Assembly (NCBI RefSeq): GCF_011398355.1
Contig: NZ_AP021889.1
Span: 868,001 to 932,000 of the forward strand
Source of the DNA: Thiosulfatimonas sediminis
GTDB taxonomy: Bacteria; Pseudomonadota; Gammaproteobacteria; Thiomicrospirales; Thiomicrospiraceae
Length of the DNA stretch: 64,000 nucleotides
Direction: 5' to 3'
Shown: in pieces, positions 1 through 64,000 of the stretch
How positions within the stretch are numbered: the first letter of the stretch is position 1
Layout of the letters: each line of letters opens with the position of its first letter
Position numbers and translations under genes: made by a program
The notes under the pieces: generated by a model
Told to the model about the DNA's origin: nothing
Database searches by the model: none
Seen by the model: only the letters and a program-made list of their open reading frames with translations

Positions 1-390
1 GAATATGGCTCATACGCAGAAGCGGTCAAAGCTGTTGAGGTCGGTTTAGCCGCAAACCGTGGTGGTGCGCAAAAAGTGTATCGTATCGATATTCCTGGTA
101 AAGAGATGACTGTCTTTGGCGTAGCCCTGAAGTATAAAGATGCGGCGGACGGCAACATTGCACAAAAATTGAAAAAGGAGACGTCTCATAACGCGCATTT
201 CCCGTATGAAATTTTGGTATCCGGTGATGAGGTCATGGCGCTGAATGGTAAATTCCGTATCGCGATTAACTGGCCAAGTTTGTCGATGACCGGTGATGGG
301 AGTTTTATGAGTATTATGTCTGCTCCTGATCATATTACAGCGGCATTGACGGCGGTTGCGAAAAATAAAGAGGTCAGCATGGCGGAGTAA
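1..390 (+). CDS. C-terminal part of an unrecognised protein (cut by window edge)
   Basis: An open frame runs from the first base to a TAA at 388-390, giving 129 residues of a protein whose start lies outside the window. It is soluble-looking, with mixed charge, no membrane segment and no cysteine. Readable stretches include YRIDIPGKEM near the beginning and INWPSLSMTGDG in the last third. I do not recognise a family. A Rho-independent terminator follows about 80 bases downstream, so this is probably the last gene of its transcript. The reading frame is well supported by length and by codon use similar to htpG, but the function is unknown. Confidence 0.7.
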   Translation, partial: EYGSYAEAVKAVEVGLAANRGGAQKVYRIDIPGKEMTVFGVALKYKDAADGNIAQKLKKETSHNAHFPYEILVSGDEVMALNGKFRIAINWPSLSMTGDGSFMSIMSAPDHITAALTAVAKNKEVSMAE

Positions 391-467
391 TCGGACTCCG
401 CTCGATATAAAAAATTTTAGGATTGTGGGCGAAGCCATTTCCCAAAAATGGTAATCACCGTTCATCA

Positions 468-505
468 GCGCAGTATTCATTGAATTGAATCTGCGCTTTT
501 TTTGT
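468..505 (+). terminator. Rho-independent terminator
   Basis: GCGCAG (468-473) pairs with CTGCGC (491-496), the stem extends inward through ATTCA/TGAAT, and a run of T follows (497-503). It would end the transcript of the partial gene upstream and insulates htpG. Confidence 0.75.
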
Positions 506-512
506 TTTAGCC

Positions 513-541
513 CTTGAAAATCATCTGGCCTGTCTCCATAT
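513..541 (+). promoter_or_regulatory. sigma32-like heat-shock promoter of htpG
   Basis: CTTGAAA at 513-519 and CTCCATAT at 534-541 are separated by 14 bases. This is close to the known sigma32 (RpoH) consensus CTTGAAA-N(13-14)-CCCCATnT. It lies about 55 bases before the htpG start, and heat-shock control of htpG is established in enterobacteria. No competing sigma70 promoter is obvious. Confidence 0.65.
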
Positions 542-595
542 CTTTAAGCAGTTTACCCCTTATGAACTTTCCCTAATACGAATGGAGAAAATTGA

Positions 596-2488
596 ATGAG
601 CCATACTGAAACTCATGCTTTTCAGACAGAAGTGAATCAATTATTGAAGCTGATGATTCACGCGCTATACTCAAACAAAGAGATCTTTTTACGTGAATTG
701 GTGTCCAATGCCTCAGACGCGTTAGATAAATTACGCTTTGAAGCTGTGTCGAACGACGCACTGAATGAGGGAGAATCCGAGTTAGCTATTCAGGTGAGCT
801 TTGATAAGGATGCGCGCACCATTACGATTAGCGATAACGGTATTGGTATGACACGTGATGAAGTCATTGCCAATATTGGTACGATTGCTAATTCGGGCAC
901 GAAAAAATTCCTTGAGAACCTAAGCGGTGATCAAGCAAAAGACTCGAATTTGATTGGTCAATTTGGCGTCGGTTTCTATTCATCCTTTATTGTTGCCGAT
1001 GAAGTGGTGTTAGAGACCCGTAAAGCTGGTGCAGAGCTTGCGGACGGAACGCGCTGGGTTTCGAAAGGCGAAGGCGAATTTACCTTGGAAACCGTTGAAA
1101 AAGCCAGCAAAGGAACCTCGATTACGTTGCATATCAAAGAAGATATGAACGAGTTTCTTGACCGTTTCCGTTTGAAAAATATCATTTCAACTTATTCTGA
1201 TCACATTAATTTCCCAATCAAAATGCTCAAAACAGAATGGGATGAAGAAGCAAAAGTAGAGAAAGAAACCGCTGAATTTGAGCAGGTTAACAAAGCGACA
1301 GCATTGTGGACTCAGCCAAAATCAGAAATTTCAGAAGAAGATTACAGTAACTTCTATCAGACGATTTCTCATGATTTTAACGCGCCTTTAACACAAATTC
1401 ATAACCGCGTAGAGGGGACTTTAGAGTACACCTCGCTGTTGTATATCCCTGAAAAAGCGCCTTTTGATTTGTACGATCGTGATCGCCGTTACGGTTTAAA
1501 ACTCTATGTGAAGCGTGTCTTCATTATGGATGATGCTGAACATTTAATGCCCGCTTATCTGCGCTTTGTTCGAGGGGTGATTGATTCTGCGGATTTGCCG
1601 TTAAACGTATCGCGTGAGATTCTACAGAGCAATAAAGTGGTTGATAAGATTCGTTCAGCATCGGTTAAACGAGTGCTGGATGAGTTGGCTAAAATCGCCA
1701 AAGAAGACGATCAAAGCCGTTATCTAGGCTTCTGGAAACAGTTTGGTAATGTCTTAAAAGAAGGTTTGGTCGAGGACTTTGCCAATAAAGAGAAAATCGC
1801 TAAGTTGCTGCGTTTTGCTACAACACACACCGGTGATGCGGAACAAACCGTCTCTTTACAAAAATACCTTGATCGCTGTAAAGACGAGCAAGAGGCGATT
1901 TACTACATCGTTGCCGATAGCCACGCAGCCGCAAAAGGATCACCGCATCTTGAAGTGTTCCGCAAAAAAGGTATTGAGGTTTTATTGTTGTCTGACCGTA
2001 TTGATGAATGGTTGGTTAGCCACCTTGATGAGTTTGAGGGCAAGAAGCTTAAATCGATTACCGCGGCTGATTTAAAAGAGCTGGCGGAAGACGAAGCTGA
2101 AACCCTGTCTGAAGAAGACAAACAAGCGCGTGAAGCCTTGACGGAAAAAGTTAAGAATGCGTTGGCGGATGCCGTTTCTGATGTTCGCATTACGCATCGC
2201 TTAACAGATTCTCCGGCCTGTGTGGTGACGGCTGAGGGAGGGATTTCTTCCCATATGGCGCGTATGATGGAGCAGATGGGGCAATCGCTGCCTAAGCAGC
2301 CACCGGTACTGGAACTTAATCCAGAACACGTGCTTGTGAAAAAGCTTGAACAGATGGAAGATGCCGATAAGTTGCAACAATGGGCATTGTTCTTGTTAGA
2401 GCAAGCTCAACTTGCTGACGGTGAACCGTTGGCTGAGCCAGGCGTGTTTATTAAACGAATGAACAGTTTGTTAGCCGAAGTAATGTGA
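596..2488 (+). CDS. htpG: Molecular chaperone HtpG (bacterial Hsp90)
   Basis: The product is 630 residues, the usual HtpG length. It is a homodimeric cytosolic ATP-dependent chaperone that remodels late folding intermediates together with DnaK. The N-terminal GHKL ATPase domain shows the family signature around residues 22-45 ([18 protein letters not shown]), the ATP-binding motif DNGIGM near residue 80, and the glycine-rich lid GQFGVGFYS near 122. The middle domain carries SDHINFPI and the conserved LNVSREILQ segment near 336. The C-terminal dimerisation domain is complete. The ATG at 596 has GGAGAA about ten bases upstream. The gene is monocistronic, between its own heat-shock promoter and a strong terminator shared with the convergent kinase gene. 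Confidence 0.98.
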
Positions 2489-2670
2489 TCAACACATATT
2501 TAAGGTTAAGGGAGACACAGAATAATTCCAAATGCCTTCAAGCACAGAACAATTTGACTGGACACGCAACACAGTGCAGTTGAATTGCTCAAAGTCCCTA
2601 AGGGAGAGGCTTGCAAGGATTACTTCTCGTTGAAGTTAATTGAGACTTATTCTGCCTATCTCTAAGATAA
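2489..2670. other. Intergenic stretch with possible gene remnant
   Basis: There are 180 bases between the htpG stop and the shared terminator. A short frame starts at ATG 2532 and ends at 2633 (33 codons). A second frame (about 2562-2660) encodes a peptide ending LKLIETYSAYL. The two overlap and could be pieces of one frameshifted small gene, but neither has a good ribosome binding site and no family is recognised. Confidence 0.25.
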
Positions 2671-2707
2671 AGCGGCGCTGAAACCCAGTTTCAGCGCCGC
2701 TTTTTTA
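2669..2707. terminator. Bidirectional terminator between htpG and the H-NOX kinase
   Basis: A perfect 13-bp stem AGCGGCGCTGAAA / TTTCAGCGCCGCT with a 4-base loop is followed by T6 on the plus strand and by TTTATCTT on the minus strand. It can serve both htpG and the converging kinase gene, whose stop codon touches it. Confidence 0.9.
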
Positions 2708-4117
2708 TCAAGAGTGCGGTAGAAATTTCTGCAAAATACTTTTTATCGTGTCAATTGAAAAAGGTTTGCAGATGAAATCATCCATGCCTGCCTGAAAGGC
2801 CATGCTACGGTCTTCTTCAGAGCTGTTCGCGGTTAGCGCCAAAATCGGTAAATGCAAATTTTTACTGCGTAGAATGCGCGTGGCATCGTAACCTGACATC
2901 TCCGGCATTTGGCAGTCCATCAGCACTAAATCGTAATCGTGCATGACAGATAATTTGTCAATCGCGTCAAAGCCACTTGGCGAAAGGGTCACTTCAAACT
3001 CTAAGGCGTGAAGCGTTTTTTCACCCACCAGACGGTTGACCGCATTGTCATCGACCAGCAAAATATGCCCCTTGCTTTTTGCTTTATCAGATTTCAATAC
3101 CTCGCTGTGACCTTCCTCTTGTAGATTTAAGGCGTCATTAAAGTGTTCATTTAGAACCTGTGTGGTGCGTGAATAATCGTATTCATCGCCTTCGAAATAA
3201 TCGGCGCTTTGCAGCGGTAAAATCGCACTGAAACAAGAGCCGCTACCCAGTTTACTACTGACATGAACTTTACCGTTCATGATTTCAACAATCCGCTTAG
3301 TAATGACTAATCCCAATCCTGTGCCGCCATACTTTCGGGTGGTTGAGGTATCGACTTGTGAGAAATCTTTAAACAGTAAGTCGAGTTTCTCCTGTGGTAT
3401 TCCTACGCCGCTGTCACATACGGAGAAGTTAATCCACTGCGCTTGTTGCATGACATTCAATTGCACACTACCGAATTCAGTAAACTTAATGCCGTTGCTG
3501 AGGTAATTGTTGAGAATCTGCGTAATGCGCGTTGGGTCACTGTGCACGTATTGCGGTACTTCTTTGTCGATATGCAGATTAATTTCAATATTTTTGAGGT
3601 GCGCGCGGCGCATAAAGCTTAAATGGATTTGGTGTAGTAATTTGCGCAGGTCAAAAGTGATTGTTTCAATCCGCATCTGGCCAGCCTCGATTTTTGAGAA
3701 GTCGAGAATGTCATTGATAATATTGAGCAGTGTTTTAGAAGAGTGTTGTGCAATGCTTAGAAGTTGGGTTTTATCATCGCCATTGTCTACTTTCAGCAAG
3801 TCTAAAACGCTAATAATGCCATTTAAAGGGGTGCGGATTTCATGGCTCATCGTTGCGACAAATTTCGATTTGATTTGACTTAGATATATCGCGTTGTTTT
3901 TTTCTGCTTCCAATTCTTTCGTGCGTTTAATGACTTGTTTTTCCAGTGATTGGCTCAACGCTTGAAGGGATTGATTGCTTTGATACAGTTCGAGTGACTT
4001 CGATTCTAAGAGACGCTCGGCTTCTTTACGTGCGCGCTTTTCACGCTCAAAACGGCGCTCGAGTTGTGCCAGTGACTTTTCTAGCTCGGCAAGGTGTTCT
4101 GGCGATGGCGCACTCAT
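2708..4117 (-). CDS. H-NOX-associated hybrid histidine kinase (HisKA-HATPase-REC)
   Basis: The 469-residue cytosolic kinase has no membrane segment. Residues 1-85 form a charged coiled coil. The HisKA dimerisation domain follows with the phospho-acceptor His92 in [10 protein letters not shown], then a HATPase_c domain with N-box-like [11 protein letters not shown]1 DSGVGI and G2 GGTGLGL. A C-terminal receiver domain (from about 350) has LLVDDN, the phospho-Asp in LVLMDCQMP and the lysine in CKPF. The ATG at 4117 is preceded by AAGGGGGC and lies only nine bases after the stop of the H-NOX gene, so the two are surely co-transcribed. The lack of its own sensor domain fits the known H-NOX/kinase pairs, in which NO bound to H-NOX controls autophosphorylation. 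The output partner (Hpt or response regulator) is not adjacent. Confidence 0.93.
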
Positions 4118-4126
4118 TGAGCCCCC

Positions 4127-4678
4127 TTAGGCATGGTCTTCTTTCTTTGTTAGGGTAAAAACCACAAAGCTTTTATGATCGCTGGAACGATCCTCCATTT
4201 CAATGTCGATGTTTTCCTTGAAATAGCTTGCGCTGCCGCGAATTAAACCGTAGGCGAGTGCCGAGAAAGGACGGTTAGAGCGATAAATAAGCTGCATACT
4301 TTGTCCACTTTGTTGACTATCAAAAGAGGGTAATTCTGCTTCTGGATAGAGCTTTTTGACCTCAATATGCACTTTGTTTTCAATGGTATCCAGAAAATCA
4401 AAACAGTTATTCACGTTTTCAAAAAACTGTGGATAAAGTGCTAAAAATCGTTGCAGCAGGTGTTCCCCAAAAAGTGTGACTAAATCTTCCACAGCAATGC
4501 CACTGTGTTCACTGAGTTTGCCGACTAAGGTAATTAATTCGGTATGATCATAGGTGCCGACTTGGGTGTAGGCGCCCTGAGAAGGAAGATTTGATTCCTC
4601 GATGATGTTATCAGCCATTTCTAGGCCGAACTTATCTTCAACCAATTCGATAAATTCTGAAAAAACGATACCTTTCAC
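4127..4678 (-). CDS. H-NOX heme nitric oxide/oxygen binding protein
   Basis: The 183-residue soluble heme sensor starts MKGIVFSEFIELVEDKFG, the classic H-NOX N-terminus. The proximal heme ligand His104 lies in VHIEVKKLYPEAELP, and the invariant heme-propionate triad Tyr132-x-Ser134-x-Arg136 is present as YRSNR. Length and motifs match stand-alone bacterial H-NOX proteins, which bind NO and regulate a partner kinase or cyclic-di-GMP enzyme. The start codon is GTG at 4678 with GGGGA a few bases upstream. It is the first gene of a two-gene operon with the hybrid kinase downstream. I see no distal-pocket feature that would clearly argue for O2 rather than NO binding. Confidence 0.95.
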   Translation of the reverse strand: MKGIVFSEFIELVEDKFGLEMADNIIEESNLPSQGAYTQVGTYDHTELITLVGKLSEHSGIAVEDLVTLFGEHLLQRFLALYPQFFENVNNCFDFLDTIENKVHIEVKKLYPEAELPSFDSQQSGQSMQLIYRSNRPFSALAYGLIRGSASYFKENIDIEMEDRSSDHKSFVVFTLTKKEDHA

Positions 4679-5039
4679 TGTTGAATCCCCAAGGGTTGAT
4701 TGAATAATTTAGTTTTATCAGCTTAGCATAGAGACGATTTCAGAGGCGTTCTAAACCGCTCGATTTTATAGGATAAATGAATAGGAATTGCTATCAATTA
4801 ACTTTTGATTTTACACAAGTTCTGTTGGCAACTTAGCCCCATATAAAGAAGAATTTAGCTTGCCTTCACTAGGGCGTTAAAAAAATATGCAGAAAACCTA
4901 GCTGATTGTGTTGTTGATTTTTAGCGGTGGTTTTATGCTAAGAAGAAGTGAATACATTCACTTTGGTTTTCGCGTGGCGCTGGAATGCTCAGCAACGCCA
5001 TCCGTTATAAGTAAATGTCCACGAATGTTGAGTTACGAA
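4679..5039. other. Divergent intergenic region (H-NOX operon / amidase)
   Basis: This A+T-rich region must hold the divergent promoters. An in-frame extension of the amidase gene back to 4908 is open, but its sequence does not look like the family, so I treat it as untranslated. No hairpin or riboswitch motif is evident. Confidence 0.4.
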
Positions 5040-5789
5040 ATGTCTAAAATTTGCATAACACTTTGCCAGTTTTCGCCTGATTGGCAAGCGCCAAAGCTCA
5101 GTTGCCAGCGCTTGCAAAACCAGCTGGCATCAATTCCGACCTGCGATTTATTAATTCTGCCAGAGATGTTTGCTAGCGGTTTTTCAATGCAGCCGCAGCA
5201 ATTTGTCGAGTCATATTCGGTCGTTTCATTTTTGCAGGATTTAGCTGTGCAGCGCAACGAGTCAATTATTGCTGGCGTGGCTGAAAAGCATGATACAGCA
5301 TTCCAGAATAACGCTTTGGCCGTCAATCCATATGGCCAGATTTTGTTGCGTTATCAAAAGCAGCGCTGTTTTACCTATGCAGGAGAGCAAGAGGTCTATC
5401 AGGCTGGAAAGCAGGCCGGCATCGTTGAGGTTGCCGGAGTAAAAACCGCACTGTTTGTCTGTTATGACTTACGTTTTCCGGAATTATTTCGAGCGCCTGC
5501 ACAACAGATAGAGATGATGGTGGTGCTGGCTAATTGGCCGCAAGAGCGCCAAGCGCATTGGTCGGCATTATTACAAGCCCGAGCGATTGAGAATCAATGT
5601 TTTGTGATTGGGGTTAACCGAATCGGCGAGGATGGCAATGGGCTGCATTACGCTGGCGGCTCGATGGTGATAAATCCCGATGGGGTGGTGATAACGAAAC
5701 TGGCGAATGAGTCGATTGCGCAAGTCATCATTGATTTGGATGAGGTTGCGCAACAGCGCCAAAAATTTGATTTTTTGGCGGATTATTAA
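5040..5789 (+). CDS. Nitrilase-superfamily omega-amidase (YafV/Nit2-like)
   Basis: Starting at ATG 5040 the product is 249 residues (MSKICITLCQFSPDW), the normal size of YafV/Nit2-type omega-amidases. These hydrolyse 2-oxoglutaramate or 2-oxosuccinamate after glutamine transamination (established for the family). The catalytic triad of the carbon-nitrogen hydrolase fold is visible: Glu in LLILPEMFASGF, Lys in RYQKQRCF, and Cys in FVCYDLRFPE. PEMFASGFSM is characteristic of the YafV subgroup. The frame is open 44 codons further upstream, but those residues have no family similarity. It converges on the mutS operon with only four bases between the stop codons. Confidence 0.85.
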   Translation: MSKICITLCQFSPDWQAPKLSCQRLQNQLASIPTCDLLILPEMFASGFSMQPQQFVESYSVVSFLQDLAVQRNESIIAGVAEKHDTAFQNNALAVNPYGQILLRYQKQRCFTYAGEQEVYQAGKQAGIVEVAGVKTALFVCYDLRFPELFRAPAQQIEMMVVLANWPQERQAHWSALLQARAIENQCFVIGVNRIGEDGNGLHYAGGSMVINPDGVVITKLANESIAQVIIDLDEVAQQRQKFDFLADY

Positions 5790-5793
5790 GTTT

Positions 5794-6354
5794 TTAATTA
5801 GACGAGAAAAGATGCGGAAACAGAGATCGTTTCTGTTCATCGGTTAAGTTTTGCACCGTGTCGATGTTGTTGGCAAAAATCGTTTCAGGGTCTTCCGGAT
5901 AATGCTGTAAAGCCTTTTCCAAACTGGCTTCACGCAAAATATGGAGCAACGGATAGGGCGCACGATTCGTCAGGTTTTCTGCATCGTCTGCAGCGGTGTC
6001 GGCAAATTGATAATGTGGATGAAAGCTCGCAATTTGCACTGCGCCTTGCCAGTTTTGTTGTGCCAATAAAGCATCTACCCAATCGAGAAACTGATTGTAG
6101 TCTTCAAATGTCTGTAAATAATCAGTCACGGCGATGATGGTGGTATCGCGTTCTGCGGCAGGGCGCGCTAATAAGTCAGTAATTTCAGTGGCTAAATCGG
6201 TTAATAAGTCAGCATCGTTGGTTGCTCGGCTGATTGCTATATGCACTTGTCCTTTTTGCCATGGGTGTTTGGCAAACGGGCATAAGTTTAAGCCGATGAC
6301 CACCTGCTCAAGCCAGTGCTCAAGCTGTTGGTGAATATCGTGTTCTGATTTCAT
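5794..6354 (-). CDS. DUF1415 family protein
   Basis: The 186-residue soluble protein matches the DUF1415 pattern: near its N-terminus GLNLCPFAKHPW, then a central FEDYNQFLDWVD segment and the conserved FHPHYQFA followed by NRAPYPLLHILRE. The molecular role of this proteobacterial family is unknown. The conserved Cys and His residues suggest a catalytic or metal-binding site, but that is inference. Its ATG overlaps the stop of the preceding gene (6351) by four bases, so it is translationally coupled as the last gene of the mutS operon. Confidence 0.8.
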   Translation of the reverse strand: MKSEHDIHQQLEHWLEQVVIGLNLCPFAKHPWQKGQVHIAISRATNDADLLTDLATEITDLLARPAAERDTTIIAVTDYLQTFEDYNQFLDWVDALLAQQNWQGAVQIASFHPHYQFADTAADDAENLTNRAPYPLLHILREASLEKALQHYPEDPETIFANNIDTVQNLTDEQKRSLFPHLFSSN

Positions 6355-7190
6355 AAAGGGTTCACTATGTGTTGGCGAAGCAAAGAGGCATTGTCAAGGC
6401 GCTGGACATCGGTTTTGGCCAGTTCTTGGATTTGGCTGGCAGAGTAATCTGTTGCATGATAGACAAATTGCAGATATTCATCACCGGCTTGTAAAAAATG
6501 TTGTTGGGCAAATTCGCTGTATTGAGTTGCCCCCAGTGAAACTAAAAATTGTCTTGGAAAACCAGCGGCATGAATAATTTGATTAAGATTTTCTAAAGGT
6601 CCAAAGTTCGCTTGATGATTAAATTTATCTTTCATCCAGTCGAGTAGTTGCTGATGAAAGTAGCAGTAACTGGCGACGGCGCTGTCAATCCCATACGTGT
6701 GTATCGTGCCATCACGTTTTAAAAAAGAGGCTATGCGATAATCGTCCAATACGCCACCTTGGTCAAGGTTGTTGAGTTTGATGAACTGTTGACTCAACCC
6801 TTTGGAGTGTGCGCCCCAGTTTTTTTTGTCGCTGATTTTACGCGCATTAGGCCGGCGAATTGAGCAGTCGTTAAAAGCGCTAAATGCTTGTGGCTGCAAG
6901 CTGACAATTTTGCCAAACTGATAGGTGACGGCAAATAGGACACATATTTCTGGTTCGGCTTGTAAATGGGCGTTATCCCCTAAATCGGCCGGTAGAATAA
7001 TCTGTGTGTCACTAAAAGGATAGATTCCCAAGCGCCCGGTTGAATGCGGCACATAAAATGGAAAAATTCCTTTCGGTGCTGAAGCACTGTCGGTTTTGAC
7101 ATGAACAAAATCCGGTGTTTCGCCAGCTTGTTCAAGGTGGCCGGCAAAGTTTCCGGCGATGCCTAATCCAAGTACTTTGCTTAAATCCAT
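6351..7190 (-). CDS. Conserved protein, FAH-like fold suspected (possibly DUF5718)
   Basis: The 279-residue soluble protein starts MDLSKVLGLGIAGNFAGHLEQAGE. The segments GIFPFYVP, AEPEICVLFAV and FNDCSIRRPNARKIS followed by KNWGAHSKG recall fumarylacetoacetate hydrolase-type enzymes, where similar positions hold metal-binding acids and a catalytic lysine. From memory it fits the uncharacterised DUF5718 group, but I cannot verify this. It is the third gene of the mutS operon, 18 bases after the thioredoxin-like gene and overlapping the DUF1415 gene by four bases. Substrate and role are unknown. Confidence 0.6.
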   Translation of the reverse strand: MDLSKVLGLGIAGNFAGHLEQAGETPDFVHVKTDSASAPKGIFPFYVPHSTGRLGIYPFSDTQIILPADLGDNAHLQAEPEICVLFAVTYQFGKIVSLQPQAFSAFNDCSIRRPNARKISDKKNWGAHSKGLSQQFIKLNNLDQGGVLDDYRIASFLKRDGTIHTYGIDSAVASYCYFHQQLLDWMKDKFNHQANFGPLENLNQIIHAAGFPRQFLVSLGATQYSEFAQQHFLQAGDEYLQFVYHATDYSASQIQELAKTDVQRLDNASLLRQHIVNPL

Positions 7191-7208
7191 GCGTTTTCCT
7201 TTTGTGCT

Positions 7209-8102
7209 TTAGAACAGCAGATTTTGCATCTGACGACGAAGCCCCGGGACTTTTTGCGGCGCTTTAATTTCGATAATCGCTAATAGCTTTAGAAAAGAGG
7301 CTTGCGCTTTAGATTTGGTGTCGTTTGGTTGTTGCTGTGAAATTTGCAAAATTTTTAACAAAGCTTCTGCACCGGATTCTTCTTGGCCATGCAGAATCAA
7401 AATGGATGACAATTGAAACAGTGCTTCCAGTCCCTGTGCCGATTGTACCCCTTGTTGCTGCAAAATGTGTTGTACGGTTTGAATATCCGGCCCATCATTC
7501 GCTAATTCTGAAAAATAGAATATCGCTTCTGCTTGTTTGCCTTGGGCTGATTTTTGCACGTTTTCGCCTAGGCCGTTGAAGATTTCCCGTGCCGCGTCGG
7601 TCTGGCCGGTTTTGAGGTAGAAGTCGATCATATCAAACAGAATGTTGTAGTTTTCTGGTTCGAGTTGATTGGCTTGTTTCAGGCAGTCAAAAGCGCCGAT
7701 TGTGTCCCCTTGCGCCGCGAACTGTTTCGCTTGTATGCGTAAGCGGTCGGTCTCACTCTCTTCAAGATGTGGGCGCATAAAGCTTTCGCACACCTCTTCG
7801 GTCATGGTCTCATTGAGAATCCCATAGGCGGTACCGTTTTTTATCAGCTTGGCGTAAGGCAGTTTGGATTCGTCCACGGCAAACTGTGTGCTGAGCATGA
7901 TTTGCTCTTCAATCTGCAGTTTGCCAAGGATGAATTTGCCAGGGTATTTTTCTGCCAATGCTTCCCAAATTTCGACATTTTGCACTGATTCGGCGTGCTC
8001 AGGGTGCCAAAAAATTAGAACCACTGGTAAGCGGATAGAGGCGTCAACAACGAGAGTTGAAAAGTTTTCACTATTGATGTCGGCAATAAATGCTTCGTTC
8101 AT
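7209..8102 (-). CDS. CnoX/YbbN-like thioredoxin-TPR co-chaperone
   Basis: The 297-residue protein has an N-terminal thioredoxin-fold domain (about 1-112) followed by tetratricopeptide-like helices (GAFDCLKQANQLEPENYNIL and similar). That is the architecture of CnoX/YbbN, a holdase that passes oxidation-sensitive proteins to chaperones. Where a thioredoxin has WCxxC this protein reads WHPEHAES, so it has no redox-active cysteine pair and should not act as a disulfide reductase. It lies 11 bases downstream of mutS in the same operon. The family assignment is by architecture. Confidence 0.78.
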   Translation of the reverse strand: MNEAFIADINSENFSTLVVDASIRLPVVLIFWHPEHAESVQNVEIWEALAEKYPGKFILGKLQIEEQIMLSTQFAVDESKLPYAKLIKNGTAYGILNETMTEEVCESFMRPHLEESETDRLRIQAKQFAAQGDTIGAFDCLKQANQLEPENYNILFDMIDFYLKTGQTDAAREIFNGLGENVQKSAQGKQAEAIFYFSELANDGPDIQTVQHILQQQGVQSAQGLEALFQLSSILILHGQEESGAEALLKILQISQQQPNDTKSKAQASFLKLLAIIEIKAPQKVPGLRRQMQNLLF

Positions 8103-8113
8103 CGCAGTTTCCT

Positions 8114-10696
8114 TTAGGTTAGCAATTCTTTGAGAAAATACAGTTTTTCAAGTGCTTGGCGTGGCGTTAAATTGTCAATGTCGGTTGCTTTGACTGCCTC
8201 CCCAAGTTTTTCTAAGCGAGGGTCGGGCATTTGGAAAAGGTCGAATTGTTGCACTTCATCGCTGCTTTTGGCAACACGATTGGCCACGCTTTGGTTTTCT
8301 AAGTCATGGAGATGTTCTTTGGCGCGATGGATAACCGTTTGTGGCACGCCAGCCAAGGCGGCTACTTGTAGGCCATAGCTTTGTGACGCAGGACCTTCTT
8401 GAACTTGATGTAAAAACACAATCTTATCTTGATGCTCCATCGCATCCAAATGAATATTGACGGTGTTAGCGTGTTCGTTTGCAAGTGCGGTTAGTTCAAA
8501 ATAATGGGTTGCAAATAAACACATTCCTTTGATTTTTTGTGCCATTTCTTCGGCGATTGCCCATGCCAATGCCAAGCCGTCAAAAGTCGACGTGCCGCGT
8601 CCGACTTCGTCCATTAGAATCAGTGAATGCTCTGTTGCATGGTGCAGGATATTCGCCGTTTCGGTCATTTCCACCATAAAAGTCGAACGCCCAGAGGTCA
8701 AATCATCAGATGCGCCGATACGGGTAAAAATGCGGTCTACTGGGCCGATTACGGCAGAACGCGCCGGTACATAACTGCCAATATAAGCCAGCAATACGAT
8801 TAACGCGGTTTGTCGCATAAAGGTCGATTTTCCCCCCATGTTCGGGCCGGTGATAATCTGCAAGCGCCGTTTGCTACTAAATTTACAATCGTTGGCGATA
8901 AACGGATCTTGGCACATCGCTTCTACCGTGAGGTGGCGACCTTGTTCGATTTCAATCCCCGGTTTGCTCGTCAATCTTGGACGGGATAAATCTAAGCGTA
9001 CGGCTTGTTCGGCAAGATTCGCCAGTAAATCTAACTCCGCTAAGCCTTGCGCCGCTTGTTGTAATGGCGCTAAATCTTGGTTAAGTTCGTCAAGCAGTTG
9101 TTGGTACAGCGCCTTTTCGCGTGCTAACGCTTTTTCGTTGGCGCTGAGTATTTTATCTTCAAAGGTTTTAAGCTCCGGCGTGATGTAACGTTCTTGTCCT
9201 TTTAAGGTTTGGCGCCGGACATATTCGGCAGGAACCTGTTCACTTTGCAGTTTGCTGACTTCAAGGTAGTAACCATGAACTCGGTTGTAACCGATTTTTA
9301 AGGTATTGATGCCGGTTTTACGTTTTTCACGTTCTTCCATGTCGAGCAGATATTGCCCTGCATTTTGTTTTAGCCCGCGCAACTCGTCTAACTCGGCATC
9401 AAATCCGTCAGCAATCACACCGCCATCGCGCATGAGTACCGGCGGATTATCGACAATCGCTTTATCCAAACGGTCAGCCATTTCTGGAAATTGACTGATT
9501 TTTGCGCTCAACTGTTTTAAACGATGCGCTGCGTGGTGTTGCAGTGTATTTTGCAACGATGGCAGTGCATTGAGAGAGCGTCCAAGTTGCAATAAGTCTC
9601 GAGGTCGCGCTGAGCCAAGCGCAACGCGCCCGAGAATGCGTTCCAAGTCGCCGATGTTTTTTAGTTCGCTGCGCAGTGGTGTTAGATGCGCTTGCTCTAA
9701 TAAATCGGCAATCGCGTCTTGTCGTGCGAGTAAAATTTTTTGATCGCTCAAAGGTTGGTTTAGCCAACGTTTGAGTAGGCGGCTGCCCATCGCGGTAACG
9801 GTTTGGTCAAGCAGTGCGGCTAAGGTGTGTGTGCTGCCGCCTTGTAAGTTGCTGTCGATTTCCAGATTACGACGGCTGACAGCATCCAATACAAGACTGT
9901 CGCTGATTTGGTAGGTATGCAAACTGCGAATATGGCTGATGTTTTTTTGGAGCATCGCTTGTGCGTAATGCAAAATGGCGCCACTGGCGGCGATCGAGGC
10001 GGGAGCACGCTCGCAACCGAACGCCACCAAATCTTTAGTTGCAAAATGGCGGCATAGGTTTTGGCGGCAAGTATCACTGTCAAAATGCCATGCTGGATAT
10101 TGCTGGACAGACGATTTTTTTGTCAGCTGTTGGCTGAGTGCAGCACTGAAATCGGTCGCTTGCGCTAAGATGATTTCTGCTGGTTTAATCCGCTCTAATT
10201 CGGCGAGAAGCTGTTCAAGATTATCGATTTGCGTCGTCTCAAAACGCCCACTGGTTACATCTAAATAGCTTAGACCAATTTGCTTTTGCTCTTCGCAAAT
10301 GGCGCATAACAAATTTTCACTTTTTTCCTCTAGCAGGGTATCTTCGACCAAGGTTCCGGGTGTGATAATGCGTACGACTTTGCGTTCGACCGGGCCTTTT
10401 GAGGTTGCAGGGTCTCCAATTTGTTCGCAAATGGCCACCGATTTGCCGAGCTTAACCAGTTTAGCCAGATAGCCTTCTGCCGCATGATGCGGGATTCCAG
10501 CCATTGGAATCGGCGCGCCACCAGATTTACCCCGTGCGGTCAGCGTAATGTTGAGTAACTCAGCCGCATTTTGCGCATCCTCATAAAACAATTCATAAAA
10601 ATCGCCCATACGATAAAACAATAGGTGATTAGGATGCTCGGCTTTGATGGCTAAGAATTGCTGCATCATTGGAGTGTGCTGGAGATTTTTTGTCAT
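8114..10696 (-). CDS. mutS: DNA mismatch repair protein MutS
   Basis: From ATG 10696 the product is 860 residues, the standard MutS length, beginning [18 protein letters not shown]. The frame is open for 27 more codons upstream, but that stretch does not resemble the family. The mismatch-recognition Phe-x-Glu is present in [13 protein letters not shown]. The C-terminal ABC ATPase has Walker [11 protein letters not shown], the signature [12 protein letters not shown] and Walker [17 protein letters not shown]. The C-terminus ends with the helical dimerisation/tetramerisation tail. It heads a four-gene operon (mutS, cnoX-like, FAH-like, DUF1415). In the inferred ancestral arrangement it would neighbour the pncC-recA-recX-alaS-csrA block, as in many gammaproteobacteria. 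Confidence 0.97.
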
Positions 10697-11030
10697 TGAG
10701 TGCGCTGTAAAGTTTAATGTAAGTAGTTGAATATAGTATTTTTTTGAAAATTTTAGGGGGATGGTTAATTCCACCAAATACGCATTTTACGTCTGCGTTT
10801 TTAGATATTTTGGTCTAACAGGTTTGTTGTCATACACCGAGCATTATGCGGTTACCTTTTGCAAAGGGAGGCGGCTTTATTTGGTTGCAAATACTAACAC
10901 AAAACCCCATAGCGTTCCTGTGATTGAAAAAAATCAATCTGGGCGAGATGCTGAAGGATGTTAGGGAAAATGCCAGCTTGAGAGTAATGCGGACGTCGAG
11001 AGGGCGCTTTTTTATTATTTTTATAAAAAT
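10697..11030. other. Intergenic, left edge of defence island
   Basis: This holds the mutS promoter region and the first bases of the island. No intact frame, tRNA fragment or clear attachment-site repeat was found. Frames here are short and composition-driven. Confidence 0.4.
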
Positions 11031-11253
11031 CAAGGTGGGTTGACGAGGCAAGTCAAGCTTGGTACCTATTCCGATATGCGTTTGGCTGAAGTTGCATGAG
11101 TTTAAGTCCATCAAAGAAAATGGAGCCGATCCGCAACTCTTTATTGAAGCTGAGGAGGAGAAAGCGGAGCTTGAGCGTAACCGACTAGAGGCTGAAATAA
11201 CGCAGCAAATGTTTACCCTTAAGACGATGGTCGATCTGTATTTGAATGGATAG
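11031..11253 (+). pseudogene. Tyrosine integrase remnant (arm-type N-terminal domain)
   Basis: Two adjoining frames together read like the N-terminal domain of a phage/island tyrosine recombinase. In one frame about 11040-11099 gives LTRQVKLGTYSDMRLAEVA and then stops. The next frame from about 11086 continues as LHEFKSIKENGADPQLFIE, then an acidic/basic helix and TMVDLYLNG before a stop at 11253. In intact integrases the LG-x-Y-x-x-M-x-LAEAR motif leads directly into such a helix. A frameshift or small deletion separates the two parts, and the core-binding and catalytic domains are missing. It is the remains of the element that brought the island in, or of an earlier insertion. Confidence 0.6.
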
Positions 11254-12608
11254 AAATGGGGAGGTGAAGGCTACGACCAGTTTGCCGTGTATCACTGCAA
11301 GAGTGGATTTGGATACGCAGGAATTGCTCAGCAAAGCGGCTGCTTTGTACAGGTGTCGTCTAATCTGGACGGGCTGATAAGCGGGCAGTATTTACAAAGC
11401 GCACGCGGTGAAACCTATTCGCCTCATCCAAAAGTAGAAGAATCTACCCCCATTTTTAATGGCGAAACCGAAAGACAAGTAGCGCAGGTGGCGTTACAAG
11501 TCTTGCAGACCTATCAGCATCAACCGCAATTGGCACCGACCACCCAGGCACTGAGTCGTGCTGACATTCAACAGCAGGTGTATCAGGCAGTATCTGAGCA
11601 GTTGCAGAACAAACAACAATCTTTATTGCAAGACGAAGAGTATCTTCAACTCGAAGAGGTGATCGCCAAAACCACACAATTTTTGATTGCGCAGACGATT
11701 GATATTCCGCGTATTTTGGTGCAACCGATTGGCGAAGTGACCTATGGCTATCAGCCGTTTTCGGTGGATTTGAGTGGGTTGAATTTGAACCCAAGTAATT
11801 GGGATTTGGTCTTGCAAAGTTTGCAGACCAATCAGCAAAGTACGCTGGCTGCGGAACAAACGAGAAAATACGCGCGCTTAGAGGATTATGTCATCGAGCA
11901 TCTCGTCGATTTTGATGATATTTCTTACGACGAGCATGGCGAATTGATTTATGATTTAGTCGGGCAAGTGGTGCGTTATTTCAAAGAGGCCAAGTCCTTT
12001 AGTGAGGATGAATTGCACAATATTTTCTTTGGCTTTGCCAAGCAAATTGCCGCCAATATCCATGCTCAGATGGCCGAGCATTTTTGGCAAAAAGCGACGG
12101 GTTATGAGGTGAAAATTACCGCCGGGTTTATGCCATTAAAGCAGCTTACCTTTAGTTTTGATGGTAAGCAAATTCATAACCTGTATGACACGGTCGCCGA
12201 TAAGAGCAAAATAAAGTCGATGTTGTTTGGCGGCTTTAGCAAGTGTTAGTATCCGGTGCAGAAGTTTGATTCGGATACCGAGCGCACCTTTGCCAAGATG
12301 TTGGAGCGCCAAGCGATTAAATGGTTTAAGCCGGTTTCTCGTCAGTTTCAGATTTTTATAAAGACGGTGTGGAGCACCGAGAATACCTACCGGATTTTGT
12401 CGCCGAGTTTGAAGATCGCATTTTGATGGTTGAAACCAAGGCGCGTAATGAAATGACCGACGCTATCGTGTTGGCTAAAAAAGAGGCAGCTGAAAAATGG
12501 TGTCAACAGGCTTCTGAACATGCGTTGAAACATGGCGCTAAAGCGTGGGTCTACAAACTCATTGCCCATGACCAAGTGCAAGAACAGATGGCGGTGCTAG
12601 ATTTTTAA
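11254..12608 (+). pseudogene. Type III restriction enzyme (Res-like) C-terminal remnant
   Basis: This is the C-terminal part of a type III-like restriction subunit (DEAD/DEAH helicase plus PD-(D/E)xK nuclease). The diagnostic end reads FDSDTERTFAKMLE, AIKWFKPVSRQFQIF, then YLPDFVAEFED and LMVETKARNEM, where Asp and Glu-x-Lys are the nuclease residues. The reading is broken by an in-frame TAG at 12247-12249 (KC*YPVQKF, probably from TTG) and by a one-base loss in a T run near 12353 that shifts the frame. The helicase half is absent upstream, where the integrase fragment abuts. No modification-subunit gene is present. Confidence 0.8.
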
Positions 12609-12650
12609 GGGCTTGCGGACTTTACGCAGTTCAGCAAAAAGAGAAGCAGA

Positions 12651-14129
12651 TTGGATTATTTTCATTTAAGTCAATTACGCAAAACGCATCCGGCTTGGCG
12701 GTTATTGTGTGCTGAGCAGGCGCCTTTGGTAATGAGTTTTTTGCATAGGGTGTTTATCGAACCGAATGTACGCAGTCTATTGCAGTCGGAGTTGATACTC
12801 AAACTGGAAGATTTTCTCTATCAACTGAGGCAGGAAGTGGAGGATGAGGACGCTTTTCCCAAGTCCGCTTATGCGTATCTAGAAGACTGGGCGCAGAACG
12901 ATAAAGGTTGGTTGCGTAAGTTCTATCCCCTTGAGGCCGAAGAGGCTGCTTATGATTTAACACCTGCTACCGAAAAGGCGATTGCGTGGTTGCAGAGTTT
13001 GCAAAATAAATCATTTATTGGCACTGAATCACGCTTGCTAACCTTGTTTGATCTGCTAAAACAAATTGCCTCAGGGACAGAAGAATCCGCCGAAAATCGC
13101 ATAGCGGAGCTTAAAAAACAACGCGCGGAGCTGGATGCTCAAATAGCCGTGATCGAAAAAGGCGATTGGGCGGTGATGGACGACAGTGGTGTTAAAGAAC
13201 GCTTTATGCAGTTTGATCGAGTGGCGCGTGAATTATTGGGGGATTTTCGCCAGTTAGAGCAGAATTTTCGTGATCTTGATCTGTCTGTACGTGAAACGAT
13301 TGCGACCTGGGAAGGTTCTAAGGGAACCTTATTGGAACAGATTTTTGCGGAACAGGACGTGTTGGCGGACTCGGATCAAGGTAAAAGTTTCCAAGCATTC
13401 TGGCGCTTTTTGATGTCCTCACAAAGCCAGCAGGAGCTGGAAGCCTTGTTGGCCAAGGTGTTTGCGCTCCAGCCGGTGATGCAGTTGGAGCCGGATAAAC
13501 GTTTGCAAAAGGTGCATTACGACTGGCTGCAAGCCGGCGAACAGACGCAACGTATGGTGCAAAAACTGTCATCGCAATTGCGTCAGTTTCTTGACAAACA
13601 GGCTTGGATGGAAAATAAGCGGTTATTGCAGCAATTGGATAGCGTATTGCATCAGGCGGTGGATTTAAAAGGTGAGATTCCGGAAAGCTTGAATTTACCG
13701 AAACCTTTCGCTGCCTTTATGCAGCTGGAGCTGCCGAAGTTTGATTTGAGCTTTCCGATGGAACGCAGCTTGTTTCGTCCGCCTTTACAGCAGGATCTTA
13801 GTGTTCAAGTGGAAGCAGATTCTGGGCAAGCAGTGGATGTGTCGGCGCTATTTGAAGAGGTCTTTGTGGATGAGCTGGTGTTAAAAGAACACATTAGCCA
13901 GTTATTACAGTCCAGGCGTCAAGTCAATTTGCAGGAGGTTTTGTCGGCCTTTCCTTTGCAGTTGGGTGTAGCAGAGCTGGTCGGTTATTTGTCGATTGCC
14001 AGTCAAAATGATGCGGATGCGCCTTGGCAAGCCTTGCTGGATGATGTGCATCCTCTGTTGCTGCATTGGCAGGATCTTAGCGGCAAAGCGCACCAAGCTT
14101 GGGTGCCGAATATGATTTTTACCCGTTAG
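12651..14129 (+). CDS. jetA: Wadjet protein JetA (DUF3375, MksF-like kleisin)
   Basis: The 492-residue protein begins MDYFHLSQLRKTHPAWRLL, typical for the DUF3375 family, and reads from a TTG start at 12651; the next in-frame ATG would remove 27 conserved residues. It is the kleisin subunit of the SMC-like JetABC complex that extrudes plasmid DNA loops (known for Wadjet/MksBEFG). Features include a helical N-terminal domain, a coiled region near residues 155-180 (ENRIAELKKQRAELDAQIAV) and a C-terminal winged-helix-like part. It is the first gene of jetABCD, 24 bases before jetB. The frame is intact. Confidence 0.92.
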   Translation: MDYFHLSQLRKTHPAWRLLCAEQAPLVMSFLHRVFIEPNVRSLLQSELILKLEDFLYQLRQEVEDEDAFPKSAYAYLEDWAQNDKGWLRKFYPLEAEEAAYDLTPATEKAIAWLQSLQNKSFIGTESRLLTLFDLLKQIASGTEESAENRIAELKKQRAELDAQIAVIEKGDWAVMDDSGVKERFMQFDRVARELLGDFRQLEQNFRDLDLSVRETIATWEGSKGTLLEQIFAEQDVLADSDQGKSFQAFWRFLMSSQSQQELEALLAKVFALQPVMQLEPDKRLQKVHYDWLQAGEQTQRMVQKLSSQLRQFLDKQAWMENKRLLQQLDSVLHQAVDLKGEIPESLNLPKPFAAFMQLELPKFDLSFPMERSLFRPPLQQDLSVQVEADSGQAVDVSALFEEVFVDELVLKEHISQLLQSRRQVNLQEVLSAFPLQLGVAELVGYLSIASQNDADAPWQALLDDVHPLLLHWQDLSGKAHQAWVPNMIFTR

Positions 14130-14153
14130 TAAATGATGGATTGGGGTGGCTGA

Positions 14154-14810
14154 ATGTTAGAGGCGTTTTCACTAGAAGCCGATAATGCATCCGATGAATT
14201 ATCGAGAGTGTTGATTCATTTGTTGAAAGGAATCGTGTATCGCGACGAGCAGGAAGCTTTGTGGCAAAGTTTGCTCAAAAGGCAAAGTCAGGTCAAAGAA
14301 TATATCCAGGTGCTGGGTTTGGCGCTGGTGATTTTTGAAGACGAAGGCTTTGCGTGGTTGAAAACCCGTGAAACTGAGAGTGCAGGTGAAGAGGAAAATG
14401 CCTTGCCTAAACTGGTTTCGCGCCGACCTTTGAGTTATGCCTTGAGTGTATTGCTGGCATTGTTACGCAAGCAGTTATTGTTGTTTGATGCGCAGTCCGG
14501 CGAGGGGCGTTTGGTCTTACGATTTGACGAAATGGTTGAACTCATGCAGGCCTATTTACCCAGTGGCACCAATGAAGTGAAATGGCGCGATCAAATCGCC
14601 GTGCAGGTGCAAAAAGCCGTTGAAATGGGTTTTTTGAAAAAATTAAAAACGACCGTTGAAAAGCAGGAAGCGCAATATGAAGTGCGGCGTATTCTGATTG
14701 CGTTTATTGATGCGCAGTGGCTAGGGGAGTTTGAAATGCGTTTGCAGGCCTATCGTGATTATGCGCAGGGTGGTGAACTGTTGGATTCTGGGACGGAGGA
14801 ATCCGTATGA
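14154..14810 (+). CDS. jetB: Wadjet protein JetB (DUF4194, MksE-like)
   Basis: The 218-residue protein matches the DUF4194/MksE accessory subunit: N-terminal ELSRVLIHLLKGIVYRDEQEALW, central VLGLALVIFEDEGFAWLK, and the RRPLSYALSVLLALLRKQLLLFD block, followed by a winged-helix domain. JetB dimerises and bridges the kleisin JetA and the ATPase JetC. ATG 14154 has GGGGTGG upstream. Its stop overlaps the jetC start in an ATGA, so the subunits are translationally coupled. The frame is intact. Confidence 0.92.
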   Translation: MLEAFSLEADNASDELSRVLIHLLKGIVYRDEQEALWQSLLKRQSQVKEYIQVLGLALVIFEDEGFAWLKTRETESAGEEENALPKLVSRRPLSYALSVLLALLRKQLLLFDAQSGEGRLVLRFDEMVELMQAYLPSGTNEVKWRDQIAVQVQKAVEMGFLKKLKTTVEKQEAQYEVRRILIAFIDAQWLGEFEMRLQAYRDYAQGGELLDSGTEESV

Positions 14811-17800
14811 TGGAAAATGGTTTATTGGATTTTGCCGATGACAATCAGTTAGCGGGGTTTCGTTTGCAGCGGCTGGAGGTCTATAACTGGGGAACCTTCG
14901 ATAAAAAGGTCTGGACCCTGGTGTTAAATGGACAAAATACCCTGCTCACTGGTGATATTGGCTCGGGTAAATCGACGTTAGTCGATGCGGTGACCACTCT
15001 ATTGGTTCCCGCCCATCGCATTGCCTATAACAAAGCGGCAGGCGCTGAGGCGAAGGAGCGAAATTTGCGCTCTTATGTCATGGGCTACTACCGTTCGACG
15101 CGCTCCGAAAACGGTGCCAAGCAGGAGGCGTTGCGAGATCACAATGCCTATTCGGTGATTCTGGGCGTGTTTTATAACGAAGGGTTTGATCAATGGGTGA
15201 CCCTTGCTCAGGTCTTTTGGTTGAAAGAGGGTCAAAATCAACCTGCCAAGCTCTATGTGACGGCGGATAGAGACTTGAATATTGTCGAGCATTTTTCTGA
15301 TTTTGGCAGTGATATTCGTCAGCTGCGCAAGCGTTTGCGGGAGTTAGAAAACACCGAAGTTTTCGATCAGTATGCGCCTTACGCAGGCGCTTTTCGACGT
15401 CGTTTTGGCTTGCACAACGACCAAGCCTTGGAGCTGTTTCATCAAACTGTGTCGATGAAACAGGTCGGAAATTTGACCGATTTTGTGCGCGAACACATGC
15501 TGGAGCAAGGGGAGGGCCAGGCACAGGTTGAAGCGTTGATTGCCCATTTTGATGATCTGAATCGAGCGCATGAATTGGTGTTAAAAGCCAAGCGTCAAAT
15601 CGAATCTTTAGCTCCGATGGTGGAAGACGGTCGAAACCATCAAGCCGTGCAAATGCAAATTGCCGAACAGGAAGCCGCACGCGAGGCTTTAACCGGCTTT
15701 TTTGCAATGCAAAAACAGGTTTTGTTGCAAAAGCGGCAAGAAAATTTACGTAATCAATTAGAAAAACTTAAGCGGCAAATAGATTCCTTAAGCGAACAGA
15801 AGCGTTTACAGCAATTGCAACGCGAGGAGTTACAGCAGGCGATTTTCGGTGCGGGCGGTGATCGCTTAACCAAACTGACGCAGCAGCTTGCCGAAGCGGA
15901 AAGAGAAAAGTCGAAGTGTTTGCAAAAAGATCAGACTTATCAGCAACTGCTTGCCAGTTTGTCTTTAGCCAAGGTGGCTAACGAAGCGGAGTTTTTGCAA
16001 CGTCAGGACGAGATTTCAGAATCTTTGCAAGTTTTGCGCGCGGAGCAGGGCGAGGTTCAAAATACGCAGCAAGAATTGAACTTTCAAGCACGCGACCAGA
16101 ATGAGCAGTTAAAAGCCTTAGATCAAGAGTTAAGCTCATTAAAGCAACGGCAAAACAATATCGACGAGCGTCAAATACAAATCCGCCGCAGTTTATGCGA
16201 AGCCCTAGGCGCTAAAGAAAGCGAGTTGCCGTTTATCGGTGAGTTATTGCAAGTGCGAGAAGAAGAGCAAGTTTGGGAAGGGCCGATTGAACGCATTTTG
16301 CACAATTTTGCATTATCTTTATTGGTACCTGAACCGCTTTATTCCAAGGTGTCGGAATGGGTGGAACGTACTCGCTTGCAAGGGCGTCTGGTTTATTATC
16401 GTGTGCAGGAAGAACTTAAAAATCCACCCGGCCTGATGGATTCTCATCCCCATTCTTTAGTGCGCAAATTGGAAATCAAAACCGACTCCGAATTTTACCC
16501 TTGGGTGTTGGCGCAGCTGATTCGTCGTTTCGATTACGCTTGTTGTGAAGATTTATCGACCTTTCGCCGTGAAAAGCAAGCGGTCACGCTGAAAGGACAG
16601 GTGAAGTCCGGCGATCAACGTCATGAAAAAGACGACCGCCGCGCACTGAACGACCGGCGTTTCTTTGTGCTCGGTTGGAGTAATCAGCAGAAAATAGCCT
16701 CATTGGAAAAACAGGCAGAACAATTGTTGAGTGCAATCGAAACATTGCAAACGCAAGTGAATACTTATCAGCATCGCTTGGAGGCCTTAAATGGACAAAT
16801 AGAAAGCGCCAATAAACTGAGCGTTTATCAAGATTATGCCGATTTGGACTGGCAACGTTGGGCGCGGCAGATCGACTCTTGGCAAGCGGAAAAAACCGAG
16901 CTGGAAACCACCCATGATCTATTGCGCAGCTTGCAACAACAGCTGGAAAGTTTGCAGAAGGTGATGCAGCAAACAGAAGACGATTTGGATGAGACTAAGC
17001 GTGAGGAGAGTCGCCGCAGTCGTGATTTGGAGGTCTGCGAAGAAGATTTAGATGTGACATTGCAGAGCATCGAATCCGAGCGTAAAGAAGGGCGATTGAC
17101 TGAGTCTTTGCAGAACTTATTGCAATCATGGCAGCAACAATGGCAGTTGGTTTTGGCGGTGCAGGTTGAGCATATTGACGGCAAACAGACTGAAATGCGT
17201 CTTAAGGTTCAGGAGACGCTGGATGCGGCACGAAAACGCGCTGAACGCCTGCGTGACAAAATCAATAAGGCCATTAGCGAGTTTCGCCATGCTTATCCAG
17301 AAGAAACTGCTGAGCTTAGCGCCGATTTAAGCGGATTGAATGAATATGCCCAGCGTCTTGCTCAGTTGCAGGATGACGATTTACCGCGCTTTGAGCAGAA
17401 ATTCAAAGCGCAGCTCAATCAGAATGCGATTAATCAGATGTCGCATTTCAAAATTAGCTTGAAAAAAGCGCAGCAAGAGATTCGTGAGCGCATTGAAAAA
17501 ATCAATTTGTCTTTGGCGGATATCGACTATAACTCGGGGCGTTTTATCCGTTTGGAGTTGATGCAAAATCCCGACCAAGAAATCAAAACCTTTTATCAGG
17601 ATTTGGATGCTTGCGTTGAGGGGAGTTTAACGGCGAGCGAAGACTCGCCTTACGCCGAGGCCAAATTCTTGCAAGTCAAAGCTTTGGTGGATCGTTTTCA
17701 AGGGCGTGATGGTTTAACTGAACTGGATAAAAAGTGGACTCGAAAAGTGACCGATGTGCGTTATTTTTTCCAGTTTTCCGCCTCGGAACGCTGGCGTGAA

Positions 17801-18217
17801 GATGAGAGCGAATTTGAGCACTATTCCGACTCGTCAGGAAAATCCGGTGGGCAAAAGGAGAAACTGGCGTACACCGTTTTGGCAGCGAGTTTGGCGTATC
17901 AATTTGGTTTGGAGTGAGGCGAAATTAAGTCGCGTTCTTTCCGTTTTGTGGTGATCGATGAAGCCTTTGGTCGCGGTTCGGACGATTCGGCACGTTTTGG
18001 CTTAGAGTTGTTTAAACAGTTAAATCTACAATTGTTGGTGATTACGCCAAAACAAAAAATCCATGTGATTGAGCCTTATGTCTCGCACGTCGGTTTCGTC
18101 AGCAATCCCGAAGGACATCAGTCGCAATTACGCACCCTGAGCATTGATGAACATTTGGCTGAGAAAGCCAAACGCCAAGCACTGCAAGCCACAATTAGAG
18201 TGGTAAACAGCGAATGA
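14807..18217 (+). pseudogene. jetC: Wadjet SMC-like ATPase JetC with in-frame TGA
   Basis: The reading of 1136 codons has the JetC/MksB layout: Walker A GDIGSGKST at residues 49-57, long coiled-coil arms (about 270-450 and 640-880) around a hinge-like centre, and the ABC signature SGGQKEK at 1013-1019. Codon 1037 (17915-17917) is TGA, then the same frame continues GEIKSRSFRF and Walker B VVIDEAFGRGSDD to the true stop at 18217. Homologues have tryptophan at this place (WGEIKSRSFRF), so a single TGG-to-TGA change explains it. The truncated 1036-residue product would keep Walker A and signature but lose Walker B and could not hydrolyse ATP. The reading frame is otherwise undamaged, so the mutation is recent or a sequencing error. 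Confidence 0.9.
17915..17917 (+). other. Premature TGA codon inside jetC
   Basis: It sits between the ABC signature and Walker B. No frame change occurs on either side, and the codon is expected to be TGG (Trp). Confidence 0.88.
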
Positions 18218-19147
18218 TCAGCGTAGCCCAGCTGAAAGCTGATTTGTTGCAGAAATGGCCTCGACTCTATTTGTCTTGCGGTTTGGTGGATGAGGCGCAA
18301 AGGTTTCCATTAAGGGTCACGCTCAAGTCGCCGAATAACCAAACGATACTGGATGATTGGCAAAGTGTTAAAAGCTGGGCAGCCAGTTATGCTGTCTTGA
18401 ATCCGACGGATTTCAAGCTGGAATGGCAAACGCGGAAAACGCCCTTGGGAAAACAAGAACTTCCTGTAGCGGCGGTATTTTCAACCGTGATCGATTTAGC
18501 GCGTTTTTTAAAGAAACATCAGGAATTAACAACCTATTGCAATGCATGCCAAGCCTTAATTCAAAGATTTCCGGCCTTGCTCTCATGGTGTTTGAAGTCT
18601 ACCGCAAAAGTATTGCAGGAGCATGCACATTGGCACAAATTGATTCAGGTGTTGCAGTGGTTGGTCGAGCACCCTGCGCCAAATTGTTTTGTGCGGGAAA
18701 TTGCTTTGTCTGATATAGATTCTAAGTTTATCGAAGCGCATTATACTTTGTTAAATGAATGGTTATTGCTATTGCGTCCTCCTTTGGATGCTCAAGCGAA
18801 AGGCTTTGAGCGTAGATGGGGACTTAAATCCAAACCTGAACGGTTACGGCTGCGTTTTTTAGGCATGCAATCAATTTGTGGATTAAAAGATCTACAAGTC
18901 CCTTTTATCGAACTGAATCGTATTAATTGGTCTGCATTAGGCGTGGATCGTGTTTTTATCACCGAGAACGAAATCAATTTTCTAAGTTTTCCATCACAGG
19001 AAAACAGCGTGATACTCTTTGGGCAAGGTTATGGTTTTGATGCTTGGCGAGATCAAAACTGGTTAAAAAATCTCCCTATTTTCTATTGGGGAGACATTGA
19101 TACCCATGGTTTTGCGATTCTCAATCAGTTAAGAGTTTTGTTTCCAC
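18214..19147 (+). pseudogene. jetD: Wadjet nuclease JetD, 5' part (interrupted by IS66)
   Basis: The first 311 codons of JetD start with an ATGA overlap at the jetC stop. JetD is the topoisomerase-VI-like nuclease that cuts closed-circular plasmids. The N-terminal DUF3322 region is followed by the Toprim-like DUF2220 region, with the acidic residues in FITENEIN and the DxD of YWGDIDTHGF, so the catalytic acids lie in this half. At 19148 the frame enters an IS66 element and stops 12 codons later. The last 73 codons are found at 33012-33232 on the minus strand. Joining the two at the shared GTTTCCAC gives a 1155-bp frame of 384 residues without any shift. Confidence 0.93.
19140..19147. repeat. 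Target-site copy GTTTCCAC flanking IS66-A (left)
   Basis: The 8 bases before the IS66-A terminus at 19148 are GTTTCCAC. The reverse complement GTGGAAAC lies at 33233-33240, directly beside IS66-B. IS66 elements make 8-bp duplications, so these are the two halves of one insertion event separated by an inversion. Confidence 0.93.
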
Positions 19148-19178
19148 GTAAGCGGCAATTTACCCACACCCTAGTTTT

Positions 19179-20702
19179 CTAGGATGCGGTGTGGTTCCAC
19201 GGCAGAAGTGCTTCGAACTGCTCGAGGGTGTCGCAGTTGGGGAGGTTTCGGAAAAGATGAGTGAGATAGGCTTGGGGTTCGAGTCCGTTGGCTTTGGCGG
19301 TTTCAATCAAGCTGTACAGCATCGCACTGGCTTTGGCACCTTTTACCGATTGGCTAAAGAGCCAGTTCTTGCGTCCAATCGCGAAGGGACGAATGGCATT
19401 CTCAACCGGGTTGTTGTCGATATTCAATCGCCCATTCGTGGTGAAGATTTGAAGCTTTTCCCAGTTTTTTGCCAGATAGCTCAAGGCCTCACCGAGTTTG
19501 CTTTTGGGCACGGTGCTGTTGAGGCTTTTATCCAACCACGTTTTGAGCTGTTCTAAAACCCGCAGGCTTTCGGTTTGCCGGATCTCGAGTCGTTTATTTG
19601 GTGGTTGGTCTTTGATGTGTTGTTCAATTTGATAGAGCTTTTGAATGAGATTGAGTGCCATGTCCGCCTTGCCGGTTTTATTCTTAGGCAGTACTTTTTT
19701 GGCATCCATAAACTTGCGTCGGGCATGGGCCCAACAACCTAGATGGGTAATCTGTTCCGTTGCACCGATTTTGTGATAACCCGCATAGTCATCGGTTTGT
19801 AGGAAGCCTTTAAACTCAGGCAATAAATTCATGGCGGTTTGTGTGGTGCGATCCGGTGAATAGTCGAATAACACCACTGGGTGTTTTTGATCGCCCGTCT
19901 TGCGTACCCACATGTAACTGTGGCTCTCTGCGGTTTTCCCCACCTCATTGAGCACTTGCACACGCGTTTCATCCATGTGCACATAGCCACTGTCCAGCAG
20001 AGAATCTTGCATCAGGTTGTACAGAGGCTGGCAGAGTTGGGCACCCTTAATCATCCAGTTGGCCATCGTTTGGCGAGACAGTTCGACCTCTAAACGTTCA
20101 AAGGCTTTTTCTTGACGATACAGCGGTACGCCATCTTGGTATTTCGCGGTGGCAATGTAGGCAAGTAACCCAGGACCGGCGATGCTTTTGGGAATCGGCT
20201 GTTTGGGCATGGACGCTAACTTAAGCGAACCCTCACACCCTGGGCAGGCGTATTTTTTACGCACTAACTGACGAACAATGATTTTGGCAGGAATAATTTC
20301 TAATTGCTCAGAGACTTCTTCACCGATCTCTTTGAACTCTGAGCCACAGTCACATTTCTCACCGGCCGGTAAGCAATGTTCAACGCGTTGACGGGGAAGA
20401 TTCTTTGGTAAGGGTTTACGACCGGCGTTGGATTTTGCTTTGGGTGAGTCACTCGAGGATTCATCACTCGACGCTCTCAAAGACGAATTGTCCTCGACTT
20501 CGGGTTCATTAAACAGTTCCGCTTGATCGGGGTGTTTTTCACTGCTTTTATAGAATTGACGAACCTTAAAGAACATGACTAATTCAGACAGACGACTGAC
20601 TTCCGTTGATAAGGTGTCGATTTGCTGGTCTTTTTGCAAAACCAAGGCTTTTAAGACATCGATATCATCGGGTAAATCGTGAGCAGTCAGAGGTGTTTTC
20701 AT
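19179..20702 (-). CDS. tnpC: IS66 transposase TnpC (copy A)
   Basis: The 507-residue DDE transposase of the IS66 family has an N-terminal leucine-zipper-like helix (DDIDVLKALVLQKDQQIDTL), then a serine-rich linker. A zinc-binding stretch follows with GEKCDCGSE and KKYACPGCEG. The catalytic core has MDETRVQVL, LQTDDYAGY, GCWAHARRKF and the C-terminal NGRLNIDNNPVENAIRPFAIGRKNWLF, which supplies the last acidic residue. The frame is intact. Confidence 0.95.
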   Translation of the reverse strand: MKTPLTAHDLPDDIDVLKALVLQKDQQIDTLSTEVSRLSELVMFFKVRQFYKSSEKHPDQAELFNEPEVEDNSSLRASSDESSSDSPKAKSNAGRKPLPKNLPRQRVEHCLPAGEKCDCGSEFKEIGEEVSEQLEIIPAKIIVRQLVRKKYACPGCEGSLKLASMPKQPIPKSIAGPGLLAYIATAKYQDGVPLYRQEKAFERLEVELSRQTMANWMIKGAQLCQPLYNLMQDSLLDSGYVHMDETRVQVLNEVGKTAESHSYMWVRKTGDQKHPVVLFDYSPDRTTQTAMNLLPEFKGFLQTDDYAGYHKIGATEQITHLGCWAHARRKFMDAKKVLPKNKTGKADMALNLIQKLYQIEQHIKDQPPNKRLEIRQTESLRVLEQLKTWLDKSLNSTVPKSKLGEALSYLAKNWEKLQIFTTNGRLNIDNNPVENAIRPFAIGRKNWLFSQSVKGAKASAMLYSLIETAKANGLEPQAYLTHLFRNLPNCDTLEQFEALLPWNHTAS

Positions 20703-20722
20703 GGGCGGGTAAGATACCCGAA

Positions 20723-21079
20723 TTAGCTCACGTTGTCATAGAAAAGTGACTCATGCGGTTGTTGAAAAATATCCAAGCCATCGAGTAACTGATTGAGCTG
20801 TTTGCCTGTGACCGACACCGCCTCTTGATCGACGACTGGCGCTAACCATTTGAACTTGTGTTTCTCTAATCGCTTGTACCAGAGCACAAAGCCATTGCGC
20901 TCCCAGTAGAGGAGTTTGACCTTGTCGCGAGAACGGTTGCAAAACACAAACAGTGCACCATTCATGGGAGAATGTCCCAGCTCAGCTTCCACAATGGCCG
21001 CCAGTCCATTAATGGATTTACGCATATCCACCGGATCACGATAGACAAAGACGAGTGAATCAAGGCTTGGTCTAAGCAT
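20723..21079 (-). CDS. tnpB: IS66 accessory protein TnpB (copy A)
   Basis: The 118-residue IS66 Orf2 protein contains VYRDPVDMRKSINGLAAIV and LFVFCNRSRDKVKLLYWERNGF. It is required with TnpA and TnpC for transposition in IS66 systems and is unrelated to the IS200/IS605 TnpB nuclease. It overlaps tnpA by eight bases. Confidence 0.93.
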   Translation of the reverse strand: MLRPSLDSLVFVYRDPVDMRKSINGLAAIVEAELGHSPMNGALFVFCNRSRDKVKLLYWERNGFVLWYKRLEKHKFKWLAPVVDQEAVSVTGKQLNQLLDGLDIFQQPHESLFYDNVS

Positions 21080-21374
21080 GACGATTCAACTCGGTGATCA
21101 ATTGCGCTAGTTGCACCACGGAACACTCAAATGCCAATCCTTTTGCCTTGACTGCAATGCTGGTTGAGCACGGTTCAGGCTGATCGTGAATCACCATCGG
21201 CAAAAAGGCAGAAGATTCTTTGATGGGTGCTTGGCTTAAGTTTCGAAGCCTACGTCGCCAAGTATAAAAGGTTGAAATCGCCAAGCCTTGCTGCTGGCAA
21301 AATGCCCGTTGTGAAAGGCCACTGGCTTGCCAATCGGCAATGCGCTGCACCCAAAGTTCGTGTTTGCTCATCAA
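21072..21374 (-). CDS. tnpA: IS66 accessory protein TnpA (copy A)
   Basis: The 100-residue helix-turn-helix protein contains WQASGLSQRAFCQQQGLAIS followed by TFYTWRRRLR, a Xre/Tn3-like DNA-binding motif found in IS66 Orf1. It is the first gene of the element, 80 bases inside the terminus. Confidence 0.92.
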   Translation of the reverse strand: MMSKHELWVQRIADWQASGLSQRAFCQQQGLAISTFYTWRRRLRNLSQAPIKESSAFLPMVIHDQPEPCSTSIAVKAKGLAFECSVVQLAQLITELNRHA

Positions 21375-21454
21375 AATTCTCCTGTGATTGAAAACACATA
21401 GAAGAATAACGAATTTTATCCAGGAATTTTAGATGTGGGTAAATTGGCGCTTAC

Positions 21455-21790
21455 GCATTTTTCGCTTCAATGGTTACCTTTTCATATCCCTCAATCAATA
21501 GTAATTCTTTAACTAATTGTTCTAATCCAATACCACCACTTTTGAGGTAAGTTTTTCCACTTTGCAGATTTGATAAAAGTTGTTGTTTGAATTGTTCTTC
21601 TTGTTCTAGCTGCTTTTGACTAATAGCAGAATTAAAGTGATAGGAATTTCCAGCCATTAATTCAGTTTGAACTGTTTTGATTTGATCTGCGAATTCATTG
21701 AGACTGACAACCGACATCCTTATTTTTAGCCGACTGGAAAATGATTGTTCAACCTGATCTCTTGAAACTTCAATTAGGCGGTAAATCACG
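21455..21790 (-). pseudogene. Mrr-like restriction endonuclease fragment
   Basis: About 110 codons remain, read leftward until the IS66-A terminus cuts them. The last part, SGGIGLEQLVKELLLIEGYEKVTIEAKNA, is the N-terminal strand-helix of a Mrr-type PD-(D/E)xK domain; the catalytic residues that would follow are lost. The upstream part (VSRDQVEQSFSSRLKIRMSV) is helical. The fragment is joined at about 21790 to a truncated integrase in another frame, so it is bounded by a deletion on one side and an IS on the other. The assignment rests on one motif. Confidence 0.5.
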
Positions 21791-22402
21791 GGTTGGATCA
21801 AATGGACAGACTCCCATTCCAACCGAATACCTGAACACCCTGCTCGCATAGCCCCGAACTTTTTTAAGCATATTTAAAGTACCGCGCGCTTCAATACGTT
21901 TAAACACTTCAAGCATATCCATCGCTGAGATCTCTGCAATCTTACGTTCTTGCAGAAAAGGCAAAAGATGATTCTGGCAACGTTCATCTAAATCTTTGGC
22001 ATAACCTTCACTCCAAGACTCAAAGTTATGCTCATACCACTCCTGATACATATCAGAAAAGGTTTTAATGGTTGCTTCTTCAGGAATCTCAGGTTCTGAT
22101 TTAATTCTAGGATCGATTCCTGATTTAATCTGAATTTTTAAATCATCACGGGCTCGACGAGCCTCCGCAAGTGAAACGGAAGGATAATCACCAAGTGACA
22201 GCATTGTTGCCTTGCCACCAATTCGGCAACGATAGCGCCAAGCTTTTACGCCATTAGGCTTAATTTCCAAAACCAACCCATGAGAATCAGTTTTTCGGTA
22301 AAGCTTTTCTTGAGGTTTAAAATTTTTGACCTGGGTATTGTTTAGCACCTTGTACTCACATTTTTTGTACTCACCTGTACTCATACTCAAATTTATACTC
22401 AT
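21770..22402 (-). pseudogene. Tyrosine integrase, truncated (tRNA-Ser island)
   Basis: The 210-residue N-terminal half of a P4-like island integrase starts as KVLNNTQVKNFKPQEKLYRKTDSHGLVLEI. The arm-binding domain includes MLSLGDYPSVSLAEARRARDDLK. The core-binding domain follows (TFSDMYQEWYEHN, ALF-like helices, YASRVFRYSVGMGVCPFDPTRDL) and the frame stops at 21770. The catalytic domain with R-HxxR-Y is absent, replaced by the Mrr-like fragment. It sits 134 bases beyond the 3' end of tRNA-Ser and points away from it, the usual position for an integrase that used this tRNA gene as attachment site. Confidence 0.85.
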
Positions 22403-22497
22403 TTTTTTGTGAGATGTATAGATTTCAGTTGAAACTAGATGAGATAGTTAAAAATCAGGAACAAGGCTCTAAGCCAGTAAACACGGGGGTTTTGGGC

Positions 22498-22526
22498 AAA
22501 AAAAACCCGTCTGGGACGGGTTCTTT
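22498..22526 (-). terminator. Terminator downstream of tRNA-Ser
   Basis: On the minus strand AACCCGT / ACGGGTT forms a 7-bp stem with a 5-base loop followed by T8. It lies ten bases after the tRNA CCA end. Confidence 0.85.
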
Positions 22527-22535
22527 TAAGTGTAA

Positions 22536-22628
22536 TGGCGGAGACGGAGGGATTCGAACCCTCGATAGAGCTACAAACCCTATACTCCCTTAGCAGGGGA
22601 GCGCCTTCAGCCTCTCGGCCACGTCTCC
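22536..22628 (-). tRNA. tRNA-Ser (GCU anticodon)
   Basis: A 93-nt serine tRNA has acceptor stem GGAGACG / CGTCTCC, an encoded CCA end, a long variable arm typical of tRNA-Ser, and the anticodon GCT (plus-strand AGC at 22592-22594) in the loop CTGCTAA. It follows csrA, as in many gammaproteobacteria (alaS-csrA-serX type order), and served as an integration site for the adjacent island. Confidence 0.96.
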
Positions 22629-22776
22629 AAAATGTGTGCGTATAATACCTACTCTAAGCAGGCTTGTAAACCTTTTAGCAAAGATTTTTCGTAAAGTTTT
22701 TAAGCAAGTAATTCACTTGAAATTAAATGCTGAACATCACTATGAAGCGACAAAATTGGCTGGAATAATCCATCGA

Positions 22777-23010
22777 TTAGGTAGGTTCTGAACTAGAGAG
22801 TGGCGTTTTTTGATCGCTCGCAACTGCATTTTTTTCCGACGTGTCAGAGTTAGGCTTTTTACCATTTAATAACTCTTCTCGGTGAATTGGAACCTTTTGC
22901 GGCGCTTCAATCCCGATTCTAACTTGACTTCCTTTAACAGAAAGAATTGTCACCTTGATGTCGCCATCAATCACTAGTGCCTCACCCTCCCGTCTTGTTA
23001 ATACCAGCAT
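22777..23010 (-). CDS. csrA: Carbon storage regulator CsrA
   Basis: Starting at ATG 23010 with a very strong GGAGGGAG seven bases before it, the product is 77 residues: [23 protein letters not shown], then [17 protein letters not shown]. CsrA is a dimeric RNA-binding protein that represses or stabilises mRNAs by binding GGA motifs. The RNA-contacting N-terminal strand (Leu4, Arg6) and the VPIHRE segment are conserved. Residues 59-77 form a polar extension (serine, threonine, lysine rich) that makes it longer than the 61-residue E. coli protein. It lies between alaS and tRNA-Ser on the same strand. Confidence 0.95.
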
Positions 23011-23190
23011 TTTGCTCCCTCCGTTAGAACACGCCAACCAGTATAAGGTTTTGGTCTATAGAAAAAAATGCACTACGTTAAAATACGGAAAGTTAATCGC
23101 TTTAAATTGAGCGAAGATAATTCTCTTATAGCAACCAAGGTTTTTGCAAACTCGCATAAATTAAAAGTCCAAAGTAAGTCTGTAAAAAAC

Positions 23191-23227
23191 AAAAACCCGT
23201 TTTAGCATCAGGCCAAAACGGGTTTTT
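23191..23227 (-). terminator. Terminator of alaS
   Basis: AAAAACCCGTTTT pairs with AAAACGGGTTTTT (loop about 11 bases), with a T-rich tail on the minus strand. It lies 25 bases beyond the alaS stop. Confidence 0.85.
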
Positions 23228-23251
23228 GAAAGGCTGGATTTTAATAAAAAA

Positions 23252-25843
23252 TTATTTTGACTCTGCCCAAGCTTTAACCGAATTTAAAGCAGCCTCTAAA
23301 TTATCTGGTTGATTGCCGCCTGCCTGCGCCATATCAGGACGACCACCGCCTTTACCGCCAACTTGTTGCGCTACGTGATTAACCAATTCACCGGCCTTGT
23401 AAGTCCCCGTTACCGACTTACTAACCCCCGCCGTTAACGCAATATTATCGCCATCTACGGCAGCCAATAGAATCACTGCTGGATCTAACTTATCTTTCAA
23501 CTTATCGACCGTCTCGCGCAATATCGTGCGGTCAGCACCCTCCATTATTGCCGCAAGAACATTGACGTTACCGACTTTAATGGCCGAACTCGCCAAATCA
23601 TCTCCTTGAGACGCGGCCAACTTAGCTTGCAGCGTTTTGAGCTCTTTTTCCAGCGCTTTATAATCAGCCACCAATTGTGTCACCTTATTGATCACTTGTG
23701 CTTTATCGCTTTTCACCGTATCAGCGATGTTTAGCAGCGCATCCTCTTCGTCATAAATTACTTGCCAAGCAGCCTCACCAGTAATGGCTTCAATACGACG
23801 CACACCGGAGGCAATTCCACTTTCGGAAAGTAGACGGAATGGCCCAATATCGCCAACCGACTTTACGTGGGTTCCGCCACATAACTCGACAGAGAAATCG
23901 CCCATATCCACTACGCGAACTACGTCACCATATTTTTCGCCGAACAGAGCCATGGCTCCACGTGCTTTTGCGTCTTCAATCGCCATCTCAGAAATGGTAA
24001 CCGGCGTATTATTCATAATTTCTAAATTGACCAGACGCTCGATTTCACGCAGCTGTTGGTTAGAAATCGGCTCAAAATGCGAGAAGTCAAAACGTAGGCG
24101 ATCAAACCGCACCAAAGACCCTTTCTGCCCGACATGTGTGCCTAAAACCGTGCGTAAAGCAGCATGTAGCAAATGGGTAGCCGAATGATTACGCTCGCAA
24201 TCACGACGCTTAATCACATCAATTTTTGCGTGGACACTCTGTCCAACAGCAACGGTTCCAGCGGTCGCTTTACCATAATGCAAAAACAGGCTGCCCTGCT
24301 TCTGGGTATCATCAACATGAAAACTGTGCATTCCTTCAGTCAAGCTACCACAATCCCCGCTCTGGCCACCGGACTCTGCATAAAATGGAGTTTGATTCAA
24401 CAAAATGACAGCTGCATCGCCCTCATTGATTGACTGCACCGACTTGCCATCAACAAATATTGCAATAATCGATGCATCCGCTTCGTCTTGCTGATAACCG
24501 ATAAACTGAGTGCTACCATCAAATTCGATACGCGCATTCCCGGAAGCACCGAAGTTAGAAGCCGAACGAGCACGTTCACGCTGTGCCTCCATCGCAACAC
24601 CAAAACCGGCTTGGTCAACCGTTAAATTACGTTCACGTGCCACATCCGCAGTTAAATCGATAGGAAAGCCGTAAGTGTCATACAACTTAAAGGCCATTTC
24701 ACCATCGATAACCGTACCGCTCATGCCAGCAATATACTCTTCCAACAGTTTCATACCATTTTCTAAGGTCTCGGCAAAGCGCTCTTCTTCAAGCTTTAGC
24801 ACACGCTCAACATTCGCCTGTTCTTTGGCTAATTCTGGGTAGGCTGCACCCATCTGCTCAACCAAGGTATCGACTAATTGATAGAAAAACGGCTGAGTTT
24901 GTCCCAATTTGTAACCGTGTCGAATAGCGCGACGAATGATACGACGCAACACATAACCACGCCCCTCATTGGAAGGCAAAACGCCGTCGGCAATGGTGAA
25001 CGAACAGGAGCGAATATGATCCGAGATAACGCGCAGAGAGCTGTTAGTCAAATCTCTTTCACCTGTTAATTCTGATGCTTTTTTTACCAACGCCTGAAAC
25101 AGATCAATTTCATAGTTGTTATGAACACCCTGCATCACCGCAGCCAAACGCTCCAAGCCCATACCAGTATCCACTGAAGGCTTTGGTAAAGGCGTTAAAG
25201 TACCGTCTGCCGAACGGTCAAATTGCATGAATACCAAGTTCCAAATTTCGATATAACGATCACCGTCCTCATCTGGCGAACCTGGAGGGCCTCCGGCAAT
25301 GTCTGCGCCATGATCATAGAAAATTTCTGTACAAGGTCCACAAGGCCCGGTATCCCCCATTGACCAGAAATTGTCTTTTGCGCCGCAACGTGAAAAACGC
25401 TCCGCAGACACCCCCATTTCTTGAAGCCAAATCATCTCGGCTTCTTTGTCTTCCTCAAAAACCGTTACCCACAGTTTTTCAGGCGGTAGCTTTAATTCTT
25501 CGGTTAAAAACTGCCAAGCAAATTGAATCGCCTCTTTCTTAAAATAATCGCCAAAACTGAAATTACCCAGCATTTCAAAGAAAGTGTGATGACGCGCTGT
25601 GTAGCCAACATTTTCCAAATCGTTATGTTTACCGCCGGCACGAATACAACGCTGCACGGAAGTTGCACGCGTATAATCGCGCTTATCCTGTCCCAAAAAG
25701 ACATCTTTAAACTGCACCATTCCTGCATTTGTAAATAAAAGTGTTGGGTCATTCATTGGCACAACAGGGCTGGAATGCACTGCGCTGTGCTGGTGTTGCA
25801 CAAAAAAGTCGACAAAAGCTTTTCTGAGTTCTGCACTGGTCAT
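23252..25843 (-). CDS. alaS: Alanyl-tRNA synthetase
   Basis: The 863-residue class II synthetase charges tRNA-Ala. The N-terminal catalytic domain shows [15 protein letters not shown], the motif-1 region [17 protein letters not shown] and motif 3 with TGMGLERLA. The editing domain has the zinc-binding [11 protein letters not shown] and [13 protein letters not shown]. The C-terminal C-Ala region ends with [17 protein letters not shown], the characteristic terminal motif. Length is normal. It lies downstream of recA-recX and upstream of csrA. Confidence 0.98.
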
Positions 25844-25969
25844 AGTTCGTTTAACCTTAAAAAAATAAAATAATGAGTTGACTGCGACAGTCGGAAATTC
25901 TTTACAAACAATTCGTTCAGACGCAAAACAGGCTCACACTATCGTGACGTGGACCTACTCGGAATGCCT

Positions 25970-26626
25970 TTAACGAAAAAGCCGCCATATAAGCTCCGGA
26001 CTGTAACCGCGGCTTTGCAAAAAACGCATCTGTTTTGCCTTATCCTTAGGCAATAAAAAAGCGCCTTTAGCACCACTTTTTACGCCGTATTTTTTATCCA
26101 ACACTGCGCGCATTTGTTCAAGCAAAGCATCTTTATCCAAATCCAAATAATCGTTAAGCAATTCGGTACGGCTCGATTTTTGTTGCGCTTTTTGGCGAAT
26201 CTTCATCGGGCCTTGGCCTTTCGCCAATAAACTGCTCACCAACTGCTCTATATAACGTTCGTCACTCTGCCAATTACACTCTTGGCAGTGCGCCAAGCAA
26301 GACTGCAACTGTTCGTTAAACTGCGCCTCGTCAATTCCATATTTCTTAAGGTCTTCCACTTGAGAACTAAATTTTTTACGCAGTTTTTCTAAAAGTTCTT
26401 TATCACCATGCTCACGCTGACCAAGCAAACGCAACGCATGATTTTGCATATCCTGTTGCAATTGAGCCTCTTGACCCGCAGAAGGATCAAAAGGCTGCAA
26501 AAAATCTTCATCCCAAGCTTGCTGCAAAAACGCATTACGCTCTGCAGACGGTTTGACACCCTGCGCCGCTTCTAAAGAATCCGTCGCAATGCCAAGCGCC
26601 TGCAAAAACTGCGTAGCGTCTTTCAT
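25970..26626 (-). CDS. recX: Regulatory protein RecX
   Basis: The 218-residue protein carries the RecX helical repeats in its second half: LLGQREHGDKELLEKLRKKF, SSLLAKGQGPMKIRQKAQQ and FLQSRGYSPELIWRLFR. RecX binds RecA filaments and limits their activity. The N-terminal 60 residues are a poorly conserved extension (RecX proteins are usually 150-200 residues). It lies 31 bases after recA and is probably co-transcribed by readthrough. Confidence 0.9.
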   Translation of the reverse strand: MKDATQFLQALGIATDSLEAAQGVKPSAERNAFLQQAWDEDFLQPFDPSAGQEAQLQQDMQNHALRLLGQREHGDKELLEKLRKKFSSQVEDLKKYGIDEAQFNEQLQSCLAHCQECNWQSDERYIEQLVSSLLAKGQGPMKIRQKAQQKSSRTELLNDYLDLDKDALLEQMRAVLDKKYGVKSGAKGAFLLPKDKAKQMRFLQSRGYSPELIWRLFR

Positions 26627-26657
26627 AAATCAATCAGCTCGGTTCTGAATAAAAAAA

Positions 26658-27716
26658 TTAAGCGTCAAATAAAGATTCTGGCGCATCTTCTTCAATTACA
26701 GCAATCGGTTCAGCCTGAGTCTTTTTACTCGGCATTAAATTGGCTTTAATCTGCTTCATCAAAATATCTGCTACGTCTGGATTATCAATTAAATACTGGC
26801 GCGCATTGTCTTTACCTTGGCCAATTTTAGTCCCATCGTAGCTATACCAAGAGCCGGATTTTTCAATTAACTTCTCTTGCACGCCAAGATCGATAATTTC
26901 ACCCTCACGAGAAATGCCTTTGCCGTATAAAATATCAAATTCTACCTGTTTAAATGGCGGAGAAACTTTGTTTTTGACAACCTTAACACGGGTCTCATTA
27001 CCGAGGATTTCATCGCCTTTTTTAATGGCACCAATGCGACGAATATCTAAACGAACCGAAGCATAGAATTTTAAGGCATTGCCACCCGTGGTGGTTTCAG
27101 GGCTACCGAACATAACCCCTATTTTCATACGAATTTGATTGATGAATATCACTAAAGTGTTGGTACGTTTAATGTTGGCCGTTAATTTGCGCAATGCCTG
27201 CGACATTAAGCGCGCTTGCAAACCAACGTGCGAGTCACCCATATCGCCCTCAATTTCCGCACGAGGCGTTAAGGCCGCAACCGAATCAATAACCACAATA
27301 TCCACGGCACCAGAGCGCACCAGCGCATCGGTAATTTCTAACGCTTGCTCCCCCGTATCCGGCTGAGAAACCAAAAGGTTATCAATATCCACACCCAGCT
27401 TTTCTGCATACAAAGGGTCTAAGGCGTGCTCGGCATCAACAAAGGCGGCCGTTCCACCGGCTTTTTGCATCTCGGCAATAGCGTGCAACGTCAAGGTCGT
27501 TTTACCTGAAGACTCCGGACCATAAATTTCAACAACACGACCACGCGGCAGACCGCCTATGCCCAGTGCAATATCCAAACCGAGTGATCCAGTGGAAACC
27601 GACTCAATATCTCGCGGCGCAGTATTATCCCCCATTCGCATAATCGACCCTTTACCAAACTGTTTTTCAATTTGGCCAAGAGCGGCACTGAGCGCTTTCT
27701 TTTTGTTTTCATCCAT
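26658..27716 (-). CDS. recA: Recombinase RecA
   Basis: From ATG 27716 (AAGGA twelve bases upstream) the product is 352 residues, beginning [21 protein letters not shown], which matches the RecA start. The frame is open for 21 more codons with another ATG at 27734, but those lack a ribosome binding site. Walker A is [10 protein letters not shown] and the core has the expected EHALDPLYA and [11 protein letters not shown]. The DNA-binding loops [15 protein letters not shown] and [20 protein letters not shown] are intact. I looked for an E. coli-type LexA box upstream and saw none. Confidence 0.97.
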
Positions 27717-28046
27717 GGGTATCGAATCCTTCATTTTTGTCAAAAAACCGCCCAATAGCAGTTTTAAATTTGCGAGCAATCGTGCAGGAGAGTCACCAAA
27801 TCTTTAGCGGATAATGGCGGGCAAAAAATTAGCCTGAAATTATCCCATAATCACCGACTAAATCCTAGGGGCTGTTCAATATTCACTCCTGTAAGAAGCC
27901 TTTGATCATTGCGTAAAGTTCTATTATCTCCTGCTCGGAAATAACAATAGTAAACCACAAACTTGATTTTTGATACAGTAATTAAATAACATCTACTAAC
28001 GAAAAGCAGCAAAACACCGAAAGTAAATTGTCGCACTTTAATGCAA

Positions 28047-28526
28047 TTAGATAAGTGCTTCTATACCTTGTAAGGCGGCTTGCGTAGCTTGTTCGCGCAC
28101 CATTTGGCGGTCTCCGTCAAAATGATAACAACTGCTTTCAACCTTATCATGCCCTTGTTTTGCCCAGGCTATCCAAACCGTACCGACAGGCTTATCCAAT
28201 GAACCGCCCGTTGGCCCAGCAATCCCACTACAGGCGACAGCAACATTAGCGTGCGACTGTTGCAAAGCGCCAAGAGCCATCTCTTCAACACACGCTTGAC
28301 TCACCGCCCCTTGCTTTTGTATGGTCGCTTCCTTTACCCCAAGCATTTCGCGTTTTGACTCATAACTGTAAGTCACATAGGCTCGATCAAACCAAGCAGT
28401 ACTCCCGCTAATCGCCGTTAAGGCTTCGGCAATCATTCCCCCTGTGCAGGATTCCGCGGTTACCACGGTAATATTTTTATCGGCTAGGCGAGGGCCTAAC
28501 TGGTTCATCTGCGCAATAAAATCCAT
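28047..28526 (-). CDS. pncC: Nicotinamide-nucleotide amidohydrolase PncC (CinA C-terminal domain)
   Basis: The 159-residue stand-alone CinA C-terminal domain deamidates nicotinamide mononucleotide to nicotinic acid mononucleotide in NAD recycling. The family motifs are present: VTAESCTGGMIAEALTAISGSTAWF with the catalytic serine region, then VACSGIAGPTGGS and KPVGTVWIAW. ATG 28526 with GGGAG seven bases upstream is preferred over a TTG two codons earlier. It precedes recA on the same strand, the common gammaproteobacterial arrangement. Confidence 0.93.
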   Translation of the reverse strand: MDFIAQMNQLGPRLADKNITVVTAESCTGGMIAEALTAISGSTAWFDRAYVTYSYESKREMLGVKEATIQKQGAVSQACVEEMALGALQQSHANVAVACSGIAGPTGGSLDKPVGTVWIAWAKQGHDKVESSCYHFDGDRQMVREQATQAALQGIEALI

Positions 28527-29169
28527 GTTCAACTCCCGATGTAAAACTGTCGCTATTTAGTTAGCGGCTAGCATACCGTTTTTTTACACGCCCGCAAAAT
28601 GTCAGAGACAACGAAAACCGCTCACGACTAAAAAATCGCTATAAAAACATCAAACATCCCTCCTTTTGCTTAACCGAAACCTTTGCAGTGTCGTAAACCG
28701 CTTGGCGTTTTGCAGATTTGCTTAGGGGAGAGTTGATGCTGCTCAATATATACCCAACTTTAGGGGACTATCGTGTTGCAACACTGCCAAAGCGGTTGTG
28801 AAATAGCACAACATAAATAAAAGACATACGATTACTTTTTTAACTTAAAAAATTAAAACTTGCGTAATCAAACATAAAACGTCAATAAACAGTGCAATTA
28901 ATGAGTATTTTCACTTATTCAATATTACGTATATAGTATGCAAATATTCACCGAGTGAAACACCAAATTATGTCCGCCGAAAATTTAAGATAAATTTTAG
29001 CAAGGCATTGCTGGGGACAATTTTCAACAGTCATTGAAAAGCCTTGCTAATGAGGCGAGCGTTTTAGAGGATACAGAAAAAGTCCAAACGGCTTCAGACC
29101 GAAATCAATCGGGACTTGTCTGTATTTCACTGCGTAAATACATATTGAATCGAGCCTAAGGGGGCCGCA
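28527..29169. other. 640-bp divergent intergenic region
   Basis: It separates pncC (minus) from the hybrid kinase (plus). It has no gene-sized frame and is A+T rich. AGCAAGGC (28999-29006) and GCCTTGCT (29041-29048) form an 8-bp inverted repeat with a 34-base loop about 130 bases before the kinase start and could structure the leader of that mRNA. I could not match it to a known riboswitch. Confidence 0.4.
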
Positions 29170-31779
29170 ATGATTAACCAACATCTTCGCTTATTACTTC
29201 CCTTTATCTTGATTATTATTGGATTAGCGGCGATTGTGGTCAACATGGACTTTACGCTACGCAACGAACAACAAGCAAAAAACAACCAACAAATCCTTGA
29301 CCAAGTTACCGGCATCATCCGATCCAATTTAACCAAGACCAATGAAGACGTACAATTCATAGCGGCACTACCGCTTGCAGAAGCTTTTCTACATAACCCA
29401 CAGGACGAGCGAAGCTATCAGCAACTTTCCGACACGCTTCTAAAATTCACCAACTCTCGCCAAGACTACCATCAACTCCGGCTTCTTGATAAAAATGGAA
29501 TGGAAAAACTCCGCATTGAGCTCAACAAGCGCACCTTAAATTTAGTCCCCGAAGAAGAGTTGCAAGACAAGTCTGATCGATACTATTACCAAGCAGCCAA
29601 AACCTTGTCACCAGGTGAGATTTATCAATCGCCGCTCGATTTAAATATCGAATTCGATAAGATTGAACGCCCTTTTCGCCCCACCTTACGTTTTGTACAA
29701 GGCATTTTTTCTGGTGGTGAAATCTTGGGATACGTCGTACTTAACTACAATGTGAACTCTATTTTTAGAAACCTTGACCGAGTGATGGCAAATTATCGCA
29801 ACGAACAAACCAAGTTGTATATCGCCAACCAGCAAGGCTACTTACTTTACAGTCCAAACGACACCCAAAACTGGGGCTTTATGTTTAATCGTCCTGACTT
29901 GACCTTAGAAAAAATACAGCCTCTACTGTGGCAAAAAATACAACAACAAACACACGCCGAACAAGCATTAAAAATCGAACAGAATTTGTATTTTTACCAG
30001 CATATCTGCGCTTTTAACAGCTGCTTGGATTTAGACCCTCATGCGGTACTACCCAATCAGGCTGAAGACTTACCCTGGTACCTCATCAGCGAAACGCCAA
30101 GCTTAAACGTAAGCAACCTATTTTGGCTAAACAGTTATTGGCCATATATGATGCTATTACTCATGCTAAGCACGATTCTATTAGTACTCAAAATTAGCCA
30201 AAAATTGGGCAGAACTTATCACACTTTGGTCGAAAAACAACAGGATATCCGCAATAGTGAACAGCGTTTTGCCAAAGTCATCGAATCCATTCCTGACGGC
30301 TTAATCATCCTCAATGAGAAGGCCAAAATCGAAACGGTAAACCCAGCAGCCGAAGCGATTTTTGGCGTCGACAAAATGCAACTACTCGGCAACCCAATTG
30401 AAGTGCTGATGAGCGGGCATTTTAAAGAGATGCATTACAGCAAAACCGATGACTTTTATCATAATCCACGGCGCATTGAAATTACTCGCGAACGCCCGTA
30501 TTGTTACAAACACCCAAATGGCTCAACACACTTTGTACAGGCTACCATCAATCCCTTAAAAACGGCAGACGGCGTAATCGCTATTGTTCTAGTCAAAGAC
30601 GTGACCAAAAGCTTAAAGCAAGAAGACAAATTGCGCCAATCACAAAAGTTAGATGCCCTTGGTCAGTTAACAGGTGGCGTGGCACATGACTTCAACAATC
30701 TGTTAGCCATTATGCTCGGCAATCTGGAACTACTGGAAATGCAAGCTCAAGGCCAAGATAAACTACTGACGCGAATTACTAAAATCACCAATGCCGTCAA
30801 CAGTGCTGCAGACTTAACCCAAAAACTCCTTACGGTTTCTCGCCGCAAAAACCTTAGCGCCCAAACCGTTGACTTAAAAACGTTTATGGAAAGCACCATG
30901 GATATGCTGCTACGAACAATCAAACAACAAAAAGTGCAGATTAGTTATTCGATTGAAGACAACATCCCTGCGGTGTTTATCGACCCAAATGAATTAACCA
31001 ATGCGTTGATTAACTTACTGCTCAACGCGCGTGATGCAATGCCAAACGGCGGAAAGATCTTTATCCGCATTGAAAACGCCTATTTAGACCAAGATTACAT
31101 AAAGAGTATTTCTGACACCATTAAACAAGGCAAATATGTGCTCATTAGCGTTGAAGACAACGGTTGCGGCATACCCAAAGGCTTGCTTGATAAAGTGCTC
31201 GAACCCTTCTTCACCACCAAAGAAAAAGACAAAGGAACCGGCCTTGGTTTGGCAATGATTTACGGCTTTATAAAACAATCTAATGGCCATATGCGCATTT
31301 ACAGTGAAGAAGGGTCCGGCACAAATATCCACCTCTACTTGCCAACCATCGAAAATGCCGACACTAAAGTACCGATTAAACATGACGTTCCAGTACTGCC
31401 GCCGGAAAACTGGAGTAATTTACGCGCCTTGGTGGTAGACGATGAAGTAGAATTGGCAGAGGTCGCCGCCTCTTATCTGGAGCTAACCGGCATAACAGTT
31501 GATGTTTGCCATTCTGCCGACTCCGCTTGGCAAAAAGTTCAACAACAATCATACGACATTGTTTTCTCGGACATTGTTATGCCAGGAGAGATGGACGGCA
31601 TTGATCTACTTAAAAAATTAAAAGAACAAAAACCCAATACCGCCGTTATCTTAACCAGTGGTTTTTCTGAAGAGATGCTAACCCAGCAATACCAATTGCA
31701 AGAAAAAGCAGTCTTTGTTCACAAACCCTATAAACGCGATCAAGTTACCGATGCCATTATCAAAGCGCTAAAGAAGTAA
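29170..31779 (+). CDS. Membrane hybrid sensor kinase (Cache-like, PAS, HisKA, HATPase, REC)
   Basis: The 869-residue protein has a transmembrane helix at about 6-25, a periplasmic domain of nearly 300 residues with Cache-like features (YQLRLLDKNGMEKLRIELN) and a second helix at about 321-343. A PAS domain (360-480) follows, then the HisKA site in GQLTGGVAHDFNNLLAIM, HATPase_c (NLLLNARDAMPNGG, DNGCGIP, GTGLGLAM) and a C-terminal receiver (ALVVDDE, FSDIVMPGEMDG, HKPYKRDQ). The HDFNN-type histidine motif places it in the FixL/NtrB-like kinase class. It is three bases upstream of the REC-EAL gene, so the two form a signalling pair that probably controls cyclic-di-GMP. The ligand is unknown; small carboxylates or amino acids are common for such domains. 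Confidence 0.88.
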   Translation: MINQHLRLLLPFILIIIGLAAIVVNMDFTLRNEQQAKNNQQILDQVTGIIRSNLTKTNEDVQFIAALPLAEAFLHNPQDERSYQQLSDTLLKFTNSRQDYHQLRLLDKNGMEKLRIELNKRTLNLVPEEELQDKSDRYYYQAAKTLSPGEIYQSPLDLNIEFDKIERPFRPTLRFVQGIFSGGEILGYVVLNYNVNSIFRNLDRVMANYRNEQTKLYIANQQGYLLYSPNDTQNWGFMFNRPDLTLEKIQPLLWQKIQQQTHAEQALKIEQNLYFYQHICAFNSCLDLDPHAVLPNQAEDLPWYLISETPSLNVSNLFWLNSYWPYMMLLLMLSTILLVLKISQKLGRTYHTLVEKQQDIRNSEQRFAKVIESIPDGLIILNEKAKIETVNPAAEAIFGVDKMQLLGNPIEVLMSGHFKEMHYSKTDDFYHNPRRIEITRERPYCYKHPNGSTHFVQATINPLKTADGVIAIVLVKDVTKSLKQEDKLRQSQKLDALGQLTGGVAHDFNNLLAIMLGNLELLEMQAQGQDKLLTRITKITNAVNSAADLTQKLLTVSRRKNLSAQTVDLKTFMESTMDMLLRTIKQQKVQISYSIEDNIPAVFIDPNELTNALINLLLNARDAMPNGGKIFIRIENAYLDQDYIKSISDTIKQGKYVLISVEDNGCGIPKGLLDKVLEPFFTTKEKDKGTGLGLAMIYGFIKQSNGHMRIYSEEGSGTNIHLYLPTIENADTKVPIKHDVPVLPPENWSNLRALVVDDEVELAEVAASYLELTGITVDVCHSADSAWQKVQQQSYDIVFSDIVMPGEMDGIDLLKKLKEQKPNTAVILTSGFSEEMLTQQYQLQEKAVFVHKPYKRDQVTDAIIKALKK

Positions 31780-31782
31780 AAT

Positions 31783-32985
31783 ATGCATAAACACGCATTA
31801 ATTGTCGATGACGAACTGGGCATTTGCGAACTCATCAGTGAAGTTTGCGAGCTGCAGAACATTCAGTCTAGCTACCTGACTGATGCCACCCTCTTTACCC
31901 AAGCGCTTGGCGAACATCCAGAAACATCCTTAATCTTTCTTGACTTAAATATGCCCAACAAAGATGGCATTGAAGTCTTGCGCGAACTGACGGACATTCA
32001 ATTCCAAGGGCAATTAGTGCTAATGAGCGGCTTTGACGATGGCGTTTTATCGAGCGCCTACGAACTCGCTATCGAACTTGGCTTATGTTTAATGCCCTCG
32101 ATTACCAAGCCATTCACCTTACAAGAAATTCGCACCATTTTAGAAACGCTGTACTCACCGCTCGCTAATAGTACAACATCAATTTTGGCCGAAGACATTT
32201 GCGAACACAGTTACGAACGTGTTAAAAAATGGCTTGATAACGACCAACTCGTTGTGCATTATCAACCGCAAATTCATCTCCAAAAACTCACTCTGGAGGG
32301 CGTGGAATGCTTGGTTCGCCTGATTGATGATGATGGCATATTGATCTATCCAAACGACTTTATCAACACCGTTGAAACCCACGGCCTTAATCAAGTCTTA
32401 CTCGAAAAAGTGGTTGACCGTTTCTGTGCAGACTATCAACAAAATCCCAAATGCTTTGCCGATTTGAGTATCTCTATCAATGTCTCAGCACTTGACCTTG
32501 ACCGCCTATCCTTTCCGGACGATTTATGGGGCAAAATAAAAACCACCAACATTCAACCACAAAACATTATTGTCGAAATTACCGAATCACGCGCTATCGA
32601 GCAAATGAGAGTTGGTCTAGACATCCTAGCGCGCTTACGCTTAAAAGGCTTTCAACTTTCAATTGATGACTTTGGCACTGGCCGAGCAGTTCTTGGGAAC
32701 ATTCGTAAACTGCCTTATAACGAACTCAAAATAGACCGTTCCTTTGTCGACCAACTAACGAGCAATCCACGCACACTCTCGCTGACTCATGATCTCATCC
32801 AAATGGCTCATCATCTCGGTTTACGCATTGTCGCCGAAGGCATTGAAGACATCCAGACAGCCGAAGTCTTACGCCAGATGCACTGTGAAATCGGGCAAGG
32901 CTATCTGTATGCCAAACCCATGCCATTGGCACAACTCGCCCACTGGATAGCGCAACACCATGCAGACAAAGACAAGCCCAATTAA
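31783..32985 (+). CDS. Response regulator with EAL cyclic-di-GMP phosphodiesterase domain
   Basis: The 400-residue protein has an N-terminal receiver (LIVDDELGICELI, LIFLDLNMPNKDG with the phospho-Asp, and SITKPF) and a C-terminal EAL domain from about 145. The EAL motif itself reads ECL (EGVECLVRL), but the residues needed for metal and cyclic-di-GMP binding are present: SINVSA, VEITES, SIDDFGTG, ELKIDRSFV, VAEGIED and GQGYLYAKP. It is therefore likely an active phosphodiesterase. It starts three bases after the hybrid kinase stop. It converges on the displaced jetD 3' end, 26 bases away. Confidence 0.9.
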   Translation: MHKHALIVDDELGICELISEVCELQNIQSSYLTDATLFTQALGEHPETSLIFLDLNMPNKDGIEVLRELTDIQFQGQLVLMSGFDDGVLSSAYELAIELGLCLMPSITKPFTLQEIRTILETLYSPLANSTTSILAEDICEHSYERVKKWLDNDQLVVHYQPQIHLQKLTLEGVECLVRLIDDDGILIYPNDFINTVETHGLNQVLLEKVVDRFCADYQQNPKCFADLSISINVSALDLDRLSFPDDLWGKIKTTNIQPQNIIVEITESRAIEQMRVGLDILARLRLKGFQLSIDDFGTGRAVLGNIRKLPYNELKIDRSFVDQLTSNPRTLSLTHDLIQMAHHLGLRIVAEGIEDIQTAEVLRQMHCEIGQGYLYAKPMPLAQLAHWIAQHHADKDKPN

Positions 32986-33011
32986 TCACAAGCCTCGCCA
33001 CCAGCAACAAA

Positions 33012-33240
33012 TTACAGCGCTTCGAGCCGTTTTTTTAAAAATGGCAACGCAATCCGCTCTTGTTCCAAGCGCAAACTTTTCTGCCAGCGATGCTCCACCA
33101 ATCCTAAGTACATCGCACGCTCTTCCTGAGTGAGAGCATCCAAACACTCTGCTTTTGATGGCGAGGGTTCCTGGCACCAAAAAGACCGATGAGCCAACAA
33201 CGTTGATTCATCCATCAAAAGAGAACGTACCAGTGGAAAC
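33012..33240 (-). pseudogene. jetD: Wadjet JetD, displaced 3' part
   Basis: Read on the minus strand from the IS66-B edge, the frame gives FPLVRSLLMDESTLLAHRSFW and continues to the stop at 33012, ending KKRLEAL. This is the C-terminal end of JetD that is missing at 19147. The first 8 bases (33233-33240) are the target duplication. The 73 codons that follow continue exactly in phase with the 5' part. It lies 13.9 kb away from its 5' half and on the opposite strand. Confidence 0.93.
33233..33240. repeat. Target-site copy GTGGAAAC flanking IS66-B (left)
   Basis: It is the reverse complement of the GTTTCCAC beside IS66-A at 19140-19147. An opposite orientation is expected after inversion of the block between the two elements. 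Confidence 0.93.
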
Positions 33241-33320
33241 GTAAGCGCCAATTTACCCACATCTAAAATTCCTGAATAAAGTTCGTTATTCTTCTATGTG
33301 TTTTCAATCACAGGAGAATT

Positions 33321-33623
33321 TTGATGAGCAAACACGAACTTTGGGTGCAGCGCATTGCCGATTGGCAAGCCAGTGGTCTTTCACAACGGGCATTTTGCCA
33401 GCAGCAAGGCTTGGCGATTTCAACCTTTTATACTTGGCGACGTAGGCTTCGAAACTTAAGCCAAGAACCGATCAAAGAATCTTCTGCCTTTTTGCCGATG
33501 GTGATTCACGATCAGTCTGAACCGTGCTCAACCAGCATTGCCATCAAGGCAAAAGGATTGGCATTTGAGTGTTCCGTGGTGCAATTAGCGCAATTAATCA
33601 CCGAGTTGAATCGTCATGCTTAG
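33321..33623 (+). CDS. tnpA: IS66 TnpA (copy B)
   Basis: The 100-residue helix-turn-helix Orf1 is nearly identical to that of copy A (a few substitutions such as EPIKESS for APIKESS). GGAGAA lies eight bases before the ATG. Confidence 0.92.
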   Translation: MMSKHELWVQRIADWQASGLSQRAFCQQQGLAISTFYTWRRRLRNLSQEPIKESSAFLPMVIHDQSEPCSTSIAIKAKGLAFECSVVQLAQLITELNRHA

Positions 33624-33972
33624 ACCAAGCTTTGATGCACACGTCTTTGTCTATCGTGATTCCGTGGATATGCGTAAATCTATTAATGGACTGGCCGCCA
33701 TTGTAGAACTTGAACTGGGACATTCTCTCATGAATGGTGCACTGTTTGTGTTTTGCAACCGTTCTCGCGATAAGGTCAAACTCCTCTACTGGGAGCGCAA
33801 TGGCTTTGTGCTCTGGTACAAGCGATTAGAGAAACACAAGTTTAAATGGCTCAATCCTCAGGAAACAAAGGATTCGATTGAAGTTACCGGCAAACAGCTC
33901 AATCAGTTACTCGATGGCTTGGATATTTTTCAACAGCCGCATCAATCACTTTTCTATGACAACGTGAGCTAA
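33616..33972 (+). CDS. tnpB: IS66 TnpB (copy B)
   Basis: The 118-residue Orf2 overlaps tnpA by eight bases. Residues near 85-94 read NPQETKDSIE where the other copies have APVVDQEAVS. A block of changes confined to about ten residues suggests recombination with a divergent relative rather than point drift. Confidence 0.92.
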   Translation: MLRPSFDAHVFVYRDSVDMRKSINGLAAIVELELGHSLMNGALFVFCNRSRDKVKLLYWERNGFVLWYKRLEKHKFKWLNPQETKDSIEVTGKQLNQLLDGLDIFQQPHQSLFYDNVS

Positions 33973-33992
33973 TTCGGGTATCTTACCCGCCC

Positions 33993-35519
33993 ATGAAAAC
34001 ACCTCTGACTGCTCACGATTTACCCGATGATATCGATGTCTTAAAAGCCTTGGTTTTACAAAAAGACCAGCACATCGACACCTTATCAACGGAAGTCAGT
34101 CGTCTGTCTGAATTGGTCATGTTCTTTAAGGTTCGTCAATTCTATAAAAGCAGTGAAAAACACCCCGATCAAGCGGAACTGTTTAATGAACCCGAAGTCG
34201 AGGACAATTCGTCTTTGAGAGCGTCGAGTAGTGATGAATCCTCGAGTGCCTCACCCAAAGCAAAATCCAACGCGGGTCGTAAACCCTTACCAAAGAATCT
34301 TCCCCGTCAACGTGTTGAACATTGCTTACCGGCCGGTGAGAAATGTGACTGTGGCTCAGAGTTCAAAGAAATCGGTGAAGAAGTCTCTGAGCAATTAGAA
34401 ATTATTCCTGCCAAAATCATTGTTCGTCAGTTAGTGCGTAAAAAATACGCCTGCCCATGTTGTGAGGGTTCGCTTAAGTTAGCGTCCATGCCCAAACAGC
34501 CGATTCCCAAAAGCATCGCCGGTCCGGGATTAATGGCCTACATTGCCACCGCGAAATACCAAGATGGCGTACCGCTGTATCGTCAAGAAAAAGCCTTTGA
34601 ACGTTTAGAGGTCGAACTGTCACGCCAAACGATGGCCAACTGGATGATTAAGGGGGCCCAACTCTGCCAGCCTCTGTACAACCTGATGCAAGATTCTCTG
34701 CTCGACAGTGGTTATGTGCATATGGATGAAACGCGTGTGCAAGTGCTCAATGAGGTGGGGAAAACCGCAGAGAGTAACAGCTATATGTGGGTACGCAAGA
34801 CGGGTGATCAAAAACATCCAGTGGTGTTATTCGACTATTCACCGGATCGCACCGCACAAACCGCCATGAATTTATTGCCTGAGTTTAAAGGCTTCCTACA
34901 AACCGATGACTATGCGGGTTATCACAAAATCGGTGCAACGGAACAGATTACCCATCTAGGTTGTTGGGCCCATGCCAGACGTAAGTTTATGGATGCCAAA
35001 AAAGTACTGCCTAAGAATAAAACCGGCAAGGCGGACATGGCACTCAATCTCATTCAAAAGCTCTATCAAATTGAACAACACATCAAAGACCAACCACCAA
35101 ATAAACGACTCGAGATCCGGCAAACCGAAAGCCGGCGGGTTTTAGAACAGCTCAAAACGTGGTTGGATAAAAGCCTCAACAGCACCGTGCCCAAAAGCAA
35201 ACTCGGTGAGGCCTTGAGCTATCTGGCAAAAAACTGGGAAAAACTTCAAATCTTCACCACGAATGGGCGATTGAATATCGACAACAACCCAGTTGAGAAT
35301 GCCATTCGTCCCTTCGCGATCGGACGCAAGAACTGGCTCTTTAGCCAATCGGTTAAAGGCGCCAAAGCCAGTGCGATGCTGTACAGCTTGATTGAAACCG
35401 CCAAAGCCAACGGACTCGAACCCCAAGCTTATCTCACCGATCTCTTCCGAGACCTGCCCAACTGCGACACCCTCGAGCAGTTCGAAGCACTTCTGCCGTG
35501 GAATCACACCGCATCCTAG
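33993..35519 (+). CDS. tnpC: IS66 transposase TnpC (copy B)
   Basis: The 508-residue TnpC has one extra serine in the linker (ASSSDESSS) compared with copies A and D. Catalytic motifs MDETRVQVL, QTDDYAGY and NNPVENAIRPFAIGR are complete. One zinc-knuckle position reads CPCCEG instead of CPGCEG. Confidence 0.95.
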   Translation: MKTPLTAHDLPDDIDVLKALVLQKDQHIDTLSTEVSRLSELVMFFKVRQFYKSSEKHPDQAELFNEPEVEDNSSLRASSSDESSSASPKAKSNAGRKPLPKNLPRQRVEHCLPAGEKCDCGSEFKEIGEEVSEQLEIIPAKIIVRQLVRKKYACPCCEGSLKLASMPKQPIPKSIAGPGLMAYIATAKYQDGVPLYRQEKAFERLEVELSRQTMANWMIKGAQLCQPLYNLMQDSLLDSGYVHMDETRVQVLNEVGKTAESNSYMWVRKTGDQKHPVVLFDYSPDRTAQTAMNLLPEFKGFLQTDDYAGYHKIGATEQITHLGCWAHARRKFMDAKKVLPKNKTGKADMALNLIQKLYQIEQHIKDQPPNKRLEIRQTESRRVLEQLKTWLDKSLNSTVPKSKLGEALSYLAKNWEKLQIFTTNGRLNIDNNPVENAIRPFAIGRKNWLFSQSVKGAKASAMLYSLIETAKANGLEPQAYLTDLFRDLPNCDTLEQFEALLPWNHTAS

Positions 35520-35551
35520 AAAACTAGGGCGTGGGTAAATTGTCGCTTACA

Positions 35552-35864
35552 AAATATCCAAGCCATCGAGTAACTGATTAAGCTGTTTGCCTGTGACCGA
35601 CACCGCTTCTTGATCGACGACTGGTGCTAACCATTTGAACTTGTGTTTCTCTAATCGCTTGTACCAGAGCACAAAACCATTGCGTTCCCAGTAGAGGAGT
35701 TTGACCTTATCGCGAGAACGGTTGCAAAACACAAACAGTGCGCCACTCATGGGAGAATGTCCCAGCTCAGCTTCCACAATGGCCGCCAGTCCATTAATGG
35801 ATTTACGCATATCCACGGAATCACGATAGACAAAGACGTGTGCATCAAAGCTTGGTCTAAGCAT
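35552..35864 (-). pseudogene. tnpB: IS66 tnpB, 3'-truncated (copy C)
   Basis: The first 104 residues (to NQLLDGLDI) match TnpB of copies A and D. The frame then runs into the IS66-B terminus and stops, losing the last 13 or so residues. Confidence 0.88.
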
Positions 35865-36159
35865 GACGATTCAACTCGGTGATTAATTGCGCTAATTGCA
35901 CCACGGAACACTCAAATACCAATCCTTTTGCCTTGACTGCAATGCTGGTTGAGCACGGTTCAGGCTGATCGTGAATCACCATCGGCAAAAAGGCAGAAGA
36001 TTCTTTGATGGGTGCTTGGCTTAAGTTTCGAAGCCTACGTCGCCAAGTATAAAAGGTTGAAATCGCCAAGCCTTGCTGCTGGCAAAATGCCCGTTGTGAA
36101 AGACCACTGGCTTGCCAATCGGCAATCCGCTGCACCCAAAGTTCGTGTTTGCTCATCAA
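35857..36159 (-). CDS. tnpA: IS66 TnpA (copy C)
   Basis: The 100-residue intact Orf1 is nearly identical to the others. It is probably functionless in this truncated copy unless it acts in trans. Confidence 0.88.
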   Translation of the reverse strand: MMSKHELWVQRIADWQASGLSQRAFCQQQGLAISTFYTWRRRLRNLSQAPIKESSAFLPMVIHDQPEPCSTSIAVKAKGLVFECSVVQLAQLITELNRHA

Positions 36160-36266
36160 AATTCTCCTGTGATTGAAAACACATAGAAGAATAACGAACT
36201 TTATTCAGGAATTTTAGATGTGAGTAAATTGACGGTTAGCTTACTTTATTAGCGTATTTCAGGCAT

Positions 36267-36292
36267 AAAAAAATCCCCAATACATCGGGGAC
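36267..36292 (-). terminator. Terminator displaced from the porin gene
   Basis: TCCCC / GGGGA with an 8-base loop is followed on the minus strand by T7. A second hairpin CCCGTTTTCACGGG at 36310-36323 with a T tail on the plus strand lies next to it. Without element G these would sit roughly 130-170 bases after the porin stop, so they are probably the original end of that operon. Confidence 0.65.
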
Positions 36293-36439
36293 TTTGTCAG
36301 TCGTTTCAGCCCGTTTTCACGGGTTTTATTGTTTTAAAATCAGTTAGTTAAAGAGTAAGCGTTCATTCCAGGACGTCCTGCCACGGCAATGAATTTCCCG
36401 CTACAGTAACCTCTCACTCACCAACAGGAGGTTACATTC

Positions 36440-36736
36440 ATGACAACAAAGCGCCGCACTGCCGACCAATGGCAAGTCCTGGTTGATCAGCAACATCACA
36501 GTGGCTTGTCAGCCCGACAGTTTTGCCAGCAACAAAAAGTTGGCTATGCCAGTTTTTGCAACTGGCGCAAACGCTTATCTGAAAAACCAGACGAGAGCGA
36601 CGATTCAGCATCCAGTGAATCCAGTTTTCTGGATCTGTCCTCAGTGATAAATGACTCACGCGCGAGCGACTCTGGCTGGAACATTGTTCTAAGTCTGGGC
36701 AACGGTGTTGAACTGCGACTGAGCCAGAACGGATGA
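36440..36736 (+). CDS. tnpA: IS66 TnpA (element G)
   Basis: The 98-residue Orf1 has the helix-turn-helix HSGLSARQFCQQQKVGYASF followed by CNWRKRL. AGGAGG lies about ten bases before the ATG. It overlaps tnpB by four bases. Confidence 0.9.
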   Translation: MTTKRRTADQWQVLVDQQHHSGLSARQFCQQQKVGYASFCNWRKRLSEKPDESDDSASSESSFLDLSSVINDSRASDSGWNIVLSLGNGVELRLSQNG

Positions 36737-37077
36737 TCGGGCTCGATAGTCAAGCGCGTATCTGGCTGTGCACCCAGCCCACCGACATGCGAAAATCCTT
36801 CCAAGGCCTCAGCGCCCTGGTTCGCAACCAACTCAAACAAGATCCGCTCAGCGGTCACTACTTTGTCTTCATCAATCGCCGTAAAACCCAGATGAAGATG
36901 CTGTATTTTACCGGAACCGGCTACTGCCTGTGGGCCAAACAACTGCAACAGGGACAGTTCCCAGTGCCCAAATCCAATGCGTCCCATCATGCGCTGACGC
37001 TTGCTGATCTGCAGCTGCTCATCGATGGTATTGAAGTGCAAAAATACCGCCAATTCAAGCGTTTCAAAAGGGTATAA
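36733..37077 (+). CDS. tnpB: IS66 TnpB (element G)
   Basis: The 114-residue Orf2 contains QPTDMRKSFQGLSALV and YFVFINRRKTQMKMLYFTGTGY, the IS66 Orf2 pattern. It is translationally coupled to tnpA by an ATGA overlap. Confidence 0.92.
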   Translation: MIGLDSQARIWLCTQPTDMRKSFQGLSALVRNQLKQDPLSGHYFVFINRRKTQMKMLYFTGTGYCLWAKQLQQGQFPVPKSNASHHALTLADLQLLIDGIEVQKYRQFKRFKRV

Positions 37078-37106
37078 GTACGTTAGTATTTGGTATAATA
37101 CAGCCC

Positions 37107-38774
37107 ATGATTTCAATGGGCTCAACATCACCTGCCACACCACTATGCGCCTCGTCTGACGCCACAGACCTGGCTCAGGAAAATGCGCTGCTACGTGAAC
37201 AGTTAGCCTTGCAGGCAGAAACCATCGCTAAGCTCGAACACCAGCTCGACTGGTTCAAAAAACAACTGTTCGGTCCCAAGTCAGAAAAGCAGGTGTTTGA
37301 CCTGCCCCAGCAGGCCAGTCTGTTCCAGAGTGAACAGGCAATGCGACCGGACACATCAGTGGATGAACCCAAACGCACCATTCAGGCCTATCAGCGCGGC
37401 ACAGGCAAAAAACAGCGTGACGACGATTGTCTCAACGACACCGGTCTGCGCTTCAGCGCCGATGTGCCCGTGGAAGTCATCGAACAGCAACCGCCAGAAC
37501 TCAGTGGTCCCGATGCGGACCTGTACGATATCATTGCCATCAAAACCACTTATCGTCTGGCGCAGCGCGCCTCAAGCTATGTGGTACTCAAGTTTGAGCG
37601 CCCGGTGATCCGTCGCAAGGGCTGCAACCCAAAATTGATCACAACGCCCGCACCGTTGAACGTGCTCGACAACTCTCTGGCTGACGTCAGTCTGCTCGCC
37701 GGAGTGTTGGTCGACAAATTCCAATTCCATCTGCCCCTGTATCGACAGCATCAACGGCTTATGCAGGCTGGCATTACCGTCAGTCGCAGCACCCTGACCA
37801 ATCTGGTCAAGCGGTCCATTGATCTACTCAAACCGATTGTCGATGCCCAGACAGACAATGTGTTGCGCTCGCGAGTACTGGCCATGGATGAGACCCCAAT
37901 CAAAGCCGGTCATCAGGGCCGGACAGGCTCACAAAAGGGTAAAATGAAATCCGGCTGGTTCTGGCCGCTGTATGGTGATGCTGACGAAGTGGTGTTTACC
38001 TATGCCAGCTCCCGAGGGCGGTTGCACATAGAAACCGTTCTCAAGGACCAATTTAATGGCACCCTGCTCAGTGATGGGTATTCGGCCTATGCGCGCTACG
38101 TTGAGACACAACAGGGTGTTACGCATGCTCAATGCTGGGTGCATGCACGCCGCTACTTTATTGACGCACAAAAAGCGCACCCTGAACGAGCGACCGATGC
38201 CTTGCAGCAGATCGCACAGATCTACCGGAATGAAGAAGTCATTCAGACACAGGGCCTGACAGACGAGAAAAAACGTCAGTACCGATTGGATCACTCAAAG
38301 CCAGTGGTCGATCACTTCTTCACATGGTGTGAGGAGCAACTCGATAACCCACAACTGGTTCCCAGTGATCCGCTGACCAAAGCGCTGAACTATGTGCTGG
38401 GTCGTACAGCGAGTCTGAAAGTGTTTTTAAAAGATCCGCAAGTGCAACCGGACACCAATCACCTGGAACGGGCCTTGCGGCCCATTCCAATGGGTAGGAA
38501 AAACTGGATGTTCTGCTGGACAGAACTGGGGGCCGAGCACCTGGGTCTGATTCAAAGCCTGATCAGCACCTGCAAGTTACATGAGGTTAACCCCTACACT
38601 TACCTGGTGGATGTATTGCAACGCATTGGCCGACACCCGGCCAAAGACGTTGTGGATTTAACACCGCGCGTCTGGAAAACTCGGTTCGCTGATGCCCCTC
38701 TGCGTGCACTGATTGATCCACGCCACCCGTACCGTCAAAACACAGCGACAGAGGTTTACGCTCATGCGCATTGA
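37107..38774 (+). CDS. tnpC: IS66 transposase TnpC (element G)
   Basis: The 555-residue DDE transposase has a coiled N-terminus (ALLREQLALQAETIAKLEHQL), then FKKQLFGPKSEK, the zinc-binding-like RKGCNPKL region, and catalytic MDETPIKAG, LSDGYSAYARY, QCWVHARRYF and NHLERALRPIPMGRKNWMF. It is longer than the 507-residue TnpC of copies A and D, with a different C-terminus (YLVDVLQRIGRHPAKDV). Confidence 0.95.
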   Translation: MISMGSTSPATPLCASSDATDLAQENALLREQLALQAETIAKLEHQLDWFKKQLFGPKSEKQVFDLPQQASLFQSEQAMRPDTSVDEPKRTIQAYQRGTGKKQRDDDCLNDTGLRFSADVPVEVIEQQPPELSGPDADLYDIIAIKTTYRLAQRASSYVVLKFERPVIRRKGCNPKLITTPAPLNVLDNSLADVSLLAGVLVDKFQFHLPLYRQHQRLMQAGITVSRSTLTNLVKRSIDLLKPIVDAQTDNVLRSRVLAMDETPIKAGHQGRTGSQKGKMKSGWFWPLYGDADEVVFTYASSRGRLHIETVLKDQFNGTLLSDGYSAYARYVETQQGVTHAQCWVHARRYFIDAQKAHPERATDALQQIAQIYRNEEVIQTQGLTDEKKRQYRLDHSKPVVDHFFTWCEEQLDNPQLVPSDPLTKALNYVLGRTASLKVFLKDPQVQPDTNHLERALRPIPMGRKNWMFCWTELGAEHLGLIQSLISTCKLHEVNPYTYLVDVLQRIGRHPAKDVVDLTPRVWKTRFADAPLRALIDPRHPYRQNTATEVYAHAH

Positions 38775-39033
38775 AGACATGACATTGGATCAGTTAATGG
38801 AACTGAACACGCTTATCTGCCAGCGCATTGACCAGTTGCAGGAGCGTGAAACCATGGAAGCGCTGATGCAATTGCGATTGGGGATGAAAGTGACGTTTGA
38901 GGGTCGCTATGGACAAGTGTTTGGCATCGTCACAAAAATCAATCGAAAGACGGTGATCGTACTGGATGAAGATGGTGCCAAACAATACAAGGTTGCACCG
39001 GTATTATTACGCCCACTTCATGAGGCAAGCTGA
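38764..39033 (+). CDS. Small protein encoded by element G (unknown)
   Basis: The 89-residue protein starts at ATG 38764, overlapping the end of tnpC by 11 bases. It has an N-terminal helix (LDQLMELNTLICQRIDQLQERE) and a small beta domain with LGMKVTFEGRYGQVFGIVTKINRKTVIVLDEDG, which resembles KOW/SH3-like nucleic-acid-binding barrels. Similar short genes are known after tnpC in some IS66 elements, without a proven role. It may modulate transposition, but that is inference. Confidence 0.75.
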   Translation: MRIEDMTLDQLMELNTLICQRIDQLQERETMEALMQLRLGMKVTFEGRYGQVFGIVTKINRKTVIVLDEDGAKQYKVAPVLLRPLHEAS

Positions 39034-39130
39034 TTCAACCACGTCTTGGAATGAACGCTTACGTTAAAGAGGCGTTTCAAAGCCTTGGCGTGTGTTTGAT
39101 GTCCTTTCATGTGATCAAGGGCCTAAGTGC

Positions 39131-40375
39131 TTAGAAGCTGAATTGATAATTCATTTGAACTAAAAAAACAGACCAATGTTTATTGCGCGTACTTGGGTCA
39201 TAGTCTTTGTGAATTGGGATGAGTGCATCGCCTTCACGTAAGTCGTATTGGCCGGTTACATTTAAATCGGCGTTAAAGTGCCAGCGTAGAGCGGCGGTCG
39301 CGACTTTGCTGTAACTACGTAGAGAGGTTTCGCCGTTATCTTTATTGGCCAAATAGTAAGAATAACGTAGCCAAGTTTCCATTTGGTTTAATGGTAGCCA
39401 TTGCCATTGCGCGTAGTAGGCTTCGCCGTAAGTTTTACGGGTGGTTTTTTGATCATTGACGACTGTTGAAGTTGTATTTCCTATGTCACTGTATTCCACC
39501 ATGAATGAATGTTTCGGTAACTGGTAGCGTATCGAGAAAAGGTGGATGTCGCTTTTGTAATTGATTTCGTTCAAGGTATCGATACCATTGTTCGCATTTG
39601 GGAACTGGATAGGGCTAAGTAGGGTCACTTCTGGATGAATTTGGAGATAGCTGTAATTGAATTGGAAATTTGAAGAAACCGGTTCGAAAAATGCATTTAT
39701 ACCCAATTTATCAAAATTTTTGATTTCAATTTGGTCAATCGTTCGACCTAAATAAAAGCGTTCACTGGCATCGCTACTGGTTTTATGCTGACCGAAATAG
39801 GCATCAAGTGACAAGCTTCCAACGGCTAGTTGATGGCTTGAATAGAGGTTTGCCCCATCGGTTGAGATCATGAAATCGCGTAAGCCTTCATAATAAATGG
39901 CATCCGGCAATAATGCGCCTGGTCGTGCAGACGGAAGGTCGCGTGAGTCGTTATAAAATCCATAAGGTGTTTTTACACGACCAAATCGTAAGCCAGCGCG
40001 ATTTAAACCTTGGTTGTAGAAGCCATAATCGGCTAATAGATAGTCTACTTTTGGTGTGGCAGGGATGGTGTCGCCTAATTTTTGCGATAAGACTTGGCCG
40101 CTTAGACGCCACTTCGGCGAAATAATGTAATTCATGTTTAGGCCGATTTCACGGAAATCAAAAGAGCCCTGTTCAGAATCATTTGTTAAAAATGCATTTT
40201 CGTCTGAGAAAACTAAGCCTTGGGTGATGAAGCCATTGAAATATGGATTGGATAACGCTGGCGCCGAGTACAGCAGTTGCGCAGAGATAAATAATGCGAT
40301 GCTGCTTCGCACTAGAAAATAGGTGTGCTGCAGGGGAGTAACAGACTTCTTAATCATAGAGGTATTCATAATCAT
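39131..40375 (-). CDS. Outer-membrane beta-barrel porin-like protein
   Basis: The 414-residue protein has an N-terminal signal region (hydrophobic FLVRSSIALFISAQLL with a cleavage site near PALSN). Alternating amphipathic strands fill the rest and it ends in phenylalanine (VQMNYQFSF), the C-terminal signature recognised by the BAM complex. Strand-like segments such as RLSGQVLSQKLGD, AGLRFGRVKTPYGFYND and AYYAQWQWLPL are typical of trimeric porins. Its start is directly adjacent to the stop of the binding-protein-like gene (TAAATG), so the two are co-transcribed. Substrate is unknown. A start at Met3 (40369) is equally possible. Confidence 0.82.
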   Translation of the reverse strand: MIMNTSMIKKSVTPLQHTYFLVRSSIALFISAQLLYSAPALSNPYFNGFITQGLVFSDENAFLTNDSEQGSFDFREIGLNMNYIISPKWRLSGQVLSQKLGDTIPATPKVDYLLADYGFYNQGLNRAGLRFGRVKTPYGFYNDSRDLPSARPGALLPDAIYYEGLRDFMISTDGANLYSSHQLAVGSLSLDAYFGQHKTSSDASERFYLGRTIDQIEIKNFDKLGINAFFEPVSSNFQFNYSYLQIHPEVTLLSPIQFPNANNGIDTLNEINYKSDIHLFSIRYQLPKHSFMVEYSDIGNTTSTVVNDQKTTRKTYGEAYYAQWQWLPLNQMETWLRYSYYLANKDNGETSLRSYSKVATAALRWHFNADLNVTGQYDLREGDALIPIHKDYDPSTRNKHWSVFLVQMNYQFSF

Positions 40376-40855
40376 TTACTTAGCCTGAAGTTGAGGTAAA
40401 TTATCTTTGGAAATATATCCAATTGAACCGGCCGTTTTACGAACTGTTTTTATCATCTCGACTTCGTTTTTTAATTCCAAAGGCGCAACGCCTCGCCCAC
40501 TGAAAATCAGTCGATTCCAAATACGCTGCATCTCGAAAACATTAGAATGCAGAATCTCTTCAACAAACTGTTTGTGCGTTTTACTTTGGTTTGGCAATGT
40601 AAAAATTTTTATTGGTTGACCATCCGGCCAAGATTGGACTTTTGCGCTAAAAATTTTATCGAGTAAATCTTCGCTGTAGGCTTTCTGATATTTGTATTCG
40701 ACAATATTACCGTTTGGATAGTGAACAATGACCGCAGTGTGAGGTTCACTCTTAGCGAGTGACAAAGGGGTAAATGTGATACAGCCTGATACCAAAGCGA
40801 TGATTATAAAGTGCTTTTGGATACTTTTTAATGGATACCTGTAAAGTAATCTCAT
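40376..40855 (-). CDS. Small exported phosphate-binding-protein-like (PstS-like) protein
   Basis: The 159-residue protein has an N-terminal export signal (FIIIALVSGCITF); VSGC could be a lipobox or part of an ordinary signal ending near SLAKS. The mature part contains IWNRLIFSGRGVAPLELKNEVEM and KTAGSIGYI. These two motifs are seen in PstS-type phosphate-binding folds and in short PstS-like proteins found beside porins and hybrid kinases. It is only about half the size of a true PstS, so it may be a ligand-sensing or accessory domain. It precedes the porin gene without a gap. Confidence 0.72.
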   Translation of the reverse strand: MRLLYRYPLKSIQKHFIIIALVSGCITFTPLSLAKSEPHTAVIVHYPNGNIVEYKYQKAYSEDLLDKIFSAKVQSWPDGQPIKIFTLPNQSKTHKQFVEEILHSNVFEMQRIWNRLIFSGRGVAPLELKNEVEMIKTVRKTAGSIGYISKDNLPQLQAK

Positions 40856-40973
40856 CTTTTATTTCTCATTTTCTAAGGCTTATGATTTTCGGCCATATGG
40901 TTAAGGGGTAGAAAAGTAGGGGGCAACTTTGATACTTCTATGTAAAATCAATGGGTAAAAAATACTTAAAGCT

Positions 40974-41002
40974 ATTGTCCTAAATAAATACAGATGTGTC
41001 AA
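40974..41002 (-). promoter_or_regulatory. sigma70-type promoter of the PstS-like/porin pair
   Basis: On the minus strand TTGACA (41002-40997) and GACAAT (40979-40974) are separated by exactly 17 bases, with the upstream context ATACGTAAAA. The transcription start would be about 115 bases before the gene. The same arrangement, including the surrounding bases, lies before the large hybrid kinase at 50521-50549. Confidence 0.7.
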
Positions 41003-41160
41003 TTTTACGTATTTTCTTAAGGTTCACTTGTTTATGTTAAACGATCTAGAAGCCGCTGAATATCGTGAAATTCAAAGGGCGGTCTAGGAGTGTACGGACG
41101 TTGTAAGCGTTAAATCAAGTATTAAATTTGTAAGCGACAATTTACCCACGCCCTAGTTTT

Positions 41161-42684
41161 CTAGGATGCGGTGTGATTCCACGGCAGAAGTGCTTCGAAC
41201 TGCTCGAGGGTGTCGCAGTTGGGCAGGTCTCGGAAGAGATCGGTGAGATAAGCTTGGGGTTCGAGTCCGTTGGCTTTGGCGGTTTCAATCAAGCTGTACA
41301 GCATCGCACTGGCTTTGGCGCCTTTAACCGATTGGCTAAAGAGCCAGTTCTTGCGCCCGATCGCGAAGGGACGAATGGCATTCTCAACCGGGTTGTTGTC
41401 GATATTCAATCGCCCATTCGTGGTGAAGATTTGAAGCTTTTCCCAGTTTTTTGCCAGATAGCTCAAGGCCTCACCGAGTTTGCTTTTGGGCACGGTGCTG
41501 TTGAGGCTTTTATCCAACCACGTTTTGAGCTGTTCTAAAACCCGCCGGCTTTCGGTTTGCCGGATCTCGAGTCGTTTATTTGGTGGTTGGTCTTTGATGT
41601 GTTGTTCAATTTGATAGAGCTTTTGAATGAGATTGAGTGCCATGTCCGCCTTGCCGGTTTTATTCTTAGGCAGTACTTTTTTGGCATCCATAAACTTACG
41701 TCTGGCATGGGCCCAACAACCTAGATGGGTAATCTGTTCCGTTGCACCGATTTTGTGATAACCCGCATAGTCATCGGTTTGTAGGAAGCCTTTAAACTCA
41801 GGTAATAAATTCATCGCGGTTTGTGTGGTGCGATCCGGTGCATAGTCGAATAACACCACTGGGTGTTTTTGATCGCCCGTCTTGCGTACCCACATGTAAC
41901 TGTGGCTCTCTGCGGTTTTCCCCACCTCATTCAACACTTGCACACGCGTTTCATCCATATGCACATAGCCACTGTCGAGCAGAGAATCTTGCAGTAGGTT
42001 GTACAGTGGCTGACAGAGTTGGGCCCCCTTGATCATCCAGTTGGCCATCGTTTGGCGTGACAGTTCGACCTCTAAACGTTCAAAGGCTTTTTCTTGACGA
42101 TACAGCGGTACGCCATCTTGGTATTTCGCGGTGGCAATGTAGGCAAGTAACCCAGGGCCGGCGATGCTTTTGGGAATCGGTTGTTTGGGCATGGACGCTA
42201 ACTTAAGCGAACCCTCACACCCTGGGCAGGCGTATTTTTTACGCACTAACTGACGAACAATGATTTTGGCAGGAATAATTTCTAATTGCTCAGAGACTTC
42301 TTCACCGATCTCTTTGAACTCTGAGCCACAGTCACATTTCTCACCGGCCGGTAAGCAATGTTCAACGCGTTGACGGGGAAGATTCTTTGGTAAGGGTTTA
42401 CGACCGGCGTTGGATTTTGCTTTGGGTGAGGCACTCGAAGATTCATCACTCGATGCTCTCAAAGACGAATTGTCCTCGACTTCGGGTTCATTAAACAGTT
42501 CCGCTTGATCGGGGTGTTTTTCACTGCTTTTATAGAATTGACGAACCTTAAAGAACCTGACCAATTCAGACAGACGACTGACTTCTTTGGCAAGCGTATC
42601 TATGTGCAGGTCTTTTTGTAAAACCAAGGCTTTTAAGGCATCGATATCATCGGGTAAATCGTGAGCAGTAAGGCGTTTCTTCAT
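41161..42684 (-). CDS. tnpC: IS66 transposase TnpC (copy D)
   Basis: The 507-residue frame is intact, beginning MKKRLTAHDLPDDIDALKAL. All DDE motifs match copies A and B. Small differences from A cluster in the N-terminal coiled coil (LHIDTLAKEVSRLSELVRFF). Confidence 0.94.
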   Translation of the reverse strand: MKKRLTAHDLPDDIDALKALVLQKDLHIDTLAKEVSRLSELVRFFKVRQFYKSSEKHPDQAELFNEPEVEDNSSLRASSDESSSASPKAKSNAGRKPLPKNLPRQRVEHCLPAGEKCDCGSEFKEIGEEVSEQLEIIPAKIIVRQLVRKKYACPGCEGSLKLASMPKQPIPKSIAGPGLLAYIATAKYQDGVPLYRQEKAFERLEVELSRQTMANWMIKGAQLCQPLYNLLQDSLLDSGYVHMDETRVQVLNEVGKTAESHSYMWVRKTGDQKHPVVLFDYAPDRTTQTAMNLLPEFKGFLQTDDYAGYHKIGATEQITHLGCWAHARRKFMDAKKVLPKNKTGKADMALNLIQKLYQIEQHIKDQPPNKRLEIRQTESRRVLEQLKTWLDKSLNSTVPKSKLGEALSYLAKNWEKLQIFTTNGRLNIDNNPVENAIRPFAIGRKNWLFSQSVKGAKASAMLYSLIETAKANGLEPQAYLTDLFRDLPNCDTLEQFEALLPWNHTAS

Positions 42685-42704
42685 GGGCGGGTAAGATACC
42701 CGAA

Positions 42705-43033
42705 TTAGCCCACGTTGTCATAGAAAAGTGCTTCATGCGGCTGTTGAAAAATATCCAAGCCATCGAGTAACTGATTAAGCTGTTTGCCTGTGACCGACAC
42801 CGCCTCTTGATCGACGACTGGCGCTAACCATTTGAACTTGTGTTTCTCTAATCGCTTGTACCAGAGCACAAAACCATTGCGTTCCCAATAGAGCAGCTTG
42901 ACCTTATCGCGAGAACGGTTGCAAAACACAAACAGTGCGCCACTCATGGGAGAATGTCCCAGCTCAGCTTCCACAATGGCCGCCAGTCCATTAATGGATT
43001 TACGCATATCCACCGGATCCCGATAGACAAAGA
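42705..43033 (-). pseudogene. tnpB: IS66 tnpB of copy D, split by copy E
   Basis: The bulk of tnpB lies here; its first 12 codons (MLRPSFDAHVFV) are at 45418-45383 on the far side of copy E. Removing E and one GACAAAGA repeat restores a 118-codon gene exactly. In the present sequence the frame instead begins inside the E terminus (MWVNWRLL). Confidence 0.92.
43026..43033. repeat. Target duplication GACAAAGA flanking copy E
   Basis: GACAAAGA at 43026-43033 is repeated at 45383-45390, immediately after the other end of copy E. Confidence 0.95.
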
Positions 43034-43113
43034 GTAAGCGCCAATTTACCCACATCTAAAATTCTTGGATAAAGTTCGTTATTCTTCTATGTGTTTTCAA
43101 TCACAGGTGAATT

Positions 43114-43416
43114 TTGATGAGCAAACACGAACTTTGGGTGCAGCGGATTGCCGATTGGCAAGCCAGTGGCCTTTCACAACGGGCATTTTGCCAGCAGCAA
43201 GGCTTGGCGATTTCAACCTTTTATACTTGGCGACGTAGGCTTCGAAACTTAAGCCAAGCACCCATCAAAGAATCTTCTGCCTTTTTGCCGATGGTGATTC
43301 ACGATCAGCCTGAACCGTGCTCAACCAGCATTGCAGTCAAGGCAAAAGGATTGGCATTTGAGTGTTCCGTGGTGCAATTAGCGCAATTGATTACCGAGTT
43401 GAATCGTCATGCTTAG
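43114..43416 (+). CDS. tnpA: IS66 TnpA (copy E)
   Basis: The 100-residue intact Orf1 is identical in its visible motifs to copy A. Confidence 0.92.
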   Translation: MMSKHELWVQRIADWQASGLSQRAFCQQQGLAISTFYTWRRRLRNLSQAPIKESSAFLPMVIHDQPEPCSTSIAVKAKGLAFECSVVQLAQLITELNRHA

Positions 43417-43765
43417 ACCAAGCTTTGATGCACACGTCTTTGTCTATCGTGATTCCGTGGATATGCGTAAATCCATTAATGGACTGGCGGCCATTGTGGA
43501 AGCTGAGCTGGGACATTCTCCCATGAGTGGCGCACTGTTTGTGTTTTGCAACCGTTCTCGCGATAAGGTCAAACTCCTCTACTGGGAACGCAATGGTTTT
43601 GTGCTCTGGTACAAGCGATTAGAGAAACACAAGTTCAAATGGTTAGCACCAGTCGTCGATCAAGAAGCGGTGTCGGTCACAGGCAAACAGCTTAATCAGT
43701 TACTCGATGGCTTGGATATTTTTCAACAGCCGCATCAATCACTTTTCTATGACAACGTGGGCTAA
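43409..43765 (+). CDS. tnpB: IS66 TnpB (copy E)
   Basis: The 118-residue intact Orf2 overlaps tnpA by eight bases and has the APVVDQEAVS version of the variable patch. Confidence 0.92.
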   Translation: MLRPSFDAHVFVYRDSVDMRKSINGLAAIVEAELGHSPMSGALFVFCNRSRDKVKLLYWERNGFVLWYKRLEKHKFKWLAPVVDQEAVSVTGKQLNQLLDGLDIFQQPHQSLFYDNVG

Positions 43766-43785
43766 TTCGGGTATCTTACCCGCCC

Positions 43786-45351
43786 ATGAAAACACCTCTG
43801 ACTGCTCACGATTTACCCGATGATATCGAGGCCTTAAAGGCGTTGGTCGTGCAGTCTCAATCAGATATCCTTCATCAAGCAAGTCAACTTGCTCAAAAAG
43901 ACCAGCACATAGATACGCTTGCCAAAGAAGTCAGTCGTCTGTCTGAATTAGTCATGTTCTTTAAGGTTCGTCAATTCTATAAAAGCAGTGAAAAACACCC
44001 CGATCAAGCGGAACTGTTTAATGAGCCTGAAGTCGAGGACAATTCGTCTTTGAGAGCGTCGAGTGATGAATCCTCGAGTGCCTCACCCAAAGCAAAATCC
44101 AACGCCGGTCGTAAACCCTTACCAAAGAATCTTCCCCGTCAACGCGTTGAACATTGCTTACCGGCCGGTGAGAAATGTGACTGTGGCTCAGAGTTCAAAG
44201 AGATCGGTGAAGAAGTCTCTGAGCAATTAGAAATTATTCCTGCCAAAATCATTGTTCGTCAGTTAGTGCGTAAAAAATACGCCTGCCCAGGGTGTGAGGG
44301 TTCGCTTAAGTTAGCGTCCATGCCCAAACAACCGATTCCCAAAAGCATCGCCGGCCCTGGGTTACTTGCCTACATTGCCACCGCGAAATACCAAGATGGC
44401 GTACCGCTGTATCGTCAAGAAAAAGCCTTTGAACGTTTAGAGGTCGAACTGTCACGCCAAACGATGGCCAACTGGATGATCAAGGGGGCCCAACTCTGTC
44501 AGCCACTGTACAACCTACTGCAAGATTCTCTGCTCGACAGTGGCTATGTGCATATGGATGAAACGCGTGTGCAAGTGTTGAATGAGGTGGGGAAAACCGC
44601 AGAGAGCCACAGTTACATGTGGGTACGCAAGACGGGCGATCAAAAACACCCAGTGGTGTTATTCGACTATGCACCGGATCGCACCACACAAACCGCGATG
44701 AATTTATTACCTGAGTTTAAAGGCTTCCTACAAACCGATGACTATGCGGGTTATCACAAAATCGGTGTAACCGAACAGATTACCCATCTAGGTTGTTGGG
44801 CCCATGCCAGACGTAAGTTTATGGATGCCAAAAAAGTACTGCCTAAGAATAAAACCGGCAAGGCGGACATGGCACTCAATCTCATTCAAAAGCTCTATCA
44901 AATTGAACAACACATCAAAGACCAACCACCAAATAAACGACTTGAGATCCGGCAAACCGAAAGCCTGCGGGTTTTAGAACAGCTCAAAACGTGGTTGGAT
45001 AAAAGCCTCAACAGCACCGTGCCCAAAAGCAAACTCGGTGAGGCCTTGAGCTATCTGGCAAAAAACTGGGAAAAGCTTCAAATCTTCACCACGAATGGGC
45101 GATTGAATATCGACAATAATCCAGTCGAGAATGCCATTCGTCCCTTCGCGATCGGGCGCAAGAACTGGCTCTTTAGCCAATCGGTTAAAGGCGCCAAAGC
45201 CAGTGCGATGCTGTACAGCTTGATTGAAACCGCCAAAGCCAACGGACTCGAACCCCAAGCTTATCTCACCGATCTCTTCCGAGACCTGCCCAACTGCGAC
45301 ACCCTCGAGCAGTTCGAAGCACTTCTGCCGTGGAATCACACCGCATCCTAG
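43786..45351 (+). CDS. tnpC: IS66 transposase TnpC, long variant (copy E)
   Basis: The 521-residue variant of TnpC carries 14 extra residues in the N-terminal coiled coil (around VVQSQSDILHQASQLAQ). That is two heptads, so the coiled-coil phase would be kept. All catalytic motifs are present. It may be the ancestral form or a duplication product. Confidence 0.94.
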   Translation: MKTPLTAHDLPDDIEALKALVVQSQSDILHQASQLAQKDQHIDTLAKEVSRLSELVMFFKVRQFYKSSEKHPDQAELFNEPEVEDNSSLRASSDESSSASPKAKSNAGRKPLPKNLPRQRVEHCLPAGEKCDCGSEFKEIGEEVSEQLEIIPAKIIVRQLVRKKYACPGCEGSLKLASMPKQPIPKSIAGPGLLAYIATAKYQDGVPLYRQEKAFERLEVELSRQTMANWMIKGAQLCQPLYNLLQDSLLDSGYVHMDETRVQVLNEVGKTAESHSYMWVRKTGDQKHPVVLFDYAPDRTTQTAMNLLPEFKGFLQTDDYAGYHKIGVTEQITHLGCWAHARRKFMDAKKVLPKNKTGKADMALNLIQKLYQIEQHIKDQPPNKRLEIRQTESLRVLEQLKTWLDKSLNSTVPKSKLGEALSYLAKNWEKLQIFTTNGRLNIDNNPVENAIRPFAIGRKNWLFSQSVKGAKASAMLYSLIETAKANGLEPQAYLTDLFRDLPNCDTLEQFEALLPWNHTAS

Positions 45352-45410
45352 AAAACTAGGGCGTGGGTAAATTGTCGCTTACGACAAAGACGTGTGCATC
45401 AAAGCTTGGT

Positions 45411-45713
45411 CTAAGCATGACGATTCAACTCGGTGATTAATTGCGCTAATTGCACCACGGAACACTCAAATACCAATCCTTTTGCCTTGACTGCAATGCT
45501 GGTTGAGCACGGTTCAGGCTGATCGTGAATCACCATCGGCAAAAAGGCAGAAGATTCTTTGATGGGTTCTTGGCTTAAGTTTCGAAGCCTACGTCGCCAA
45601 GTATAAAAGGTTGAAATCGCCAAGCCTTGCTGCTGGCAAAATGCCCGTTGTGAAAGACCACTGGCTTGCCAATCGGCAATCCGCTGCACCCAAAGTTCGT
45701 GTTTGCTCATCAA
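45411..45713 (-). CDS. tnpA: IS66 TnpA (copy D)
   Basis: The 100-residue intact Orf1 of copy D now lies beyond copy E and is separated from the rest of its element. Confidence 0.92.
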   Translation of the reverse strand: MMSKHELWVQRIADWQASGLSQRAFCQQQGLAISTFYTWRRRLRNLSQEPIKESSAFLPMVIHDQPEPCSTSIAVKAKGLVFECSVVQLAQLITELNRHA

Positions 45714-45855
45714 AATTCTCCTGTGATTGAAAACACATAGAAGAATAACGAACTTTATTCAGGAATTTTAGATGTGGGTAAATTGGCGCTTACTTAAATT
45801 TTGGGTAAATACGGGGTTTAATCCGTTGTGTTTTACGCAGTGCCTCTCTTGAATG

Positions 45856-45890
45856 CACGATTGCTCAAATAAGGTATTTGAGCAATCGTG
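45856..45890 (-). terminator. Long hairpin after the hybrid kinase gene
   Basis: A near-perfect 15-bp stem CACGATTGCTCAAAT / ATTTGAGCAATCGTG with a 5-base loop lies directly beyond the kinase stop. There is no T run on the minus strand, so it may be an mRNA-stabilising or weak termination structure, or a protein-binding palindrome. Confidence 0.6.
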
Positions 45891-45896
45891 TCTTAT

Positions 45897-48800
45897 TTAC
45901 TGATTTTCTTTTAAGAGTTGCAGTGCTTTGTCAAATTCAAAGTTTTCGATTTCGTTAAGCAGCTTGTTGATGACTTTTTTCCCAAGTGCTTGTTGAAGAC
46001 ACGCTTTGTTGTCTTCAAAGAAGTTGATGCTTTGACCGTCAAAATTTTCCAGTAATGCGCTAAATTGCAACAGTGTCTGTTTACAAGTATGCGGATCAAT
46101 TTGCGGGCTTGATTCGGCATTATTTGTTGCTTCATTAGTAGTGTTTTTTGGTTTTTGTGGTGTTTGTTCAGTGCTCTCAGTGGTGTCGAGATAGTCCTTT
46201 ATTTCTTGAATCAAGACCTCTAAGCTTGGTTGTAGTGCTTCTAGTTGGGCCTCAATGGTTGCCGTGTTTGCAGGGTTGATACTGCTGGTATTTTTTAATA
46301 AATTTTCTAAAGTGCCGCTTTGTTCACTTAGATACTCCGCTCCGATAGTTGAGCTGACGCCCTTAAGTGAGTGAGCAAGGCGTTCGAGTTCGGGGTAATT
46401 TTCTGATTGCTCCAGCGTTTTAAAATCATCAATAAAGTTTTCGTAACGCTCGGTAAACTGTTTCAGAATTGAGTGATACAGCTTGGTTGAGTCGCCTGAT
46501 AAGTGAAGGCCTTTTTGCAAGTCAATGCTCATAGTTTTCGGTTTGATTGGCTTGGGTTGTTCACTGTGCGAGGGCAGGGCTTGTTGTGGTTTAAAAACGA
46601 TATTTTCTGTGGTTGAGCTATGCGCCGCATAATATTTAGCCATAATTTGATATAGCGTATCTGGGTCAACGGGTTTACCTAAATGGTCATTCATGCCGCT
46701 ATCAATACATTGCTGGCGCTCCTCTTGCATCGCATGAGCGGTCATGGCGATTATTGGCAATTGTGAATATAGCGGGTTTTTGCGTATCATTTTTGTTGCG
46801 GTGTGGCCGTCCATTGCAGGCATTTGCACATCCATAAAGATAATGTCGAAATAATCTTGTTTATGTTTAGAGAGGATATCGAGCGCCTCTTGCCCGTTGT
46901 TGGCAATAATGACTTTGGCGCCTCTGGATTGCATTAATTCAACCGCAATTTGTTGATTCAGCGGATTGTCTTCGGCTAATAGAATTTTCATGCCATTGAA
47001 CCTCAAGTGTTCAGTGGTTTTTTGAATTTGTTCAACTTCTTCGCCATTGCCGTGGAGGTGTGGGAAGTGTTTTCTAAGTATGGCGTTGACGTGTTTTGGT
47101 AACAGAGGTTTGCTGAGGAAGTCTTGGATGCCAAAATGCGCTGCGGTGTCTGCCATTATCTCTGGGTCATAAGCGGAAATTAGTATGGTTTTATTTAACA
47201 GTTCAGGGTGTTTTTGTTGAATGTAGCGCAGCAGAGCTTCACCATCTTCGTCAGGCATAACAAGGTCGGTAAAAATCAAATCGAAAGTTTCATTTTGCAA
47301 GCGCTCCTTGGCTTCTTCAACATTTTGAGCAGTGGTGACTTGCAAACCATGTAGGCTGAGTAGGTTGTCCAATGTTTCCAGCACAATTTCCATGTCATCA
47401 ATAATCAGAATTTTGATGATTTCATCCCATTCGCTGTACTCTTTGCGTTGAGGGGCAATTGGTAGCGTTAGGTCAAAAGAGAAGCGTGAACCCTTATTAA
47501 TTTGACTGCTAACGTTAATTTCGCCGCCCAATAAGTTAATGATTTTTTGTGAAATTGCTAAGCCTAAACCTGTGCCGCCATATTTGCGCGTGGTTGAGCC
47601 GTCGGCTTGGGTGAATTGCTGGAAAAGGCTTTTAATCTGACCTTCTGTCATGCCGATACCAGTGTCTTCCACTTCAATATGGATTTGGGTAAATTTTCCG
47701 ATAAAGTGCCCATCTATTGAAAGACGTACAAAACCAGATTCGGTGAATTTGAGAGCGTTGGAGAGTAGGTTGGTAATGACTTGTTCTAAACGTAAAGGAT
47801 CACAGAGAATCCAGCCGGCATCACCAAGAATGTCTTTTGATTTGAAATCAACAATCAGTTCAATCGGTCGGTTGTGAATGGTTTCCGCCAGTAGGCTGGC
47901 TGAATGGGTTAACACTTCTTCGAGCTTCATCGGAATAAATTCAATGTCCATTTTGCCAGCTTCCACTTTGGAAAAGTCTAGAATGTCATTGATTATTTTT
48001 AATAGAGACTCGCCGGCGTAATGGATTTTTTCAACATAATAATGCTGACGAGGGTTGAGTTCAGTGCGTAATGCTAAATAAGCCATCCCGATAATCGCAT
48101 TCATTGGGGTGCGAATTTCATGTGACATATTTGCGAGGAACATCGCTTTGGTTTGAGCTGCTTGCTCAGCCAATTCTTTAGCAAGTAGTGCTTCCTGTGT
48201 CGCATCGTGCAGTTCATCCATTAATTGCTCACGCAAAATGGCTTCGTTCATGCTGGCGAACATAACGATACAGGTACTGTGGAAAGGTTCAAGTAGTTCT
48301 AAGATGGATTCATCGTAAGGCGTGTCTGCATTAGCAAGGCCATAAACACCAATTAATTTGTTGCCCTGCTTGATTGGGATACCGATGTAACGTTTTAGTT
48401 CTGGATGCCCTTTTGGAGCATTGCCGCCGCGTGGATCATTCATAACATCATTACTGATAACCGTTTTTTCTTTATAGAGCACTTCGCCAATGAGAGTGTC
48501 TGGCGAACAAAACGCGTCTTTTGAACCGCGAATACTTTCATAGAGTTTCTGTGAATCTCTATCCCAAGAGATATTGCTTAGGGCGTGCAGACGTAAACAG
48601 CGTTTATTACTGTCCGGTTTATAAATGACTTCACCCAAGAAACCAAATTCACTGCCAGTAATATCAAGTATGACTTTAAGCAGTTTATCCCAAGATTGGT
48701 TTTCTTGTTGATGGTTAACCACAGAAGCTTCAGTTGCTGTTTTTAGGGCATCAAGGAGTTTATTGCGCAGCTGGGTTGCGTTACGTGCTTCATTTCGTTC

Positions 48801-50144
48801 GGTTAAGTCGGTCAAAATACCAATAAACTCTCGATCGCCGCGGTCTTTTATTTCTGAAACCGCTAAGGCTAATGGGAAGGTTTTCCCGTTTTTACGAAGG
48901 CCTTCAACTTCACGGTCGTCTTTGCCAATAATTTTGGCATGGCCGGTATGCATATAACTACCCATGTATTCTTGATGATGGTTTGCGTAGTTAGCAGGCA
49001 TTAGCATTTCGACATTCTGATGGAGCATTTCGCTGGCTGAATAGCCAAACATCTTCTCCGCCGCATTATTAACACGGGTGATGATGCCTTTGGAATTGAT
49101 TTGGATAATCCCTGCTGCTGCGCCTTCTAAAATGGCTTCGTTTTGCGCAAAAGGTTCCAGCGCGCTGTGTTTCACCAGGCGGATCAAAATAATCAGCGCG
49201 ACTATGCCAAATAGCATTAAGAATGTTTTGAATAGGAAGTGATTGAAACGTGATTGGTACGACTGGTTAACCTCTTTCATGATGGTTTCCCACACCATCG
49301 ACTGCAGTTCAAAACCGCTCATATTGAGTGTGGTTTGCATCTCTTTGGTAATTTTGGGCGTAACGGGCGCTTTGCCTTGCATATTTTGCAGAGGGCGAAG
49401 GTAGTCTATGCTAATTAACTGGTAGCTTTTGGCGATAGCGCCAAGCTTTTCAAAGAGTTCGGGATAGCGGGCAAAAAACGCTTGGTCTGCATCCAATAAT
49501 AAGCCGTTTTTCTCCATCATTAAACTTAAACTAATAATGTCTGTCTGCAGTTTTTTGGACGGTTGCGTAGAGTATAGTTCAAGTAAAGTCAGCAAACGAT
49601 AAAAGCGGATTGTCCAATATTCCAGTTGCCATGAGAAGTCGCTTAAAGAAGTGATATTTTTATTAAAATAATGGCTGTTAAAAAGTTGTTTTTTAGTGCT
49701 AATTAGCACGTGCTGTAATTCAATTGGTGGAATTTCTTCACCATCATACGGCGAATAGTAACAACGCTTGCCAGTTGCGCACTCTTCAATCACGTTACGC
49801 TTATCGAGATAGTTGTTCCAAGCAACGTCCAGACCGGTGATTCGTTCATCGTCTAAGCGCTTCAAAAAAGTATCCATAAGCTGGTTAGTACGTAATTGCT
49901 CCTCTTTCCATTGATCAAAATTGGCTTTTTCGCCGTAAATCAACTTGTAGCCTAGATTGTCTTCGGTGGAAAGCTGATTCGTTGTATCAATCATGACATT
50001 GCTGTTTTTGGTCTGCTCAATCCATTTGATTTCTTCAAATAGGCTAACCAAGTTTTCGGCTAGAACCCAAACGAACAGCGCAAAAATGAGAATGGAAACA
50101 GCTTGAAGACTCAATGCAGCTGTATGAATTTTATGCGCTCTCAT
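45897..50144 (-). CDS. Large membrane hybrid kinase (PAS-GAF-HisKA-HATPase-REC-REC-Hpt)
   Basis: The product is 1415 residues from ATG 50144 (AAGGA 12 bases upstream; a TTG eleven codons earlier lacks a site). A helix at about 10-32 is followed by a periplasmic helical domain of roughly 270 residues and a second helix near 305-325. PAS ([27 protein letters not shown]) and GAF domains follow, then His[14 protein letters not shown], HATPase DTGIGM and [11 protein letters not shown]1 with [14 protein letters not shown]2 [11 protein letters not shown] with [12 protein letters not shown], and Hpt with [13 protein letters not shown]. It is a complete four-step phosphorelay like BarA. In the pre-insertion state it lay about 370 bases upstream of the PstS-like/porin pair on the same strand and it shares their promoter type, so it may sense the same compound. 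Confidence 0.92.
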
Positions 50145-50520
50145 GCGAAGTAATTCCTTAAAAAATTGAAAAACCAAACGGGTTGTTTGCTTGAATTAAA
50201 ACAGGGCTCTATTTTCTGGTAACACATCATGGTCGTAACCAAAAATGAATCGGTATCAAAGTATCACTCTGGGGTAAATCCTATTGCTCCGTAAAAAATC
50301 AATCGCGGGTAAAGCGTTACAATACTCCGCTAGTGGTCATTTATTCTGACGTGTTAATTTTGTAAAGTTTGGTTAGCGCTTTACACTCAATCTGTTCGGC
50401 CAAGGAGTAGCTAGGCTTGGTCATTCCGATTCTGACTTTTAAGCCAATCTATCTGGCTAAGCATTCTTAAGGTAGTATTGCCATTTTTTAGAAGCTAACG
50501 GGTAAGAACTACTTACCAGT

Positions 50521-50549
50521 ATTGTGCTAAATAAAAAGCAACCTGTCAA
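50521..50549 (-). promoter_or_regulatory. sigma70-type promoter shared in design with the PstS-like gene
   Basis: On the minus strand TTGACA (50549-50544), 17 bases, CACAAT (50526-50521), with upstream ATACGCAAAA. About 60 bases here (50499-50559) match 40952-41011 at roughly three positions in four. It lies about 375 bases before the kinase start, leaving a long leader. Confidence 0.65.
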
Positions 50550-50690
50550 TTTTGCGTATCCATATTCCCATTTTTTCTTTTTTTGCATCGCTATTTGCAT
50601 TTTAACTGTTTAAAAGGTTGGGTTATCGTCTGCTAAGATGGGGTGGTTTGCAGTGTTTTGCAAACACTTTGATTTTTTTTAAAAAAGGTA

Positions 50691-50718
50691 TTGACTCTTG
50701 TGGGTAGGTCTCTATAAT
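50691..50718 (+). promoter_or_regulatory. Upstream promoter P1 before tRNA-Arg
   Basis: TTGACT (50691-50696), 16 bases, TATAAT (50713-50718), followed by ACGCGC. It is a strong sigma70-like match about 110 bases before the tRNA. Confidence 0.7.
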
Positions 50719-50782
50719 ACGCGCTCATCAGGCAGCGACAGACAACATCAAAGCCTAGCGCAAAAAAAAGTAAAAAAAGTAT

Positions 50783-50811
50783 TTGACATAAACGCTTTTG
50801 ATAACTAAAAT
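50783..50811 (+). promoter_or_regulatory. Promoter P2 of tRNA-Arg
   Basis: TTGACA (50783-50788), 17 bases, TAAAAT (50806-50811), then ACGCGCC, a G+C-rich discriminator typical of stringently controlled stable-RNA promoters. The tRNA begins 17 bases after the -10 hexamer. Confidence 0.8.
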
Positions 50812-50827
50812 ACGCGCCACAATCAAA

Positions 50828-50904
50828 GCGCCCGTAGCTCAATTGGATAGAGTACTCGGCTACGAACCGAGCGGTTAGGGGTTCGACTCCCTTCGGGCGC
50901 GCCA
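50828..50904 (+). tRNA. tRNA-Arg (ACG anticodon)
   Basis: A 77-nt cloverleaf has acceptor stem GCGCCCG / CGGGCGC, an encoded CCA, a T arm with GGTTCGACTCC, and anticodon ACG (50862-50864) in a CTACGAA loop closed by CTCGG/CCGAG. The A at the wobble position is expected to be edited to inosine and read CGU/CGC/CGA. Confidence 0.96.
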
Positions 50905-50910
50905 TTATTC

Positions 50911-50946
50911 AAACCCTTGTAAATGATGTATTTACAGGGGTTTTTT
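50911..50946 (+). terminator. Terminator of tRNA-Arg
   Basis: AACCCTTGTAAAT pairs with ATTTACAGGGGTT (5-base loop, one mismatch), followed by T-rich sequence. It begins seven bases after the tRNA. Confidence 0.85.
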
Positions 50947-51299
50947 GTTATGTATTCAATATCTATTTTCTTGTATTTACCAAAAAAATTACCAAAAAAT
51001 AAATTTCTATATTTGTATTTAGTCCTCGACGCTTTTACCCACAAGGGGTAAAAAAGGGCTGATTGCGCGCGAATGGTTGATAGTGATTGCTTGGATAACT
51101 GAGAACGCGGATAAGGGCTTATGCCGATCTGAATTACAGGAGTCTAATAGCAGGGATAGTCGCCCCGCACGCGGTTTGTCAGAATAAGCAATAATTAATA
51201 ATATGATTATTATTCACCTGTGGTGCATTTAGGAAATCACAATTTTTAGATTCTTAAGTTTATCCCCATCACTCTGATTCACCCATTTTTTTCCTGGGA
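50947..51299. other. Intergenic, no gene seen
   Basis: This is A+T-rich DNA between the tRNA-Arg terminator and the IS21 remnant. It includes the near-repeat TTACCAAAAAAATTACCAAAAAA (about 50975-51000). No supported frame was found. An attachment-site role beside the tRNA is possible, but no duplicated tRNA end was seen. Confidence 0.35.
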
Positions 51300-51777
51300 G
51301 AGCTCAATCAATGCATGAACGCCTTACTCATTAAGGTCAACCAAAAACCCTTTAAACAGCTTGCGGGCAATTGCCAGGAATGGTTCAAGAAAATTGACCG
51401 GCCGGCCTGTTACCGCTGCCCAGCACATGCCCAAAGCGCATCTTGCCCAGCATAAGGTCTCACCGGGCCGTCTAAAAAACCAAGCTAAGGCCATAGGGCC
51501 GGACGTTTTGGCATGGGTCACGCATCAACTCACCACCAAAGCGCATCCAGAACAGGCCTATCGAGTCTGTTTAGGCGCATTGGGTCTCACTCGCCAGTAC
51601 TCGGCAGAGCGATTAAACCAAGCGTGTCGGCGAGCGAATCGTCACAAGCTGTTTCGCTTACAGCAGCTGAAAAACATTCTGACCAGTCATCTAGATCAAC
51701 TGCCCGAAGAAACCACTGTTCATTCCACTCTGCCTCAGTCCCATGAAAACATTCGTGGTCCACACAGCTTTCACTAA
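51300..51777 (+). pseudogene. istA: IS21 transposase IstA remnant (3' end, frameshifted)
   Basis: Only the C-terminal part of IstA remains. One frame from about 51315 reads MNALLIKVNQKPFKQLAG and WFKKIDRPACYRCPAHAQ, which fits the IstA segment before its C-terminal domain. The reading then shifts to another frame that continues LAQHKVSPGRLKNQAKAIGP, HPEQAYRVCLGALGLTRQY and RLNQACRRAN up to 51777. The DDE core and N-terminus are missing. It ends 14 bases before istB, the normal IS21 gene order. Confidence 0.8.
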
Positions 51778-51791
51778 TTCGGAGAACCGCT

Positions 51792-52532
51792 ATGCAAACC
51801 CTATTCAATCAAATTGATGCGCTCAAACTCTACGGTCTGCGCCACGCCTTGCAAACTCAGATTGACCAACCCAATCATTATCAAGATCTCAGCTTCACGG
51901 AACGCTTAGCACACCTGATGCAAAGCGAACAACAAGACCGAGATCATCGCAAACAACAGCGCCTAATCAAACAAGCAAAATTCAAGCTGTTGGCGACGGC
52001 TCAAGGCATTGATTATCAACACCCCAGAGGACTTCAAGCCAGTGTGATGCGAGACCTGCTTCAAGGAGAGTGGATTAAGCGCCACCAGAATGTCTTACTG
52101 ACGGGACCTTGCGGCTCAGGCAAAACCTATCTTGCCTGTGCCCTGGGGCACCATGCCTGTCTGCAAGGGCACGCTGTGCAGTACTTCCGAATCAGTCGTC
52201 TGTTATTGGAGTTGACCCAAGCGAAAGCCGATGGCACCTATCAAACGGCACTCAAGCGTCTTGCGAAATTACCGCTATTGATCCTCGATGACTGGGGGCT
52301 TGAACCGCTCAAAGCCTCCCAACGCAATGACCTGATGGAAATTATGGATGACCGACATGGGAGCAGTTCCACGATTCTGATCAGTCAACTGCCAACCGAA
52401 GAGTGGTATCAAGCGATTGGTGACAACACCCTTGCCGATGCGATATTAGACCGACTGATGCACAACGCACATCGGATCAAACTGAAAGGCGAATCGATGC
52501 GTAAAACGCAATCAGAGATTGACGTCACTTGA
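51792..52532 (+). CDS. istB: IS21 helper ATPase IstB
   Basis: The 246-residue AAA+ protein of the DnaC/IstB family has an N-terminal helical domain (ALKLYGLRHALQTQID, SFTERLAHLMQSE), Walker A GPCGSGKTYLACALG, and Walker B LPLLILDDWGLEPL. The sensor region is STILISQLPTEEWYQAIGD and the C-terminus is ILDRLMHNAHRIKLKGESMR. It assembles on DNA and activates IstA for target-site strand transfer. The gene is intact although its partner istA is not, so the element cannot move on its own. Confidence 0.95.
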   Translation: MQTLFNQIDALKLYGLRHALQTQIDQPNHYQDLSFTERLAHLMQSEQQDRDHRKQQRLIKQAKFKLLATAQGIDYQHPRGLQASVMRDLLQGEWIKRHQNVLLTGPCGSGKTYLACALGHHACLQGHAVQYFRISRLLLELTQAKADGTYQTALKRLAKLPLLILDDWGLEPLKASQRNDLMEIMDDRHGSSSTILISQLPTEEWYQAIGDNTLADAILDRLMHNAHRIKLKGESMRKTQSEIDVT

Positions 52533-52638
52533 ACACTTAAGGTAAAAATAGCCCAGCCAACGATGCGTTGATTTTAGGTGTTCAAGTAAAACCGGAATCA
52601 CTGTTCAAATCCGCCGTTCAAATCCGCCGGAATATGCA
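52526..52638 (+). repeat. IS21 right-end sequence, copy 1
   Basis: It starts at the last codons of istB (CACTTGAACACTTAA) and includes the inverted pair TTGAACACTTA / TAGGTGTTCAA and a tandem GTTCAAATCCGCC. A second, solo copy is at 58108-58207. Confidence 0.75.
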
Positions 52639-53223
52639 GGTGATCTAAACGCGGGGTTTTTAAAGTCTTTGAACTCAATTTCTGGGGATGATCTGGTGCT
52701 CGGCTCGATACCTGATTTGGCATTGATTGAAGTTAGCCTAGAAATTGACGAATATACGCTTTATGATTAAGCTTTGTTGGGGCGCTGTTGTCGAGGTTGA
52801 AGAATGCGAGGAAAATGAAGTCGTTCTTCGTCCAACTCATTGACCTTTGCGGCAATGTAAGTTAGTTCTTGGATGAGCAAGTCCTAGGCGATGTGACGGG
52901 TAAAGCTTCAATGGTCATAAGCCCATCGGTGAAGTCATTCAGTTCGAAGTGCAGTTGACGGATATTGAAGACGGAAAAGCGTTTAATTCAATAGACATAG
53001 ATACTTTCGATGGATATGGACGCGACTTGTGCTGTAAGCCTTCGCTTAACTAAGTTGCTCGTAACTTAGTGGCATCAAAAATACCAGTTTGTAATCTGTA
53101 AGTAGTCCTATCACTTACAAAAGCAAGGGGTTTTTATTAAAATTTGTATTGTCAGGCTTAGGGTTTCCAACCCGAAACTAAATCGTTGTTTTGGGTTTAA
53201 ATAAATTAGTAGTGAGATTGCTT
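52639..53223. other. Intergenic with gene debris and hairpins
   Basis: A frame from about 52634 gives YAGDLNAGFLKSLNSISG and later LIEVSLEIDEYTLYD before a stop at 52770, probably the tail of a lost gene. ACTAAGTT / AACTTAGT (53049-53070) forms a short hairpin, and TGTAAGTAGT with ATCACTTACA (about 53097-53119) another. There is no intact gene. Confidence 0.4.
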
Positions 53224-53673
53224 ATGGAATCTAGAGTTAATCGCATCGCAGTGCATCTTAAAGGTGTGCTTGAAAAGCGGAAAATTACGGGCGCTGCCGT
53301 TCTCAAGGATGTTTCTGTGGACGGGAGTGGCTTAAGCTTGCTTTCGAACGCAGTTTTATTGAAAGGCGATCATATTGTTTTTGAGCTCTCAGAGAGGCAA
53401 GAGGGGACAGTTCATTGCGTTGTTAGGATCGTTCATCAGAGCAAATGGCAGGGTGAAAATTACTATGGTTGCATGATTGTTTACAAGAACAAGGCTTTTG
53501 ATGAGATGTTAACTCGATTGAACCAGTCACATACCCGTCAAGGTAATAGTCGATTTGGTTTCTTATCTTCAGTGGGAAAAGCCTCACCGAGCGTAAAAAC
53601 CACTGAAGCGGTTTCTGAGAACAATGATGACTGGGGTTATCTAGTTGGGAAAGACCATTTAGCTCAGCAATAA
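53224..53673 (+). CDS. PilZ-domain-like protein
   Basis: The product is 149 residues from ATG 53224 (MESRVNRIAVHLKGV); a TTG eleven codons upstream has a poorer context. An arginine-containing N-terminus, then LKDVSVDGSGLSLLSN with the D-x-S-x-x-G pattern and beta-strand-rich IVFELSERQEGTVHCVVRIVH and YYGCMIVY, resemble a PilZ cyclic-di-GMP-binding barrel. The RxxxR half of the motif is imperfect, so ligand binding is uncertain. A polar, probably disordered tail of about 55 residues follows. It stands alone among IS debris. Confidence 0.55.
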   Translation: MESRVNRIAVHLKGVLEKRKITGAAVLKDVSVDGSGLSLLSNAVLLKGDHIVFELSERQEGTVHCVVRIVHQSKWQGENYYGCMIVYKNKAFDEMLTRLNQSHTRQGNSRFGFLSSVGKASPSVKTTEAVSENNDDWGYLVGKDHLAQQ

Positions 53674-53870
53674 TAATTTTCTTGAGCTGCTGATAAAAAA
53701 GTGAGTTGCTTGCACTAGGATTGGCTGCCACAATTAAAAGATGGCGAGGGGAAAGCAAGGGTTTACGCCAGGGCGAACGCATGAACATTTTTTAAGCACC
53801 ATCGACTCAATGACGCTTGCATTATGCCGTCGGTTGACTCATTCTGCCCGCTTTTTTGAAAGCCGATAGC

Positions 53871-54989
53871 ATGACTTTGTTAGAACACCTGCAACACCTT
53901 GACGATCCTCGCTAACAAGCCAAATGCAAACACGATTTAGGGGAAGTCATTTTTATGGCCACCTGTGCGATGCTCTGCGGTGCGGACGATTGGGAGTCCA
54001 TTGCGCTCTTTGCCCAAACCCGAGAAAAGTGGTTTAAACGCACTTTGCGTCCGGCGGGCGGAGTGCCTTCGCATGACACCTTTAACCGCCTCTTTGCCGT
54101 ACTGGACCCACAAGTGTATCGCGACCGCTTCAGCCTTTGGGTGCAAGAGTTGATCCTGAGCACGCCGCTCATTGGTGTGGTCGCCATTGACGGCAAAACA
54201 CTCCGGGCATCGGATTTCTCCAAGCAACAGGCGATTCACATGGTTAATGCGTAGGCTACGCAAGCGGGCGTTGCCCACGGACAGCATAAGGTCGATACAA
54301 AATCCAATGAAATCAAAGCCATTCCGATTCCGGCCTTGCTCGACCAGCTTGCCATTCAAGGCTGCTTGGTCACGATGGACGCGATGGGTTGCCAAAAAGC
54401 GATTGCTCACAAAGTCATCGAGCGCCAAGCCGATTATCTGCTGTGTGTTAAAAAGAATCAGAAAACCCTGTACAGGGACGTCGAAAAGCACTTGACCACC
54501 TACTGGGAAACGCATCCTCAGGACACATTAGGCGTCGGCTTTGCTGAACAGATTGAACAGGGGGATGGTCGCCAAGAATATCGCCGAAGCTGGGTGTTTA
54601 ACGCCTCAGAGCTCGCTCAGCAATCGGAATCGAAAATTCAAACCCTTGCGGCGGTCCAAGTCGATCGAGTATCTCAAGGCAAAGGCAGTAGCCAACTTCG
54701 TTTTTATATTTCGAGTCCGATTCTTAGCGCCGAAGCGGTGCTCAAGGCCACACGCCAACACTGGGAAGTGGAAAACAAACTGCACTGGGTTTTAGATGTC
54801 AGTTTTAACGAAGACCAAAGCAGAGCACGCCAAGGTTATGCGGGGGAAAACTTGGCAACAACACGCCAAATTGCGCTGAATCTACTCAAAAAAGAGAACG
54901 GATTGAAGTTGGGAATCAAAAACAATCGCATGGCCTGTGGCTCGGATGACAATTATCTTTTTAAAGTCATGGGGTTACTGCGATCGTGA
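53871..54989 (+). pseudogene. ISAs1-family transposase with two nonsense codons
   Basis: A single frame from ATG 53871 to 54989 encodes an ISAs1-type DDE transposase: MTLLEHLQHLDDPR, then ATCAMLCGADDWESIALFAQ, FNRLFAVLDP, IDGKTLRAS, VTMDAMGCQKAIAHKVIE, YLLCVKKNQKTLY, RQHWEVENKLHWVLDVSFNED and LLKKENG. It is broken by TAA at 53913 (expected CAA) and TAG at 54252 (expected TGG). No shift occurs, so the element died by point mutation. Confidence 0.9.
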
Positions 54990-55294
54990 TTCATGCGTTT
55001 GCACTGGGATTTACGCAACGTATAAAATGGAGCTTTTGCGCTCATAAAGAAGTATTTTTAATTATTTTGCGAGAGTGTTCAAAAGCCTTGGGTACTAAAT
55101 ATTCAGCGCCTTGTCCAGTCGGCCTTCAAAATGTATCGCCAGTTGCGATAAGGGGGGTTCCAATTGTGGGCAGGCATAGTCCAGTTCTTGGAGGCATTGA
55201 GTATGTCTGGATACAACAGCTTCAACAAGCCGTTTCTGTCGCTTACGAAAAAATGGACGCAGAAAAATTCCCTTAACGCCCCTCCCTCGATTGT
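54990..55294. other. Intergenic after the ISAs1 remnant
   Basis: An open frame ends at 55276 (96 codons, ending VAYEKMDAEKFP) with PVAIRGVPIVGRHSPVLGGIEYVW in its middle. It lacks a ribosome binding site and begins inside the transposase stop region, so it may be the 3' scrap of a gene displaced by the IS. No family is recognised. Confidence 0.35.
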
Positions 55295-57898
55295 TTAATT
55301 AAGCCATTTAGCAAGTTTTTGATAAAGCTCATTAGGTTCAATCGGTTTGGCAATAAAATCATTCATGCCGGCTTCGTGACATTTTTGCTGGTCTTCGCGC
55401 ATGGCATTCGCGGTCATGGCGATAATCGGAAGTTCTGCAAATTGTGCCTGTTGGCGTATCGATTGCGTGGCTTGATATCCGTCCATCACCGGCATTTGAA
55501 TGTCCATCAAGACTAAATCATAATCTTGGTCGTGTATTTTTTTCAGTGCCTGCTTACCATTGTTCGCAATGCTTACTTGGATATTGACTTGTTCTAGTAG
55601 TTCGCTGGCGACCTGTTGATTAATTTCATTATCTTCGACTAAAAGAATCTGGCGTGCTTTAAGGTTTTTAAGCACGGTTTCAGCGTTTTTAGGGGTGTTA
55701 TGTGTGCTTTTATCGGCGCTATTGAAAGTGGGGGTTGATAGGCTTTGTTCGCTGGGGAGTCCTAGATTGGCGGTAAAAGTAAAGGTGCTGCCGTGATTAG
55801 GGCGGCTTTCTACCCAGATTTTTCCGCCCATTAATTCTGTTAAGGATTTGCAGATGGCTAAACCTAGGCCAGTTCCACCATAGTTGCGGGTTGTCGAGGT
55901 GTCGGCTTGTGTGAACGCTTGGAAGAGTTTTTCACTTTGCTTCAAAGTCATGCCAATACCGCTGTCGATAATTGAAAATTTAAGGGTGATTTGATCTGGC
56001 TCTTTGCGAATGCTTTCGACTTGAATGCGAATTTCACCTTGCTGGGTAAATTTAATGGCGTTATTGACAAGATTAAGAATGATTTGATTTATGCGCAATG
56101 GGTCACCAATTAATTGGTTTGGCACGTCGGGGAAGACGTCAATAAATAAGCTAAGTTGTTTTCTATTAATGTGGTCGATGGTCAGTGTGTTGATGAAATC
56201 AAGGGAGTCTTGCAGTTTAAAATGAATGTTCTCCAGTGCCATTTTGCCGGCTTCAATTTTGGAAAAGTCGAGAATATCGTTAATTAACCCCAGTAATGAA
56301 TTGGATGCGCGGTGAATTTTATTTAGGTAGTCACGCTGTTTAGGGTTTAGATCGGTTTTGAGTGCAAGGTGAGATAGGCCGATAATGACATTCATCGGCG
56401 TGCGAATTTCATGACTCATATTGGCGAGGAAGTCTCGTTTGGCTGAGTTGGCAAGCGTTAGCTCATGGGTTCGTTCTTCAACCAGCTGTTCAAGGTGCTG
56501 CTGATATTTTTTTAGTTGTTCGGCAATTTCGGCTTTCTTTTCTTCTTGGCGAATACGTTCGCTGACATCTTGTGCTGTACCAATCATCGCAATGGCCTGG
56601 TCATCCTGATCGTAAAGGACTTTGCCGACACCGTGGATGTGTTTATGTTGGCCCTTTTCGGTGCGAATTTTGAAGTGGATATCCAATCTGCCGCTGATTT
56701 CAATTGCATGATTTATGGCTTGTTGTACACGTTCAAGGTCTTTGCTTTCTACCTGCTTAATAAAGTCAAAAATGTTTGGCATAAAGCTGTTTTCTTGGTA
56801 GCCGAAAATGCGGTAATGTTCATTTGACCAGAAAATATCGCCGTTAACTAAGTTCCATTCATAACTGCCAATGTGAGCAATTCGTTGTGCGGTATTAAGG
56901 CTAGAATTGGCTTTGGCAATGGTTTCTTCTTTTTCTTTTAGAGTGGTGATGTCTTCACATACTCCTAAAATACCCACCAATTCTTGATGTTTATTGAGCA
57001 ATGGAAGTTTACTGATACGACACCATTTTTTGTCGCCGTTGGCGCGAATGTATTCGTGTTCTTGTTCGCAAAGTGGTTGTTTGCTTGTTAAGACGATTTG
57101 GTCGCTGGTATGCGAGCAGCTGGCTTCTTCGGGGTTGAGTATTTGTGCGTCAACTAAGCCAACGATGTCGTGCGGTTGTTTACCAATGTCTTCGGCAAAG
57201 CGCTGATTACAGCCAAGAAATTTGAGTTCGATATCTTTCCAAAAGACGCTCACAGGAATCGAGTTCATGATTGTTTTGAGCATCAGCTCGGCTGTTTCCA
57301 GTTCGTGTGCATTTTTTTGCATTTCGATAAATGCTCTGCTACGTGCTTTTTCAATGAAAAGCACAGCGATAAATACAGTGATGAGTTGTCCACAAATACT
57401 GATTAAAAAAGTCAGTTGACTGGATTCTTTTGGAATTTGAGATAGATAAGTTGCAAACTCGTTATGTATTGTTGCAGAAAAGTAGAACGCTAAAATCTGT
57501 GTGATAATCACGAGAGTTAACCAAACACCGCCAGCAATCACACCTAAAGTGACTAATGCATAGATTGGTACAAGCAGTAGCCATCCAGAATGCGGAGTTT
57601 GTAGTGAGCCTTGACTTAATTGAAAATACAGTAATAAGACTAAGCCGCTGAGAATAATCCAATGATGGTTAGCTTGTTTTCTGTAGCGTTTGCCGACAAA
57701 AAATACCCCGCTCCAAATAACCCCTATCAGCAGAAGTACGCTGGCACCGTTGGTGTCGCCAAATCCGTAAAAAGCGATGCTGAAAAAAAATGCCATGCTA
57801 GCAAAAATTCCGACAGTATTTAAGGTGGCATCAAATTGATGCGCACTGACAAAACGGTCTGACATCATTTTACGAATACCGAGCATTGGTTTCTCCAT
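55295..57898 (-). CDS. Membrane hybrid kinase (multi-TM, PAS-PAS-HisKA-HATPase-REC)
   Basis: The 867-residue protein starts with about six hydrophobic helices between residues 25 and 190 (MASE-like membrane sensor), e.g. WIILSGLVLLLYFQL and TLVIITQILAFYF. Two PAS domains follow: about 205-325 (SIPVSVFWKDIELKFLGCNQRF) and about 340-455 (IGSYEWNLVNGDIFWSNEHYRIFGY), each ending in a PAC-like segment. Next are a coiled linker, HisKA with [12 protein letters not shown], HATPase with DSGIGM and GGTGLGLA, and a C-terminal receiver LLVEDNEINQQ with LVLMDIQMPVMDG and IAKPIEP. There is no Hpt domain, so it needs one in trans. It is monocistronic, beside IS debris. Confidence 0.92.
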   Translation of the reverse strand: MEKPMLGIRKMMSDRFVSAHQFDATLNTVGIFASMAFFFSIAFYGFGDTNGASVLLLIGVIWSGVFFVGKRYRKQANHHWIILSGLVLLLYFQLSQGSLQTPHSGWLLLVPIYALVTLGVIAGGVWLTLVIITQILAFYFSATIHNEFATYLSQIPKESSQLTFLISICGQLITVFIAVLFIEKARSRAFIEMQKNAHELETAELMLKTIMNSIPVSVFWKDIELKFLGCNQRFAEDIGKQPHDIVGLVDAQILNPEEASCSHTSDQIVLTSKQPLCEQEHEYIRANGDKKWCRISKLPLLNKHQELVGILGVCEDITTLKEKEETIAKANSSLNTAQRIAHIGSYEWNLVNGDIFWSNEHYRIFGYQENSFMPNIFDFIKQVESKDLERVQQAINHAIEISGRLDIHFKIRTEKGQHKHIHGVGKVLYDQDDQAIAMIGTAQDVSERIRQEEKKAEIAEQLKKYQQHLEQLVEERTHELTLANSAKRDFLANMSHEIRTPMNVIIGLSHLALKTDLNPKQRDYLNKIHRASNSLLGLINDILDFSKIEAGKMALENIHFKLQDSLDFINTLTIDHINRKQLSLFIDVFPDVPNQLIGDPLRINQIILNLVNNAIKFTQQGEIRIQVESIRKEPDQITLKFSIIDSGIGMTLKQSEKLFQAFTQADTSTTRNYGGTGLGLAICKSLTELMGGKIWVESRPNHGSTFTFTANLGLPSEQSLSTPTFNSADKSTHNTPKNAETVLKNLKARQILLVEDNEINQQVASELLEQVNIQVSIANNGKQALKKIHDQDYDLVLMDIQMPVMDGYQATQSIRQQAQFAELPIIAMTANAMREDQQKCHEAGMNDFIAKPIEPNELYQKLAKWLN

Positions 57899-58107
57899 GA
57901 GTGGGGCGGCTGTCGCTCATCACTAATTGCAGTGTATGAATTGCAAATAATATTCTGAGTATCTTCGGTGGCTTATTTTGGGCGTGCTAGGGAGGTCTAT
58001 TTGTGTAAAAAAATTTACAAATATGAGTATACATACTTATTTTGGTTCTGTAAATGTTATGTATGGATAAGCGTAATTGATTAATAGATGAGTACATATT
58101 CCGACTG
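57899..58107. other. Upstream region of the hybrid kinase
   Basis: A+T-rich leader and promoter region. No distinct motif was assigned. Confidence 0.3.
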
Positions 58108-58207
58108 CACTTGAACACTTAATGTAAAAATAGCTCAGCCAAGGATGCGTTGATTTAAGGTGTTCAAGTAATATCGGAACAGCCGTTCAAGTCCGCCGGA
58201 ATGTGCA
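58108..58207 (+). repeat. Solo IS21 end-like repeat, copy 2
   Basis: CACTTGAACACTTAATGTAA and the following 80 bases match 52526-52638 with few changes (one of the two tandem GTTCAAATCCGCC units is absent). No istB or istA lies beside it, so it is a leftover of an excised or deleted element, or a non-autonomous derivative. Confidence 0.7.
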
Positions 58208-58252
58208 ATGGGAGCAAAATGATTGCATCGTTGAGGAAGCGCAGGGAGGATG

Positions 58253-58281
58253 AAAAAACCCGATTAATCGCTTGATCGGGC
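58253..58281 (-). terminator. Terminator of the small secreted protein gene
   Basis: CCCGAT / ATCGGG with a 10-base loop and T6 on the minus strand, about 55 bases beyond the stop. Confidence 0.75.
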
Positions 58282-58335
58282 TTTACTGAAATTAATTTAG
58301 AGTGAAATGAATAAATAAAAAAGTGTAGTGTTGTT

Positions 58336-58704
58336 TTAGATGCCGTCTTTAGGTTTGGCGTTCCAGTTACAGACGCAGTCGTTATATGCCTTAGCGCTGA
58401 AACTTTGAATCGTTTGTTGTTTGGTTTGTGAATCAAGTTGCACTGGCACTTGGTAAGCTTTTTGGATGTAGTCATAGGCAATGCTGTTGGCTTGTCTATA
58501 TTCCCAGCCATCTTCTAAGATTCGATTGGCAACAGCGGTCATTACTTGGCCTTCTTGTCGCGATGTAATGACATCTTGGGCGATGATTTTCATTAATTGA
58601 CAGCTAATTTGTTTGGTTGACGGCACGGAATCAGCGTGCGTTACAGGGATAAATAAAATACCGGTTGTTAGTAGGCTGGCACTGAGTAAAACGGATTTTT
58701 TCAT
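58336..58704 (-). CDS. Small secreted protein of unknown function
   Basis: From ATG 58704 (GAGGTG eight bases upstream) the product is 122 residues. MKKSVLLSASLLTTGILFIPVTHADS is a clear signal peptide with cleavage after THA, leaving about 97 residues in the periplasm or outside. The mature part is helical (VANRILEDGWEYRQANSIAYDYIQKAY) with one Cys near its start (ISCQLMK) and two at the end (NDCVCNW), so one disulfide is likely. I do not recognise a family. It is monocistronic with its own terminator. Confidence 0.75.
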   Translation of the reverse strand: MKKSVLLSASLLTTGILFIPVTHADSVPSTKQISCQLMKIIAQDVITSRQEGQVMTAVANRILEDGWEYRQANSIAYDYIQKAYQVPVQLDSQTKQQTIQSFSAKAYNDCVCNWNAKPKDGI

Positions 58705-58875
58705 AATGGCACCTCGTGATTTCAAACACTTGCGGATTGTTATATATCAGAAAAGGAAATCCTTAACTGTTTGTTAGACTACGCGTTTTGCGCATGAAAC
58801 AGAAATAGATAGTTTTTAGGCAAGATTGCTTATTTTTATATTGGTATTTTCTGATATTTGTATCGGTCGAGGTAT

Positions 58876-58904
58876 AAAAAAACCCGCATTATTTTGCGGG
58901 TTTT
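58876..58904 (-). terminator. Terminator of the chemoreceptor gene
   Basis: ACCCGCA / TGCGGGT with a 6-base loop and T7 on the minus strand, 27 bases after the stop. Confidence 0.85.
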
Positions 58905-58930
58905 AGTGCGTTTGCTAGCCAATTTGTTGA

Positions 58931-61366
58931 TTAAAATTCTTCCCAGCTTTCATCGCGCGTGTTGTTTTTGATTGGGCTGATAATTTCCTGTTTTTTGATT
59001 TTTGCAGGCGGTAGCGAAGTGTTGGCTCTAACCGGTGCTAAGGTTTTCTTAGCAGGTTGGCTTGGAGCGGCCTGCGGGGCGACGTGCTTTTGCTGTTTGG
59101 CTTTTGAACGCGCTGCGTTGAGAAATTCATTGCCAATTTTGAACTCTTGCATGCGTTCAACCAAGCCACTTGTTTGCTGTTCAATAATGGCAACACTTCG
59201 GGCTGAGTCTTCCACTAAAAGGGCGTTTTCTTGAGTGTTGCTGTCTAGTGAAGCAATTGCTTGGTTAAGTTGTTCAACGCCTTGTGCCTGCTCGTTAGAA
59301 GAGGAGGCGATTTCCGCTACGATAGAGGTAACTTGGCTAATCGCATCATTGATTTGGGTTAAAGATTCTCCGGACTCTTGTGCTAATTTTGTGCCTTGTT
59401 GAATTTTTTCGACCGAACGGTCAATCAAATCTTTAATCTCTTTCGCCGCATTTGCCGATTTACCCGCCAGTGCGCGAACTTCTCCCGCTACCACGGCAAA
59501 ACCTCGACCATGTTCGCCGGCACGAGCCGCTTCAACGGCAGCGTTAAGCGCCAATAGGTTGGTTTGGAAGGCGATGGAATCAATTAATCCGATAATTTGT
59601 ACAATCTGTTCAGAAGAGGTTTTAATCTCCTCCATTGCTTCAATGGTTTTCGTCATAATTGCCGAACCTTGTTTGGTTTTGCTGGACGCTTGGCCTGTTA
59701 GTTGGTCCGCTTGTTTGGCATTTGATGCGTTGTTGCGAATCGTTGAGGTCATTTCTTCCATTGTGGCTGCTGTTTCTTCAATTGAGGCTGCTTGTTGTTG
59801 GATGCGAGAAGAAAGGTCTTCGTTGCGCTGTGAAGTTTCGCGCATGTCGTTGGCGATTTCATGCACGGTATTGTTCACTTCTGCCAAAGTGCTGGATAAA
59901 TTGTCTAGTGAGGTGTTGATGGCGTTTTTTATTTCACCCAGTCCGCCTTCAAATGCACCGGTCACTCGGTCGGTTAAATTGCCTTTAGAGAGTTCGATAA
60001 TGACATCGGCAATATTTTGGTTAGCGGCAGCAATTGCTTTGGACATGTGATTGATTTGCGCGCCGAGATCATGAATGAAGCCATCTAATGCGCTTACATC
60101 AATTTGTTCGCCAATATGGCCTTTTGCCGCTTTTTCGACCATGGTTTTTAAGTTGTTTTCCACGGCGGTTTGCATTTTTTCTAGTTTGACTTCTTGTGAT
60201 ACGTCTTTCCATTCGGTGACGAAGCCATTGCGTTTGCCATCGATATCCCAAAGCGGATTAACAATAATCTGCAGATGGAGGTCGCCTAATGTTAAGGAGG
60301 CGACATAGGTGTCGTTAAGTTGTTTTAACAGCTTACGTTGATGGGCTGGATTTACGTGGAAAATATCGATGTTTTTGCCAATCAGATCATCGGCTTTAAA
60401 GTGTGGCAACATTTTTTTAATATCGATTTCGACGTTTTTTAGGGTATGTAAAATCGAATCGTTCATATAAGTGATGTTTAAATCTTCATCGGCAATCATG
60501 ATATTGGTTGAAGACTGGTCAACTACGTGTTTAACGGTCTCTGCGCTGTTCATGTGTTTGCGCACAGTGCTGATTAATTTGTTCATGTATATGCCGAGTT
60601 CGTGGGTCTCTTTCGCGCCTTCGACTGGAATTTTGATGTCAAGGTTCACCTCGTCTTGGTTTTTGTAGATTCGGCGAATGTTTTCACTAAGGTGGATAAG
60701 TGGTTTGATTAGCCCGCGACGAACCAATACTTCAATGGCCAATAAATTAAGCAGTGCTAATACAATAATCAGAGTCAACAGTTGGCTGATTTGGAAGGCT
60801 TTAATTTCTTTATTCAATGCCTTTAACTGTGTGCTGCCACTTTCTTGCATGTGAGTAAATAAATCTTGCATCGCATTCATCGCGGGACGGTCATCGACAA
60901 CAACTTGAGAGTCAATGTAGTTAATTGGTGCATTTTCGGCTTTCAACTGTTTAACCAATTCCATCTGCTGAGTGTATTGCTTCACTGTGTTTTGAATGGC
61001 TAAAAGCTCTTTAATTTCTTCTTCGGTTGGTGTTTCGACTTTTTGGTAGCGGGCAATTAGGTCGTTAATTTTGTCGATATTTTCTTGGAATTTTGCTGGG
61101 TAGCTAGAGGTGCGGTAATCTGTTTCGCCGCGTAAAATAAAGTTTTTGAAGTTATGGATCATATTGCCATAACCCATCTGTGATTGAAGCTCTTTAAAAA
61201 TCAGTTGTTTTTCGTAAATCTGTGCCTGCAGTTCACTTATATTTTTATGGTAGTTATCTGAACTTTGGATGATGAGAGTGGCACCAAGTCCATTGATTAT
61301 CAAAAAGATAACCAGGTATAGACTGAGTAACAGTTTTGTGGATTTCCCAGATAAGGTTTGTTGCAT
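58931..61366 (-). CDS. Methyl-accepting chemotaxis protein (HAMP-PAS-MCP)
   Basis: The 811-residue receptor has a transmembrane helix at about 11-32, a periplasmic four-helix-bundle-like sensor (about 35-190), a second helix near 192-212 ([20 protein letters not shown]) and HAMP. A cytosolic PAS domain follows ([14 protein letters not shown] to EWKDVSQEV), then a second HAMP-like segment and the MCP signalling hairpin. The hairpin tip is [20 protein letters not shown] followed by [21 protein letters not shown], with the highly conserved CheA/CheW contact region. The C-terminus ends DESWEEF, matching the x-W-x-x-F tether that recruits CheR in E. coli Tar. It is a stand-alone gene; the chemotaxis kinase genes are elsewhere. 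Confidence 0.95.
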
Positions 61367-61718
61367 CGTAATGCCTCCAGTTTAAGCAGTGTTCGCTTTT
61401 GGAAAAGATTGGTCTCATGATTTGAGAATTTTGGTTTTTCGTTGCGCTTCAAAACGGCCAATTGGCCTATATTTTTCACTATATTTGCTAATTTTGATGC
61501 ATTCATGCTAATAAATGTAGACAGTCTTAAACCCTGTGGTGATTTATTGCAGTTGAATATGATTTAAGTTAACTTTGGTCTGCTGTAAGGCTCTTTTAAC
61601 GGAATCTTAGCGTTTTGAGGTAGTGATGAAATAGAAAAGCACCTTATTGGCCTAGGGACTTATTTTGTGTCTCCTTAGCGAAAGGTACTTTTTTGCTGTG
61701 ATAGTTATACGAAAGTTA
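61367..61718. other. Intergenic between chemoreceptor and trpS
   Basis: It contains the chemoreceptor promoter region. No gene, strong hairpin or known RNA motif was seen, and I found no clear terminator for trpS. Confidence 0.35.
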
Positions 61719-62723
61719 TTATGGACTCACAAAACCGATGGCGTTATGCACCTCGGCAAGCGTTACTTGCGCTTGCGCGCGGGCTTGTTTTGCGCCGTCT
61801 GCTAAAATGGCTTTGAGCTCCGCCTCATCAGATCGAATTTGTTTAAACTTTGTTTGGATTGGTGCTAAATAGTCGGCAACCAATTCACCGAGTTCGACTT
61901 TTAGGTGGCCATACATTTTTCCCTCAAAGTGTTTGGTCACTTCGTCAATAGATTGACCGCTAATAACTGAGTATATCGTCAGTAAATTGGATATACCTGG
62001 TTTGTTGGCAAGGTCGTAGTGGATTTGCGAATCGGAATCGGTCACCGCTTGTTTGAACTTTTTGAGAATCAATTTCGGATCATCACCCAGCGCGATAAAG
62101 TTATTTTTGTTTTCATCGGACTTAGACATTTTTGATAGTGGGTCTTGCAGGCTCATAATTCGACCGCCTGAGGTTGTCGGTGGAATGAACGGTTCCGGCA
62201 CAGTGAAAATATCGCGTTGGTATTTGCTATTAAAGCGCATGGCTAAATCACGGGTTAATTCTAAATGCTGTTTTTGGTCCGCGCCGACGGGCACCATCGC
62301 CGTTTGGTACAGCAAAATATCTGCCGCCATCAAGACGGGATAATCAAATAGCCCGACATTGATGTTGGCCGAGTGTTTCGCCGATTTATCTTTAAACTGC
62401 GTCATGCGATTAAGTTCGCCCATGTAGGTCGAGCAGTTTAAAATCCATGCTAGTTCGGAATGTTCTGGTACATGTGATTGGATAAAAACAGTGCTTTTGT
62501 CCGGATTAATGCCAGAGGCGAGATACCAAGCAACAAAATCTAAACTGCGATTGCGCAGCTCTTCGGGATTTTGTTCAACTGTGATGGCGTGCATATTGAC
62601 GAGCGAAAAAAGACAATTGTAATCATCTTGCATGGTTACCCAATTTTTTATTGAGCCAATGTAGTTGCCAATCATCAGGTCGCCGGAGGGCTGAATGCCG
62701 CTTAATAAGGTCGGTTTATGCAT
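61719..62723 (-). CDS. trpS: Tryptophanyl-tRNA synthetase
   Basis: The 334-residue class I synthetase starts [24 protein letters not shown], with the HIGH-equivalent GNYIG. The Rossmann core has [16 protein letters not shown], the tryptophan pocket shows [20 protein letters not shown], and the KMSKS loop is exact ([11 protein letters not shown]). Length equals that of E. coli TrpS. It is monocistronic; no T-box or attenuator was seen in the 160 bases upstream. Confidence 0.97.
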
Positions 62724-62955
62724 AATCTGTGTTCTCTAAATCCCTTAAAAGGTGCCGTTTACATCGTTGATTTATCAGTAGCAGGTTGAAATTTGCGCGT
62801 ATTTTCGCATTTTTAAGCATGAATCGCTAGGGTGGCACGGAATAAGTCCGCATCGCCTAGTGAGGTGAATTATTGTGCTGGTTAGAAGGTTTGTTTACGC
62901 AATGTTTCAAATGGAAAAATATTCTGGGATTTCTCGTTCTGTCTCTCATTCATCT

Positions 62956-63408
62956 TTAAAAGACCCATGGAAGGAGTTTTTTGGTATGGGTTTGGTAGAT
63001 TCGATAGTCGCTTACTTGCCGGCAGATTAAAGTCTCTTCGTAATGCAGCTTTAAAAGCAGTGTCGCGAATAAGGCAAAATAAAGCCAAGCGCTCGTAAGT
63101 TGGCCATCAAGTAGTGGCAGAGGCAAACAGAAAAGTAAAATGGCGGCATACATCGGATGACGGATAAACCTGTAGGGTCCAGTGGTGACGACGGCCAAGT
63201 GTGGCAGTGGGTCTGGCACGATATTAAAGTGACCGAGATGCATTGTCTTTAGAGCCCATAGCCCAAGCAGTGTACCAGCGGCATAAAAAAACAGGCTCCA
63301 AATTGGCCAGTTAGCCGGAAAAGCAAACACAGCTAAAGCGCCGATTAGGCCAAATTGGCCACTGACTAAACTGTAAGAGTAAATTGGGTGTTTGAGTTTT
63401 TGGTGCAT
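62956..63408 (-). CDS. Isoprenylcysteine carboxyl methyltransferase-like membrane protein
   Basis: The 150-residue integral membrane protein has four to five hydrophobic helices (for example FGLIGALAVFAFPANW and SLFFYAAGTLLGLWAL). It carries the ICMT/PEMT signature GPYRFIRHPMYAAILLF followed by a downstream LKLHYEETLI, where the histidine and glutamate contact S-adenosylmethionine. Bacterial members are SAM-dependent methyltransferases of unknown substrate. It stands alone between trpS and the divergent pcnB. Confidence 0.85.
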   Translation of the reverse strand: MHQKLKHPIYSYSLVSGQFGLIGALAVFAFPANWPIWSLFFYAAGTLLGLWALKTMHLGHFNIVPDPLPHLAVVTTGPYRFIRHPMYAAILLFCLPLPLLDGQLTSAWLYFALFATLLLKLHYEETLICRQVSDYRIYQTHTKKLLPWVF

Positions 63409-63611
63409 ACTGATTTGTCCCGTTTAAAGCGAAAGTTGGTGGCTTTGATTGCAGTCTTAGCAAAAGGCGTTAAAATGAGGAAAATTTAGTTCAAGGGTTG
63501 CGAATAGTTTCTGTAAGATTCGTAAACGCCTTTTAGCATTGGCTGCACCGTTTGTTTTATTGGCAGTGGTGTCAAGTCCTTAGCAGTATATGGTAGTTAA
63601 CAACAAAATCT

Positions 63612-64000
63612 ATGCACAGTTTTATCCGAAAAATAAGCGCCTTTTTTTCCAGCCCTAAGCCCGTGACAGCTGAGGATCATCAACCACCCTTCGTTTTAAG
63701 TCGAGACGACCACAATATTTCCCGCGATGACATTGATCGTGCCGCTTTGGATGTTCTTTATCCGTTGAAGCGCGCCGGCTATGATGCCTATCTTGTCGGT
63801 GGTTGTGTGCGCGATTTACTCTTAGGGCTTGAGCCGAAAGATTTTGACGTTGTCACCAATGCCGAGCCTGAACAAGTTAAGCAGGTATTCCAGCGACGCT
63901 GCCAATTAATTGGGCGACGCTTTCGTTTAGCGCACGTTCGTTTTGGTCGTAATATTATTGAAGTAGCTACCTTCCGAGGTCATGATCAAACGGCACCGCA
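63612..64000 (+). CDS. pcnB: Poly(A) polymerase I, N-terminal part (cut by window edge)
   Basis: The first 129 codons start at ATG 63612 and are open to the end of the window. A basic N-terminal tail of about 50 residues leads into the nucleotidyltransferase core: [18 protein letters not shown] and [18 protein letters not shown], with the metal-binding D-x-D of [21 protein letters not shown] and IIEVATFRG follow. The N-terminal tail and the RFRLAHV motif favour PcnB over the CCA-adding enzyme. The enzyme polyadenylates RNAs for degradation. Confidence 0.9.

Follow-up and report, generated by a model that had tools for sequence, protein, structure and literature searches.

Why does the jetD gene of Thiosulfatimonas sediminis lie in two halves, 13.9 kb apart and on opposite strands? 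The initial annotation of a 64,000-nucleotide stretch of this genome (the window; bases 868,001-932,000 of the genome contig) had reported this split, with matching 8-bp target copies at the two halves, and our analysis confirmed every coordinate. Window coordinates are used throughout, except for genome-wide positions of insertion sequences (IS). The genome carries two RuBisCO large-subunit genes, so the bacterium looks autotrophic; it is probably a Thiomicrorhabdus-like sulfur oxidiser. The locus very likely records the insertion of an IS66 element into jetD, an inversion between IS copies, at least one further IS-linked loss and the decay of a Wadjet system.

Two pieces of one jetD gene

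The two pieces of jetD join into a single open reading frame. The 5' part (18214-19147, plus strand; 934 nt, codons 1-311 and one base) ends in the 8-mer GTTTCCAC (target copy 1, 19140-19147, plus) at the terminal repeat of IS66 copy A. The 3' part (33012-33240, minus strand), which holds the C-terminus with its stop codon, starts with the identical 8-mer at the end of IS66 copy B (target copy 2, 33233-33240, minus), read on the plus strand as GTGGAAAC, the reverse complement of GTTTCCAC; without the 8-mer its coding portion is 33012-33232, 221 nt on the minus strand. Fused on a single GTTTCCAC, the parts give 1155 nt, that is, 384 codons and a stop with the frame unchanged, which reproduces the join proposed earlier. 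The domain layout is DUF3322 and JetD_C (Pfam). The 5' part matches positions 1-109 of JetD_C (179 positions) and 5-314 of the PADLOC JetD1 model (391 positions); for the 3' part the matches are 105-176 and 312-385, respectively. A JetD_C scan of the genome matched only these two pieces, and the intact second jetD that the initial annotation had allowed for is absent. A complete one-chain JetD nuclease (CAP-like and Toprim) is likewise absent, with JetD_C present as two fragments 13.9 kb apart.

Intact homologues agree with the profiles that the 33012-33232 peptide is the missing C-terminus. The joined 384-residue protein aligns end to end with the intact JetD of a genus-mate, G011 (386-residue frame), the N part over 1-311 against 1-311 at 70% identity and the C part over 1-72 against 313-384 at 60% identity. 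The same jetD is shared by G011 and L030, a "Thiotrichales bacterium" MAG (JAFGXP010000049) with the closest jet operon found. Among homologous JetD frames of at least 250 residues, drawn from the loci searched, the C part also matches 85 of the 86 matched by the N part, the exception being L099. After two duplicates were dropped, all 84 homologues keep E251, D294 and D296, which lie in the N part, and E21, E37, R54, E56, Q57 and E58, numbered within the C part, where the conserved R-L-E-Q-E motif is found. The N part matches MksG of PDB 8b7f (E 2.4e-16). The C-terminal fragment has no match in the PDB at E up to 1, yet its identity is settled by the profile matches and the intact homologues.

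The cut falls inside the Toprim domain, leaving the acidic metal-binding residues on one piece and the conserved LEQE motif on the other. In the sections consulted of a study of MksG (PMC10123090), E236 and D279 bind metal, the nuclease is drastically impaired when either is mutated, and E349/E351 are mentioned as nucleophilic residues that have been proposed as an alternative. These residues probably correspond to E251, D294 and the LEQE motif here; the E251/D294 correspondence fits the 8b7f alignment and the equal 43-residue spacing. The sections consulted of another study describe JetD dimerisation as mediated by the Toprim domain (PMC10586767). The initial annotation held that these junctions prove a single IS66 insertion in jetD whose flanks were parted later. 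The 8-mer, the frame and the homologue alignment support this reading, although "prove" goes a little too far: misassembly at the IS copies could mimic the separation, though not the insertion.

A Wadjet operon broken twice

The 5' part of jetD is the last gene of a type I Wadjet operon, for which JetA1, JetB1, JetC1 and JetD1 are the best PADLOC models in the order A-B-C-D (12651-19147). The first gene, jetA (DUF3375; 12651-14129, plus), is open, with E values of 1.1e-136 for Pfam PF11855 and 1.2e-184 for PADLOC JetA1, and jetB (DUF4194, MukE-like; 14154-14810, plus) is an open frame recognized by both Pfam and PADLOC. The third gene, jetC (14807-18217, plus), is interrupted by a premature in-frame TGA at 17915-17917, past which the frame runs on to 18217. 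Both jetC pieces match the single PADLOC JetC1 model (1123 positions), over 3-1033 and 1046-1121, and the corresponding stretch has no stop in G011 and G019. A VVIDEA stretch, which we take to be Walker B, follows the stop; a complete JetC ATPase head including Walker B is thus absent, since the TGA lies just ahead of the Walker B part. The disruption of jetD reported by the initial annotation stands, but that annotation was silent on the jetC stop codon. With jetC stopped and jetD split, the Wadjet system is broken twice. To judge from its genes, it is very probably inactive, and restriction of small circular plasmids is predicted to be absent; the sections consulted of one study report that plasmid suppression in Bacillus subtilis needed all four subunits (PMC10586767). 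The locus resembles type I Wadjet or MksBEFG (JetABCD) systems in having all four genes, the gene order, the JetD domains and the MksG match, and differs from them in being pseudogenised, with jetC stopped and jetD cut.

Low dN/dS against G011 (~0.07 for jetC and ~0.18 for the joined jetD) suggests that both losses are recent. Synonymous divergence (dS) from the same genome is 0.15 for jetA, 0.09 for jetB, 0.52 for jetC and 1.33 for jetD, and ~3.2 for recA; alaS is too diverged for a dS value. The jet values lie far below that of recA, so the common origin of the operon is younger than that of the host genomes, and at least part of the operon probably moved horizontally. We also observed that dS climbs along the operon, from 12651 to 19147 (comparison L137); jetD and the end of jetC may derive from a different allele, by allele replacement. 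Two fragments of a type III restriction enzyme lie 5' of jetA (11287-12608), matching 492-739 and 783-852 of the 871 positions of PADLOC REase_III. G011 has both of them ahead of its jetA as well, 93-97% identical, and this remnant thus seems to travel with the operon.

IS66 copies and their target duplications

Elements of the IS66 family have imperfect terminal inverted repeats and produce an 8-bp target duplication. A genome-wide search found 28 IS66 terminal repeats at no more than two mismatches, and a reversed control pattern found none. The 8-bp flanks of all pairs of IS66 ends were compared in two registers, 756 comparisons in total, which yielded ten matches of 8/8 and none of 7/8; with uniform 8-mers, ~0.01 matches of 8/8 are expected by chance (756/65536, calculated by hand). 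In seven of these ten matches both ends belong to a single element, an eighth is the jetD pair, and the remaining two arise from the copies at 1122232 and 1125608, which have a target sequence in common. Among the seven elements with matching flanks, that at 1112985-1117687 is 4.7 kb long. Identical 8-bp flanks thus occur in 7 of the 11 two-ended IS66 elements, and the genome's own copies back the 8-bp rule; no passage stating it was found in the literature examined, including the sections consulted of PMC8024623. The four elements with unpaired flanks are copies A and B and those at 13159 and 1125608, and this proportion (4/11) implies that rearrangement at IS copies is recurrent, not rare, in this genome.

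Two other arrangements of IS66 were observed. At 41130-45793, a second IS66 copy is nested inside another, and both copies have paired 8-bp flanks, TTAAATTT and GACAAAGA. At genome positions 1122232-1127914 (L022-L025), two near-identical copies with 5 differences share a target in inverted arrangement; this pair is another IS-linked rearrangement or an inverted duplication.

Copy A (19148-21454, minus; 2307 bp) and copy B (33241-35550, plus; 2310 bp) each have both terminal repeats, with right flanks GCATTTTT and AAAATATC, respectively, and an IS66 remnant (35551-36239, minus), whose far terminal repeat departs from the pattern at three positions, abuts copy B. The transposases of both copies carry DDE_Tnp_IS66, a zinc finger and the IS66 C-terminal element (Pfam). 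The two copies differ at 94 aligned positions and their alignment is broken 97 times by a mismatch or gap; their longest identical stretch is 151 bp. The IS66 copies of this genome are mosaics of one another. Swapping halves between A and B brings them closer to other copies (from 111 to 96 differences), but in this test for traces of a crossover seven of the 45 copy pairs improve more, because the copies are mosaics, which leaves A/B in 8th place. In their IS66 domains, terminal inverted repeats and 8-bp flank duplications (7/11), the elements resemble other members of the family, and no difference beyond the mosaicism among copies was seen.

Gene order and GC skew around recA

The flanks of jetD had been recognized as separated, but the route of separation was absent from the initial annotation; taken together, gene order, strand and GC skew indicate that an 11,786-bp segment (21455-33240) was inverted. 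This segment holds the integrase remnant, tRNA-Ser, alaS, recA, cinA, a histidine kinase gene, an EAL gene and the jetD 3' part, as well as ORFs at the csrA and recX positions, presumably these two genes, as labeled from position. Copies A and B stand in inverted orientation exactly at both of its ends. The surroundings of recA were compared in 17 of the 31 relatives returned. In 16 of these 17 genus-mates, cinA-recA-alaS is preceded by a divergently oriented mutS, 52 to 5,811 bases away; the stretch obtained for the remaining one, G024, contains no mutS. All 17 have tRNA-Ser(gct) 3' of alaS on the cinA strand, and tRNA-Arg(acg) follows on the same strand in all 13 stretches that show it, four stretches not showing it. 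In the window, mutS, cinA, recA, alaS and tRNA-Ser(gct) (22536-22628, minus), which marks the far end of the inverted block, are all on the minus strand, and tRNA-Arg(acg) (50828-50904, plus) is on the plus strand and is not inverted. Undoing the flip of 21455-33240 restores the order of the genus, with the jetD 3' part immediately following the IS that interrupts jetD.

GC skew changes sign within the same segment. It is -0.146 inside, +0.117 to the left and +0.088 to the right, and ranges from +0.066 to +0.133 in 28 overlapping windows of the segment's size outside it. In 15 genus-mate stretches with cinA placed on the plus strand, the skew is +0.092 to +0.149. The stretch inside the segment that carries the kinase and EAL genes on the plus strand still has a skew of -0.139, so gene strand is not the cause of the negative values. 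On undoing the inversion, the jetD flank pair re-pairs at 8/8, but GCATTTTT and AAAATATC stay unpaired. No genome was found with the IS in place and the segment un-inverted. Inversions by recombination between IS copies occur in bacterial chromosomes, and the locus resembles them in having inverted copies at both ends and one target copy per IS copy; it differs in that a further IS-linked loss probably took the partner flank of the second copy.

Unpaired flanks and the integrase remnant

A single clean inversion does not account for the remaining flanks of copies A and B, which are unpaired and imply at least one further IS-linked event. The missing flanks of A and B are on none of the other IS ends found genome-wide at no more than two mismatches; a partner for GCATTTTT is absent at the other 27 terminal repeats. 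This 8-mer belongs to a stretch that runs into a truncated integrase next to tRNA-Ser (21779-22402, minus; Arm-DNA-bind_3, Phage_int_M), and AAAATATC sits inside the IS66 remnant 35551-36239. In G020, an integrase frame is 401 residues long; the remnant matches its residues 1-196 at 82% identity and then passes into other sequence, which IS copy A cuts. The remaining 205 residues of the G020 frame have six matches in the T. sediminis genome, none above 47% identity, compared with 82% for the first half, so the other half of the remnant appears to be lost. The further loss was probably a deletion between two IS copies at the tRNA-Ser integrase; on the simplest reading, the remainder of the integrase element and half of the IS66 remnant would have gone with it. 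Adjoining the integrase remnant is an open frame without a Pfam match (21455-21849), which is likewise cut by copy A.

Proposed history and alternative explanations

The proposed history starts with jetABCD, a Wadjet operon of type I lying between mutS and cinA-recA. An IS66 element entered jetD and duplicated its 8-bp target GTTTCCAC, a step that can be read directly in the DNA. A second IS66 element would have stood in opposite orientation beyond alaS and tRNA-Ser, beside the integrase remnant. When these two inverted copies recombined, probably by a RecA-dependent homologous route, the intervening 11,786 bp would have been flipped. The jetD 5' part would have stayed with the operon as the 3' part moved to the far side and onto the other strand. 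The partner flank of the second copy would have been lost in at least one additional IS-linked event, for which a deletion between two IS copies at the integrase is the likeliest candidate. An invertible on/off switch was also considered and rejected: jetD is interrupted in both orientations, and re-inversion would only restore an IS-bearing jetD, which makes the locus a case of decay, not a switch.

The chief rival for the inversion step is misassembly across the two IS copies, which would explain the separation but not the insertion: the cell would have a simple IS66 insertion and the ancestral gene order, and the assembler would have crossed between the 2.3-kb inverted copies. Flanks, gene order and GC skew would appear no different after a wrong join, whose un-inverting would also restore the gene order and the normal sign of the skew, and short reads alone could slip where A and B are identical, over 151 bp at most. 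The genome is, however, a single contig of 2,722,826 bases, and reads of ordinary length would phase copies with so many differences and breaks almost throughout; we therefore regard misassembly as unlikely. A one-step origin, in which replicative intramolecular transposition of the jetD IS66 to a site beyond tRNA-Ser made both the copy and the inversion, would likewise leave one GTTTCCAC at each of two inverted copies. It predicts remaining flanks that are reverse complements of each other, but GCATTTTT and GATATTTT, the reverse complement of AAAATATC, agree at only 5/8 by hand comparison, and it predicts near-identical copies unless they later diverged or were converted, whereas A and B differ at 94 positions. 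This origin is very unlikely.

It is most improbable of all that the fragments still cooperate, with JetD and JetC each working in two pieces. Open frames and conserved residues have been retained in both jetD parts, and dN/dS against G011 is well below 1 for both genes, but such values are equally compatible with recent loss. The open frame of the C part starts within the IS end (33260), the two parts are encoded on different strands, the Toprim domain itself is broken, and jetC is stopped too. Insertion, inversion and at least one further IS-linked loss, with decay of the Wadjet system, remain the preferred reading.

Implications

The 8-bp target duplication remains traceable after rearrangement, identifying distant fragments as one gene and placing the inversion after the insertion. 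By title or the beginning of the abstract, no disrupted jetD was found among papers on Wadjet and IS66, and a search of the literature on IS inversions matched only a nematode transposon and a mosquito inversion. The locus also carries a warning for annotation. Strong matches to Wadjet models persist in JetC, although it is truncated to 1036 residues, and in the JetD 5' part; a profile scan could therefore report a working Wadjet system. We think it quite doubtful that the loss of this otherwise well-conserved, horizontally moved anti-plasmid operon was selected, through two independent hits; if it was, the lineage would have been opened to small plasmids. Beyond its value as a worked example and as a warning for annotation, the locus is a case of ordinary IS-driven genome decay.
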